Assembly: GCA_907163375.1 (NCBI GenBank)
Contig: CAJQUW010005757.1
Location: forward strand, 1 to 64,000
DNA from: Prostheceraeus crozeri
Lineage: Eukaryota > Platyhelminthes > Polycladida > Euryleptidae
Length of the DNA: 64,000 nucleotides
Direction of reading: 5' to 3'
Shown in pieces: positions 1-64,000 of the stretch. Positions within the stretch are counted from its first letter, which is position 1; each line of letters opens with the position of its first letter. A program made the translations under genes and the position numbers. The notes under the pieces are model-generated. The model was given only the letters and a program-made list of their open reading frames with translations. It ran no database searches and was not told where the DNA came from.

Positions 1-1100
1 CTTGATTATTATTACTTAAATTACTGTGCAATGATAATAAATTCTCGTTTCGATGATCTTCACAACATCTCATAAATTTCAATATTTAGATCTACTGATA
101 AATTAGTTAGTAGGCACTTATCGTCGGTAAAACAAACCGATAGAAAAAGTCTTTTGTTAAACTGAAATTTTATCATTAAATTGCGTGGTGCCATCAGTCT
201 ATTGTAAAAGGCCTTTCTGTCCGCTCTAGTTTCCCTATTAAACCTCTTTGGTTGACAGCCATGTTGATATGCATTGAATTTTCGGAACTTAGCAATGTAC
301 AGTCTGCCCTGACGATACGGCCTACATGGTCTTGATATAATCCCTTGCTTTACATACAACAGGATTTCAAAGAGCTTCTCAAATTATCATCAGACATCCT
401 ACCGTGTTCTCAGTAGATATTCTGTATCTAACAAATGAAACGGAAGCGCTGAATTATTTATGAATTCTAAAATCTTCGGTTATTGATTAAGCCTATCTCT
501 ATAATACAGAGTGGATTACATTACAAACGACCGTGTCCTTAATCAGCTTTAATCTCGAACGTTATATATCCTCCTATGTATAATTGTAATATTTGATATT
601 GGTCGATCGATCAATTTTTCAGTCTCTTCGTGAGATTTTATTGCCAACCCAACAACATTTTAATGAAATCCGTTTCACATGCTTGGGATAGTATGCTGGC
701 CTATAACACTCCTGATCGCCTCTCTGCAGACAAATATTTCCTTTTTATAATTGCAGGGTTATATGATCATCCAATTATGCCGTGTGAGTGATATTATCAT
801 TTTCTTATAAACATTAACATGAAATTATGAAGCAAGAGCTAAGGAAACAATTTCTAAAATTGTAATGATGTATAGGCTATTTCTAACAATGATATTACAT
901 AATCTTGAGAACCTTCTTTCATATTTCAGACGTTATGGTCTTCAGTCTTCGCGGAACTCGTCACTGCCTCCGAATGTTTCGGTTCTAATAGAGTGTTATT
1001 ATTTTTCTATTAGTACATGGAACACTTAGTGGAGTGACACTATCGACCTGCGTGAATAAAAATCTAAGGTAGGTTCAATAGTTTTAAGATTTATGCCACT
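1..1100. other. Left-edge non-coding DNA
   Basis: AT-rich. A 99-residue minus-strand frame at 359-60 is not recognisable and has no supporting splice or start context. Confidence 0.5.
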
Positions 1101-1153
1101 TGCCACCCTTCTTGCGTTGTACTTTTTAGTAGTACAACGCAAGGGGGGTGGCA
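1101..1153. repeat. Strong hairpin, 23-bp arms, 7-base loop
   Basis: TGCCACCCTTCTTGCGTTGT (plus ACT) at 1101-1123 is the reverse complement of 1131-1153 except at two positions, which become G-U pairs in plus-strand RNA. It begins a GC-rich island (to about 1285) in AT-rich DNA. No known RNA family was recognised. Confidence 0.85.
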
Positions 1154-1689
1154 TTTTTTTTGGAAAGTCAAGGGCTGGCCTCGACTTTTTGACGACTTTT
1201 CGAGGGACTCGCCCTCGTCTTTTAGTCGTGGGCCGGCCCTCGAGGGTCCGCGGACTTATTTTCTCGCGGGCAAGGCCGGAGTAAAGCAAGGCTTGAGTTG
1301 TATAAATATGAAATACTTGTATTTAACTATTTTCGTAAAGATTAACCGGATAAGTCTTTATAATTGCACAGCACTAGATACAAACAGAAATATAGTGGCC
1401 AGAAATATATATGTGGTCTCCATGCAGTTCTGATATGCATGTTCCCATTACAGACCATTTCTGAGCCTCAATTGAAAGTTGGCAGCCGTTACACAAAAAG
1501 TGGACATCCTCATCACTTAATTGTAGTGCATATATTCGACCTGTCTGGACGGATAGATCACGGTCGTTCTGTAGGAATGCTATTACAATGTACCATTAAC
1601 CATATCAAAACTACTTCATGTGTTTCAAGATCATCGTCAAAAAATCATAGAAATTCACATCAAGTACCAGAATTTGCTCTGTATAACGC

Positions 1690-2185
1690 CTTGATTTGCA
1701 TGCATGTATGTATATATAGGCGCTGTATTGAGGATGCTAGCGCATGCAGCAATGAAAAGTTTACATTTGGTTCATAAAATCGGGATGCATTCAGTCATGA
1801 CAACACAAGCAAGTGTGTTATCAACGAAGTTTCTTGTAAAGGTACAAAGTAGGAATTGAAACAATTGCCCTATTTGAATTGGCGCGTTTATTGAGGTGGA
1901 TGCTAGTACAGGTACAATGGGAATTTGGTTCATGAAATCGGGATGCATTCAGTCATGACAACACAAGCAAGTGTGTTATCAACAAAGTTGCCTGTAAAGG
2001 TACGAAGTATGAATTGAAACAATTGCCTTATTTGAATTGGCGCTGTATTAAGGATGCCGGCACAGGTACACGTACAATTGGAATTTGGTTCATGAAATCG
2101 GGATGCATTTAGACATGACAACACAAGTGTGATATTTGCCTACTATTTTCCTGCAAAGAAACCAAGTATAAATTGAAACAAATAC
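1690..2185. repeat. Tandem repeat, about 159-bp unit, at the CSB 3' end
   Basis: Three units start at about 1766, 1924 and 2084 with TTTGGTTCATGAAATCGGG, followed by GCATTCAGTCATGACAACAC and AATTGAAACAA. A further partial unit upstream begins at about 1718 with GGCGCTGTATTGAGGATGC. The last unit is truncated close to the CSB stop codon, so the array lies in the CSB 3' UTR or just beyond it. Confidence 0.88.
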
Positions 2186-2194
2186 ATCATCTGT

Positions 2195-2572
2195 TTATCT
2201 AAATCGTGACTGTAAGCTCCAAATAGGAACGTCATTGACACGACTGTAGTCACACATCTTACGCAATATAGCACGAAATTTAACATTTTCACTCGGCTCA
2301 ATTTTGCTTTTGAAATTATTCACAATTTCAGAGGTTGAGGCTTCTCCTGAACAGTTGGGCTGCAAGATGAGAAAAAACCGCAATTCCTCAATCAACATTT
2401 TCGTTCGTTCACTCAAAAGTTCCAAGAGGCTAGCTGGATGCTTCTGGTCTGCCCGTCTCAGTCGTATGTATCGAATGAGTTGAAGAGATGAAACTCGACC
2501 AGTATATATTGAAGAGGTTCCAGAGAAGAATGTCTGTTTACCTGCCTTTCTTGCATCACCAAAATTGGGATT
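2195..2572 (-). CDS. ERCC6: CSB exon 13 (C-terminal domain and stop)
   Basis: The acceptor is TATTTTTCAG. The exon encodes NPNFGDARK and ends in a folded segment ([59 protein letters not shown] at 2197-2195). It resembles the C-terminal ubiquitin-binding/winged-helix region of vertebrate CSB, which is needed for repair. A possible AATAAA lies about 300 bp downstream, inside the local tandem repeat. Confidence 0.88.
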   Translation of the reverse strand, partial: NPNFGDARKAGKQTFFSGTSSIYTGRVSSLQLIRYIRLRRADQKHPASLLELLSERTKMLIEELRFFLILQPNCSGEASTSEIVNNFKSKIEPSENVKFRAILRKMCDYSRVNDVPIWSLQSRFR

Positions 2573-5500
2573 CTGAAAAATAACATATGTTCTATCATTG
2601 CAATTAACAACTAAAATAGAGATCAAAGTCATGTAAAGGGGGAACTTTCTCTACGTTGAAATGACTCTGAAATATTTTAAGGATATTCATAGAGCTAGTA
2701 TCTCTCTGACAAATATAATATCATGATTAATTAAAATCGCAATTATATGATTCATATGCAAAATTTGAAACATGAATTTTGTATCGGTGCGCATCTTTTC
2801 TACATACAGTCAAAACACTAAACACTTCGTAAAAATGTAGAACACTATTCTCGCAATGGAGAATGAGGATAACGAAGTTAGTTCATGATAATTGTGAAAA
2901 TCATGACCTTTAAGTTGTGAGTGCAGATTACTCTTGAGTTTTTGAAGGATTGAAACAAAACAAGCCATTCTGAGACCCTCCGTAGGTCTTCATTAAGAAC
3001 GTCACATAACCGCTGACGTTGCTGAGTGTTCTTAGCTAGTCGCTCATTGGAATTGAGGAGTGTCGTGTCATCTGCATACATCACCAATTTACTCACTAAG
3101 CAGTCTGAAATGTCGTTGATGTACAGCAGAAAAAGAGTGGGCCCAAAATTGACCCTTGAGGAACTCCTGCATTGACAACCTTGGTGGAAGACTTTTGACC
3201 ATGTCGAGTTAATCAGTAACTCCATAAGACTTAAGCATCCTAAGGAGTCCTTGATGCCAGACTTTGTCGAATATCTTGGAAATATCCACGGCGAATGACC
3301 TCGTGTCACCTTGTCTGTCAAGAACACGACTCACATGTTCAGTGACATATGAAAGATCTGCAGGTGATTGAGAGTGCCTGAAGGCATGCTGCTCTTCTGA
3401 TTAAAGGTTCTGAGCTTCAAGGATCAAGGTGCTTCAAAAATCTTGCCAGCAATGGGAAGGAGGCTGATAGGACGGTAACTAATATGGAAGAAATGAATCA
3501 GAACCTTTCTTTGGAACTGGAACGACCTTAAGCTACTTTCCACCATGAGGGAAAGTCACCGGTGGATACACATCTACTGAGGAGTTTGGACAAAAGTGGA
3601 GAAAGCTCAGGTGAGAGATGCTTGAAGACCAAAACCGGGATGCCATCTGGTCCACTAGACTTAGAGCTGTCTAGACCAGCGATGATCTTTTTGACGTTTC
3701 GGGCTGTGACTACAGGAGGACTAAATACTCGTATCTCATCAGTGCGCGTTGCCGAAGTTCCCATGAAGTTCGTTTACTATTTTGCTGTTCTCATCAGGAT
3801 TTTTCTCATCAGGAGGGAAGCCCATTTAGGCAAGCTAGATAGTTCAGGGTCTCATTTTGCCTTTTGTTGTTACCAGCGCACAAATTGGTATTTTATGATT
3901 GAAAATTGAGCTGACCAACATTGGACATAGTGTCTGATCATAGAATGTCATTTGACGACAAAACTGAGCATTTTAGAGACATACACTCGTAATGTATTAC
4001 TGACAGACGTAAATGTGTGATCCTTATTTCTAAGCTCAAATGACGAAGGAATAACAAAATCTCTTTGTGACCTCAATGGGCGACTTCTAGACAATCTCTC
4101 GACTCCGATCGAGACAATTTTTCGTCAGGAATGCTTTTTCATCTACTGGAACAATTTACCCAGTTGCTTGTTAATTTGGGAAGAAAGACTACTTTTGAAG
4201 CTTCCTAATGCACGTGCAATAACATTTTCAATTTTACCATTCTCTAATTTCATTTTAGATTTTTCAGTAAAAGCATGCAAAAACTCACGTCATTAACACT
4301 CGACTCATCTGTACAAATTTTGTAGTTGACATTTCGACCAAATCTTGGAATTTTCTCCTTAATTTCCCCTAACCGAATCGCGTCCAAACGATCGGACAGC
4401 CATTTTACTGCCGCTGTTGCTACTTGTTCCGCCTCAAGATCCACCAGTTCGACATCCGTAGTTTCATTCTCAACGATTAGGCCATGATCCAATGTGCTTT
4501 CAACTCCAACGCTGCTCAAAACCTTCAAATCACTATCAGTCTTTTTCACTTTCAAAACTGCATCTTTCATATAAAGCGCTTCACCAAATAAGGAAGTGAA
4601 CTCGTCTGGCTTCTTCCTCCGCTTAGCCTGTTCCTTCTGCCTTCTTCTTTTCTCCTTATTTTCTCTTTCCCTTCTCTCTTCTTCTTCTCGATGCTTTCCA
4701 GTTGAGCCCTGGCTTCCTGTCCAAGTCACTTGACCAATAGGAGCGGATCGACAATATTTGGCTGACTTTGCTAGGCCACGTTTTGCTTCTGCCGCCACCC
4801 TAACAGCCTCTCTTTCTGTGAGGTAGTCCAGATCTGCGTTTGTATCGACCTCAGGCACAAGGGAAGTCATAATGTAGCCCTCAGTATTGCCGTCTTCATC
4901 CTCACCTTCACCGCAGTCGTAAACTGCTTTCCGATCAAGTCCAGCAATCTTACAACCCTCAATACTAGCACTACGTCCTTTCTTGCGCTTGCTTCTCTTT
5001 CTTTTATGTTGGCGCGAGGAGTCTGTGCTCTGCTTTTCAGCTTCCTCTTGTCGTGCTTCAGCTCCAGTACTTTCCGAGAACTTCTTGTTGATTTTGCGGG
5101 CAAGTGCACGTAATTTTTCTCGCTTTCTCTCAGATAACACATAATCAGCTTCATCTTCACTCTTTTCATTGCTCTCCTTCTTCCTACTCTTCTTTTTTTT
5201 CTTTGATTTCTTCCGTTTTACTTCTTCATCTGATTGCTCTGGTTCCACATGGACTGTCGAAGAATGCAAATCCTTTGACTGGCGAATCAACTTTGCCACA
5301 TTTCCAACATCTTCATCTCCGGAGTCATCTTTATTTGCATCATGACGCCGGTCATGCAGACGGTCGAAGCGATTGGCCAGATTGCGAGTAGCAGCACTAC
5401 CGTGGAAAATAGCACCTGTTTCTGTATCACCAGGAGCGCCTGCATCACCACTCAGCGAGAATAGTTCATGAAGATCATTGGCTTTGAAAAATCGTCGTTG

Positions 5501-8500
5501 CCGAGGATTCTTCAAAACCCGATTGGTCAGAAATTGTTTGAAAATTTGTCTGAAAATAGGAAAGAATCGTTTACTCCTATGCGTCAGAATTTAGAAAATT
5601 GATCAAATTATGATTCCACAAAACGTCGATTATCAAATTGATATATTAACAATTGTACAAAATGACTTTCTAAAGCTTTTTGCTCATGTGTAAAAATTGA
5701 AAACTCTGATAAAACTAAGCATAGCTAAACAAATGACTCTTAACTTCAGCTGCTTCAAGAAAATGAGACTGCGGACTAGAAAAATAAAGTTAAGCGCAAT
5801 ATATGAAAGCGAACAATCCTGTCCAAATTTAAAACGAAATTATGATGGATGAGTCTTGATGGGAAATTTTCTTAGATGTACACCTATGATTCGCATTTAC
5901 GAAGGGTTGCTGAGAAAGCTCTGACCGATAGAAATTTGATTCTACCTCTGACTTTTCAATGCATTCACTTAATAGAACTCTCATAATATATAATAGGGAC
6001 ATGTCTAAATTCCTCATATTAATCGGATAAGATTACATTTCCACTTCCTCATCGCCATACTTCAAAATCATCAAGTTTTCGTCAGATAGCTTTGACTTTT
6101 TAGTAAACGCGAGGTTCAATCTTCTTCGGATCTTCGGATGCCCTAAACACTCTTCATATCGCTGTTTCGCTCGTGGAAAAACAAGTAACATCTTCTATTT
6201 ATTGTATGGAACCTGATAAGATGAAGAAAGGACTCTGTCCACGAGAAGAGACGCGAGCTGATAATGCGAGCACACACGTGTTCAGGGAATAAGAAGGTGT
6301 CTGAACTGGGATTTTTTGCACGCTCGATTTTTCCTTCCAATGAACAATTCGCTGCGCGGTCAATCCTTGCAAAAGTGAACAACTTTTGCTCAGTGTTGCC
6401 ACAGCGGCCAACTGGAAAGAATTCCGCCGCGACGGTCCAGGTGTGCCGCTTCCCTGACCTATGTATGAATCGCTTTATTAAAGACAGATAAAGCAATTTT
6501 GGGGATCGATTTACATTCACACGCACGTACATCACGCAATTTAGCCTATGTAAATAATGATGCATACTGAATTGAGTAACCTGACTGTTCTTTTGTTTCC
6601 CATGCCCTCCCATCATAGATACCTCATCATCATTAATTCAGCAATGGATTCCAAAGCAGTGAGTTTAATGTGCATCACATATGCTTCAATTGCAACTCTA
6701 CTCATTCACTGATCAAGTAATTCAATTTGAAAAAATAGCACAAAACAGATGCTGAGTTACGTAGGCCTACTGATAGGACCATTCCATTAATAAGAGAGGC
6801 TAGACAACATCTCGAACAGAGGTTTTATCATTTTAATGACTTATCTAATTTTCGGTTCTCCTTGGTAGCACCCTACGTGCACGGTACATGTGAATAAGAA
6901 AAAACATGTATTAAAATATAATATCTATCTTAACAAAAGGATCAAATATTGCAATCGCAACATGCTGCTTAAAAACGAATATAAGAGAGAATTACGTTAA
7001 TACTCAGACTGAGTGATGATGATGGTCGAAAGGCTGTAGTGGCAACATTAAATTTTGAAAAGAAACAGACTATTAGTGTTCTGATATCTAGGAATCAGTA
7101 TCCTTGAGCAAATGAATTATGTGTACTATGTTAAGTACGTATTTTGATCAATTGTATCAAATTAAGTACAAGTATATGTTCATCGAGGATCTCTCAGGCT
7201 TTGATTCGTTAACACATATGACACAGTCTATGAATAATAACTCAAGAAGGAATTTCAGAGAAATTGAAAATCTAATGGTTAAATCGCTAAATCATGACGA
7301 GGTGTGAAGCGAGTATCTGAGATTGAAACATTCCAATACTGTAGGAACATCATATAAGTTGACACGGACAAGAAGCTGAAAATCCGCATCTGCGTTTGCA
7401 ACCTGTAGGATAATTCAGCTTGCGCCGAATGATCAAAAAATAGGACCGGCGGAATTCTCAAATTCCAAGAATTCCGCCACCACCTCAAGATTTCCGCCGA
7501 TTCCGCCGCGGCGGAAAATTCCGCCGCTGTGGCAACACTGCTTTTGCTGCCACTAATAAAACCATTCGTTTGAATTATTGGTTTGATTCAAAAACCGTCA
7601 TTTCTTCTCAAAAGCTTTCCTGATGCAACAAGGTGATGGCAAAGGTACATCGACACTGATGATTTATTTTGAGCACTCATCGAGCAACGGTGATTAAAAT
7701 AAAAAATTTCACCTCTTTTAGTTAGAATTGAATTGATGGTTTTTCTTTGTTAAACACTCCATGCCATCGTAAAACAATAATACCAGGGAACTATTCTGGA
7801 TAAATTTGACGAACAGTAAAATATAGCGCTTAGGAAGTGAAAATGTAATCGCATCAGATTAATATGAGAGGCTTTGGATTGTATTTATATGGGCAATATA
7901 CATATATACTATGCAATTAATAGGTTGAAAACAAATGAGCTAGAATCAAATTCCAATCGATGAAAAGTTTTACGGCAGCCTTCTTTAGGAAGAAATTCAC
8001 GAAGTCCATATTATTCCTGTCCACATTCAAATCAATTGCTTGGCCATTGAATTAAATTATTTGATCGATGGAATTTATTATTTGGTCATTCGATCATATT
8101 CTGTGGTCGGTCAATTTAATTGCTTATTCCACACAGATAAATTGCCTCATCTGTGTTTGGCTCACTGAGACAGAAGAAAGTGAATCTATCCTTGTGGCTT
8201 GGCCATTCGATTTAAATGCTTGGGTATGCTTGTGACTTTTTAATTTAGAAATACTACATGTACTTTAATGATTTTAAGATGTCAGACTTCTACTTTTGAT
8301 GAAGAAGCCGAAGACTTCGGTGCGCCACCATTTCGTTTGCTGTGGAATACTTAAGACATTAAGCTTAAGACAAAACACCACAAAATTGAAATCTACTTCG
8401 TCTATGAATTGTCTGGAACGACTATTGGACAGATAGTATACTTCTTACGCTGCTTTATGATAATACTACAACAACATTCCAAAAAAGTCTCCATACAATA

Positions 8501-11500
8501 AATGGATCATCCAATGATCCGCAATTAGGGGATATCCATATGGTGCGCACTTAGAAAATCAACTTTTTCGAATACCCCTCCCCTTGCACGCATTTGTTGA
8601 CCCACCCACTCTATACGCATCAAACAATTTCTGAATTTTCTCAAGAAGATTGATGCACAACTTTAGTGTCATTAATCTCTGGTATTATCGGAGCTTTTCA
8701 ATTTTTATTTAGATTTGTGTACGCTGGTATGTAAAACTATTCATACAAATTTGAAAAATAACCCTACTCAAAATTCCACTTAGAAGATACAATAGAATCA
8801 TCAGACAAAAACATTGATTCTTTTTTACAAATACACTGCATAATGTAAATATTGGTGATAAAGTACCGAGTAAAATTGGAAAAATAAGCAACATTATGTA
8901 CATGAAAATCAAGGTGCGATTTAACGAGTAGGAGTTTTGAAAACTGTGTACTAAGTATCAGCTGTCTTGGCCATACCATTCACGGAAATATATCATAGCG
9001 CGAATTCCAATTATTACATGTTTACTTCGGGTCAGAGTTAAAGTATTGAGATATCAAGTCATGTAAATATGTTTAATGATTCCATGCAGTATGCAAGATA
9101 GGAAATATCTAACAGTATCGGCCGACCCAGCACGGAAATAATAATCAAAAATAATGTTATATTCCCTTGGTGGTACAGTCCGACATTTAATTGCTTGGAA
9201 AATTCAAATCATGGACCTCTGATACATATTGTAGGGCCTACATGCATAAGGATGCAAAATCTAATGACTTCCGTGCAGCTGATGGCTGAAAAATCCACTG
9301 TAATGTTATCATATCTGTAGGCTCTGAAGTGTTATTTCTGCCATACGCTGTTGAACATAAAACATTTTCACATCGCAAAAATGATGTCGGAAATCGATTT
9401 CATCCGAAACGGCCAGCTGGAACCGTTTAGACACTAACATGCTCACATACAAGCTGTTTCATAGAATAGTACAAACATGTTAGTGCCAAGCTACCAGTGG
9501 TACACCACGGTTTCCAGCGCACATTTAAGAAAAAAAGCACACGAATGCGTTTTTTGAAAGCATAACTCAAATTATAATTAATAGCCTGCTTAGGCAACAA
9601 AAACCGTCAAAAATGCTGTCCTTTATATGCATTTTATCATCATGTATTACATACATATTATGGGAGGCAAGTTTTTAGTGATCTAAAAAATGCATTCCTA
9701 TTTTATTAATTTTGAGCCTCAGCACAAAACGAAGTTATCAAGGAATTTTACGACTATTATTACATCTTCAGCCAAATTATTCAAGAGCCTACTTCGATTG
9801 ACAAATACGGTATTTCTAGAAGTACACCAAAGGAAAGCCTACAATATCAAATCAATCACGTTCGAAGTCGTTGAAGTTCGAATCATGTTCGCTCCAATTT
9901 ACACACATAACAAATTCAAACTTCACCGACTTTTGTAACGGAAAAGGTTCTTTGTAGCTGAAATATGAACACAAGGAACTCATCAAATAAAATATGAATA
10001 ATCGGGCCTCCTCAACATTTCATGATTTTTATTAATCAACTGAATATTGCAATCTATTAATGTTGCAGGGTAATGGGTTCACCAGAAAAGAATCGTCATT
10101 AAATTAATTACACTATCCCATAAAAAAGTTTCGCTAATATTTTCATTGTGTAATATTAGTCAATAAAAACATAAGACAGCAAATTTTGACTAAGGAAGCA
10201 CAAAAAAGCACTTTTCCATTTCTCAGTAAAAAAAGCAAAAGGGCGAAAAAAACACGAGTGCCAACCCTGTGGTACACCCACGATTCTCGTGTCGTGTCAC
10301 ATGCATCAGAGGTCCATGGTCCATGATCCACAACTTACATGTTCATTTACAAGAAAACCAATATGCAATGCGTGTGTAGAAGACTTACCGGTGGTATATT
10401 TTCTCTTCTATTGATCCTGTTGTCAAAAGTCTGTAAATCACAACATCACGCTTCTGTCCTATTCGCCAAGCTCTTTCCCTAGCTTGCATATCTGTGCTTG
10501 GGTTCCAGTCAGGATCGTAAATAATGATGCGATCTGCACCTGTCAAATTGAGGCCAAGTCCACCCACTCGAGTTGTCAGCAAGAAAATAAAGATATTCGG
10601 AGTTGAGTTAAAACGAGCTACCATCTTCTGTCGCTGAGAAACAGGAGTGCCACCGTCCATTCTCATAAACGAGAAATTTCGTTTCTCGGCCATGTCACTG
10701 ACGAAAGCTTCCAGAATCAATAGCATTTTCTGACTTTGTGAGAAGAGTAATACTTTATGACCCTGCTCATGCCAGAGACGTAGCAAAGCATCCACAACAA
10801 CCATTTTACCAGCTCTTTGCCACCAGCCATACTGCATTGAAGGGTCGCCTGATTTAAGGCACGCAGGATCGAAATGCCCTGGTCCTCCAGTAGAAATATC
10901 AGGGTGATTACAAATCTTTCTCATTGTTGTCAGACCCGGGAATACCTATGAGGAAAGAGATAGTCACATTAAAGAATTTAAAAGATGTTTTGTTGATCAG
11001 GTTGGATCACATCATAACTACTCGTATACCTAAATAGTTGATCTTCGTAATCTATATGCATTTCTTTCAGGGGCGCTGTAGGGTCTCAGGACCAAGATGG
11101 TAGCAAATTATCTTCTAGAAAAGGTGAGTTGCTCCATTGATTAAACTAAGCCATTGTTTACACTGAATATGCATTGCATTTCTTGAGATGGCTGGTTGGG
11201 AATTAAGTTGTAAGTTATGTTTTAGTTAATAAGGTACTAAGCTATTCTCAGCAGCTTCGAAACATCATTTTCCTTTTGCATGAGTTTCGTAAGTTCTGTT
11301 GATGGTGGAATTTTTTGGGTTCTAGTCTTGAATTTATGATAAATCTGATCATCTGTTTGATAAGTATTCAAGGTTGCAAGTCTTTTTTAATTAAATGACC
11401 CAATCATGAATAAGCTAAAAAATTGAGCGCAATTATCATTTCATTCGCATTGATCATATGCACTGCATTCATAGATACCGGCACCCTCTTTGTCCAACAT

Positions 11501-14500
11501 TTTTGGATTAGACATCATTTTTCATACCTCCGGATCTAACAGATTTTCCTCAACAGCATAGCCAAATGGTGACAGTTGTAGTCGATAAAGAGAGAATGTT
11601 AGCCGAGCTACTTATAATTACTTAATTAAATTTAATGTTCTTTAATTGGTAAATACGTGCAGTAGTTCGCAAACATAATTGCATCAGCGGGTACAAAAAA
11701 TTAGAAAGAAGAAATAAAGTAGTGGCTACTTTTAATTCTGATATTTGAAAATTTGCTCTGCCTTCAGCATCACCTTCAGTTGACATTTTCTTCTTCCAAT
11801 TTTTGCGCCCGCCGCTGATGCAGTAGTTGTGTTTGTGAAATATTGCATGCATTAACCAACAAATTAAAATTTAATAAAGTAATAATTTTATTTTTACACT
11901 CATTATCATTTCCGAATTATTTTCTCAACGCAGTCAAAGCAAGTTAAAGTATGCACGTAATTGATCGGACGATTTTCCTGTACTTTCTGTTTTCTTCGCC
12001 ACGGAGGTCTTCGAGAATTCGAGTCGAAATCGGATCTTTAGCCCCTAGAACTTCATGGCAAGGCTGACGTTGGCGTAGGAACGACACGGAACCGATCGTC
12101 TCCAGTCCCAGGTCTTCACTTCCTCTTTCCGAATCAGTAACTTTTTTTCTACCGATACTTATAGCTGACACGGGATCTGTAAAGTGCTAGTACAAAACAA
12201 ATCCATCAATGTCAATAAGTCATAAAAATTGGCCACTCCAAAGTAGGGAGTGTGAATGCCTTTGAGGAAGGTTCGCTCCGTCCTTGCACAGGGGGCTGCC
12301 AACTATCTCTCCTTTCTTTATGCACACCACCTTCTATGCTTTCAGAAGTATATATACTCCATAAATAGAAAAAGTATAAATTGAATACATAATTACCAAG
12401 CCAACTATATAAAGGACGACAGATTCATTATATAGCTACTACATTTTCGTGTCGTATTTAACTTGTGATAAGAAGCCCATTTAAAATATAAAACGTGGTG
12501 TTTTATCACAATTAATCAGATCAAATTAAATTTTGGATTTGAAGGTGGTAAGTAGTATGATGCGAATATTAATGTCAAGAAAGAATGCATCTGACTTGCC
12601 GTGGCGTTGCTCTCAAACGTTTGTTTTACTTCTATTACGGAGGAGAAAAAAGTAAATTAAAGCGAACAGCGCAACTGAGCAATCAATTACTCATTGTCAT
12701 AAGCCAACATTTCAAAACAAATAACAATTTTCCGCCTATCTTCCTTACACAAACTTTTTATTAACTTGAATATAAAATAATAGAATCACGCACTACTTAG
12801 AAGCGTTTCAGTAACCTCGAACTTTTCTATTTTCGTGCTGAAAGTCTACAATTATTCAATGCTTGCATCTGTGTTTCTCAACGCTTTATGACCTGGGTTT
12901 CTTTTAAAAAGTTGCTTTCAATGGACCAGGGGTTGGAAAAGATTAATTGCAATTCAAATGACTTAATTTTTCTTAACAAATTTAATTTGATCAGATTAGT
13001 AATCAATTAATTGTAATTATTTTTTATCATTGCCAAATCTAAATGAATGCATGCTTGACACTCTTGATTGACAAATACTTAAAAAGTCGTATCCATAGTA
13101 CATAGGCCTACGAAGGTGCATTCAATCACTTACAGAACAATAATTTACCTGTAATAACAAACATGTGTATTCTAATTGAACTAATTTATTTATTTAGTAC
13201 ACCAATAAGTGCAAGGAGCACCAAGGCAACACAGGAAATACATTCAGGAGGGAACAATTAGAAGTTACAATAAAACATAAAAAGCTTTCGTTTAAACTGT
13301 TTCACCGTTTCACTGTTCACAATATCGTCGGGGAGGCGGTTCCAGTCATCTATAATGCGGTGGGAAAAAGAGGATAGGCGACAATTCAGATTTGTTGGGT
13401 GGCGGAAAATTTTGTAGTTATGTCCACGGGTTCGGGAAACACTAAAGGTGAAGAAGGAATTAGGATCACTTGGAGTAAGGTGGTTACATATTTTGAACAC
13501 GGTTGTAAGGTCCATAATCCGACGACGACATTGTAGTGTTGGGAGTTTCAGAGCTCTCAGTCTTTCTTCGTAGGGTAACGAGGATAGACCACGGATGCTT
13601 TTGGTGAATCGACGTTGTACACGTTCGATAGCCAGAATGTCTTTATTCAGGGATGGATTCCAGACTGGGATGGCATATTCGAGGTGAGGGCGGACCAGTG
13701 TCTTGAAGAGACGAATAAGCAGATCGGCGTCCCGAGAGACGAATGTCCTGAGGATGGCAGATACAATGCGATTCGCTTTCTGAACACAGGTCAGAATGTG
13801 CCGAGAGAATTTTAGGTCTTTTGAAATCAGAACTCCAAGGTCTTTGACACACTTGGAATTATTCAGGAAACTTCCATCCAGACGGTAGTCCGAGGCTGGA
13901 TTGCGAAATCCAAAGTGTAGAATGGAGGACTTTGGGGATTGAGCTATAGCTGCCATTTCTTCGACCAGGTGGTTACAGCGTTGAGGTCAGCTTGCAAAAG
14001 TTCTTTGGCTTTCAGGGGATCAGTGCGCTTGATTTCGGAGTACAATTTTACATCATCAGCATATTTCAATAAAGAAGAGTTTGTCAAGGTGTCATCAATG
14101 TCATTAATAAAGGCGACAAACAGATCTGGGCCTAAAACGGATCCCTGGGGGACACCAGAAATCATGCTGTAGGGGGAAGAATGCACACCATCCACGACAA
14201 CACTCTCAGTTCTATCCTCAAGAAAAGCTTTCAGAAAACATAGAAGTCTCCCTCCAATGCCCAAGGAAGTCAATTTCGAGAGGAACGAACGTGGACTGAA
14301 GAAATGACCCTTTTTCAAAATCGAGATAGATGACGTCAGCCCACTGACCGCGATCCACAACAGATGTTAAATCCTCGAGGAATTCTAAGAGCTGGTGGGT
14401 ACTAGACGAATTGGATAGAAAACCAAATTGAGAGCGCTTGATTATGTCATATTGGTTCCAGAATTTGCATGACAAAACATGGGAATGCACTGATAACAAT

Positions 14501-17500
14501 TATTATGCGATGACTGACGATTAATATATGCATTCTATTCTCCTCTATTCTGCGAGCGCAATATTTCCAAGTTCGAACACTGAAACAATGCCACTCTCGC
14601 TATCGGAAGGATGTGTTTCAAGTGATTTACCATAATTTAAATTTATCCAAGATCATTAGAATATATGAAACATTGTGATTAGTGAGAGACTTCTGAGTTA
14701 AAATATAAATGAATGCTATGGATTAATACGACCAAGTTCCCAATGTAGGTAAATCAAAATCTTTTTCATTTTAGGTGCGAGTGGAAAATATTTATATATT
14801 ATTGACTATGCAAATAACAATCGTACAATATGAAATACATGCATAATGCAACATGCAACAAAGCAACATGAACTTTTTTGACCAGTGAATTGCAATTGAT
14901 TGGAATAATTGGCACCTGATCCAATCAGTTAATTGAATTAAAGATGGCCCATCAATCAATTAGTTGCATTTTAATTTCCAATCAACCAATTTTTTCCAGT
15001 TCCTGCACAGAACTATTATGAAATACTGAATTTTGAATAAAATCTATATTCTTAAGATAAGAATTGAATAAAAATAATATGAAGCAGGTATTATCATTTG
15101 CATAGGAAGTGTTTATAATTTATCACTCCATGTGAATAGTTCAAGGTCTTTGAGGAGCACAGCAAAAAACAAACACACTTGGGTAGTTTCAATGAAGATT
15201 AAGTGAGGCCCTGAGTCAATGCTAGGCGTGATTATAATTTCAGTTATCGATCATAGATTTCGTGATCGTACAAGTGGCTATCATGGCCATTATTAATATC
15301 GCACGGCTTTATCGGATTTGCAAGTATCAAGCAAACTTACTGTTAATGATTATTAATGATTAGTAACGTCTTTTATTTATGCGCTTATCATTCATTTCTG
15401 CATCATCGTGAAGATAAGTTAATATCCAAGACTACAACTATTACATACAATAATATCTTGCTTTCCGCAATGTATTAAGCTTGAATCGACGACTGCGAAA
15501 ATTCCAGCCTCAAAATGTTTCTTACATACCATCCCAAGATCATACTTAGGAACCTCTCCTTTGATGAGGTAGCACGCAATAAGGTGAAAATTTGTCTATT
15601 CATCATATTGTTTTAATGAAGGTCAATAATAATTGATACAGGAGTGGCTTGCATCATACAGATCATCTGATATATGAACGTTTTCATCCAACGTTTTGGA
15701 CACACCTTGTATTGAAGCATCTTCTCATCTTTCAATCTACCATCATGCACAGCGCAGAGAAGGATTGACTTGACAAGCTTGAACTTAGAAAACATACCCT
15801 CACTTGAAGCTGGGTCTCTTAAACTTTGAACAGAAGTTGAAGGTAAAACGTCGAGAAGGTAAGTAAAGTGCATTTCGTGAATGATATTTCCGAGAAAACA
15901 TGAATGTCGCTCACAGCGCTTAACGCATGCATATTAAAATCAGTTCATACTTGGAATCTTCGTTCGAGTAGACGGAGAATCAGTTCCACTTCCGCCTGCT
16001 TCATCTAAGAGACCTATGAGCATCTTCGATACTGGAAATGAATTTCACATTTCATATTTTCAACTTTTCGAACCACATATAGTATGTATCCCGCAGTTAT
16101 TCAAAAAAGGAATTAAAGTTTGTAAGACAACTATCTGTCATGCGTCTCTTTATAACTTTTCGTAGAGTTTAGAGCATTTCTACATCCTCGTATTATCGCA
16201 GTCAAATGAAATCGCACTTGTTGTTTTGATAATTTGCACTGTTGACTTAAAGTTGCAGATACAGAATTCATTATGCCAATGGTGAGCTGAATTTATTGTC
16301 ATTGCTCTTGTAAGTGCTGGTGACATGCTGGAAAACATGAACTATTAGATAAGATAATATACATCTTCACTGACTCACAATGTCATAAATCGGCGAATGC
16401 ATTAAAAATCGAATTTAATAATTGCAAACAGATGACCACTGAAGGAACAAAATTCTTCAATAGCTTTAAGTTAATCTGCATTAATATCTGATAGGTCATT
16501 AAATATACGAATAATAAATGAATTTCTCACTAAGAATTTTCCTTCCAGGATCAGTTGAACCTCTTTCGACGCAAGATATTCCTCATAAACCTCCCGCTGA
16601 TATGAAGTAAGGCGACAAAACAGCACCTGAAAGAAGCAGCGCTTAGTATTATGTCGATTACCAATGTCTACAATGCAGATAGACCAATAGGCCTATTTTC
16701 TAGAAGTAGGTATTTGCAACAAAAATCTAACCTGTTCATTTTTGTTTGGTAATTGCAAATTGACATCACATTTCATTCGGCGAATCAGATACGGTTTGAT
16801 TGTGTCCCGTAAAACACACGCGCATTTGTAAGCAGCAGCAACAGCAATTTGATTTGCATTTGAGTATCCACCCTGAACAATAGGAACCGCGAAGTGCCTT
16901 TCAAAATCGGGAAGAGTTCCGAGTTTCCCAGGAAATACGAAGTCAAATAACGACCACAACTCCTTCAGATTATTCTGCATAGGGCTCCCGGACAGAATGA
17001 TTCGATGAGGTGTTTTCACCTGAAAGTCAGAACAATGCGAAATAGTTAATTAGCTTGATGCTGTAGTCTGTGATTCAATCAATAAGCGCACGCAATGTAG
17101 CCATGAAGGATAAAAATCGAATTTTTTAACTTAAAAATATCATGATTTAAACCAAGGCCATGATATTTATTATTGGCGGGAGCTTGCTGTGTATATTTCG
17201 CGCGTGATAGTTCATAACTGCTTCGTCGGCAAGCTTTGGCATCACTTACCAGATCATATCTTGAATCTGACCTATTTCAGATTTAATAACATTGATATTA
17301 TACGACATTTTCGAAAATTAAAAAATCGATCAAAATAGTAGAATAGAAACATTTCTTTTGAAAAGATTGGATTTATTACATTTCCAATTGAAGTAAGTTT
17401 CACTGATAAGTCTTAGAATGTGCAATGTCTATTTCGCCCAATCGAAAATGAGTATCTGATTAAACGAAGTTGAAAACAATCCATTTTACGCATCCCTGTC

Positions 17501-20500
17501 CCACTAGCAAGTTATCAAACCCTTAACCAAGTGAACTATCACGCCAAAAATTGAAGACAGATTCGTGCGTCACCTGTTGCATAAATTCGTCAGACAATAT
17601 GTATAGACTATTTCTGAAGACATCAGTTTAGGCTAAGATTGGCATCGGAATTCCATGCGTCAACAACTTCACGGTTGCTATGAATCGGAGAAAACATTTA
17701 CCCACTGAAGATAAAAAGTGATATAGCCTGCATCATAAAACTTGATAGTGGTATAAACCGTGATGCAAACATCCCTTGACGTTTAAAAACGTCAAAATCA
17801 CATCGATATAAGAATGCGTTACCTAATTATCTACACGATTCTCCACAAGGGCAGCTGTTTAAGTTTGGTATCTTTCGTTTCCTGGATCCTTCGAGTTTTA
17901 CCGTCGTGTTTCAATTTAATTAGAGGTTCCACGCTTCCGCGACAAAATGTGATGATTTCGAATTTAAGTACAAAAATGATCATATGTGAAGTTCTAATCT
18001 AGCATTTTTTTCCTAGTCTGCTGGAGTCGCTTCATGGTACAAAAATACAGGAGTGACAAAGCATGCTCACCTGTTTAGCTGCGATTGTTGCTTCGGCATT
18101 TGGATTCTTGATCTTATGACCTTCATCCAAAACGACATAATGCCAGCGTTTCTTTATCAACTGTTCACGATACATGACTAGAGTACTGAATGTTGTTATT
18201 AACACACCTGGATGAGCGGCAATGGTAGAAATGAGACGTTCCTGAAAAATGAATAGTATGGATGTTTGAATGAATAACTGTGTGTTTACATGTAGTCGTA
18301 CAAGCTTATCACGAGAAGGCGACAGCTCGTAAAGAAAAATAATTCGAAATGCATTATGATGTGCATGTGGCATCGCATGTAGTTAATTCTGGATGCAACG
18401 GATTTCTGGTACTGCAAAGTTTGATTCGCGATCCAAGTAAGCGACCTTATGCATAATTTTTTAAGTATTACACAATGCTTAAATGCAGAGCATTAGAAAA
18501 CGACATTACTTACTGGTCTGTTGTAACCTGTTCCACTGGCATGTAATATGGCTACTCGAAGAGGAGGCCACCAACGATGAAATTCGGATAACCATTGTTC
18601 CAATACTGTCGCTGGACAAACAAGTAAAACTGCTCCAAGTCCCTTAATTCCGAAATGTTCATCTACTACATTGCTGTTTTGCAATCCAGCGAGATATGCA
18701 ATCATTTGGATAGTTTTGCCAAGACCCATTTCATCTCCCAAAATACCACCCGCTCCATGACATCGAAGTTGCCATAACCAACGAACTCCGATTCGCTGAT
18801 ATGGGTAGAGACGACGCCAGACTATCTGTGGGACTGAGAATCCACCTTCCAACTCTTCACACTCTTCGTCTGCGTTGTCTTCCTCGTCTGATGAGAGATA
18901 ACCAGGATGCTCTTTCCGAATTCGTTCTCGAAGCAATAATTCACGTCTGAAGCGCCTAAAACACATAAAGTACATTAGAAGGACAAAACCAGGTAAAGTC
19001 GAAGCCACATGATTCGGCTCCGCGTATATTGGAAATTTCATTCAACCTCCCATTTTTGTGCGAATCTCCCATTGAACGTGCATTAAAACCTCCACTGAAA
19101 TTGTCACCGCATAATTCGGTGCATGTTCAACAACAGTGAGACACGCTCGTTTCGCATGCTCGTAATTCACCAGATTCAGAATAACATAGCTTCGGATTGG
19201 TTCGCATTTAGACGCAACACTTATGAAATACACGTATGGGTTGCTGAAAAGTAAAGCCTCCTTGCCTTTAAATGCTGGTTGAAGCCTCCTAATTAAGCCA
19301 TTTATTAGGACTTTTCATTATTAAGATTTATAATTTCCTAACAATGAGCGCAAGATCAGAAGTAGAGTAGAACTGTGAAAAGACTTTAATCAAAGAGCAA
19401 TTTCTAATTTTCGACGTAATCAGCTACGGTCATCACACACTTCCTCCATAGATTCACTGGTTTATGACATCCTAATCCAGTATATTCATGCTCTAGAAGT
19501 GTATTTGAACGTTGTATGGTAAGCATTTAGCAATTTACTACGTTAAATCACCTGACATGTTTACTTCAGCAGTTCGCGAAATTTGACACATTTAAGAAAG
19601 TCGAATTACTAGGATTATAATGTGCACCGATTCTGTGATGACAAACGAATGGCTGACCCTGAAAGCGATGAAACAGTTTGTTTCCATCCTATTTACAAAA
19701 GCAACGCACAATTTTGTGCATGTATATCAGCGATATCTCTTTCCTCGTCGATTTCTGAATATATTCAATAATAATTGCGAGATCATTGAAGGATGAGGCA
19801 GCCGTGTCAGTTTGAATTTGCATCACACAGGCTCAATAACTAACTTTTTAATCACTTGGCTGCCAAAATACTGTACAATATAGACCGCCCATTTACAGTG
19901 CATGTATATGTGAATAGAAAAATCGAATACATACTGCAAGTTGTCATGGAGCGCTTCAACAACCAAGTTAGCTATGTCGCTGGTACCACTAGCATATCAG
20001 CAGTAACAGATTCAGTCTTAAACAACTTTCAAATTCCCAGCACTCACAAGGTGATCAATGCAATGTGATGACTGAATGTACATTTGAGAAATCGCCTCAA
20101 GGCTGCTTTTATAAAAAACAAATCTGCATTTCTGAATACTCTCAATCTACACATAAATTTCATCGTTAACAAAACTGTGTCGGACGTAAGATTAAAAAGT
20201 CATTAATTCTAATTGCATGATAGCATGCATAATTTTTGTTTGGAGTGTATGAGAAACAATTCCATCATATTTGTTTCCCTTCGGTGTTTACAAACTATGA
20301 TGAGAAGTTCTGCTTTATCATAAAACTTTTAAAATTGATGTCGTCGAGCCCAGCATCATTTTGACGTTCCCACATTCAGCGAATATACAGGCCTATGTGA
20401 CTTTACTCAAAAATATTTCGATGCAAGTTTTTCTCGATATGTATGAAAAAGTAGGCCTGTATGTACGACATGACGAATTGCTCATAAATTATGTGGCGTA

Positions 20501-23500
20501 AATAGAACCAGTAGCATGGTTTCAATTGAAACTTACTGAATTCTTTTTTCATATGAATCGAAATCTGCGTCATCTTTTACTCGATTTCCACTTAGACGTT
20601 CAACATGTCCACTGCGTTTCTTCTTCACTTCTCGATACTCATCTTCCAAAGATTTGCCCTTCCGTTTCCTTCCAACACTTGGCAGTTCTACAATTAAATA
20701 TTTGTAAATACTTCATAATGAAATTAATTTTGCTACATTTTGCATCCAAATGTTATCAAATCATGTTACTGATGATAATGCGTGGAGTCTCTGCAACTCC
20801 CATCCACTTATTTTATCCCAATTAGCTATGTGATTTTTCAGGAAGTCTGCGACCTGCGTGCAGTGCAGTTCCGCCCGCTCTCTGTAAAATGATGTATGAT
20901 CGAATATTATTCGACTTTTTTTATCTAGTTATGTCACTCTATGTGAGCTGTAAAAAACAGAAAATAGCAAACAATAGGTTTTATTTATCAACAGGGAAAT
21001 TACTAAGATACGCAATGATCGCATGCCAACAGAGACACTTGTCATGCGATAGTTTACACATAACTGTACATATTGATAAGCGGCATAGGTCATTTAATGT
21101 CGTCAATTGCTCTTTTATCCGATGAAGTATCGGCGAAGAGAGCAAAGATCGGCGATCGCGCAATCGTTGAGATGGCTGCGGAGCTTCGTGACAAAGAAAC
21201 CTGCAGCCGAAAACGCTCCTTCCGCTTCAAAGCTTGTAGGTGGTATAGCCTTCAAATATTCGAAGAGTTTTTCCTAAGTGGCCAGTCGATTTAAAACTAG
21301 CGAATACCCTTTTATATGATTGAGTACATCGACTGATGAAGAGAGTGAACCTGCTCCACACTTTCCTTTTGGCGAAAGATATTCTTTCAGCTCCTCTTCT
21401 CGTTTTTCATGATTGGCACATGTTCTTCTCGAGATAGTTCGCCACTTGATTCGGTACTTGAAAATGATACATAACTTTCAAGCGTCTTTTTCGTTCATAA
21501 TCAATCTGCTTTGCTGGCTAAATGAAGGAGGAAAATCATTCGAGGGAAAAGATATTCGTCAAAAAATCAAGAATAAGAGACTTAAGCTTATTTGTCCGAA
21601 TATTTTTCCCGACCAAAACATAAAGTACTGTATAATTCCCAGTAAAACCCCCTGGTTGTCAGCTGTTTATCTGGCAATGCCCATTCCCAATCGAACACAA
21701 GCTAAGAGGTACTTACTTATTGTATCAAGTTCTTCATCAATCATCTCATCAGGACGCCATTCCCCAGCTTGGTCATCATAGATGGAATCATTACCATCAC
21801 TGTCATCACTGAATTGCAGATCGACATCCGGCCGACCGTCAGACATGAACGAATGTTGAATTCCAAATCTTTGCTTTCGAGGTTTGAAATCTCCAACGTC
21901 CGGTTTCATTCGAGCTTTACTTTTGCCATCAAAGAAATTTCTACCGGAGGCTGAACTTCTCGGAAATTTTGGCTCGTCAGATGTTTGCTGCAATGGTACG
22001 GCACAAAATGTTGATTCGTTTAAAACTTTTTCTGTCAATATATTATAAAATCAAAAGAAGCTGAAGACTAGGAAATCTTATCAAGACTTAATCAAACCAG
22101 CCAATAAGACGAGATCGCTGGATTATCAACATTTACATGCTTGAGTTCCTCTCACTTGCCAGCTTCTCAATAAAGAATTCACCTTTCTTGAATGCTTGGC
22201 TGTTTTCCGTTCTGCAATTTCAAATGGTGTCATTTCTCCGCGTGTAACTCGTTGATCGAGTCCCAAATTGAAGTCAACACGAGCGTCTTGGTCATCTTCA
22301 TCAGCTTCGTCTTTGTCTTCAAATGACATTTTTAGAGCTAACAAACGACTGTCAGTAGCAGCACGGCGACTTTTCAATGATTCTAGATGCTTTACCTGCA
22401 AATTAATGAGCCAGTGATGCAATTGAGATCTTAAGGTCCTCCGACATATGGTCAGCTTACCTTCATTTCTAAAGCACATTCGGCGGACCTTATTTTCCGC
22501 TTCAAAATGGAATCCATTTTGTCATGCTTAAGAAGACTTTCCAAGTAGATCTCTGCACGTCTAAGGTCAGCCTCAGCCATTCTAAAATATCAGAAACCTG
22601 AAGATGATGTCAATGGCAGATATTTTCAGTTTCTGTTTACTGATGCATGTTTCACAAGCACGGCCAACCAAATATGCAAAATGCATATTTCAGCTTCAAT
22701 TGCATAAAAATGCATGTAATGAAAATAAATGTTTTCAATACATATATAGATGATTTCTAGAAAAAACATTAGTTATTATAAACAACGCGTGTCTCGCTTC
22801 CTGTCTTGACACATGTATTCTCCTTTCTGTCTTTTGCCGCCAAACTTCATGCATTTTGAAAGCGGTTAGAGCAATGATAGCTTTTATGCCGAAGATGATG
22901 CACGAGTTTTGTTTGACGCACAACCTCCACAGAGTTGCTGATAAATAGTAATTGAATTCTATCCGAGTCAATAAATCGGTATCATTAGCCAAAAGGGTGC
23001 TATGAAAAGCAACTTCACGTTATCGCAAACTCGAAAAAGCTCACATACCACTGCCACCCTCCCCGATAATTACCCATTGGGCTGGATGGAATCAGTGGAA
23101 TACTACCTTACTAATTATGAGGCCTTGTAAAAATAATTTTTGACTTGGAGGATGATTGCACAACAAACGCTTGCCTCAAGAAACTACATGTAATCGTAAA
23201 AGAGGACACAGAGATTGCTACAAGAAGCATTGTTGAAATTTCCTCTAAATATGGCTCTATTCCTCGCTATCTGAAGCAATTTCAAGACCGCAAGTGTAAT
23301 CCGTCTCAAGCCAAACAACTGACTGATGATGCAAGTGATGATTCTGATTCCACACTTAAGTTGGAACATATTCATCTAAAGAACATCGGATTTTTTAGGT
23401 GGTAGGACAGCTCAGTTGGCAAAGAGCCGCGCTTCGGTATGGAAGTGCAGATGGTCCAGGGTTCGAGTCTGTTCGCCTCAGGAGGCACCACCGCTATCAC

Positions 23501-26500
23501 TAGAGGTTGCTAACCTCAACCTGGTGAGAGTTGCGAGTATGTGAAGACTGTCCCACCCCAGATTACTAATATGGCTTCGTGTCTTGGATGGGGCAGGAAT
23601 GTGCAAAACAATCCGCGAAGCTGGTTTACAGGGACTTTGAAGGATATTCATTGGAAGAAGAATTGTTACTGTCAGTTTCCCGTCACCTCCTCTGACGCTG
23701 AGAGTAGGCCTATTTCCGAATACAAAGCATTTGAAGGAGTAATCGCACTAGCACGACTTCAGGAAAACGTTCGTATGTACTATGTATCAGAAATGAACTC
23801 ATATCACTGATAGATTATTTACCATCTATGCATGCACAGACTAGAGAGTTCCACCTGGAGAATAACAAAGCTCTAAGAAACTAGAAATTAACATCATCTT
23901 CTCTGCTTATCCAACGCTTGAAATAAGTGACCGAAACTATCAGTGGCGATGAACACACAACTTAATGCTCATGTTTTTCAAAAAAATCTGTTCCGATTCA
24001 CTTCCGTTATCTCTCTCCTACTATGTCACTTAATACAATGTACGATATACATGTTAACTACCTATTTTTCAAATGATTTAGTACACACTGCGCAAACTGG
24101 TTTACTGTATTTAACGATAGAACATGGTGGCAAAAATCAATTGCTCTGACGACCTTAAAAATTTCTTCAGTATATAACAAATTAGTAACGCAAATGTAGG
24201 TTATTTGAGACACCACAAAATTAAGTCAGTTTGCTCATGGAAGTGATATTCATGCTTTACATCAGTGTTCACCTAACTAGGAGTTTCGCTCCACGCCCCC
24301 TTCACACGTAGCATGATGCTGCCCACCTAGTTTTCATCCATTTTATGTAGTTCCCGAAACAAAATCAGCAATTCGAGAATCGACTTCTTTACTATTAAAT
24401 TGCGCAGCTGTTCCACCAAGTATAAAAGCCCTTTATTCTTTATACTCCTTTCATGACTATTAAAACCTACCGTCATTAAAATCTGTCCAATGTTTTGAAA
24501 CGTGCATGTCGAGTCTCATGATCGAGCCTTCTTCTGTTGAACCCCTCTCCCTCCTCCCTATAATCGTCCGTCAACTCATGATTGCTCCAACAGACGTCGC
24601 ATCGCCCCACTTTGAGAACACTGCTTTAAATGATTGACCACACTTCTGTCCCTATAAAAACTGAAAATTTGCTATCTGGCTTTTGGGATGCCGGTCATCA
24701 TCTAAATCGATCATGAAGTTAAAACTCGACATTTCAGACAAATGACATCAAGGTGAACGAAATACAGCAGCAACAGCTTTGCGAATTCATGCGATGACGT
24801 GTTAATCATCAATCATTCAAGGTATTCAATGCAACAAGAAACCAAGATTCATGGAAGGTCATTAACTGGAAGGTCAACTTTTCTGGAAATGGAATTTCCC
24901 CAAAGGGAGTATTTTTCGCGACGAAATCAAACGTGGACGTCGTGGGGGCCACCATCGACGACAGTTTCCCAGCTATGTCAGGGTATATGAATGAAGCCGT
25001 GAAAATCTCTAGTCTGAAGTGAGGACTCGTCCACATTTGTAAAATCTGCGTGCAGAGCCATATTAGTATCTATCCAGTTCTCAAAGTTCTCGCATTTCGG
25101 ATGAAATATTTAATTATCAAAAATGTTATAAAATCACCTCATGTCGTAATTCATGTTTCGCAGCTGTTTCTCCATCTTCTCTTTCTCATTTTCTTCCATT
25201 TTAGAAAGCTTTCTTTCAACTTGGTCCATGACCCCTGAAATTGGATAAGTTAAGATATATTTAAAAGCAATGTGGTGTTGAGTTCTTCTGGCAGAGTGGA
25301 TCACTAGGGCTTGATATGTTCGCAAAAATCGCATGCGTGTATAGGACACACTTGCCGCAGTGGTGGACAAGATATTCAGGCTCAAAGTCATTTCGGGATT
25401 TTGCTACTATTTATGACTGAATGGTGGCCTTCAATTTGTCCTCAAGATGCCCAAAATGTGATAGGAGCACCAAGTTAGATAACTGGAATTTAAACTGTCA
25501 AAGCAATTAATATTTACAATGTCAATACAATAATTGAGTTGTGAGAGTAACGAGAGTTATGGTAAGCATATGGACAACTGCAAGACTGGTCAAAAATCAG
25601 ATATATTGTGCATTCTGTTTTCTTCGTGGATTTCAAGGAGGGAGAACCGGAGAATATGGGACTATTAAATTGATTTGGTCAATAGAAATCATTGAATGAA
25701 ATAAATTATATTCCAGATATTCCAAAAGATAGTAGATAGTCGGTGAAAGATAGCTGCTGGCTCGATAGACGCCAACCCCACCAATACATTGAGCAGCCTG
25801 TCTGTTGATAGACCGGGTGTACGGCTTCTTTGACAAGTCGCTGATGGCCGTTAGCCTATTATGTGCAGTAGACACTTTTGTGATCAGTCCATTGCATTAG
25901 GTATTTATCTAGAAGTCTATGATCGAGATGTTGACTTTCTTGCTTATTAATTTGCAGACAAAGATGACATTGCTTAGAATCTTTCTACACTTAATGATGT
26001 GTTCAGATACTTTGAAAAAGGAACCTAAAATAATCTCCTCCTTTGTTATCTTTAATTTCGAAAGAGTCAATTAACCCAACGTTTTGTCCGCCAATGACTT
26101 AGTAATGTAGTCATTGTAACTTTTTACAATTTTTTTGGTGCACAGCTATAAGACTTCTGTTATCATCTACTTTTTATTCCATCAGAGCTATCATAGAGCC
26201 ATGGGTTAAGTATGATGAGAGTCACTTGCAAGTATCAGAAAAATCAAAATTAAAGGAATGTAAATCTGTTTCAAATTCTTTGGCAGTATTAGTAGCTTTG
26301 TAGCACTCTGTAAAATTTGCGCTGAATTTTAGAAAATATGAGCATTAATTATGAAAGACAGAACCTCTCCTTTCAAGACTGACTATTTCACGACAATCTA
26401 ATACGCCAAACAAATTATATTTCGTCTGCACTTTAATTAAAAGCTTCAATGTAACTTCCCAAATGTGATGGTGCACCGTTGCACCGGTTATCATACCCGG

Positions 26501-29500
26501 TGCACCGATGCGAGCAGGTGTACCTAGCGCACAGCCATACACGGTTCGCCAGAAACAGCTTATAGTTGAAGTTAAAAGTCACGCTTAATAGGTTTTCGTA
26601 TACAATAATCCATCAATATTTTTAACTAAGTATGCCAGCTTCTATTTCATGTCAAGCTGATGATCCCATGTGAAGAGGAACTATCATACATGTATTGCTT
26701 TATGTATGTCCTCTATATTAATAATTGTAGGAGTTATCACAATAAATTGTAGCATGAATTGTTATTATTTGTTCATATTTACAATGCGGCATGGCGGTTG
26801 CATATATATTTGCATTTATTTATGTCTATTTTTTATTTCTTAGTGGTTCTCATAATTAGCTGATCAGCACATGCGCCATGAGCAGTATTTGATGACCGCT
26901 GAATTTCTTCGCTATTTATTCACATGCAGGTGTTGAAATTATCAAAACACTAATTAATGAAATACCGATGTATTCTGTCATCTGGGGTAGTATAAAGCTA
27001 GCAACTGCTGCAGCATCAGCGTGGGTATTAGTAGTAGAAAATACAGTAGTCTCAGCGCACTCTCCAAAAACCATGGGAGGATCAATTAAGGTTACATAAA
27101 TTTCTGCTAATAAATTGCATCATGAACACAACTGGACACACCATCAATTGGAATGTAATGTCACACGGAAAGTACGCTATAAATGTTTGGCCATAAATAT
27201 TGGTCTCCAAGAATTAATTTATCATGACGAACACTGGAGCAAAATCGAATTTCTGCTAAATACCAGTAAGTCACGGATACACCCTCAATTGAAGTGCGAC
27301 ATTACATGCAAGGCAACTAATCTTTGCGCTTAGTTAACAATTGAATCTTGTAGCACAATAAACCATGCTGGATCAAAAACCAGAGAGACACATCCATACG
27401 TACATTTCAAAAGAAAAATGAAATAATTAGCGCCTTGTCACAGTAGCAAATTGTGTCATGTAAGGCAACTAATCTTTGCGCTATAAGTATTGATCACCAT
27501 GAATCCATCATGCAAGTCAGAGCTTCGGGTTACCAATTGAATTCAAATACAAATAGCGTTGACTGCAGGTAGATAAGTCATTAGAAGAGTTGGTCAATGA
27601 TTGGTACAGAATCAATAATTCGATTGAATGTGCTAATGCAATGTCACATTTCAATTGAGGGTGCGTCCATGACTTAATGGTATTTAGCAGAAATTTGGTT
27701 TTCGCTCCAGTGTTTGTCATGATAAATTGATTCATGGTGACCAACATTTATAGCGCAAAGATCAGATACCTTACGTGACATAATGTACTTTCCGAGTGAT
27801 CTGTAATGTCACATTTCAATTGAGGTTGTGTCCAGGTGCTTCTAAGATGCAATTTATTAGCTGAAATTTATGTAACCTATTGCTTTGGAGTGCACTGAGA
27901 CTCCTATATTTCCTACTACTGGCATAGCGGAATGTTAGTTGCTACTTCTAGTAGCAGCAAAAAGCACAGTATGAATAGTTAAAGTTTTGCAACAATTATC
28001 CCAGTGTTACACTGCTGTACGATATTTCTATAAAAGCCACTTCATCGCAATATGTCTCGTACAATCCTTTTTAAAATACAATTGTACAATTTTTGTACAA
28101 TCAATTTAAAAAAATGCGAAATAAAACTAACTAGGTGATATTTAGAGAATTCCCACGAATTCTTGAGAATTGTTGCAGAGCACTTGTTTCACTATAAAGA
28201 TGGTATACAGACGATTAACAATGAAGAAAAACCGGAGTAAATTCAAATTTGAAAGCCTAAATTTGAGATAACAAGATCAGTTGATTGCTAGTGATTTTCC
28301 TGGCTACTCCCCTATAGAAAAAGTCCTTGAGCCAGCTTAGCACTAGGGTAGATGCTAGCGCTAACTTTGACATTATTGTTAGCATTACCACAAGGTATAT
28401 ATTTGCATTATTATTTGGCATGCACTAGAATAGCGCTATGTTTGCGCTACATCAATTCATGCGAAAATGTTAGTTAGTTCTAGACTATCAGCATGTCACG
28501 AATGTCGTGCTTTCTAGTCTATGTGCTCTCTAGTTAGTTTTCTATGTCTATTAATGAGGTCCATGAAATTTGATGTAACTGGTAAACTGCGTATTTGACG
28601 ACCGTTCATTCAATTATGTATTCCGGTGTGACTCTTCCTACTTTCCCTGCTCTCAGTGTCAGGGCGGAAAGTTTAATGCAGCTCAGAATTTCCGGGAGAA
28701 AAACATGTGCAATTTTTGGAAGTTGACTGAGTTTCCGCGTTAACTTTATTTCTGTGTCCATTTGTTTACTGAAGATGTAATACTGACATATCGAGGTTTG
28801 TGGCTCCTAGAGAACTTTATCAAGTTTGCACTTGGCTCTCTCGTTTTCCGAGGGGAAAAAGTAAGTAATAGAGGTTTTCCGACATACCTGCACCTTTCAG
28901 ATGAAGACATGAATGAAAAGCAAGATGCAGGCTTCTTATCACTCTAAGATTTGAAACAGGACGACTGGGTTGCTGTAAAATTTGAATAAAAGCTAACGGT
29001 GCATCGGTCAAGTAGAGATAGACAATGATGTGCGTTGCAGCTGTCCTGCTACATTTAAGGAAGCGAAGGTGGTCCAGGGCGGTGAGAGAACTCCTGTTGA
29101 TTTATATGTCAACCTGCACTTTGTTTGAAGGATGTCATATGGCAATTTGAAACCGCTAGTGCCAAAGAGAAAATTCCGCGGTCAAAATTTTCACGTCAAT
29201 GCTGATTCTAGATAGTGACATCCCTCATTTCCTTTCCTAGTTTCTCTGGCATTAAATTTTTCTTTAGACCCATTCTTTATGTTGTCATGAAGTCATTAAT
29301 GCTTCACGAAGTTGTAATTTTGTGATGAAGGGTTCTAAAAATACAACGTTTTTCTATCGACAATTCAAAGAAGTCGAAATTTCGGCCGAATTACGACAAT
29401 TCAGATTTGTCATTTCTGCAAGAGTTATCAATATAAGTGTCATTTAACCTATTAATGAAAACAGATATTACAGCAGCTGACCTCTATAGCATACCATAAC

Positions 29501-32500
29501 AGTGATACTTAACATGTGTTTGCAAAGAGCAGCATTTATTAATTATTTCAGACGCACTAACGTAGGCGATTTACCAGTAGTGTGTTTAAAGTAATATTTA
29601 TTGAATGCCCGTCGAAATTTCACTAACTTGCTGATTGCAAATCTCAAATTAACCCGGACATGGCTGCAACTTTAAAGGACTTGTGTGGATGTTAAAAGAT
29701 AGAAACTAGGCCTGATGATGATTCCTGATATTGGATGAAATAAGCAGCTCTTCAGGTCTGTTTCCATTTTTCAACTGTGGGTGCAACTCAATATTTAATC
29801 ATTCATTTTACATGATGCTTATCAAGTTTCTAAAAGTATTTTTTCATAATCTTTTCATACACTGCTATCATTTTCAAAAACCATGTTTATAGCCATTTCA
29901 CCCCACGGATGGGGTGAGATGGGTATACACTACATGTTTTTTAAAAAATGTAATTTCCACAATTGCCATGATTTTTTATTGAGCAATTAAGGTGTTTATG
30001 TACAACCGATACACAGAATGCGATGATCAGCTATCAAAATTTCAGGTGGCACAAGGAGAACATGAATTCTTTGAAAACTACCCATTCCACTCCACCCTAA
30101 AATGAAATTCATAAGTTGGTCCAGCCATATTTTCTGGCGTCCCAGGATTTGTGGAAAACTGATGGCTTAGATTGTTATAAGTAATCTCAACATAAGACTG
30201 TAAACAGATTTAGACTTCGAGATTGCACGATGAATTAGGAGTTAGAGAGGACTTTTCATTTTATGTTAGGGTTTCAATGCTATATATGTAAATGACAGCA
30301 TTGGATGTCTAATAGATATGATCTACTCGAATGCTGACTCATCATACTGCTCATTTGGTTGATGATTTCATTTAAAACAACACTTTTATCGACACTATCA
30401 AAAAACTGATAAGGTGAGAACAAAAGGTTTATAGTCTTTACAAGTAACAAATATATCGTGTTTATCAAGGAATGGCTATCCAGTCAGTTGGACATGAACA
30501 TAAGATGCGAGGATTATATATAGCCACGCTAAGAGTACATGTAAAAATGCAATCTCGTATTTTACAAATAACAGTGTAAGGTCTATACCTATCCGCAAAA
30601 GCAAATATTCACTGGAATGCAAACAGAACTTTTGGCATGCTGTGAAGAGATTTGTTGAAATTCACAGGCCTAACATACATACATTCCCATATTCTAGACT
30701 TGATGCCTGTTTTATATTGCTGACCTATAATCCGACTTGGCATTTACTGAAAATGTATGAATTGTTTCAATTAAGGTCTACCACATTTCACGCCCATATT
30801 TCAGACTGACTTAATCGACAGTTGCTAGTCAACACAGTATGAAGTTTGTGTCGAATGGGCAGAACATGTGAAGATATGTAATATGCATAACATTTATGTA
30901 TTTTCTTCACTATTTGAATGATTTTTGCACTGGCATTAGTCCTAGGGGATTTCGTCATGATAAACTCGGTTCCCGGAATTATCGATAATTTTCAAGTACC
31001 GAATTCTCGGGAATACACATCGAGAATCCTGAAAAAAATTGCTTAATCCTTGAACTTAAGATCTCAACGTCGAAACCGAACGTTCAATAATCAGGCCTTT
31101 GACTCAACCATTTCACACACACACACACACACACATTGTGCCATTTGAGGACATTCCGACCTGCTCAGCAATGTTGATCCCATATCGGCAAAATTTCATA
31201 ACCAAGGGAAAGAGGAGATCAATGCGATTCTAGTGGCACCATTCCCAACCTCGTGCGATGCCTAGAACGCACGCCAATTGCATATCAACAAAAAAATTAG
31301 AAAAATATTCAATTTTGAAAACAATTTAAGAATGAATGAGTTAAGTTATATGAAGCTTCTTTCTATGATGAATTCTTGCCAGCTACAGTGCAGGATTGCT
31401 TCAACATGAAGACTCCTGACAGTACACTTCCGTAGCGATGGCGTGAGCATCGTTTGGTCTCTCCTTGTTCAAAGCCCTTCATACCGTCAATACTTTTTTA
31501 TTACCAAATAGCGCTTATATCTGTTACCCTATAATGCTTTGCGTTTCTTATCACAACACTTGAACAGATTACGCTTAATAAATTCAGTAGTGTAATATTG
31601 TCAATCCGAAAAGGACGGATTTATCTCTATCCAATTTTAGGAAATTTGTTTGATATAATCAGACGACTAATTAAGCCATTCACTATGACTTGAGGTGATT
31701 TTAATAAGTGGAGTTTACTGCATAACTATACCATCACAACAAAATAAACCAAGTTTAACAAATGATCATTTGTGCAATAATGCCGATTTTCATGCAATAT
31801 TTGAATAACTTTAATTAGCAAGAATAATGCCGCAAATTTAGTAAGCATTACCCCATTACCTCACATAAAGTCGTAGCAAGAGAAATTCAACTTTAAAAAT
31901 AAAATTATTGATAAATGTCAACAAGCATTTTTCGGTATAAAACACGCCCTTCTCAATGTCACTATACTATTAATTGAATTATGAGGAAATACATTTAAAA
32001 TGAATAACTTATTTTGGATTTCACGCTCCTCATGGCGCGAAGTGCAAAACATGGCTTCTTTGTCGATATTTCCCGGAGTGCATGAGATCCTGAAGCCCTT
32101 TGAGTAGGAGTGTAAAGATGAAGCCAAATCGTCATGTCCTTGTCAAGTCAGATTCAAAAGGGAATACAACCACCGAAAAATCACACAAGCAATTAATTCT
32201 TATCAAGAGCTCCCTGACTCCATAATGTGGGACCTGCAAACCATTTTTTATTGTCCTTCAATGACTTTTGGTCACACTTCTCTATTCAGTAATTATCACT
32301 AGGCACTCTTTTAATCTAGGTACTCTTTTTGTTAATTGATTTTCAATTCTCCGTGACCCTCATGGTCACGGATTCCTAATCTGATCGATTTCTAATTCAT
32401 GCAACTTACCTTTCTCGAGATCTCCAATATCGTATGCATGAAGGCCATCGAAGTCTTGCAATTCTAGGGCAGACGATTGCTTGATCGTCGAACGGTCAAT

Positions 32501-32566
32501 ACTCATTACATCATTTTTGGATTTAGATTTTTTATCCGCCTGCGAACTTGAGCACGGCTCATCCAT
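2195..32566 (-). CDS. ERCC6: ERCC6/CSB orthologue, SNF2-family DNA translocase (13 coding exons)
   Basis: CSB is the nuclear SWI2/SNF2 ATPase that binds stalled RNA polymerase II and starts transcription-coupled nucleotide excision repair. The coding exons (minus strand, high to low) are 32566-32410, 25234-25138, 22581-22461, 22395-22183, 21987-21717, 20687-20537, 18955-18514, 18241-18071, 17019-16732, 16626-16531, 10945-10389, 5549-4289 and 2572-2195. All introns are GT-AG and all phases agree, giving 4203 nt (1400 aa plus stop), close to the human length of about 1490. Landmarks: N-terminal IDRSTIK...ALELQ segment and coiled coil (1-130), acidic linker, Walker [10 protein letters not shown] (about 410-418), DEGH box (523-526), SGSPMQNN (551-558), helicase-C with RAWRIGQ (827-833), basic tail with a VTWTG motif, and the C-terminal ubiquitin-binding-type region. 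The start is the first ATG of the first matching exon, with no in-frame ATG upstream in that exon. A 5'UTR exon upstream is likely but not located. Orthology is inferred from family knowledge, not a search. Confidence 0.93.
2573..4288 (-). other. CSB intron 12
   Basis: The 1.7-kb intron between exons 12 and 13 is mostly a decayed LINE reverse-transcriptase fragment in the same orientation as the gene. Nothing else recognisable. Confidence 0.8.
2878..3840 (-). pseudogene. Non-LTR retrotransposon reverse transcriptase fragment
   Basis: Minus-strand fragments carry [15 protein letters not shown] (RT domain start), [13 protein letters not shown] (frame change at about 3480), [10 protein letters not shown] and the catalytic MYADDTTLL (about 3100). 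The order fits a CR1/Jockey-type LINE. There is no intact frame: at least two frameshifts and stops separate the pieces, so it is a dead, 5'-truncated copy in a CSB intron. The clade cannot be fixed from this much sequence. Confidence 0.8.
4289..5549 (-). CDS. ERCC6: CSB exon 12 (brace helix and basic C-terminal tail)
   Basis: This large 1261-bp exon starts with [20 protein letters not shown] and [10 protein letters not shown], the CSB post-helicase segment. A long disordered tail follows with lysine-rich putative nuclear localisation signals (for example [14 protein letters not shown]). The conserved [13 protein letters not shown] piece corresponds to the vertebrate VPTWTG motif. The donor is GAC|GTGAGT. 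Confidence 0.9.
5550..10388 (-). other. CSB intron 11
   Basis: The 4.8-kb AT-rich intron contains a non-autonomous hAT element (6391-7540). Around 9410-9530 an imperfect inverted repeat pairs CTGGAA-type ends with ACTAACATG/CATGTTAGT cores. No other coding potential was recognised on either strand. Confidence 0.75.
6391..7540. mobile_element. Non-autonomous hAT transposon
   Basis: The left end is CAGTGTTGCCACAGCGG and the right end is its exact reverse complement (17-bp TIRs). A perfect 8-bp target-site duplication CTTTTGCT lies at 6383-6390 and 7541-7548. CAGTG-type termini and an 8-bp duplication are diagnostic of hAT elements. Both subterminal zones are rich in TTCCGCCG/CGGCGGAA motifs. 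The 1.15-kb interior has no transposase, so it would need an enzyme in trans. Confidence 0.93.
10389..10945 (-). CDS. ERCC6: CSB exon 11 (helicase C-terminal lobe)
   Basis: The exon encodes [65 protein letters not shown] and [10 protein letters not shown]. This is the full SNF2 lobe 2 with the arginine-finger motif. The acceptor is CTCATAG and the donor CG|GTAAGT. Confidence 0.94.
10946..16530 (-). other. CSB intron 10
   Basis: The 5.6-kb intron holds a CR1-like LINE 3' end (13182-14500) and AT-rich DNA with repeated ATTAATTG-type motifs (about 12.95-13.03 and 14.9-15.0 kb). One plus-strand stretch at 11069-11126 looks exon-like but has no partners. An open frame at 15613-15873 is not recognisable. 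Confidence 0.7.
13182..14500 (-). pseudogene. CR1/L2-like LINE 3' end, broken reverse transcriptase
   Basis: Read on the minus strand, three overlapping frames give RT motifs in order: [50 protein letters not shown] and [11 protein letters not shown]. The last intact frame (13956-13258) covers the thumb/C-terminal region with [17 protein letters not shown] and [15 protein letters not shown] and ends in a normal stop. Its 3' end runs into an AAATAAAT-type tail at about 13182-13196, as CR1/L2-like elements have microsatellite tails. Frameshifts near 13.95 and 14.3 kb and a missing 5' half make it inactive. Confidence 0.88.
16531..16626 (-). CDS. ERCC6: CSB exon 10 (between ATPase lobes)
   Basis: This short 32-codon phase-0 exon encodes [20 protein letters not shown] and then [12 protein letters not shown]. 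It matches the FCRLT...VY..F..SKEV segment of CSB. The acceptor is CTTTCAG and the donor TTA|GTGAGA. Confidence 0.88.
16732..17019 (-). CDS. ERCC6: CSB exon 9 (ATPase motif III)
   Basis: This 96-codon phase-0 exon encodes [47 protein letters not shown] and PYLIRRMK. It is close to identical in pattern to vertebrate CSB. Splice sites are CTTTCAG and CAG|GTTAGA. Confidence 0.93.
17020..18070 (-). other. CSB intron 8
   Basis: One kilobase of AT-rich sequence with no recognisable gene or repeat. Confidence 0.7.
18071..18241 (-). CDS. ERCC6: CSB exon 8 (ATPase motif II, DEGH)
   Basis: This 57-codon phase-0 exon is flanked by TTTTCAG and GTGAGC. It carries [10 protein letters not shown] and [21 protein letters not shown], rather than DEAH, is the form characteristic of CSB/Rad26 proteins. 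Confidence 0.93.
18514..18955 (-). CDS. ERCC6: CSB exon 7 (ATPase lobe 1, Walker A)
   Basis: The exon contains an acidic stretch ([14 protein letters not shown]), the Q-motif-like [14 protein letters not shown] and the Walker A loop [12 protein letters not shown]. It then carries [13 protein letters not shown] and [11 protein letters not shown]. These are the signature order of CSB lobe 1. Splice sites are TTTTAG and CCA|GTAAGT. Confidence 0.93.
18956..20536 (-). other. CSB intron 6
   Basis: 1.6 kb of AT-rich sequence. Short open frames on both strands resemble nothing known to me. Confidence 0.7.
20537..20687 (-). CDS. ERCC6: CSB exon 6 (linker, basic)
   Basis: The exon lies between TTGTAG and GTAAGT. 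It codes [20 protein letters not shown]... and ends [12 protein letters not shown], equivalent to the EDYYKQRLRR region just before the SNF2 domain of vertebrate CSB. Phase 1 in and phase 2 out both agree with the neighbouring exons. Confidence 0.82.
20688..21716 (-). other. CSB intron 5
   Basis: One kilobase without recognisable content on either strand. Confidence 0.65.
21717..21987 (-). CDS. ERCC6: CSB exon 5 (acidic/basic linker)
   Basis: The acceptor is CCATTGCAG and the donor A|GTAAGT. The product is a disordered linker with [15 protein letters not shown] and [13 protein letters not shown], like the acidic linker before the CSB ATPase. An acceptor about 30 bp upstream is also possible, but it would bring an in-frame stop after phase-0 exon 4, so this one was preferred. 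Confidence 0.8.
22183..22395 (-). CDS. ERCC6: CSB exon 4 (N-terminal region with MTPFE motif)
   Basis: This 71-codon phase-0 exon sits between TTGCAG and GTGAAT. It encodes the end of the coiled coil, an acidic patch ([12 protein letters not shown]) and [13 protein letters not shown]. The last piece resembles the GQMTPFG segment that precedes the acidic linker in vertebrate CSB. Confidence 0.85.
22461..22581 (-). CDS. ERCC6: CSB exon 3 (coiled coil)
   Basis: The exon lies between TTTTAG and GTAAGC splice sites. It codes a helical, charged segment ([18 protein letters not shown]...). The first full codon is an ATG, but the phase match with exon 2 (AG|A) shows it is internal rather than a start. 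Confidence 0.82.
22582..25137 (-). other. CSB intron 2
   Basis: The 2.6-kb intron includes a tRNA-like sequence (23401-23481) that probably heads a SINE. Otherwise no recognisable coding sequence. Confidence 0.7.
23401..23481 (+). repeat. tRNA-like sequence, probable SINE head
   Basis: An A-box-like AGCTCAGTTGG and a B-box GGTTCGAGTC stand at tRNA-like spacing, with a D-arm (AGCTCAGTTGGCAAAGAGC) and an anticodon-arm-like stem between. The acceptor arm does not pair well, so this is more likely the RNA polymerase III promoter head of a tRNA-derived SINE than a functional tRNA. About 60 bp downstream (CACCACCGCTATCAC...) could be its body. Confidence 0.6.
25138..25234 (-). CDS. ERCC6: CSB exon 2 (coiled coil)
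   Basis: This 97-bp exon lies between TTTCAG and GTGATT splice sites. It encodes [20 protein letters not shown] and a further basic helix, continuing the CSB N-terminal coiled coil. It enters in phase 1 and leaves in phase 2, matching exons 1 and 3. Confidence 0.82.
26997..27945. repeat. Foldback element with long inverted arms
   Basis: The left arm (about 26997-27330) and right arm (about 27625-27945) are imperfect reverse complements. Shared pieces include GTCTCAGYGCACTC, ACATAAATTTCWGCTAATAA, CTCAATTGAARTG and ACACTGGAGC. The loop holds a further partial copy (GGCAACTAATCTTTGCGCT at about 27313 and 27463). There is no coding capacity. It looks like a foldback/MITE-type non-autonomous DNA element; no clear target duplication was found and its superfamily is unknown. 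Confidence 0.8.
31114..31134. repeat. (CA)n microsatellite
   Basis: About ten tandem CA dinucleotides in CSB intron 1. Confidence 0.95.
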
Positions 32567-32576
32567 TTGAAAGTAT
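32410..32576 (-). CDS. ERCC6: CSB exon 1 (start codon, residues 1-52)
   Basis: The acceptor CATTGCAG lies just upstream of 32576. Ten untranslated bases precede the ATG at 32566-32564, and the donor is G|GTAAGT at 32409. The product is serine- and lysine-rich (MDEPCSSS...), then carries IDRSTIK, ALELQ and YDIGDLEKG, which match the conserved N-terminal stretch of vertebrate CSB. Because the exon opens with an acceptor, at least one untranslated exon must lie further upstream. Confidence 0.85.
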
Positions 32577-35500
32577 CTGCAATGTAAATTCATTGATTGA
32601 TGAAAATGAGAACATTCACTGACTGCTTGTTTGAAGGACAAATTTTAGAGGTACTTGATAATGATTCAGAATTGCTGCCAACCGTGTGATTCCAATAAAA
32701 GCTCTGGCACTTCCTTTGTTTCACAATTAATTATTCGGAGAATATAAGTGGAGAGGACACATTAAATTTAGACTACACAAAATTAAATTTGTTTATGATC
32801 GTAAGCACATTAGGCGAATGCCTTTCTTCCATGTGGCCGAGTTTTTGTTCATCCCACTTCCTTTATTCTTTGCTGAGTGCCAAGATAGGAGACTGGGTGT
32901 GCCTATCTAAAAAGTATTTTTTGCTTGACCTGACAAAGACTTGAACCCAGGTCTTCCGGACGCAGAGCGGACGCTCAACGACCGGTGAGAGCAGCAATTT
33001 CTGCATCAAAAATTAAGATAAATATACTAAGTGAAACATCAGTTGGCAGATAAGTCTGAATCGTATGACTCTGTCTCTGTACTGCCATCGAATTCAATTA
33101 AAGTGATGTACATCAATGGATCTCTTAAGACAAATATGACATCAGGTTTTGGTTGAAATGATTTAATAGATTTAGACAATTAAATAATGATCTGGGGTGT
33201 CAAATTCGCCCTAGTTGGATTTACAGAAACTTAACGAAGAACGCCGATTACCTCATTGTACTTCGTTCTTTTATTGCACTTGGAGTTGTTGCATAGCTTG
33301 ATCAGACAACCCTTATCAACATCGATACATATAGGCCTACATGATTCTGAACCAGACCGGAGACTTTTCGAATATAATCCGTTGAAAGCTGTCATTGAGA
33401 ATCAGCCATCATAAATTTCACTGTTCATTCATTAACTTCATTGATTATATTCGATAAGGATCACACGTACATCAGTCATCAATTCAGTTACATCAACATT
33501 TATCTCCACTGCTATTTTCGCGATCAAAATACCAATCCTGACTAATTTGAAATTGTCTTTCTCAAGAAGGATCAGTCATCATCCTGCTTCCTTACTTTGT
33601 TGACATTACGAACACTTACAACCATGCAATCATTGTTTGATATCAATCATGCTCTCCTCCGTGAGTCAATTCATATTTCAATTAACAATAAACAAATAGA
33701 TTTTGATGCCGTGTTTACTGATTCAAAAATTTAAAATTCATGAATTTTTTTACAACTGCAAGGGGAAAAGAAGTAAAAATGCAATTTAAGCAGTTGCCGA
33801 ATCACAATTTTATCGAAATTCGAAAAATGAGCTCTGAAATTCAGATGAATCACCCTTGACCATATTTTCATTCTTTTTGCATTTCTGAACGAATTGTGAG
33901 AACCAAATGATCTATCTCCAGAAAATCATTTTAATGTTCAGAATCGATTAAGAAAATTTTGGAGCGTGAGACACGCTTGTATGTGACATGTGAAAACATC
34001 AGCAGTGACTGCTGAAGGCATATTCACTCTTAAAAGGATGGCTTTAGTATTCACAAATTCGGCTATCAATGGAAACGCGGTCATGCATACTACACTCGAT
34101 AATTGCTAGAAATCTGGTCATGAAAAGGGAAGGTATACATAGGGCAATCTGTAAACAAGTACCGCCAGAATTAAGCAACCATTGGGCATATCATCAACAC
34201 ATAAATTGATTCTCAAGCGAGTGAAATAATCTACAACATGCAGAAGTCGGAGGGGCTAACCGCGATTAGATTTAGGCGTGAGTATATTAGTCGGCCTATT
34301 TGAATAATTTGCTGCATTTGTGGCTTACAACAGAGCATTATTCCATTAAGTGAGGCTTGCCCTCAACATTGTGCTTAGAAAAATTTACAGTATTCAATAG
34401 TGCGTTATTGACAAAGCTGATTGTACATATTTTTTTCATATCCATTCGGAAAGTCCGTAGATCAAACTTTTTGTAACTTCAAGTATATGCAGTGTAAGGC
34501 ATTTTATTACTACTTACGCTCAACTGCCTCATTTTAGGTGAACTAATACTTATACTCTGTTGTTGATAGGCCTACTTAATTGACTCCCGATTTAAAACCT
34601 CACGAGGAAGAGTTCCGACGTGTTGCTGTTGATCAGCATCTGTGGAAGGGCCAAAAACCTGGATAGGCGGGTAACGACCTCGCGACTTCCACAAAAAGAT
34701 ATTAGAGCAAAGGTTGAGTTTCGGGTAGTTTGTGATTCATGAAGAAATAAATATTTAATCGTGGTACCTTGAATTTTGTGCGGCAATCCATGTTCCTATC
34801 ATCATTATAAAAATCTGCACATTCAGGAGCATTACTTATACGTATAATTTAAAGTATCATGAAACTATGGAGCCACTTTATCATTGGAATCATTAACTAC
34901 TGTTGTCCTATTTTTCCCTTCAGCGCTGAAATATCAACAGGGTAATGTCGTCCTGATGAATGAATTGAACACTTCAATAGACCTGAAGTTTTTGAATTTT
35001 TCGATTAACGGTCGCTACAGCGCACCAAGTAAAAAGCTTCGGTTTTATTTCCACTCCATATGTCCTACAAAAGGGCGATTTGACGACTAAATCTGATAAG
35101 AGGCTCGCTTCTGCAAGGTTGAAAAACTTGCTCTTGTTCGCGAATTCATGTCATTGAGTCATTGACTGTTGCGACAAGTTTGCTGCTGCTGCTTTAATAT
35201 TAAATGTCAGTAATAAATAAAAACATAATCTATGAAATAAATAATGACAACTAAATTGAATTTCATCCTGATTGCTTCACCCAAGAAATTACGGAAATTA
35301 TGTAGATAAATATGATGCAGATACGTCTGTGATCTCACTGCATGTTTCTGCCGCCGCTCGCTCGCCGAGGTGCCGGCAATCGAATTATTACAGCTGATCG
35401 TAAAACAAAGTCCACTACTCGACAACCGGTGAATTGATTAATGGACATTTCAAGATATACAACTTTCTTCGGAGGAACTTGATTGTTTTAATGACTTTTA

Positions 35501-35918
35501 TACATGCATCTTTGCTGAGATGTTGAATTTCTATTACATGAGCTATTGGAATGTCAAGGATAGCGAGAAATAGAAGTTATCATCTCTAGCAGTGCTCTGA
35601 AACACATACCGAAAGAAATAAAGATTACTCTTCGTCACACGGAAAACTTCTCTTATATCAGAATTTACACTTCGAAAAATTCGCCATGATTCCATACTAT
35701 TATCCACTTGACATTACTTTGCGACGAATAAAATTGAATCAATTGAAAGCTTATTCAATCGAAAATATGATGAACACTACACTGCTTCATACTTTAATAG
35801 TCCTTTACTCTAGTAGTTCCATTTCAAAATATCATCTTCAAAAATACATGATCTCCACAAAATACAAAACTCGATGTTGTGAACACGTTTATTATTGTCA
35901 GGCTTCAGCAAGTTTCTA
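32577..35918. other. Upstream region of CSB / downstream of LYRM4
   Basis: 3.3 kb that must contain the CSB promoter and at least one 5' untranslated exon, unless these lie beyond LYRM4. A SINE lies at 32790-32984. No other gene was recognised, and no promoter motif could be placed with confidence. Confidence 0.6.
32790..32984 (-). repeat. tRNA-derived SINE, copy 1
   Basis: Homologous along its whole length to 57690-57893. Shared blocks include AAGCACATTAGGC, GCCTTTCTTCCATGTGGCCG, GCTGAGTGCC and GTGTGCCTAT. On the minus strand the head is tRNA-like, with a B-box equivalent (GGTTCAA-type) next to TTGGTC/TTTGTC. This copy has a diverged A box. Confidence 0.8.
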
Positions 35919-36173
35919 TTATTTTTCGATTACAAAACCAGTGTCTTTATACATATGGGATAAAGTCGATTGTCGTCTAAGAATTTCTAGTTCCTCTTCT
36001 GCTTTTTTGATTAATTGTGACACTTTCCTCTCATCGGTTTCGCTTTGAGACTCTCGAAATCCATCCTGAACTCGACGCAAAAAATAACTTCTATAATTAT
36101 AATGCGTGAAATTTCCACTGGCACGCAAAAGTGCCCTATACAAGCTCAAAACATGCTGTCTGGATGAAGTCAT
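35919..36173 (-). CDS. LYRM4: LYRM4/ISD11 orthologue, mitochondrial Fe-S cluster assembly factor
   Basis: ISD11 is a small LYR-motif protein of the mitochondrial matrix. It binds and stabilises the cysteine desulfurase NFS1, together with acyl carrier protein, at the first step of Fe-S cluster synthesis. The 84-aa product has the LYR tripeptide in VLSLYRALLRASGNF (residues 9-23), then YNYRSYFLRRVQDGFRE and a C-terminal helix with EILRRQSTLSHMY, the same order as human ISD11 (about 91 aa). The ATG at 36173 directly follows an acceptor-like TTTCTTTTTAG|ATTTCACC, so an upstream 5'UTR exon is likely. The TAA is at 35921-35919 and an AATAAA lies about 26 bp after it. The frame is intact; a retrocopy cannot be excluded because the coding region has no intron. 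Confidence 0.88.
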   Translation of the reverse strand: MTSSRQHVLSLYRALLRASGNFTHYNYRSYFLRRVQDGFRESQSETDERKVSQLIKKAEEELEILRRQSTLSHMYKDTGFVIEK

Positions 36174-39100
36174 GGTGAAATCTAAAAAGAAAATAAATCC
36201 ATTGAACAGATATACAAGTACTTCATAGGTTACACGCACGCAAAACAAAAGACATTTCTTCTACGAACTGGAATTCCGAAGTACTAAACCTTGTTTAAAT
36301 ATAGATACAATTTTCAGGGAAAGTGTTTAACGATTATTAGAAACTTTTGATTATGGCTTAAAAGTCGAACTCTATAAATTAGGCTTTGACACGTTCACTT
36401 AGTCAAAAAGAGAATGCTTTGAATGTAACTCCGATCAAATTCTATCCTCTAATATCCATTGTATAATTCTAATTGCTCTTTCCAGTGTAGGCAATGAACG
36501 ATACATGAGATCTGTGCCTTCATCAAATATAATTCTTATGTATATATAAGCAATAAAAGAATCCTGAAGCATTTTGTCTTATTTTTGTGCATCTCCAGAA
36601 TTGAAAGCTGCTCTTTCAATTTAAAATTGACATGAGTTAACAGTGGAAAGGAGATTGAGAGCAATTCATCAGACACGCTATTATCATGTAAGTGATGACA
36701 TAGACTAAACGATGAATGCGGCTTATTGGTCTGACGATACCTTCAATTTGCAATATTTAAGAGATGCGTCAATCCTTTTTCACTCCGAGAAAAATAAATT
36801 CTTAGATAGGTTAATTGGCTTGTGCTCATATCCGTTGTGTTTATGAAAAACCTGGCAGAATGCCAACACAATCTTAGCTGTTGCTTGGATGATTTTGATA
36901 CCAATGCAAATTTTCTACTTTTGATTCGATTCCTAGAACAACACAGCTTACGTAATGCTAACTGATGTAAATGATTTAATTCGAGTTACAAGGTGCAGTT
37001 GAATTGGAGACACCTAAACGAACCATGAATGACATCTTTGAAGATATCGATCTTCTGCTTTCATTTCAATGAAATAAATCTGTGTTGACTACAAGTATGG
37101 GTCATCAAAGTGGCAAGCAATCAATTAAATTCAATTTGCAGCAGGAAGCAATCGATTAGTTGGAATTATTTTTGCACAAATATGTTACCATGCCAATTAA
37201 TTAGTCGCAATCATTTGATGACAGCAATCAATTAATTGTAGTTAATTGGTGTCATCAATCAATTAATTAATTATTTGTCATTACTGTCTAAATTTATTGA
37301 AAATGACTAGTTCTTGATTTTGAATTTTTTCAATTTAGCCTATTAGGCTACATGAGCATACATACTTAACACGACGCATAATAGATCATCAATTTGAACA
37401 TTGACTTGGGTAGACCAATTACATGAGGTACATGTAACTATATTCATAATGTGATGTGAATATTGATAAATTTATTCTAGAATTAAATTCATGCATCATA
37501 ATTACACTGATAATCGATTGCTGAAACAAGCGAATGAACCATTTTTCAATCCAGATTCGAACTGACCTAGGCTACTTCATCGCAACTGATATATTGCTGC
37601 GGCTATGGAATTTCAGCAGTCCATTCGGAAGAAGAGTGAAACTGCTGTCTCTGAAAAGGATTTTCTTGCTGTCCTACAGGGAACTGAAAAGCTAGGCCTG
37701 CGAGTGTTGCTTCACTGTGCGCACTGACGATCAGTGTTTGAAAAATTCTGATCAATGCTACACAATAAGGTAGTGGCTTGCCGAGTGATGCATAGAACTG
37801 CAAGACAAAGCCCTGTAAAGGGTGCATTATCCCGCGTACTTCAGCTAGACACCCGCGTGCTATTTCACTTAGCCATGATTATGAACAGCCGATGACTCTC
37901 GATTTTCGTTCAGGAAACAGAGTCTGATAAAGCTCTCCAAGGAATACACGGCCACACAAGAAACATAATGCTTCTGGAGTGTTCGCAACGCACTGACATC
38001 AAATAGTCAGTCTACAAGACAAAGTTGTCAAATCCGCACATGAATCCCACGTGGTTAATCAAAATACAAACCTCGAAACTCAGTGCTTCGGTGGAGATTC
38101 TTGCACACGCGTGTCCATTGTTCGAGTTGCCATGCACATGTAAGTCCAATACAGTCTAGTACGGACAACTTATGAAGAAAAAGACGGTGCATCAATTATT
38201 CATCAACATAACAGGACAAGTTTAAGAAAATTTCTACTGCCGGCATTCCATTATCGTGCTGATTGAATGCTTCACCAAACACGCTGTGACTTGAATTTTG
38301 AACATTTCTTTGAGCTATTTTGTTATTGCAATAAACCAACGTCCGGCAATGAACAATTCCCATCTTATAAAAGCCAAAAACGACTACGACGAAAGGGAAC
38401 ATTCCTACGAACCCTCTCGATATGCAAACCTGAGAGCATTAGTGCCTTGTAACTTTCAACAAAAATTTATCCGACCTTCCAGAAACAGAAAAAAGAAGTG
38501 GACCACACCCACAAAAGTTTAGCGACAAAACCGCTAATGTGTGAGGCATATTCTAAGCCCAAATCCTGGACATCAATAATATATGAATGAATGACTTTCA
38601 CAGACAATGACACAAAGTAGATAAAAAGTGATTGACAACGGCTTTAAGCATTCCGGGCATATCCTATAGAAGAATATAGGTACCAGTATCAATCAATGTC
38701 TCAAACCAGGATACTAGAGAAACGAAGAGCGATTAAGATAGACAGCGCACCATTATCTATCTAAAAAAATAGTGCCAATCAAATGTAGAAAATAAGTTTA
38801 CTCTGAATATTCACTGTTTCCTTACTGTCTTAAGACCTATCGTATATTTGGGTAAGAACCCTTGACCAAATCGTTATAAGATTTTATATCAGAAGATCGT
38901 TATCAGATGTCTTAAATGTGAAATTGAAGATTTTAGGTGGAGTTGGTTATTTTTTCACTATGTAAAAGCATCTATATTACTACAGACATCATCATTCAAG
39001 CAGTGAAATAACACATGTTTTATTAGAATAATGTACTGCTGGGATCTTGCCTGCAGCCAAATCAAAACATCACAAACTTCTCCAGAGAAATGGACATTTT

Positions 39101-40104
39101 AATGGAATTTCCTATCTCAGTGATATTAAGTGCAAAGTAGCGGAAACTGTATTGATCAGAAGCAAGAAAACGTGCAGTGGCAGAATGTACAGCGAAAAAA
39201 ATGCTATGACAATTGCGCAAGTTCTATAACATGTCGACTTTCAAATTGTCGTTTGAGTACAAGGTCTTTATTTTATTGCATAAAAACAGTGTTCAAAAAC
39301 GATGGAACAGAAAGTAACATGGAACTTCAATGAATAGTAAATGCCCAGTGCAGAGGTTTAGAAGATTCAATGCGCAACCAGTGGAAAAATTTTCATTTTC
39401 TATGTGGACGATGACCCTCAATGAATTTATTGTCATATTATATTTAAGTGAAATAAACCACGACATCGAACAATATCAAATCATGGATGTGTGCTCCCTA
39501 AAAATTGTGCATAAAAGATGTCAGTCTCCGATTAGGAATCGTTGTGTGACTTCGAGCTTCCCTCAATCAGAAAAAAGTACGCCAATACTACAAAGCTATG
39601 CGTCGAGAAGGGGAATAGGTTTTTTTAAACGCATTCTTGAATAGTGATAGCTTGAAGCTACTACTTAGTAATGAGTGTTTTATCAACAGAAAAGTATTCA
39701 AAGGTATATATTAGCAGGCATATATTAGGCTTATTAGGTACGATGAAGTAAGTGCAATAGGTGGAATTGCAACTCAGTTCTTATCATGTTCATCGGATCA
39801 CATCAATAGGATTAGAACGGAAAGAGCTTATTTTTCGCCACCTTTAACGACTCTCGCAAGGAACATTGATATATTGTTTGTATAAATTAATTATGACGAA
39901 GAGGGAATTTAAAATATCGATAACCACGTGATCTGTGAGAGTAGAGAAAAGTTTGAGAAGTTGAGAAAAATTTGAATCGTCCCTAATTGCAAACATAAAT
40001 ACTCCGAACTACCGACAATAGGAGACATCAGTTCACAAGTAATTTAAGCTGAACAATTTATTTTTTTAATCTGGTAACAATTGTGAACATTTACATGCAC
40101 AGTG
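36174..40104. other. Intergenic DNA
   Basis: About 3.9 kb upstream of LYRM4 up to the gypsy element. AT-rich, with a cluster of AATCAATTAATTG-type motifs at about 37.1-37.27 kb. I recognised no gene; short open frames look random. Confidence 0.6.
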
Positions 40105-40108
40105 TGAC
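40105..40108. repeat. Gypsy target-site duplication, left (TGAC)
   Basis: TGAC immediately precedes the LTR terminus TGTAACGG. The same four bases follow the other LTR at 53449-53452. Confidence 0.9.
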
Positions 40109-41085
40109 TGTAACGGGCCGAGCTAGTAGATGTAAATTAGTTGGGTAGGTATAATGCGCGTACTGTAAGTGTTACGTTATAAACCTACCGATTGCTGCCA
40201 ATGGTGTCCTTTGAATCCTCAGCAGTCTCCAATCCTTTAGCTCTTGTCGTAGAAGCAGCAGTTCACTATTGAGATTATTTATTATAATTCTGAGAACAAC
40301 ACCCAAACCAGAAGGCCCATAGGTATTATTCACGGCACTAATTTTAGCCAACCCAAGGGGATATAGGTAGGACAATGTCAAATTACCAGACCAACCGTAT
40401 CAAAGGCTATAAGCTAGTTATTATCAACACGTGAATGACTTTAAGTCTAACCCAACTCCGAAGAGCTATAGGTCTACTATTATTATTATCTGTGACAGCG
40501 TAAACCCAACTCGGAGAGCTTTAGGTTTCTTATTATTAATACTATGTACGTGAAATAGCAAACCAACTCGGAGAGCTATAGGTTTGTTGTTATTATATTT
40601 AACTTATGTAGCAGAGCAAACCCAACTCGTGAAGTTATAAGTTTACTCAGCCACTACACTTACTATACAATTTATTTAATAAACAAATGTGTTACTATTC
40701 TCTATACATAAACATATAACACAATCACACCGGACAAGTCACATAACACTTTGCCGTATACTTTGTTACTGATTGTTTCGTTCTAGTCGTGAACAGAGTT
40801 CACCAAATTTATTAAATCGACTTATAAAGCATATTTAAGCGACAGCGTCGTTCATTTTGTTATCGGTAATCATTTGGATATTGCATGCCTTCTATTATTC
40901 GGCACCCATATATATCATGATTATATATAATTCGTTGTTTCCCAGTACCATCAATAAGCATAATAAGCATAAATAATACATTTAAATGTACACATTTTCA
41001 TGCCATTTAAAAACGAAACTAACATTTATAGTTTCATTGAAGTGTCACGTAATCAATGATATCATAGTAAAACAATGCTACTACA
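40109..41085 (-). repeat. Gypsy 3' LTR (977 bp)
   Basis: Starts TGTAACGGGC and ends CTACTACA, giving TG...CA termini in this orientation. It differs from the 5' LTR at about eight or nine positions plus one 3-bp indel. It contains five degenerate repeats built on CAACTCGGAGAGCTATAGG, each flanked by AAACC/GGTTT-like ends, at about 40349, 40448, 40502, 40560 and 40616. Confidence 0.96.
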
Positions 41086-41094
41086 CTTCCCCCC
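41086..41094 (-). promoter_or_regulatory. Polypurine tract
   Basis: The minus strand reads GGGGGGAAG directly against the 3' LTR, the plus-strand primer site of the element. It starts only about 30 bp after the end of the TatD frame. Confidence 0.85.
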
Positions 41095-41125
41095 TACTGA
41101 AAAAAAATCGTCCCGATTATATATA

Positions 41126-43514
41126 TCATAGGCGGAAGATACGCTTGAAGTTGTCGTGAACAATATTACGCAAGTTTTCTTCCCCGTCAGGTCGCGGCAT
41201 TTAGCTACACGGGAGATAACATAATCCGTTCGGGTCGGATATCTGGCGAGATGAGGCGCATCCGTCTCTACCAGTAGGCGTTCGATCGGGATGGCTCGTA
41301 TTGCCTGAATCCTGGGATCGTTCCTCCGACTCAGATCGTTGCGGACGAGGATGGGCGCAACGCTAAAAAACATGTTGCGGAAAAGATCGGCAAAAGAACG
41401 TATTATCTCTCGAGGGCCCGACTGGAATCTTTACATGTTTTGCTGGATTAATCCGGCGCGCTCGATAAGCGATATTTTCTAAAAATAGAACATATCCCGG
41501 CGCGCTGGCGCGCAGGGATCTTAGAATTTCTATAAATAGCGCATTTGCCGGCGCGGCGCGCTTTGGCCTTTGATGAAGTAGATTTTAGGATACTATTCGT
41601 TCGTGCAAATACAACGCAAAAAATATTGCGAATGAAAGGATGAAAACGCAGTCGTTCAACTTAAATTACTGTGTTCGTTTACGGCGCGCATTATACTCAT
41701 CATGCGGATTTTTATCGAGTAGAATCTATAAATAGAATTTGGTGCCGGCGCGCTTGATGTAAAGATTCCAGTCAGGCCCGAGGGACGTAAGTACAATGCA
41801 AAACCAGTCGATTGGCCGGATTTATGTGGTTGAGCAAAATCTCTGCCAGGGTTTCATGGGCCTCTGTATCTCCCCACTCCTTCTCTCTACAGTGTAGGAT
41901 CAATGGGAGGGAAAGTTCAGCGGCCAACAAAGCCTGGTCACAGAATGCTCGACACTGGCAGTCCCAATCAATGGTCCATTTCATGTCGAGTCCAGTCTCA
42001 CCGATGGCCTCTATGTTGTTGTGGCGTACATGGCGGCGAAGTTGTGCTTCAACCGAAGGAGACCAAATATCCGCATGACGGGGGTGCAGACCCATAGCTA
42101 ATATTATCTTGACATGGGGAAAATCTCCTTGGAGGTCGCTGTGTCCCCAGCTGTCGACGTTGTCCCGAATGTCCACTACTGCGCTCATCTCTGCGATATC
42201 AGTCTCCATCTCATCGATATGGCCAGCATGGCCCGCGCGAACGCAAGCGTCGTAGAGGTGGATGTGGGCATCACCTCGCCAAACGGATGGAGGGGTTGGA
42301 ACTGGAGGTTCATCATCTCCGTCTGCACCCTCTGGTGCGGGGCGTTGGATTTCGCCCTCGGGACCCTCACGTAGGTCTTCAGCGGGCGCCGAAGATGCAC
42401 CCTGTGTGGCTATAGGCGGACTGGCGGCCGCAGATGGAATCGGCTCCAGTAAGCCAGATGGCCCAACCACAAAGGTTGCGTCGGCGCTGACGTCTGCGAA
42501 ATTATCAAGGCTGGATGTCGAGTCATGAGGATTGTCGGTCATGGAGGCTGTAGGAGCCGAAGGGTTCCCAACTACCACTGCCCGACTATCGCCAATTACC
42601 TCGAAATCGATGACTCCTCGAGTGTCCTCGGACGTAACGAGCAGAACGTCTGCCTCTTGTACATTTTGGCGAGTCTCTTTCAGCGTCTGCTGTTGATTAC
42701 GCATTTTACGTTGATGACGCTGCTGTTTATCGCTGATGTTCTCGCGATTCAGGTTAATGTGCGACTCATGCAGTCGAATAAGTTGGCGAGACGGAACTCT
42801 CCACAGGTCTGCCAAATGAATAATACGGCCATGCACGAAGGTTTGGGCATCTCTGGAAGTGGCCAGAAGCGTAGCTTCAATGACGGCCCGGCTTAAACAT
42901 CGGTCTTTGGTCTTCCTATTCCAACCTGGAGGACAGCCCCGAACCAATCCCTCACCCAATAAATATTTCTGCAGTTCTAATTTAACTGACTTCGCTTCTG
43001 CTTGTGGTATACAGGATCCACCAGTTGCCATTTTCTGGAAGGAAAGACAGTGAATATCGGCCTGATGTTCTACGATAACAGGTTCTATTTCTATATCGGA
43101 CATGTCAGAGTCGGATACGTCTGACGTCGCTATGGTACTGTGAATTTCAATCATTGGGGCAGTGGACTCTGTTGTGTCACTGTCACAATCTTCTGCAATC
43201 ATAGGTAAGGTGAAGTCGGTTGTATCAGTCCCCGCTAGATCATCTACGCTGATGTTGGATTCATCCCGCTCGTCTTCGATGCAGTCTTCAGCATCGTTCC
43301 TGACGCAAGGGAATTTTTTTAGCTGATCAGCGTGTGAGACAAACGACTTTCTCCCGCGCTTGGTGTCGCGAATGAGATATTTGTTGTCAGAAAATCTCTG
43401 CTCTATGACCCAAGGTCCGTCCCATGGGCGATAAAATTTACGTTGTTCCCCTTTAGGAGCAATGGTGTGGTAGTACATCACGAGATTCCCTACTTGATAG
43501 GTGACATCTCTCAC
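41126..43514 (-). pseudogene. Gypsy pol part 4: integrase C-terminus, linker and TatD-family nuclease
   Basis: Residues count from 43514. 1-67: the integrase C-terminal GPY/F module (VGNLVMYYH, RPWDGPWVIEQRFSDNKYLI). 70-160: acidic linker. 160-290: a compact, uncharacterised segment with CPPGWNRKTKDRCLSRAVIE. 290-412: proline/alanine-rich. 414-580: the TatD hydrolase start with metal-ligand motifs DAHIH (415-419), GLHP, AIGETGLD (503-510), LPLILHCRE (536-544) and LVLHC (570-574). The MITE at 41415-41778 splits the domain. Beyond it, in another frame, follow ERLLVETDAPHL (about 41270) and, after one more shift, a TatD-like C-terminus with TGA at 41128-41126. TatD proteins are Mg-dependent 3'-5' DNases with a TIM-barrel fold. 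The ligand set is complete, so the domain was presumably active in the parent element. Confidence 0.88.
41415..41778. mobile_element. 364-bp MITE inserted in the TatD domain
   Basis: The terminal inverted repeats are 21 bp with one mismatch (GGCCYGACTGGAATCTTTAC plus A). They are flanked by CGAG at 41411-41414 and 41779-41782, a 4-bp target duplication. The interior is non-coding, with several CCGGCGCGC/GGCGCGC blocks in otherwise AT-rich sequence. The superfamily was not recognised. Confidence 0.88.
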
Positions 43515-44210
43515 CCCCGCGCGTCATATCCTCGTTTCTGACGAGTCTGCTGAGTGCGAGATATGGTTTTAACGATATCCCAGGTCTTCATCAGTTTTTC
43601 CTGGATTTCATAGATATGTTCCAACGTTTCTCGTTCTCGCACAGTTTCCAAATCCAGCTCAAAATCAACCGGAAGTCGCATTTCGCGACCGTATGTGACG
43701 GCGGCTGGAGAGAAACCTGTTGTACTGTGGGTGCTGGAGCGATATGCCCAGAGGCAGCATGATATTGTTTGATCCCAGTTATCACGATCGCACTTCTCAT
43801 GAGCGATGACTATCTGTTTCAAGGTGCGATTGAAGCGCTCGACGCCGCCATTACCCTGCGGCCGATAAGATGTCGTACGCGATTTCATGATGCCAAACAA
43901 ATTACAGAGCTCCCTGAACACCTTGGATTCGAACTCAGCACCTTTGTCAGAGTGAATCCTATCTGGGACCCCATGGCGACAGATCCATTCCCTTAATACG
44001 GCCCTGGCCACAGTAGATGTCTCTTTATTGGGTAGTGGAGTGGCCTCAGCCCACTTGGAAAAGAGATCAACCATTGTGAGAATATAGCGGTTGCCTCGCT
44101 TGGTTTTACGCAAAGGTCCCACCAGATCGACCTCGATGCATTCCATCGGCTTGCCGGTGATAATGGAAGTCATCGGAGTTCGTAGTTTTGGTATAGGACC
44201 TTTGAACGTG
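43511..44210 (-). pseudogene. Gypsy pol part 3: integrase catalytic core
   Basis: Pol resumes after the LINE with FKGPIPKLRTPMTS. The DDE core residues are in IEVDLVGPL, HSDKGAEF and GNGGVERFNRT (D, D, E). The core is followed by TYGREMRLPVDFELD and a helical segment. The frame ends at 43511 after a run of five G, where the next domain continues in another frame. Confidence 0.93.
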
Positions 44211-44332
44211 TGTGTGTGTGAGAGAGAGAGAGAATGTGTATATTGAATTAAATCACAAATGGAAATCAGAAGTTACAAGTCAATTACATTTCTTCAGCAT
44301 AAAATTAGCCAGCATCAATTAAAGGAACTACG

Positions 44333-46960
44333 TCAGTCATAATAGGTAGATGATTTTAAAATGCATACTCTTGGGAAGAAAGAGTTGCGACGCACAGATG
44401 TTCGACAGAAAGGCACAGAGATTCTTCCACTAGGTAAGTACCTTGGGAATGCGAGCTTTATTGAAGTTTGTGCAGACTCAACTTGTTCGAATAGTTTCAA
44501 GGCAGCAGCAGTTCTTCTTGGAGTCAGATCATTCATACTTGAACAACCCTTTATTTTGAGGCAGCGGTTTTGAATAACTTGCAGCCTAGTAGAGTCCCCT
44601 TTGGACAAACCGATAAATGCTGGAGAGGCGTATTCTATAAGGGAGCGTATCAACACGTTGTAAATTTGGATGAACTCCTGAGGCATCGTGTACGGTTTCA
44701 TGCGTCGCAGGATGTACATTCGCTGAGCACATTTCTTCTCTGTAAGGTCAACATGAGAACCCCATCCCAAGGAATCATTCAAAATGACACCCAAAACTTT
44801 GACACTCTTTTGGAAGTTAACGTCAGCGATGTGTGTCTCAACATTAAGGACATCTTTAAAATTTCCTCGGTAATAAATCAAGCCAGTGGTTTTGGCAGTG
44901 TTCAGACTGAGGTTTGAATCAGCAGCCCACTGTGAAATGTTGTTGATTTCAGAGTTAAGTAGCCGTATGTCATCGGAAGCATAGTCTTTTCTAACTCACA
45001 CAACGATGCAAGTGTCGTCGACATACTTAACCAGACTGGTTTCCGAATTAATTGGCTTCAAAGATGAGACATATAGTCCGAACAGATAGGGACCGAGCAA
45101 TGAGCCCTGAGGTACGCCACTTGTTACCAACTTCAAATCGCTTTTCGCATTATTGAGCCTTATTTGCTGCTGTCGACCATACAGATAACTCCTCATCAAT
45201 AGCATGAATCCCTTTGGGAATCCAAACTGATACAGTACATTCAACAGATCATGATGGCAAATACGATCGAATGCACTCGTGAAGTCGAAACTTAAGAGAA
45301 TTGCCGCACCGATGTTAGAATCATCAGCCAACTTGGTGAGATAGTCATGAACTGTTATGATAGCATGAGTTGTCGACGAAGACTTCCGAATTCCATACTG
45401 GTGCTCACCTAGACACTTGATAAGGCGAGGACGCAAATATTCGATCAAAAGTCGTTCTGCTATTTTGGCTGGGATAGGAAGTAAACTGATAGGGCGAGTA
45501 TTCGAAACCGACAAATTTCTGGACGACTTCAGAACGGGAGCAACATCAGTGATCTTCCAAAGTTCAGGAAATTTTCTCTGCTTGAAACATTGCAGGATAA
45601 GCGCGTGAATGGGTTCAGAAAGGATGAGTGCCCTTTTCTTATAGATGATCGAAGGAATGTCACCACTACCTGAGGCCTTCAAGGGTAGGCAAGACAAAAG
45701 TTTCCATACATCTTCAACACCGAAAAAAGGTAACCAACCATCATCAAGAAGCTCATCGAGATTCGAGGGAGTTGATTGTGGACTCATTATTTTGCATAAG
45801 TGTTCATTCAGGTGATCAAGATTTTCAGAGAGTGGGAAAGAATCATCCATAAGAGCACTGACGCTATTTACGCAGCCTCTGCGTTCCATCTGAATATAAG
45901 ACCACAAACCCTTAACGGAGGTGGATTTCTTTGAGAAATATCGATGTTTGGCCTTGAAAATCTCTTTCCTCACTTTGACTTTTAGCGCATTGTACACAAC
46001 CCAATTTTGATTTCGAAATGCTTCCCAACGATTGTCTATGAACAGCTTTACGAAGGGCGTCATCCATGGTGCATCGGCATCAGTGAGAAATACTTTATAT
46101 TGCGGAATTACACTCATCGCCTTCTTCATAAATTCATAAAAGAGCTGAGTTTTTACGTCAACGTCGCATGCAAAGTAAAATGCTTGCAAATCGCAATGAA
46201 GGAATTCTTGTTCGAAGGCCAAAACGTTCGATAATCTGAGGTCATAGAATGTCGACGTACAAACAGCACGTCTTCTGTTGAATCCGTAAGGACGAGCTAA
46301 AACGCAGTTATGGTCTGAATTTCCGATGGGAGGACCAATTTCGATATTACTTTTGGGATAACTGTCGAAGACGGATGGCTCAACGTATATCTTGTCGAGC
46401 TCAGCATCCAATCGAGTGGGCCCTGTGACAATTTTCAGAAGTGAAAACTTGGAGGTCAAAAAAGATTGATCACAACGATTAAAGTCCCCAGCAGCGATAA
46501 GACGATGGTAAGGGTAGCTGGCGAGAATGCCATCAAGAATCGTACAAAAAGTGTCGCAGAAACCGCTGAAAGCAAATGCCGTCATTCCCGGAGGTAAGTA
46601 CAGGCCAACAAGTATCAGTTGCAACACCGGCATGCGTATATAGCAGAGATCAATTGCTTCAAATATAGGAGAATGGAGTTTTATTGCTTTAAATGAAGTT
46701 TTACACCAAACTGCAACACCGCCGCGACCAGAGTCGCCGGTCCTGTCGGTACGGAGGAGACTGTAACCGTGAATAGTAAAAGCATCTGAAGGAGTGACCG
46801 AAGTTAACCATGGCTCCGTGCAAACTGCGATATCGGGATTTGAGGCAAACATTTGACACTTGAAGTCGTCAAATTTATTGTTCAGTGAGCGCAAGTTAGT
46901 GAGGAAGATGACTGGAAGCTTTACTCTCTCGTGATTAGAGGTAAAATCGCGAACTAAAAA
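44333..46960 (-). pseudogene. LINE ORF2: APE endonuclease and reverse transcriptase, one in-frame stop
   Basis: The endonuclease has LTNLRSLNNKFDDF, CTEPWL, GDFNRCD and GNSDHN. The RT has [13 protein letters not shown] [64 protein letters not shown] and the catalytic KYVDDTCIV. A single TGA right after this motif (about 44998-44996) interrupts the frame, which continues in the same frame with KVLGVILNDSLGW and LIRSLIEYASPAF to a stop at 44333. A CGA-to-TGA change fits CpG deamination. No ATG is seen at the start: the open frame overlaps the end of ORF1, suggesting reinitiation or frameshifting. Confidence 0.9.
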
Positions 46961-47966
46961 TTCTCACCAACTCGTCAACCACCATTCCGTTGATGTAAAG
47001 CTTCCTCATTTTAACATACGCAGTATCACCAGGATTGTCACGTCGATGCTGGTAAGCACGCTTTCGCAGAGCAGTTAGTTTCTGATTCATTTCCGGAGGT
47101 AAGTCTTCTTGAAGAAATACTCGATTCAATGGATGACAAGCCTCTTTAAGGTGACGAGCCTTCGAAAGGAAAGTTCTCACAGTTTTCTCGTTTGAACGCA
47201 CCATTACCAGTCTAGGTTTACCATCAGGCCGAGGTCTACCAATTCTGTACACATCCTTGAAACGTTCTATCTCATGAGAAAGATTCAAAGTTTCAGCAAT
47301 TGATGAAACTGCCTGATGAGTGTTTGCAACGTTATTGGTTCCTATGCTAAAAGCCTTCTCAGGGAGATTTCTAATTAAAAAGGAGCTCTTACGCTCCTTG
47401 CAGTCCACGGAGAAAAGATGCTTCTGCAGAGAGAGAACAGACTCCTTGATGCTCTGTATTTCTTTTGTATAAGACACTCCCAGAGATTCAACATCTGTCT
47501 TCATCTTCAAAAATTTGTTCTCATTCACTTTAAACTTGTCCAGAATCAGATTGTGGGACTCCTCAACTCTATCTGTAACTTTCTGTATTTTCTTGTCGAA
47601 TTGGCAAGTCAATGAGTTCAGTAATTCTTCTGTCTGTTTCATCACCTTGCTACTTTCAACGCAGAGCTTTTCCTCAATTCTTTTGAAGATTGAGTCTTGC
47701 AAAGTGGAAAGACTTGACTCAAGTTTAAGCGAGAACGATTTCTGCGCCATCTCAGCACTATACTTTAAAAATTCCTCGCACTGCCGGCACACAAAAAACA
47801 TTTTGTTCAAATCTCTATCCGTAACTTTCGAATGTCCGGTACAAACAACATGAAAGCATTTAATGCAACCTGGGCTACTGCATGATAGAAGACGTTTTTC
47901 ACGCTCCTTCGACTTATCACTGATAACACATGGTTCAGCTGAGCATTTGGTGCATTTATTGTCCAT
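46935..47966 (-). CDS. LINE ORF1 protein with PHD-like zinc finger and coiled coil
   Basis: The ATG at 47966 opens a 343-aa frame. Residues about 4-52 hold a PHD/RING-like cysteine pattern (CTKCSAEPC, CSSPGCIKCFHVVC, FFVCRQC). A long coiled coil (about 60-190) and a C-terminal RRM/transposase-22-like domain with SSFLIRNLPEKAF, RFKDVYRIGRPRPDGKPRLV and RKAYQ-type motifs follow. This architecture is known from CR1/L2-type ORF1 proteins, which bind the element RNA. The frame is intact. Confidence 0.85.
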   Translation of the reverse strand: MDNKCTKCSAEPCVISDKSKEREKRLLSCSSPGCIKCFHVVCTGHSKVTDRDLNKMFFVCRQCEEFLKYSAEMAQKSFSLKLESSLSTLQDSIFKRIEEKLCVESSKVMKQTEELLNSLTCQFDKKIQKVTDRVEESHNLILDKFKVNENKFLKMKTDVESLGVSYTKEIQSIKESVLSLQKHLFSVDCKERKSSFLIRNLPEKAFSIGTNNVANTHQAVSSIAETLNLSHEIERFKDVYRIGRPRPDGKPRLVMVRSNEKTVRTFLSKARHLKEACHPLNRVFLQEDLPPEMNQKLTALRKRAYQHRRDNPGDTAYVKMRKLYINGMVVDELVRIFSSRFYL

Positions 47967-48007
47967 TGCGGTGCTTTCTGTCCAAAAATATATCTTCAAA
48001 AAAGTCT

Positions 48008-48078
48008 TCCCAATCAGGACTCGAACTTGCAGTTAGATCGGCACTACAATGACTGATCAGCCACTAGACCATTCCAAC
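48008..48078 (-). promoter_or_regulatory. tRNA-like A/B-box pair in the LINE 5' UTR
   Basis: On the minus strand TGGTCTAGTGG (A-box-like) and AGTTCGAGTCC (B-box-like) are 33 bp apart, the spacing of an RNA polymerase III internal promoter. The pair ends about 40 bp before the ORF1 start. The acceptor and T stems do not pair cleanly, so it is not a tRNA gene. Confidence 0.55.
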
Positions 48079-48433
48079 ACTCCCAACACAGAAGTGATAG
48101 TTTACACCTGTTCGTAGAGTCAGAAAAATGTCTAGCCCTTCAACGCGAAATCTATGCAGATCACGTGGCTTGGCAAAGCAAGCAGCTGTCTGCTGTATGA
48201 GGTGATGATAACTCACTGATTGCACTGTCACACCAGAATATCCCAAATCGCATATAGTAGCATGATCTACGGTAATCAAAGACCCGAAAAACAGATTCCT
48301 CGTGCCATGACGAATCCAGCAATACAAAATTGGGATATACAACTCCAAGTGTAAACAGAATTGGATCGAAAAACAGAAGAGTGGTCGAGCAGAGAAGAGA
48401 CACAACCGCACAGTAGCGTTGTGTTACATACAG

Positions 48434-49281
48434 AGTGACACATACTCCGGAACCATTTAAATATTTGGTAGTGTCCTCTCTCATACATGGCCACCAGAAA
48501 CGAGCTCTCAGTTTCTGATACGTCTTATCCCGACCTAAATGGGATGACCCGACGCCTGCATGACATTGTCGAATGAACGACATTCTTTCTGTAGCAGGTG
48601 GAATAAATTTCTTGACATCTCCCATTACCCGGAACAGTAGCCCATCTTCTACAATCACAGTCTCCCAGAATTTAACAATACGTTTGATTTCTTCTGAACA
48701 AGTCTGCAATCGTGTGGAAGTGGGTTTGTCCGAATGATGTCTGTGGGTCTTCCAAGACAGGACCTGAGCCAAATCGGGATCCTGAAGCGTTTCTCGTTTC
48801 ATGTCATCGACTATGGCACCAGGAGACCATAAATTGAAGATAACTGCGGAGTCATCTTCTAGGCGATCCGACGACTGTACCGGCGTATCGTTACAATGAA
48901 CAGTACTGGGCAACCTGGAAAGAGCATCAGCATTGCTATGTGCTGACCCGGGACGGTAGACGCACTCAAATTCAAATTCTTCGAGGATTTGGAGCCATCG
49001 GGCTAGCATTCCGTGTGGTTCTTTGAAACTTCGCAACCATTCTAGGGACTTGTGGTCCACTCTGGCAAGGAATTTTTCCCTGTAAGATATGGACGAAAGT
49101 GTTCCATAAAGAAAACAAGGGCAAACAATTCCCTTTTTGTTGGTGCGTAATTGGACTGGGCTGTGTTCAGTGACTTACTGGCATACGCAATTACCTTCTC
49201 AGAACCGCCCAGTTGTATTTGGGAGAGAACAGCTCCGATGGCATATCCAGATGCATCTGTATCGAGGATGAAACACCCAGA
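48434..49281 (-). pseudogene. Gypsy pol part 2: RNase H and integrase zinc finger
   Basis: After the stop, the same frame gives FILDTDASGYAIGAVLSQ, KVIAYASKSLN and RELFALVFF (RNase H). A one-base loss in an A-run near 49070 shifts the frame, after which DHKSLEWLRSF, RWLQILEEFEF and NADALSRLP continue. The integrase HHCC zinc finger follows (CHAGVGSSHLGRDKTYQKLR to FWWPCM). Its first cysteine appears as serine (GSGVC), and the LINE inserts directly after this point. Confidence 0.88.
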
Positions 49282-51168
49282 TTATGCCCGAAAGACTGGC
49301 ATGGTTAGTATCGGTGCTGAAGTGAGATAGTTCTTGAGGGTAGTGAAAGCGGTTTGACAGCTTTCTGTCCAAGTGAAGGAATGATCCTCCCGAATCAAAT
49401 CATGTAGAGGCTTGGCGATCCGCACAAAGTCTCTGACAAATCGTTGGTAATAAGATGCGAATCCTAAGAATTCCTTCACCTGTTTGGCCGTTGTGGGTGT
49501 AGGCCATTTTTTTACTTTGTTCGTCTTCTCTGGATCGGTATGGATGCCATCTGGCGTCACCATATGTCCGAGATATCGAACAGACTGTAAGGCCCATTGA
49601 CATTTCTTAGTGTTAAGTTGTAGATGTGCATCCCTCAACCTTGATAAAACCAATTCTATGTCCTGCAGATGGTCAGTCCAATTTCGACTGAAGATGATTA
49701 TATCATCTAAGTACACCAAACAATTGACACCCACGAGGCCCCGCAATTTATCATCCATCATTCGTTGGAATGTGGCGGGGGCCGAAGCAAGTCCAAATGG
49801 CATCACATTGAACTCGTATAGGCCCAAAGGGCATATGAAAGCAGATTTTTGTTTATCAGAATGTTGGAGCGGAATCTGCCAGTAACCGGATTTGAGGTCT
49901 AGCACCGAGAAGTACGAAGCGCCGTGCATGGCGTCCAAAGCGTCGGATACAGTTGGCAGGGGGTAAGCGTCAAACTGGCATGCTTGGTTCAACTTGCGGT
50001 AATCAACGCAAAAACGAAGGCTACCGTCCCGCTTCTGAACTAATACAATCGGACTAGCCCATGGACTATTGCTGTACGATATAATGCCTTGATCAAGCAT
50101 TTCCTGAATCTGTTTCGTAACTTCTGCTTTCAAGTGTGGTGGGATTCGCCTGCAAGCCTGACGAATAGGTGCGTGGGCACCCGTATTTATACGATGTTCT
50201 ACCCCGGAAGCTCGACCCAATGGCCGGTGGTCAGACATGAAAACATCGTCATATTGGTTTAATAATGTTTGCAATTGTGAACTTTGGAAAGCTGTGAGGG
50301 TTGTGTCTTGCGCATTTATCTGATTTCTATCGGGACCTTTATGCATTACTTGACATATTCTGTTGGAGGATTCCTCCAAGTTTTCGCCCTCATCCTGGAC
50401 AAATGAGATATTGTCGACCTCATAGCTAGCTACAAAAGGTTCAAATTTGCCGATAACTTCATTTTTGATGATGACCGAATCATCATTGTTATTGACAATA
50501 GGAATTATTATATTTTTATTACTCACAGTGATGATAGAGGGCAAAAAGGTCAGCCCCAAACGAACAGTTTCTGAGCTGTCAGCAACAATGCCAGATATAG
50601 GTGCCCCCAAGGTACCTTTAAATCGAAGGCGAGCCCGAACTAACTTCACAGATTTGGGAGGAATTTCTATTTTGTCATTAACCCCTATTTTCATAACGGT
50701 GTTACGACCCGTTAATATTGGCAATATAACCCCAGGTCTTTTCAGCCACACCTGACTACAGTCTAGATCAATGACTGACCGTTCCGGTAATGGGAAGTCC
50801 ATTCCTAAAATCAAATCAATAGACAAATCACTGGAGACTACTAATGATCGAGTAGGACAATATTTACCAAACGCTATTTTGGTATCAGCTATACCGACAA
50901 TTTGTAGTTCTTCGTCTTTAGGGCCTCGAACATCTAGTTGACTGTTTGCGGGCAAGGGCTCATAAGTGGAGACAATCCTATTACTACATACCGAGCAATC
51001 AGCTCCGGTATCTATCAGTGCTATGACTTCTCGTCCCTCTACCATAACAGAAACATTTGCCCTAATGCGGTCCCTTTTAGTAGTAACAGCGACAGAACGG
51101 GACGCATCTACCACTTTTGAGCGTTTCCCGCTGTGCAGAATCGAGCGATGTGTCCTTTGCCTGAACAT
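49282..51168 (-). pseudogene. Gypsy pol part 1: protease and reverse transcriptase
   Basis: The aspartic protease motif is ALIDTGADCS. The reverse transcriptase carries SPWASPIVLVQKRDGSLRFC, VDYRKLNQ, FSVLDLKSGYWQI, FNVMPFGLASAPATFQRMM and the catalytic VYLDDIIIFS, then YLGHMVTPDG and the connection FLGFASYYQRFV. These domains copy the RNA genome and process the polyprotein. The frame opens inside the gag overlap with no ATG, in line with frameshift expression. A TAA at 49284-49282 stops it just before RNase H. Confidence 0.93.
51066..51129 (-). promoter_or_regulatory. Predicted -1 ribosomal frameshift signal (GGGAAAC plus stem-loop)
   Basis: On the minus strand G_GGA_AAC occupies 51129-51123 in the gag frame (gcG GGA AAC), the exact X_XXY_YYZ pattern. 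It lies inside the gag/pol overlap, and pol continues in the -1 frame. About 15 nt downstream, ATGCGTCCC (51108-51100) can pair with GGGACCGCAT (51075-51066) with one bulge, forming a 9-bp stem. The spacer is longer than usual. Confidence 0.75.
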
Positions 51169-52430
51169 TTAAAGCACACTATTTCTTGATTTCGTTCCGG
51201 ATCTAACGAATTCGATGCTGCTGCTGGTGATGTTATAGGGTGTGGTGAAGCAGAAATTGTAGGCACGTCAACATGGGGTTGTGCTGTAGTTGGAAGGTCG
51301 CTCGTCCTGTGTACAGCCGAGGTTGGTGCAGAATAACCTAATTGTCTACCCTGCGGAGGTGTGTAAACATTTTGAGGAATAAGCGGTAATTGTCTTATCT
51401 GGCGATCATGTGATGCAGAGCGCCAAGGTACAGAGACATTGTTTGGCCATATTTGATGTTGTGGTGACGACTGAGCGCCTCGAGAACCATATTGATACAC
51501 TGGTTGTCGAAAATTTCGACGCTCTACTGGAGTCGTTGCCGACGTAATGAATCGGAACGGTGAAGTACAGGAGGCAGCAATGTGGCCAAAATTATTGCAC
51601 TTATAGCAACGTATGGAAGAATTGGAAGCAGAAATAGTAGAAGTCCGTGTCTGCGGAACATTTGATTCTACCCTTTCAAATCGAGTGACGACATCCAAGT
51701 AGTCGTTCAATTAATTTGGTGGAAACCTGGACATTGACAATTTAACATCCCTCCTCGTATCTCGTGGCATTAGCGTATTCAAAACTCGACGCTCCAAGTC
51801 ATCGGTACGCAAATCTGGGAATGCGTGTCTGCAAATGCGCAGAAGTACATCAGCGTAATCGCGGATTGTCTCATCTTTCGTCCGCATACGCGACTCGTAC
51901 GCCGCTTCCGCCTCTACGGTTGTTGCAAACGGGCAATACCTACATCGCGATTCGTGGATCACTTCTGCGTAAGTGTGGGTATCTGCTCGATCCACAACAA
52001 TTTCATTAGGCCTACCTACGGTTTTGATAAATAACAAACGCAATTTACGTGAATCTGAAAAGTTATCGGCGAGCAACTCGAAGAACTTGAGCCAACGATC
52101 AAAGGCTAATTTCCCATCAAATTTTTGCAAAGCATTTAAATCGTCCGGGATTTTATTTGTATTTGATGGCTTATCCTGTAATAGAGAGGTGCATTTGTGT
52201 TCAATGGTATCGATTTTTGTCTGGAGCTTAGCCAGATCGTGGACTATGTCAGAAGTTAAGTTCATGTTTGCAATACCTTTCCCTTCTGCTTCTCGTCTAG
52301 TAAAAAAATCAAGGTCATCAGCGTTCAAAACAGGTTCACCATCCGTTTTGACACGTGATTCCTGCTGACTCCTACCCCGGAATGGTGTTGTAGCTGAAAA
52401 CCCCGTCGAACCAAAGCCATAGTGCGACAT
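51108..52430 (-). pseudogene. Gypsy gag with one in-frame stop
   Basis: Gag forms the virus-like particle and packages the RNA. The frame starts MSHYGFGSTGF 39 bp after the LTR and includes a capsid-like region (KFDGKLAFDRWLKFFELLAD, YAEVIHESRC, ETIRDYADVLLRIC). Two CCHC zinc knuckles follow (CYKCNNFGHIAASC and CFKCSGKGHIARFC), and the frame ends with TAG at 51110-51108. A single TAA at 51713-51711 breaks it between the capsid region and the knuckles, in the same frame on both sides; a CAA-to-TAA change would explain it. The last 60 bp overlap pol in the -1 frame. Confidence 0.9.
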
Positions 52431-52448
52431 AATGGAATACTGATCGGT

Positions 52449-52466
52449 TCTATACCGCTGTCACCA
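52449..52466 (-). promoter_or_regulatory. Primer-binding site
   Basis: Two bases after the 5' LTR the minus strand reads TGGTGACAGCGGTATAGA. TGG is the complement of a tRNA CCA end, as expected of a (-)strand primer site. I cannot assign the tRNA species. Confidence 0.7.
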
Positions 52467-52468
52467 AG

Positions 52469-53448
52469 TGTAACGGGCCGAGCTAGTAGATGTAAATTAG
52501 TTGGGTAGGTATGATGCGCGTACTGTAAGTGTTACGTTATAAACCTACCGATTGCTGCCAATGGTGTCCTTTGAATCCTCAGCAGTCTCCAATCCTTTAG
52601 CTCTTGTCGTAGAAGCAGCAGTTCACTATTGAGATTATTTATTATTATTCTGAGAACAATACCCAAACCAGAAGGCCCATAGGTATTATTCACGGCACTA
52701 ATTTTAGCCAACCCAAGGGGATATAGGTAGGACAATGTCAAATTACCAGACCAATCGTATCAAAGGCTATAAGCTAGTTATTATCAACACGTGAATGACT
52801 TTAAGTCTAACCCAACTCCGAAGAGCTATAGGTCTATTATTATTATTATTATCTGTGACAGCGTAAACCCAACTCGGAGAGCTTTAGGTTTCTTATTATT
52901 AATACTATGTACGTGAAATAGCAAACCAACTCGGAGAGCTATAGGTTTGTTGTTATTATATTTAACTTATGTAGCAGAGCAAACCCAACTCGTGAAGTTA
53001 TAAGTTTACTCAGCCACTACACTTACTATACAATTTATTTAATAAACAAATGTGTTACTATTCTCTATACATAAACATATAACACAATCACACCGGACAA
53101 GTCACATACCACTTTGCCGTATACTTTGTTACTGATTGTTTCGTTCTAGTCGTGAACAGAGTTCACCAAATTTATTAAATCGACTTATAAAGCATATTTA
53201 AGCGACAGCGTCGTTCATTTTGTTATTGGTAATCATTTGGATATTGCATGCCTTCTATTATTCGGCACCTATATATATCATGATTATATATAATTCGTTG
53301 TTTCCCAGTACCATCAATAAGCATAATAAGCATAAATAATACATTTAAATGTACACATTTTCATGCCATTTAAAAACGAAACTAACATTTATAGTTTCAT
53401 TGAAGTGTCACGTAATCAATGATATCATAGTAAAACAATACTACTACA
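52469..53448 (-). repeat. Gypsy 5' LTR (980 bp)
   Basis: The promoter-bearing LTR relative to the minus-strand transcript, about 99% identical to the 3' LTR. Near identity indicates a recent insertion if no gene conversion has occurred. It carries the same internal repeat array. Confidence 0.96.
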
Positions 53449-53452
53449 TGAC
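53449..53452. repeat. Gypsy target-site duplication, right (TGAC)
   Basis: Matches 40105-40108. Confidence 0.9.
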
Positions 53453-53593
53453 AACAAGGCCAGTTCTTCGCTTTGCGCAAAAACTCGCCCTTCCCCCCTC
53501 GCGTAATCACTCGTGTTGTCACCTTTAATTGCATTCTCAGAAGTCGCTGCCAATTTTATGCACTTCTTGAGATTCTTCATTCTTCAGAATTAT

Positions 53594-53905
53594 CAAGCAG
53601 AACATGCCTTTTTCAATCAGAGCTTAGGATACTTATGCTACTATTCATCACATCAGAATCTAGATAACTTCCGTGCTGCAGGTATACATATGCTTGTGGA
53701 TGCAGTTATTAGAATGCATTCTTTTGCAAATAGAGATTTACTTGAAACATGCTGAGATCAACCTTGTTTTTTGCACTGATACTTGATTCGAGCAGAACAT
53801 GCCTTTTTTTAATTCAGAACTCATGAACATGATGCTACATTTCATCACATTAGAAACTGGAGAACTTCCGTGCTGCAGACATATGATCATAGATGCACAG
53901 TCAAT
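53594..53905. repeat. Diverged tandem duplication, about 195-bp unit
   Basis: Two adjacent copies share AGCAGAACATGCCTTTTT, ATCACATYAGAA and AACTTCCGTGCTGCAG at a spacing of about 195 bp. A shorter third match (GATTTACYTGAAGCATG) occurs at 53735 and 54243. Confidence 0.7.
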
Positions 53906-54100
53906 CGAGTGTCTTCGTCTGATACACGTCTGACTTCACGACATGGCTTAAGATGCTTCGGTGGACAATCGATCCCCGCTACTTGCCTTAATGTCGGCGG
54001 TCACAATTGTGACGTGTTATTTATTCATTGATTATTATTGCCTTGACAACTGATGTGTGGTGGTGAGGGTTTGATCCTGCCAATTGACTGAGTCGCGTAA

Positions 54101-54173
54101 GTGGCTCGTAGCTCACTTCGTTAGAGCACAGGTCTAGTTAACCTTGGTCGTAGGTTCGAATCCTACCAGCCGC
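54101..54173 (+). tRNA. tRNA-Thr(AGT)-like sequence, probable pseudogene or SINE head
   Basis: The D-arm is TAGCTCACTTCGTTAGAGCA. The anticodon loop CTAGTTA presents AGT (Thr). The T-arm GTAGG-TTCGAAT-CCTAC pairs perfectly, and the 3' strand CAGCCGC plus A can pair with GTGGCTG of the 5' end. One extra C in the 5' acceptor strand (GTGGCTCG) and a weak anticodon stem (4 bp) argue against function. No pol III T-run follows within about 15 bases. Confidence 0.6.
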
Positions 54174-55467
54174 ACATCTCTTGCATGGCAATCTGATCTA
54201 TCGTGTATTTAATTTAATCTCATTGTTGTTATCTGCAAATAGGATTTACCTGAAGCATGGTGAGATCAAACGAGGAACTGAGTGAGCAGTAAAAATTACC
54301 TCGTTCGAATTCATGAGACATAAAACATATATTATAAATAATTTTTGCGCTTCCTGATACCAACAATATTATATAGTATTTCGTCAGTTTATGAAGAACA
54401 TCTTTTCACACTCTTCATCAAACATGCACAACGTACTCATAACATACATTACTTATTTCTTCCATGATTTCTGAATCACCATCAATGTCAGTCTACAATT
54501 TCCCGAATGAATTTTCATTTGAAACACTTTTTTAAATTATACATTGTAATTTCATAAATTATGAAAACATGAAAATATGAACAAAATGATTCATGAAATT
54601 ATAGAAGAACAAAAGCCTTAAGGTGCACGCAGAAAACTTTTAAGAAACATAGACGCAAATAGAAATAGGGAAATTAACCAGAATTATACGTGCGGTACGA
54701 GATGAACTTTCGATGGATTCTCGTTATTAGATGAACTTCTTTTGCTATAAATTGCTTTCACCTTCAGTCGTTCTGACGCATGGATTTAATGGCAATTAAA
54801 GATTTTCACCAGATGTCCCCTATTTCAGTCTCAGAAATTTGATTCATCGGCATTATGTGAAGTTTCTAGATCGCTATACTGATCAAAATCCTCCTCAAAC
54901 TTTGGATCTTTACTTATTGATTGAAGCATCTCAGTTCAAGCAATAAAGAGACCAGATAGAAAAGGGCCAAGATCAAATTTGTGGCCTAAAAATTAAAAGC
55001 GTCGAAAGCTGATGCAAGAAGGAAGTCTATATTCAAGAACTGGAGCGAATTTTAATAATTCAATAATTGATCAAAGTCTGGTATTAAACATGTGTTGTAC
55101 ATGTATCATAGTCAAACTCGTCAGCTAATTTTTTCTGCATTTTAGTGACACTGTCAGATACAGTCCGGCAACCAGAATGAGTTTCTGCAGGGGACGAGGA
55201 CGAAAATGAGACTTTTACAGAGTGATGCACACTTTATTCCTACAACGAATCTGCGCGTCAGTCGAATTTTAGTTCCACAAAACCAAATCCCTGAATTCTA
55301 GTTAGTGGCAACTTCTACACCTTCTCCATTTCTATTTCAGATCTTTCGAAATGAATTTCAAACATTTCCAGACGGATTTCAGATTTCTCCAATTAAATTT
55401 TAGATATTCGTCAACAATGTCAGCTTCGAACATGTCTGAAATTCAATTGGAGAAATTTGAAATCCAT

Positions 55468-56140
55468 CTTACTTGCTTACTTACCGTCCGGTTTTACGTC
55501 CTTGGTTCCACCAGTTTTGAGGGTTGGACGGTATTCCATGCCGATTCCAATGTTGAGGACGGATAGCGCTCCTCCATGCACCACGATCCTGTGCAGTTTG
55601 ACGATCGAGCCGCAGGTCGCGGAGGTCCTTGTCCACATTGTGAATCCATCTTTTCTTCTGTCCTCCTCGGATGTTCGGACCAGGCACTTTAAAGGTCATA
55701 ATTTTCTTTGGCCATAGGCAGTTAGGCATACGCTCCAAGTGCCCGAACCATCGAAGGCGACTTGACCTCAGAACGCTTTTAAGGTTTGTGATGCCTAGGG
55801 CATGCCTTAGTTCAGCCATCGATTTCCGCTCACTTAACTTCGTGGAGCAGATCCATCGGATCATCGCATTTTCATTTCTTTCCAGTCGGCTCACATCATC
55901 AGTCTTCACAGCCCACGTTTCTGAGGCGTAAAGCAGCACACTTCGGACACAGGCTTGGTAAACATATCCTCTTCGCCGGAGGGAGATGCCACGATTGGTG
56001 AGCACTGGAAGCAACTCACGGAATGTTTTCCAAGCCGACTTGAGTCTCGTGGTTGTCGCACCAAAGCATCCTCCTGTTTGATCTATCATGTCGCCAAGGT
56101 AGCAGAATGATGTCACAGCTTCCAATTCTGGTAATGTCTG
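55468..56140 (-). pseudogene. RTE-like LINE 3' end
   Basis: An open minus-strand frame (56125-55481) gives the reverse-transcriptase C-terminal region: VTSFCYLGDMIDQTGG, CVRSVLLYASETWAV and LRWFGHLERMPN. The YLG...SVLLYGAETW...GH..RM pattern is typical of RTE-like LINEs. It lacks the catalytic domain (5' truncated), ends in a normal stop and is followed by a TAAG-type microsatellite tail (55470-55487). Confidence 0.82.
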
Positions 56141-56408
56141 AAATTAATTTGGAAATCTATGTGGAAATATCTGAAATAGACCAGGAAAATGTGTAATTGG
56201 TTGACGTATGAATTATCCGGTATCCGGTACCGCATAGACAACTATTCGGTTACCGGATAACAAAACCACTATCCTGTGCAACCCTAATGTTAATAACCTT
56301 TTTTATCTCCATTCAATCACCTGACGATGACTGTTGGTGACAGCTGAAGAGCCTCGTACAAAAAAAGATTATTTTGAAAAAGAATAAACATCGTTTTCTG
56401 CGTGTTCC

Positions 56409-56705
56409 TCATAGCAAATGAAACAATGTCAAACACGTTATTTCAATCAATTGAATCATATTTTTGCAAACATTTCCGTTCCCTGCAGACACTCGCTCTG
56501 GCTGCCGGACTATCACAGTGGTTTCTCCCTCAGTCAAAAGGACTAGTAGGGGAGAGCTAGAAGGTATGAACCACCCTGGATCAGGACGATGTAGCTTTTT
56601 GTCTGTTCCATCAATGAGTACCTCTGTACCACTGCATGATGTCTCAAAAACCAAGTAATAAGCGGTAGAACCATATTTATCCATAATAAATCTTAAATGG
56701 AAATA
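56409..56705 (-). other. Unrecognised open frame
   Basis: A roughly 100-residue minus-strand frame with protein-like composition (YYLVFETSCSGTEVLIDG, LVLLTEGETTVIVRQPERVS). I do not recognise it. Its last part overlaps a 36-bp repeat found inverted at 55159, so it may be transposon-derived. No splice or start evidence. Confidence 0.3.
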
Positions 56706-57496
56706 AATACTGGAGTTTTCCACTTAATATACCCCTCCACTTAATATGCCCGGATATATTAAGTGGAAATTAGTACCAGTTAATATACCCGGGTATATTA
56801 ACTCGCGCTAAACTTTCATTATGTCTTTGCAACATTCAGCCATTTTCTTGGATATAACACTTCTGATGATTTTTGTAAATCAAGTCACTCTTCTTGGTGT
56901 CTCATGTCAATACAGCGGAAGAAGATTAGGCGAAGTGATAAGTCTTATTACCTGCATACTAGGGTTTTCAAAATCCCGACTTTTTCTGATCTCGCGATTA
57001 GCAGGCTTAATTCATTTATCGATAGTATGCGTAGGCTGAACAATACTAGTCGTTGTTTTAAATTCTTTGACGAGTATTTTGAACGATGCACTGTACACTA
57101 CAGCTAATTATATCAGATAGACATGTGCGTTAATGTCCATGAATTAGCAATAACTTATCTTTCTCACATGCAGACAGAAGCTATAACAACAAGTCGATCT
57201 GGTTGTCACAGATAATATGCGTTGTCACATTAAAACCAGGGTGCCTATTGCACAAAACTTCATTAGCTGATATTATTAGCTAATAATTCCGGCACAATTG
57301 CAGGAAACATTTATTAACTAATGAAATTCATTAGCTCACGAGATTTTCATTAGCTCATAATTTTTATCAACGAGCTGTTGCACAAACAACGAATAATATT
57401 CATGAGCTAATAACAAAGCGGTCGATTCACTGATAGAGTTTATTAACCTTCCGAGATTGATAGGATCTATTATTTCACAATTTGATGCAATTGCAA

Positions 57497-58773
57497 ATGG
57501 ATTTTGAAAGCAACAATGACAGTGACAGTTAAATTTTTTTTGAAGCCGGAATTAACCGCGAACGTATATATAAAGACAGAACGAATTTTGACGTTTTTGT
57601 CGATGAGGAGCACAAGGAAAAATTTAGGCTAAATGAAGAGATGGTACAGTACATTGAAGCACGTGTTAAATAAATAAATAAATGAACCTTGTTTATACTC
57701 GGAAGCACATTAGGCACAGAGCCTTTCTTCCATGTGGCCGAGTTCCATTTATCCCACTCCCATTCTTTTTGTGCTGAGTGCCTAGCAAGAATGCAGAGTG
57801 TGCCTATTTTAAAAGTTTAAGGTTTGACCCGACCAAGGTTTGAACCATGGTCTCCCGGACGCAAAGCGAACACTCTACCACAAGGCCACAGCGCCTTATT
57901 GGAAACGAATTGCGACACGCGACCAAAAGAAGTCATGCTCTGTCTCCCAGACAACAGATCCTTTTATGTCTAAGGTTTCTCAGTGGAAATGCATTTTACC
58001 ATATAACTGGCGATGTCCATAGTGTGCACAAAAGTTCCGTTTGCCGCGCAATCCACTCAGTCGTAGCCACAATCAGTGGAACATTGCAAGCAGAATTCGT
58101 ACATTTTCCGTCAAATGTTGCAAATGTTCAACAGCAATTTTTTGCGATTGGTGGAATGCCGTATGTTTGTGGGTTGATGGATGGGACATTAGTGCAGATA
58201 CAAGCCCCATCTGAGAACGAACATCAGTTTGTGGATAGGCACGGAAATCATTCAATTAACGCATTATTCGTATGTGGATCGAAGTTAGAGTTTTATTTCG
58301 TCAGTGCACGATACCCTGGCAGTGTGCATGATGCCAGAGTGTTGAGGAATAGTTCACTACAACGGCTTTACAATACAGGGTGGAGGCCATCTCCTTCTGC
58401 CATTCTGTTGGGAGATTCAGATTACCCATGCTGTGACTGGCTCATTCCACCCGTAAGACGTCCAGAAACGGAACCAGAAAGACGATTCAATACTGCTCAC
58501 AAGTCAACTAGATCTGTGATAGAACGTGCCTTCGGTCTTCTGAAACAAAGGTTTGCTGTTTTGCAAACGCCTCTGAGAGTAAAATCTCCGGAATTTGCTT
58601 GCGAAATGATAAAAGCATGCGCAGTGTTGCATAACATGTGCATCAAATACATGAGTGCACCATCAGACATTCCAGAAATTAACGAAGATGAAGATTTCCC
58701 AGAAGACAACCTTCCATACGAGGAAACCATGCAGCGGAGGCAGCATCTCATCAACTATTTTTCGATTTCTTAG
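57497..58773 (+). pseudogene. Harbinger (HARBI1-like) transposase, split by a SINE
   Basis: The N-terminal part starts at the ATG at 57497, hits TAA at 57530, then continues open with RERIYKDRTNFDVF and EKFRLNEEMVQYIEARV. A SINE (57669-57893) follows, then the main frame to 58773. Counting from the ATG at 57847, the DDE residues are D112 (GLMDGTLVQI), D190 (LLGDSDYPC) and E226 (SVIERAFGLLKQRF). These match PIF/Harbinger transposases, which cut and paste the element. The ATG at 57847 lies inside the SINE and is not the native start. Confidence 0.9.
57669..57893 (-). repeat. tRNA-derived SINE, copy 2
   Basis: The tRNA-like head is on the right (minus strand TGGCCTTGTGGTAGAGTG as A box, GGTTCAAACC as B box). 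The body matches 32790-32984, and an ATTT-type tail lies at 57669-57684. It interrupts the Harbinger transposase between ARV and LIGNELRH. Confidence 0.85.
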
Positions 58774-59122
58774 ACTTTTGTTTGTACGAGCATGATTTCG
58801 GAGCTTTGTCATATTGAATAGAAATACATGTACTAATATCCACAAGAATTTTCTAGCTTCTTTATATACTAGTATTCGTTAATAAGCCCGCCATAATATT
58901 TATATCTGTAGGTGGATAATAGTCGGTAAATCTTCATTACTTATTACTATCATTTTATTTATACTATGGTTCGACTTATCCAAATCCTGAACACTGTTTG
59001 AGTAACACTAAATAGGCAAAACTATAAATTCCAAAGTAATACTTTATTTACTATTACATGTACAATCAATCAATTTCTACATGAGGAATGTTGAGATCGG
59101 ACTCCAGCTTCAGAACTTCTAA

Positions 59123-59782
59123 CTAAAGTTTCCTCACTTCCAACTTAGCTTTCTTCACGCGTAGTTCAGAGATTTCCTCATCAATTTTCCTAAATCTCGC
59201 ACATTTTGCGCATTTTCTTTTCACAGTGTCCTTTTCAGTTTTCGACGTCTCAGGACTCAACAAAAGATTAAGAAAGGATTCCCCATTGATCTTCTTTTCA
59301 CTGCATCCTTCGACAACTGTCGCCTGTGAAGTAGACGGATTCGGAACTGTTATCTCCTCGCTGACATCGAGTCCTTTCACGACAGGATTTGCTTTGCCCA
59401 AAATTTCTAGGACAAGGTTGTCGATTTCGTCGAAGGTTTGAGGGGCAGCACCGGTTTCTTTGTTCTTATCGTATTTAGTGAGAGTTCTCACTCGCAAATT
59501 CGGCCAGACACCATCCCGTAGATAATTGTAGGAATACGTATTCCCAACACCATCAAGTCTGAAAAGAACAATGTTCATTATTATGTACATGTAATTGAAA
59601 GAAAGTGTGTCCATGAAGCGGACATAATTATCACATGTCACTTATATTCTTTTTATATCTTCCCAAGCTTCCATTTTGCTTTTTTTGCCTTCCTTCGTGT
59701 CATTGAAGGAGCCAAATAAAATAGTCTTTGTGGCTTTTATCTCATGCAGAAATGCAAGCTTTTGCGTTATAGTAAAAGGCAT
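59123..59782 (-). pseudogene. Harbinger Myb/SANT-like accessory gene
   Basis: Exon 1 (59782 to about 59645) encodes MPFTITQKLAFLHEIKATKT, ILFGSF and KMEAWEDIKR, the N-terminal half of a Myb/SANT-like DNA-binding domain. Exon 2 (after TTCAG, about 59561-59123) gives NLRVRTLTKYDKNKETG and a C-terminal helix rich in K/E. In Harbinger elements this protein brings the transposase to the ends. The donor site looks lost (AAAAGAATATAAGTG has no GT at the expected place), so the message may no longer splice. Confidence 0.72.
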
Positions 59783-60040
59783 CCTGAACGAACAATTGTA
59801 CATCAAAAGACGTGCACAGGCAGATAAGCAATGATATTCGATGAGACGGTGATTTGTTTTCATGACAATGACATACTTTTGACGTCATCTGCATGGAATT
59901 CCATCATGACATTTATTAGCTGATAACTCTTAATTATCATCGTTTTGTGCAACTGATTTTAGTGGAACTAATAATCATTAGTTATTAGCTCATAAAATAT
60001 TAGCTAATAACTAATGAAGTTTCGTGCAATAGGCCCCTGG

Positions 60041-62880
60041 TATGAGATTTTCAAATCGAAATGCAAACCCCGCGATACTTCTGACGTCTGGTAAAAGCCT
60101 GATATTGTGTAATAATCATTAGATATTATTGCGCCTGTATGTATAACGCTTCTCTCTTTCCTTCTCTAAACTTCTTGAACATATTTTTATTTTTTGATAT
60201 CAATTAACTGGCTGCGATAGACAATAAGTACGCTATTCCATGCACTTCTGTATGGGAGCAGCTCATTCTCGAGCTTGCAAGTGTCTATTGTTAAGGTGAT
60301 CGTGGGAATTGTCTATATTTAGTTCTTGCATCGCGTTAACTTTCATATATCACGCATTGAATCTGTTAGTCAATGTTCCTTGTCCATAGCCTTGTTACTC
60401 CATCAGCTCCTAACTGCCCAAAGAACAGATGTTAGCTAATCCCGGAATTGAAAATTCTATTGTAGAGGGCCTATGGGCCTATACCTAAGAGCTGCTACTT
60501 TGTTATTCAGATGCTTGTTGCAGTATTGCCCATTTTATACCCTAATAATTGTAATAAATTACATTCAAATTGTGAATTTGTTATCAGTATTTTAGTTTCA
60601 AGCTCATATGTACCAAATTATAAGCACCTGTAATAAATTATTGTTGGGTCATTCCACACCAAAACGTCAAATTTCGGAAAAAGTGAGTTGCGAAGGTTCT
60701 CAGATTTTCTTGAAATTCACATATTTTCATCATTTGGGTCTATCTAGATGAAATCCAAAATATTTCGGAAAAATTCCATCGGGAAGGTCACTTGCGTGGT
60801 TGACTTATTCGAATTTTTCTATTTTTAGAGAATTTATAAAAAATTATATGCATCTTTGACGGCCTACATTACCGATCTCGCAGCGACGTTGAGGAAAATT
60901 CTTCTTGGATTGCTTAATTGATACCCAACCAATCATGTTTCAAGCTGAATTCATAACTTTTTCGCTGCCAGAAAATTTCTGTGGGCCCTCAAAAAAAGAA
61001 ATAATTTCAGAAAATTTTTGAAAAGATCGAATTTTCAAACATTTCTTAAAAAAGTGAAAGTAATTTTGCGGTCCCTTCTTCCGCAAGCGACTAGAAATAC
61101 ATCCAAATGATTGTAAAAAATATTTAGAAAATCACCAGGGATCGGTAAAGTAGTTTTTGAATATCAAATTATATGAACAATATTCAATTTTTGACATCTT
61201 TGACTCGGCCCTGACAATTTCTCGCAGCAGCTACGTCAATTCTGATAGGTTGAGTGTTTTACGCTTTACATTATCTATCTGAAACTGTAATCAGAAGCAA
61301 TTTTTTTCACCCAGAAGTGTGATTTTTAAAATTTGAAAATGTGGTAAAATTGGCTTGATTGCTTTAAGTGACGGATTCCATGTCATATATTAAATATGCT
61401 TATTTTGTGGTGTTTTCACTCACTATACCCGGGTATATTAACCTGATACAAACTTATTCTGCAATTTCGTCATTTTCCAGTTAATATACCGGGTATATTA
61501 AGCGGAAAACTCCGGTAGTAATAGACAGAAAAATCGGACTTCTCAGTTATGGGTGGGAGGTATGGACCACCTACGAAATCTAATATCAGATCGAATCGAA
61601 TATGTATTTCCTACTGTGCAATATATAATATGTTTCTTAACAGATAATTGTGCCAGTTGTGATGCTTTGGTGTGTAAAATCTTATTTTATTATTGAAGGA
61701 CGTTTTGAATTATTGAAATTGATGGTTTGATATTAGTTTGCATGTAAGTTTTGAATTTTCAACTTGATGGTTTGGCTTCGTTTCTCGAAAGCTCTCCCTT
61801 ACGGATTCTGAGAAGGGCACTTATTAAGTCATCTTCGGTAAATTGGCCGCGATTTGTTGTTTGAGTCCACGTTCGAGGTATCGCTCTTTTAACCAGATGA
61901 GCATACCTGTAACTTCCGCAGCTAATAAAAAGCAAGTTTTGGATTCCTGAATATCTAAATATAGAAATTAGCAACTTAATGTGGCAAGTCGTGGCATCGT
62001 GCTTAAGGAGAGACCTGAGCTAGGATATGTAGCCAATCTCTATGTGATTCTTAGAATACCGCGGGAAATACACAGTCTAAAAATAGAGCAATATGAAATA
62101 TTGTCGATATCACATAATATGCATTTTTTTAGTACAGTGTAATATCAAAATATTCACAATATTGACTTGACATGGGGATTACTTCCCAACTAAATGTTGT
62201 ATTGGGTGATATGGGCCAGCCCATACCACCCCCGATTAGGTGGCACATACCTCCCCCTATGGGGTACTCAAAACTTATGCTGAAAAAACATATAAGGAGT
62301 AATGCTATTTTCTCAATGCTGCAGCTAAGCTGTTATAAAGCGTCAAACTTGACAACACGAATAGGCATTTTCCTAACAACCTTTTTTCTATGATGATTAG
62401 AAAAATCTAGATTTTTCAAAAAATTCAAACTATGCTTGAAACCTTCTTACATGTATATTTCGAAACCAATACAGTTGAAGAGCTGATGTTAACGAGTATC
62501 ATACTATCATGCAAATGATACACAATTATTACAGTCATTCTGTTTCGGTTTCTGAGAAGGTGAGGTTATGAATGTTAAGTATTGGTAGGTACTTTTGTAT
62601 CAAAAAAGACAGTTGGTTTCTTATTAAGAGAATTTTCTATAAAATTTCATTATGGGTTCACCATACAGCTTTCATTGTCATTTGCATCGTCCGAAGGGTG
62701 ATATTATTATAGCAAACTATCCTTTCAGGTAATTGCTTGATAATGATAATTGCTTTATTTGCATGCCGTGATGCTTTCGGACATGGCATTACAGTTAAAA
62801 TAATGAAAAGTAATACATCTGTTTTATAAGAAAACACGGAAAGTACAAAGTTAGTAGTAAGCCCGTCCCAAAATCAAGTG
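60041..62880. other. AT-rich DNA, no gene seen
   Basis: The first part is the right half of the mariner-type element. 61516-62880 has only short open frames without recognisable content. Confidence 0.6.
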
Positions 62881-62889
62881 CAAAATGTG

Positions 62890-64000
62890 CAACGATGAGT
62901 CATCATGCTGACTCAGCCCCCCCCCTCCGGAAGGAAGGAAGAGAGGTGGCCAAGGATGTGCTGGAAGGAATGGGTACGAGAGGAGGAAAAGTGTTTCCCT
63001 ACCCCCCCTCTGGAAGGAAGGTGAGGGAAGTGGCCAAGGATGTGATCGAAGGATGGGTCCGAGAGGAGGAAACTGTTCCCTACCCCCCCTCTGGAAGGAA
63101 GGAAGGAGTCTTCCAGCAAGGGTAGGAATCTAGGAAGGAAGGCGGTAGGGGTAGAAATGTGAGAAGGATAGAGTGAGAAAAGGTAGGTTTTGGTGGTTTT
63201 GGGATGAAAAAGGTTGGAATTCGGCATGAAGGAGGTCGCGGATGGGAAAGCGTAGGGCAGATTCGGAGTCTACGTGAAATTTTGGGTGATGAAGGATGGA
63301 AGGAGGAGCTTTTCTGTGAGGCAAGGGGTGGATTCTCTGAAAACGGCAGAGTTAGAAAAGGCAGGTTTTGGGATGAGAAAGTCCATTTTTCGGCATGAAG
63401 GAGTGCTCGGATGGGAAAACGGAGGCCAGATTCGGAATCCACGTGAAATTTTGGGTTAGGAAGGTTGTTTCCAGCGACATCGGAGAGAAAAAATTTTGAG
63501 GACGTTCCCCCCTCTCTGGACGAGACTTCCCACTTTGGTTCTAGAGATCGTAGAAAGTCGTGTGATAGCTCATTTGAAAGCTAAGAGTGAGAAAAATGCA
63601 GTGGAAAGCTCAGTTTGGTCCTATTTTCCTGGGTTTAGAGAGGAAAATGGAAGGAGAACGTTAGAGTTAGAAAAGGCAGGTTTTGGATGTTTTGGGATGA
63701 GAAAGTCCATTTTTCGACATGAAGGAGTGCTCGGATGGGAAAACGGAGGGCAAATTCGGACTTTTTGGCCAATTTTGGGTCTAGGATCTAGGACTTTTTG
63801 GCCAATTTTCCAGCTCAATCGGAGAGAAAAAGTTCTGACCCCTCCCCCCTCGGCAGCGATCTTCCAACTTTGGTTCTAGAGATCGTAGAAAGTCGTGCAA
63901 TAGCTCATTTGAAAGCTAGGAGTGAGACAAATTCAGTGGAAGACACGGCTTGTTCATGTCTGCCTTCGTTTAGATGTGAGACGCCATTGAAAATTTTGGA
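62890..64000. repeat. Purine-rich tandem repeat array at the window edge
   Basis: Part one (62920-63115): three units of about 85 bp around CCCCCCTCYGGAAGGAAGG and AAGTGGCCAAGGATGTG. Part two (about 63170-64000): units of about 310-335 bp sharing AAAAGGCAGGTTTTGGGATG, TCGGCATGAAGGAG and TTCTAGAGATCGTAGAAAGT (63538 and 63872). Open frames on both strands here follow from the repeat composition. The array may continue past the window. Confidence 0.85.

Follow-up and report, generated by a model that had tools for sequence, protein, structure and literature searches.

The analysed window, a stretch of 64,000 nucleotides from the polyclad flatworm Prostheceraeus crozeri (contig CAJQUW010005757.1, positions 1 to 64,000), contains on its minus strand a Ty3/gypsy-type LTR retrotransposon (40109-53448), whose Pol terminates with a TatD_DNase domain (Table 1). 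The two LTRs are identical at 968 of 980 positions (98.8%), show the TG...CA ends known from Ty3/gypsy LTRs, and are flanked at both outer ends of the element by GTCA, which represents a 4-base target-site duplication. A stretch starting with TGG, a candidate primer-binding site, lies 2 nt past the 5' LTR, while a G-rich tract precedes the 3' LTR. The sequence-only reading had placed the TatD-type stop codon about 30 bp ahead of the polypurine tract, and it is indeed found at 41128-41126, followed by the G-rich tract and the LTR that starts at 41085. The Pol order protease, reverse transcriptase (RT), RNase H and integrase is present in the window in pieces, with RNase H matches below their cut-offs; the order RT, RNase H and integrase, with every domain above its cut-off, occurs in open frames of two other copies, L012 and L028. 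Similarly, the C-terminal integrase domain Integrase_p58_C exceeds its cut-off in copies of four (A, B, D and E) of the five element families A-E described below. The first part of the gag-like ORF was placed by its position, because the Pfam search gave no match for it at E<=0.001.

Table 1. Parts of the TatD-bearing retrotransposon and its insertions, in window coordinates.
Feature	Positions	Strand	Evidence and remarks
5' LTR, TG...CA ends	52469..53448	-	pairs with 40109-41085; GTCA outside
gag-like ORF, first part	51711..52430	-	239-aa open frame; placed by position
gag nucleocapsid part with zinc knuckle	51108..51710	-	zf-CCHC 1.9e-9
Protease, reverse transcriptase and start of RNase H	49282..51168	-	Asp_protease_2 4.2e-5; RVT_1 4e-36; RT_RNaseH_2 2.8e-4 (below cut-off)
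End of RNase H and integrase zinc-binding domain	48400..49060	-	Integrase_H2C2 1.2e-14; RT_RNaseH 0.0031 (below cut-off), both within 48164-49060; boundary at 48400 approximate, set by the start of the LINE-like insertion
LINE-like non-LTR insertion in integrase	44230..48400 (limits approximate)	-	RVT_1 8.9e-23; weak Exo_endo_phos 0.0037 (below cut-off)
Integrase core	43511..44173	-	rve 1.1e-18
Integrase C-terminal (GPY/F-type) domain	43314..43418	-	Integrase_p58_C 25.8 bits (cut-off 27), E 1.2e-5; spans residues 33-67 in a 580-aa frame
Variable linker from integrase to TatD, basic patch mid-way	42276..43300	-	sequence comparison with family B and between families
TatD N-terminal half (DxHxH, GLHP, GETGLD, LILHCR, LVLHC)	41775..42275	-	PF01026 2.6e-20, profile 2-155 of 253
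Insertion of ~350 bp with inverted terminal sequences inside TatD	41415..41772	.	inverted repeat arms 41403-41436 and 41757-41790
TatD C-terminal half (ETDAPHL), TatD-type stop at its end	41126..41414	-	PF01026 6.5e-7, profile 171-236; three-frame translation
Polypurine tract upstream of the 3' LTR	41086..41098	-	G-rich purine stretch adjoining the LTR start
3' LTR	40109..41085	-	pairs with 52469-53448

The window copy is clearly broken and cannot be read through. Its integrase lies in two frames and is split by a LINE-like insertion of ~4 kb, its TatD domain is interrupted by the ~350-bp insertion with inverted ends, for which no other copy was found within the 64-kb window, and one further frame change occurs near the TatD C-terminus. 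Both insertions are later events; in L012 and L014 the zinc-binding part of integrase adjoins the core. The initial claim of a single frame for TatD and the end of integrase is valid for the N-terminal half of the domain, which shares the 580-aa frame with Integrase_p58_C, while the rest is disrupted by the insertion and the frame change.

The identity of the domain was verified by profile searches. The proposed order of TatD motifs, i.e. DAHIH, GLHP, GETGLD, LILHCR, LVLHC and ETDAPHL, is present in the window, and both halves scored significantly with PF01026 (73.3 bits, E 2.6e-20 for 41775-43514; 29.4 bits, E 6.5e-7 for 41065-41373) against the Pfam cut-off of 27 bits. Complete TatD domains of the families A-E reached 88.8-127 bits, and the window TatD is 96.5% identical to that of L012 over 171 aa. 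A sequence-profile comparison related the retro-TatD to TatDs of solved structure, with 1yix as the best match (5.6e-26).

The genome-wide search revealed that the window copy is not alone; a TatD confined to this copy would have refuted the sequence-only reading, by its own account. At least 150 TatD matches scored in the 2.05-Gb host genome, including the one in the window, and they occupy approximately 143 or more separate places. Fifty of the 52 places that were read belong to the five families A-E; the other two are one bacterial gene and one host TATDN1-like exon. RNase H, integrase, linker and TatD are joined in single open frames in the families A-E (L012, L028, L029, L030 and L032). 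Many TatD matches in the same genome are accompanied by integrase and LTRs: among the 19 loci L010-L028, linker and TatD are co-oriented in all 19, the integrase core is present in 17, protease and RT are present in 14, and 10, like the window, have TatD enclosed by an LTR pair (93.0-99.9% LTR identity; families A and B), while no LTR pair was found in the stretch examined at the other nine. The examination of LTR pairs covered families A, B and C, and TatD lies within 10 of the 14 LTR pairs of family C. Among the matches listed, 94 of 150 integrase places have a same-strand TatD at most 9 kb downstream, 84 of these 94 pairs being spaced by 1.0-1.55 kb; the other 56 integrase places have no TatD over this distance, and an upstream integrase is missing at 43 of the 137 TatD places compared. 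The claim that TatD is a native C-terminal domain of Pol is thus supported by its same position in five Pol families and its location inside LTR pairs in A, B and C. A chance similarity, a mis-assembly or a host gene that happens to lie beside the element might be suspected from the broken and interrupted window copy taken by itself. However, this is refuted by the E value of 2.6e-20, the at least 150 genomic matches, the same join in many contigs, and the short duplicated sequences that border the LTRs on the outside in the window copy and, in our reading of the sequence, in L012, L014 and L025.

Despite an identity of only ~30% between the TatD domains of the families, the metal ligands are conserved. 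Among nine retro-TatD sequences, 36 of 264 alignment columns are invariant, and these include D6, H8, H10, E98, H133, H165, E219 and D221; the chance that all eight ligand positions are invariant is 6e-8 if columns are taken as independent. The ligands E91, H127, H152, E201 and D203 reported for the E. coli TatD (PMC4176340) correspond to E98, H133, H165, E219 and D221, each invariant in nine of nine sequences. The additional HxH of Group II (two-metal) enzymes, a first motif described for S. aureus 2GZX and human TATDN3 (PMC4176340), is present as well, with H8 and H10. The ligand positions were also compared among 31 copies chosen as complete open TatD domains, where H8, E98, E219 and D221 are found in all 31, D6 and H165 in 30, H10 in 29 and H133 in 28; at least one of the eight positions is changed in six of these copies.

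The linker between integrase and TatD is ~270-340 aa long, mostly disordered and much less conserved than the domain behind it. Linker identity between families is 15-35%, and the window copy shares 24-29% identity with family B over the linker plus integrase end versus 61-74% for TatD. A basic patch is present in the linker of all five family representatives. It might be argued that TatD and the basic linker act without catalysis, tethering integrase to chromatin or nucleic acid in the manner of a chromodomain; chromodomain-bearing Ty3/gypsy elements also have their extra module C-terminal to integrase. The chromodomain is, however, a chromatin reader of ~50 aa, whereas the retro-TatD represents a hydrolase of ~265 aa with catalytic metal ligands among its few invariant positions, which mere binding would not need. 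We regard the non-catalytic explanation as quite improbable.

The phylogenetic analysis placed the retro-TatDs on one side of a single branch, with support of 99/99 against ten references and 100/99 against seven. The references comprised TATDN1, TATDN3 and bacterial TatDs, without TATDN2. The integrase tree, set against two outgroup rows, grouped the same families with 100/100 support. No grouping of retro-TatDs with TATDN1 was found in the tree, nor with TATDN3, from which the retro-TatDs are separated by the 99/99 and 100/99 branch. AU tests gave p 0.0008-0.0011 against joining family C or E to reference sets, the groups having been named post hoc after the tree; family C constrained with E. 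coli TatD and TATDN1 gave p 0.0008, while TATDN3 entered the test solely within a YcfH group. A position inside a recent host TATDN gene, named beforehand as a tree outcome that would refute the proposal, was not seen; the retro-TatDs cluster together, separate from TATDN1, TATDN3 and the sampled bacterial TatDs. Two specific variants were rejected: a one-off capture, given the same Pol position in five families that form one clade, and a recent copy of the host TATDN1, given the distant host exon L042 and the separate clade.

Selection on the domain was estimated for four families. The dN/dS values of 0.10 (C), 0.12-0.15 (E), 0.26-0.27 (D) and 0.31-0.42 (A) show that TatD is under purifying selection in these families. 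For the small number of pairs in which both domains were compared, this selection looks weaker than that on integrase. Passive cargo, or host TatD genes captured repeatedly and recently, could be considered, because retroelements do capture genes, TatD-less derivatives keep proliferating, and TATDN2 is missing from the tree. These explanations appear very improbable to us given the single clade of five families (with the post hoc AU values above), the distance of the TATDN1 exon and the purifying selection. Collectively, the retention of TatD and its catalytic residues in five distantly related families looks like an old and useful part of the element and not like an accident, and we assign a probability of about 95% to TatD being a native, selected module. 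It was probably captured once, ahead of the divergence of A-E, and then inherited vertically as the C-terminal domain of Pol.

Nevertheless, not all relatives have the domain. A family-C derivative without TatD, Cdelta, occurs at six places at >=96%, two of which were read in sequence, and an apparent short family-C form without TatD is represented by three LTR pairs and six integrase copies. Since such derivatives multiplied, TatD is not essential in family C; it would rather be helpful, and the derivatives are perhaps complemented in trans. The tail of L062, whose motifs could be read as SGNH-like, gave no Pfam match to an SGNH-type domain at E<=1.

The function of the module can be discussed on the basis of its relatives. 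TatD nucleases normally serve in DNA repair. E. coli TatD is described as an exonuclease that degrades ssDNA and RNA in the 3'-5' direction, shortening 3' overhangs to 2 nt and taking deaminated bases off 3' ends (PMC4176340). In the most likely reading, the retro-TatD is an active nuclease with two metals (Group II), and it probably serves the replication of the element itself. Being made within Gag-Pol, it would be packaged beside integrase and tethered by the linker with its basic patch. There it could trim 3' ends of ssDNA or RNA remaining on the cDNA, candidate substrates being overhangs from strand transfer, 3' ends with damage or deamination, and residual RNA, and thereby a larger share of the cDNA might become fit for integration. 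This specific trimming of cDNA 3' ends is a tentative proposal, somewhat more doubtful than not. The low in vitro activity reported for E. coli TatD (PMC4176340) counts against the nuclease explanation as a whole. Less probable than the trimming of cDNA ends is the full scenario, in which a once-captured TatD would be the cDNA end-processing or repair nuclease of the element, be supplied in trans to recombining TatD-less relatives and also be the source of some invertebrate TATDN2-like genes. Alternatively, TatD carried in or released from particles might act on the host or counter its defence, attacking R-loops, AP sites or competing or sensed DNA and RNA. The AP endonuclease activity reported for E. 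coli TatD (PMC12709183) and a conditional benefit, which fits the absence of TatD in some lineages, are in line with such a role, while the position behind integrase at the Pol C-terminus in five families favours a role inside the particle; we therefore rate the host-directed action as unlikely.

Among open-licence PMC papers, judged by their listing and the beginnings of abstracts, no description of a TatD-bearing retroelement was found. The nearest precedent in these sources is represented by Juno and Vesta, LTR retrotransposons of bdelloid rotifers that captured a DEDDy exonuclease or a GDSL esterase (PMC5408684). They resemble the TatD elements in being retrovirus-like LTR elements with an acquired nuclease that could in principle act on 3' ends, in sharing the module among several families and in having a function that is predicted in both cases. 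However, the bdelloid enzyme is an RNase D-like DEDDy protein encoded by a separate ORF3, whereas TatD is a metal-dependent hydrolase fused in one frame to Pol after integrase, hence not a bdelloid-type third ORF; moreover, the bdelloid enzymes are described as not deviating significantly from neutral evolution in within-genome comparisons, in contrast to the purifying selection and the existence of TatD-less derivatives reported here (PMC5408684). Insect R1 LINEs also have a foreign enzyme domain at the C-terminus of their polyprotein after a spacer of >300 aa, but these are non-LTR elements with a viral SF1 helicase instead of a nuclease (PMC4686597). Giant gypsy-like elements, among them the planarian Burro, gained extra domains in their polyprotein as well, TatD not being among those named in the text consulted (PMC6431247). 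The E. coli TatD and YcfH, S. aureus YcfH and human TATDN1-3 share the TatD_DNase profile and the metal ligands with the retro-TatDs; these known TatD DNases are stand-alone enzymes, whereas the retro-TatDs form their own clade relative to those sampled (without TATDN2). Searches of a protein database gave no match for the 580-aa frame among the 8000 best candidates scored and none for its TatD part among 828 candidates. The TatD part of L019 retrieved four proteins at E<=1 out of 1634 candidates, all with TatD_DNase and methionyl-tRNA-synthetase-type Pfam domains, and no retroelement or animal homologue among them. In IMG/VR, relatives were found neither for the 580-aa frame nor for the integrase core, while six TatD loci at 27-30% identity were detected.

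The replication of known LTR retrotransposons is generally attributed to their RT, RNase H and integrase, with host nucleases recruited as needed. The maintenance of TatD through a divergence down to ~30% identity with intact ligands suggests that a limiting step selects for an own enzyme, for which cDNA maturation, cDNA repair or the interaction with the host are candidates. The TatD-less derivatives in the same genome provide a natural comparison set in this regard. Furthermore, annotators should be cautious, because invertebrate gene models named 'TATDN2-like' could be retroelement tails.

Our data identify TatD as a real and native part of Pol in a clade of Ty3/gypsy-type elements, a conserved nuclease module whose mechanism of action we infer. 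The minus-strand element in the window is a Ty3/gypsy-type LTR retrotransposon with GTCA at both outer flanks of its LTRs and a domain order of zinc-knuckle gag, protease, reverse transcriptase (RT), RNase H and the zinc, core and C-terminal domains of integrase (IN); RNase H and the IN C-terminal domain scored below profile cut-offs in this broken copy and above them in open copies elsewhere. The IN C-terminus is followed in the same frame by a linker of ~340 aa and by TatD_DNase (2.6e-20 in the profile search, 6.5e-7 for its C-terminal half). In the window copy, IN is disrupted by a LINE-like element and TatD by an insertion of ~350 bp that is bounded by inverted sequences and has no second copy within the window, and frame changes also occur; intact copies are present elsewhere in the genome.

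Coordinates of features in the window, and contigs carrying the short family-C form
Feature	Location	Strand	Detail
LTRs of the element	52469-53448 and 40109-41085	-	968/980 identical
TatD stop codon	41128-41126	-	40 nt ahead of 3' LTR
IN-TatD linker	42276-43300		central basic patch, acidic stretches
LINE-like element in IN	44230-48400		RVT_1, weak Exo_endo_phos
~350-bp insertion in TatD	41403-41790		34-nt arms, 82% complementary
U6atac minor spliceosomal RNA	12222-12325	-	45.9 bits, cut-off 33
SNF2-rel_dom and Helicase_C exons	10385-19041	-	probably host ERCC6-like gene
tRNA-Thr (agt), predicted	54101-54175	+	
DDE_Tnp_4 transposase	57847-58773	+	1.5e-37; presumably Harbinger-like
Short family-C form	C9510, C6548, C851, C10694, C6576, C8164		no listed TatD; ~960 bp shorter between IN and 3' LTR

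The sequence-only reading had placed TatD as a native part of the element, which is borne out by the one-frame Pol architecture in five families and by enclosing LTR pairs. Frames open from RT or RNase H via IN to TatD were found in representatives of families A (L012), B (L028), C (L029), D (L030) and E (L032). IN linker and TatD were co-oriented in all 19 loci L010-L028, with the IN core also present in 17 and protease-RT in 14. An LTR pair (93.0-99.9% identical) surrounds TatD in the window and in ten of these loci, the fetched stretches of the other nine showing none, and in family C 41 LTR matches gave 14 same-strand pairs, ten with TatD between the two LTRs and four without; this evidence covers the window, L010-L028 and family C. 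Short duplications outside the LTRs were seen in the window and, by eye, in L012, L014 and L025, and are not evident everywhere. Among the matches listed, 94 of 150 integrase places are followed on their own strand by a TatD no more than 9 kb downstream, at a distance of 1.0-1.55 kb in 84 cases, and 56 are not; conversely, 94 of the 137 TatD places compared have a listed integrase upstream and 43 have none.

The expected occurrence of TatD beyond the window copy was confirmed in the host genome (2.05 Gb, 14165 contigs), where at least 150 matches exceeded the Pfam cut-off (150 scored of 229 candidates). At least seven of these are the second piece of one copy, leaving about 143 separate places, and the matched stretch is stop-free in 125 of the 150; hence, the window copy is not a one-off. 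By TatD sequence, 50 of the 52 places read (L009-L060) belong to families A-E; the 52 also include a host TATDN1-like exon (L042) and a bacterial gene (L009) on the 906-kb contig C8477, with 29% GC across the 9.8 kb read. Since only about 0.6-1 kb was read for each of the 20 places L041-L060, the surrounding element of those placed in a family is deduced only from identity to that family or from coordinates. Contig C8477, where metG-, cydB- and tatD-like genes were recognized by reading of translations, is probably an endosymbiont genome. Four database proteins matched by the TatD part of the L019 frame (P0001-P0004, 705-753 aa) combine TatD_DNase with methionyl-tRNA-synthetase-type domains and are apparent MetG-TatD fusions. 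Seven family-C-like TatD ends, one of them read (L041), form a tandem array at C10044:35122-58937 that repeats roughly every 3.8-4.3 kb.

Evidence against ESSENTIALITY comes from L061 and L064, family-C relatives without TatD (Cdelta). In L061 (1-1668; L064 lies on the minus strand) the otherwise open Pol frame stops where TatD is expected, and the last dozen or so TatD residues remain; L064 holds the same tail in a different frame. The retained tail suggests loss of TatD, not primary absence. Six places in the genome are at least 96% identical to the L061 junction region. A second or related TatD-less short form, known from spacing only, has LTRs 96-97% identical to those of TatD-bearing copies, with three LTR pairs spaced 6240-6282 compared to 7205-7219, and 1197-1225 bp from IN to the 3' LTR in six copies compared to 2180-2286. 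One TatD-bearing pair is spaced 15948, and a fourth TatD-less pair (C1772) 3066.

The divergence of the domain differs between families, TatD identity being 59-63% among A, B and D, and 26-33% for C and E to the others and each other, with 15-35% throughout in linkers and 53-85% in the IN core. In a tree of 15 retro-TatDs and 10 references (TATDN1, TATDN3, E. coli YcfH and TatD, S. aureus YcfH, two MetG-fused TatDs, endosymbiont TatD, 3ipw and the host TATDN1 exon), the retro-TatDs lie on a single side of one branch (99/99; 100/99 after removal of three references), apart from the sampled TATDN1 and TATDN3; with these references the tree did not give the placement inside a recent host TATDN gene that the earlier reading had considered. 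AU tests rejected grouping C with either of two reference sets and E with one (p 0.0008-0.0011), the groups being named after the tree was seen. The integrase tree likewise joins A, B and D, pairs C with E, and unites TatD-bearing families and Cdelta against L062 and L063 (100/100, with only two outgroup rows). The trees fit a single capture of TatD and long retention, with few references, TATDN2 absent and long branches flagged by the program.

According to excerpts of PMC4176340, E. coli TatD uses E91, H127, H152, E201 and D203, with HxH added in Group II enzymes. In an alignment of nine sequences 36 of the 264 columns are invariant, and they include D6 and the counterparts of these residues (chance 6e-8, assuming independence). 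Each ligand residue is kept in 28-31 of 31 complete TatD copies, a figure biased to intact copies by their choice as complete open domains, and six copies (L024, L025, L034, L036, L055, L059) are changed at one or more ligand positions. Within-family dN/dS of TatD (pairs with dS >0.02, none in family B; dS is saturated between families) was 0.10 in C (6 pairs), 0.12-0.15 in E (3), 0.26-0.27 in D (20) and 0.31-0.42 in A (41), and that of integrase 0.01-0.18 on 1-2 pairs per family; such values should be overestimates, because neutral changes after insertion are included. From its sequence, the retro-TatD domain looks active.

As the last Pol domain, TatD would be packaged alongside integrase, and its simplest use might be to trim the 3' ends of the cDNA or to clear it of leftover RNA. 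PMC4176340 describes E. coli TatD as cutting 3' overhangs of duplex DNA back to 2 nt and removing deaminated 3' bases, and PMC12709183 reports RNA and R-loops as targets of TATDN2 and AP sites as targets of TATDN1/3. The main rivals are that TatD acts on host targets or serves as a tether. All five family representatives share with the window a linker that has a basic patch at its centre as well as acidic stretches, and C and E linkers carry a TQT motif that we take to resemble dynein light chain (LC8) binding sites. Along integrase and linker, L061 combines stretches resembling L029 with others resembling L036 in a mosaic; therefore TatD-bearing and TatD-less elements appear to recombine, which points to template switching, implies co-packaging and would make supply of TatD in trans plausible.

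The Pol tail of another gypsy-like family (L062:1-2538, integrase 48% identical to family A) has GDSN, GVGVNT and DPHF motifs in place of TatD, which presumably resemble an SGNH (GDSL) hydrolase, and no SGNH/GDSL-type Pfam match was found for it. Enzyme capture by retroelements is already known: published accounts describe separate DEDDy exonuclease or GDSL ORFs in bdelloid LTR elements (PMC5408684), a C-terminal helicase in R1 LINEs (PMC4686597) and giant gypsy-like elements among enzyme-gaining retroelements (PMC6431247). Searches of the open-access literature found no TatD-bearing retroelement, and TatD in this Pol is placed among such captured enzymes as a new form. In excerpts of PMC6962438, a giant squid gene annotated TATDN2 is listed, like ZMYM1 and POGK, as one of several non-Hox genes within the Hox region, and offers a lead that such elements may seed annotations of this kind.
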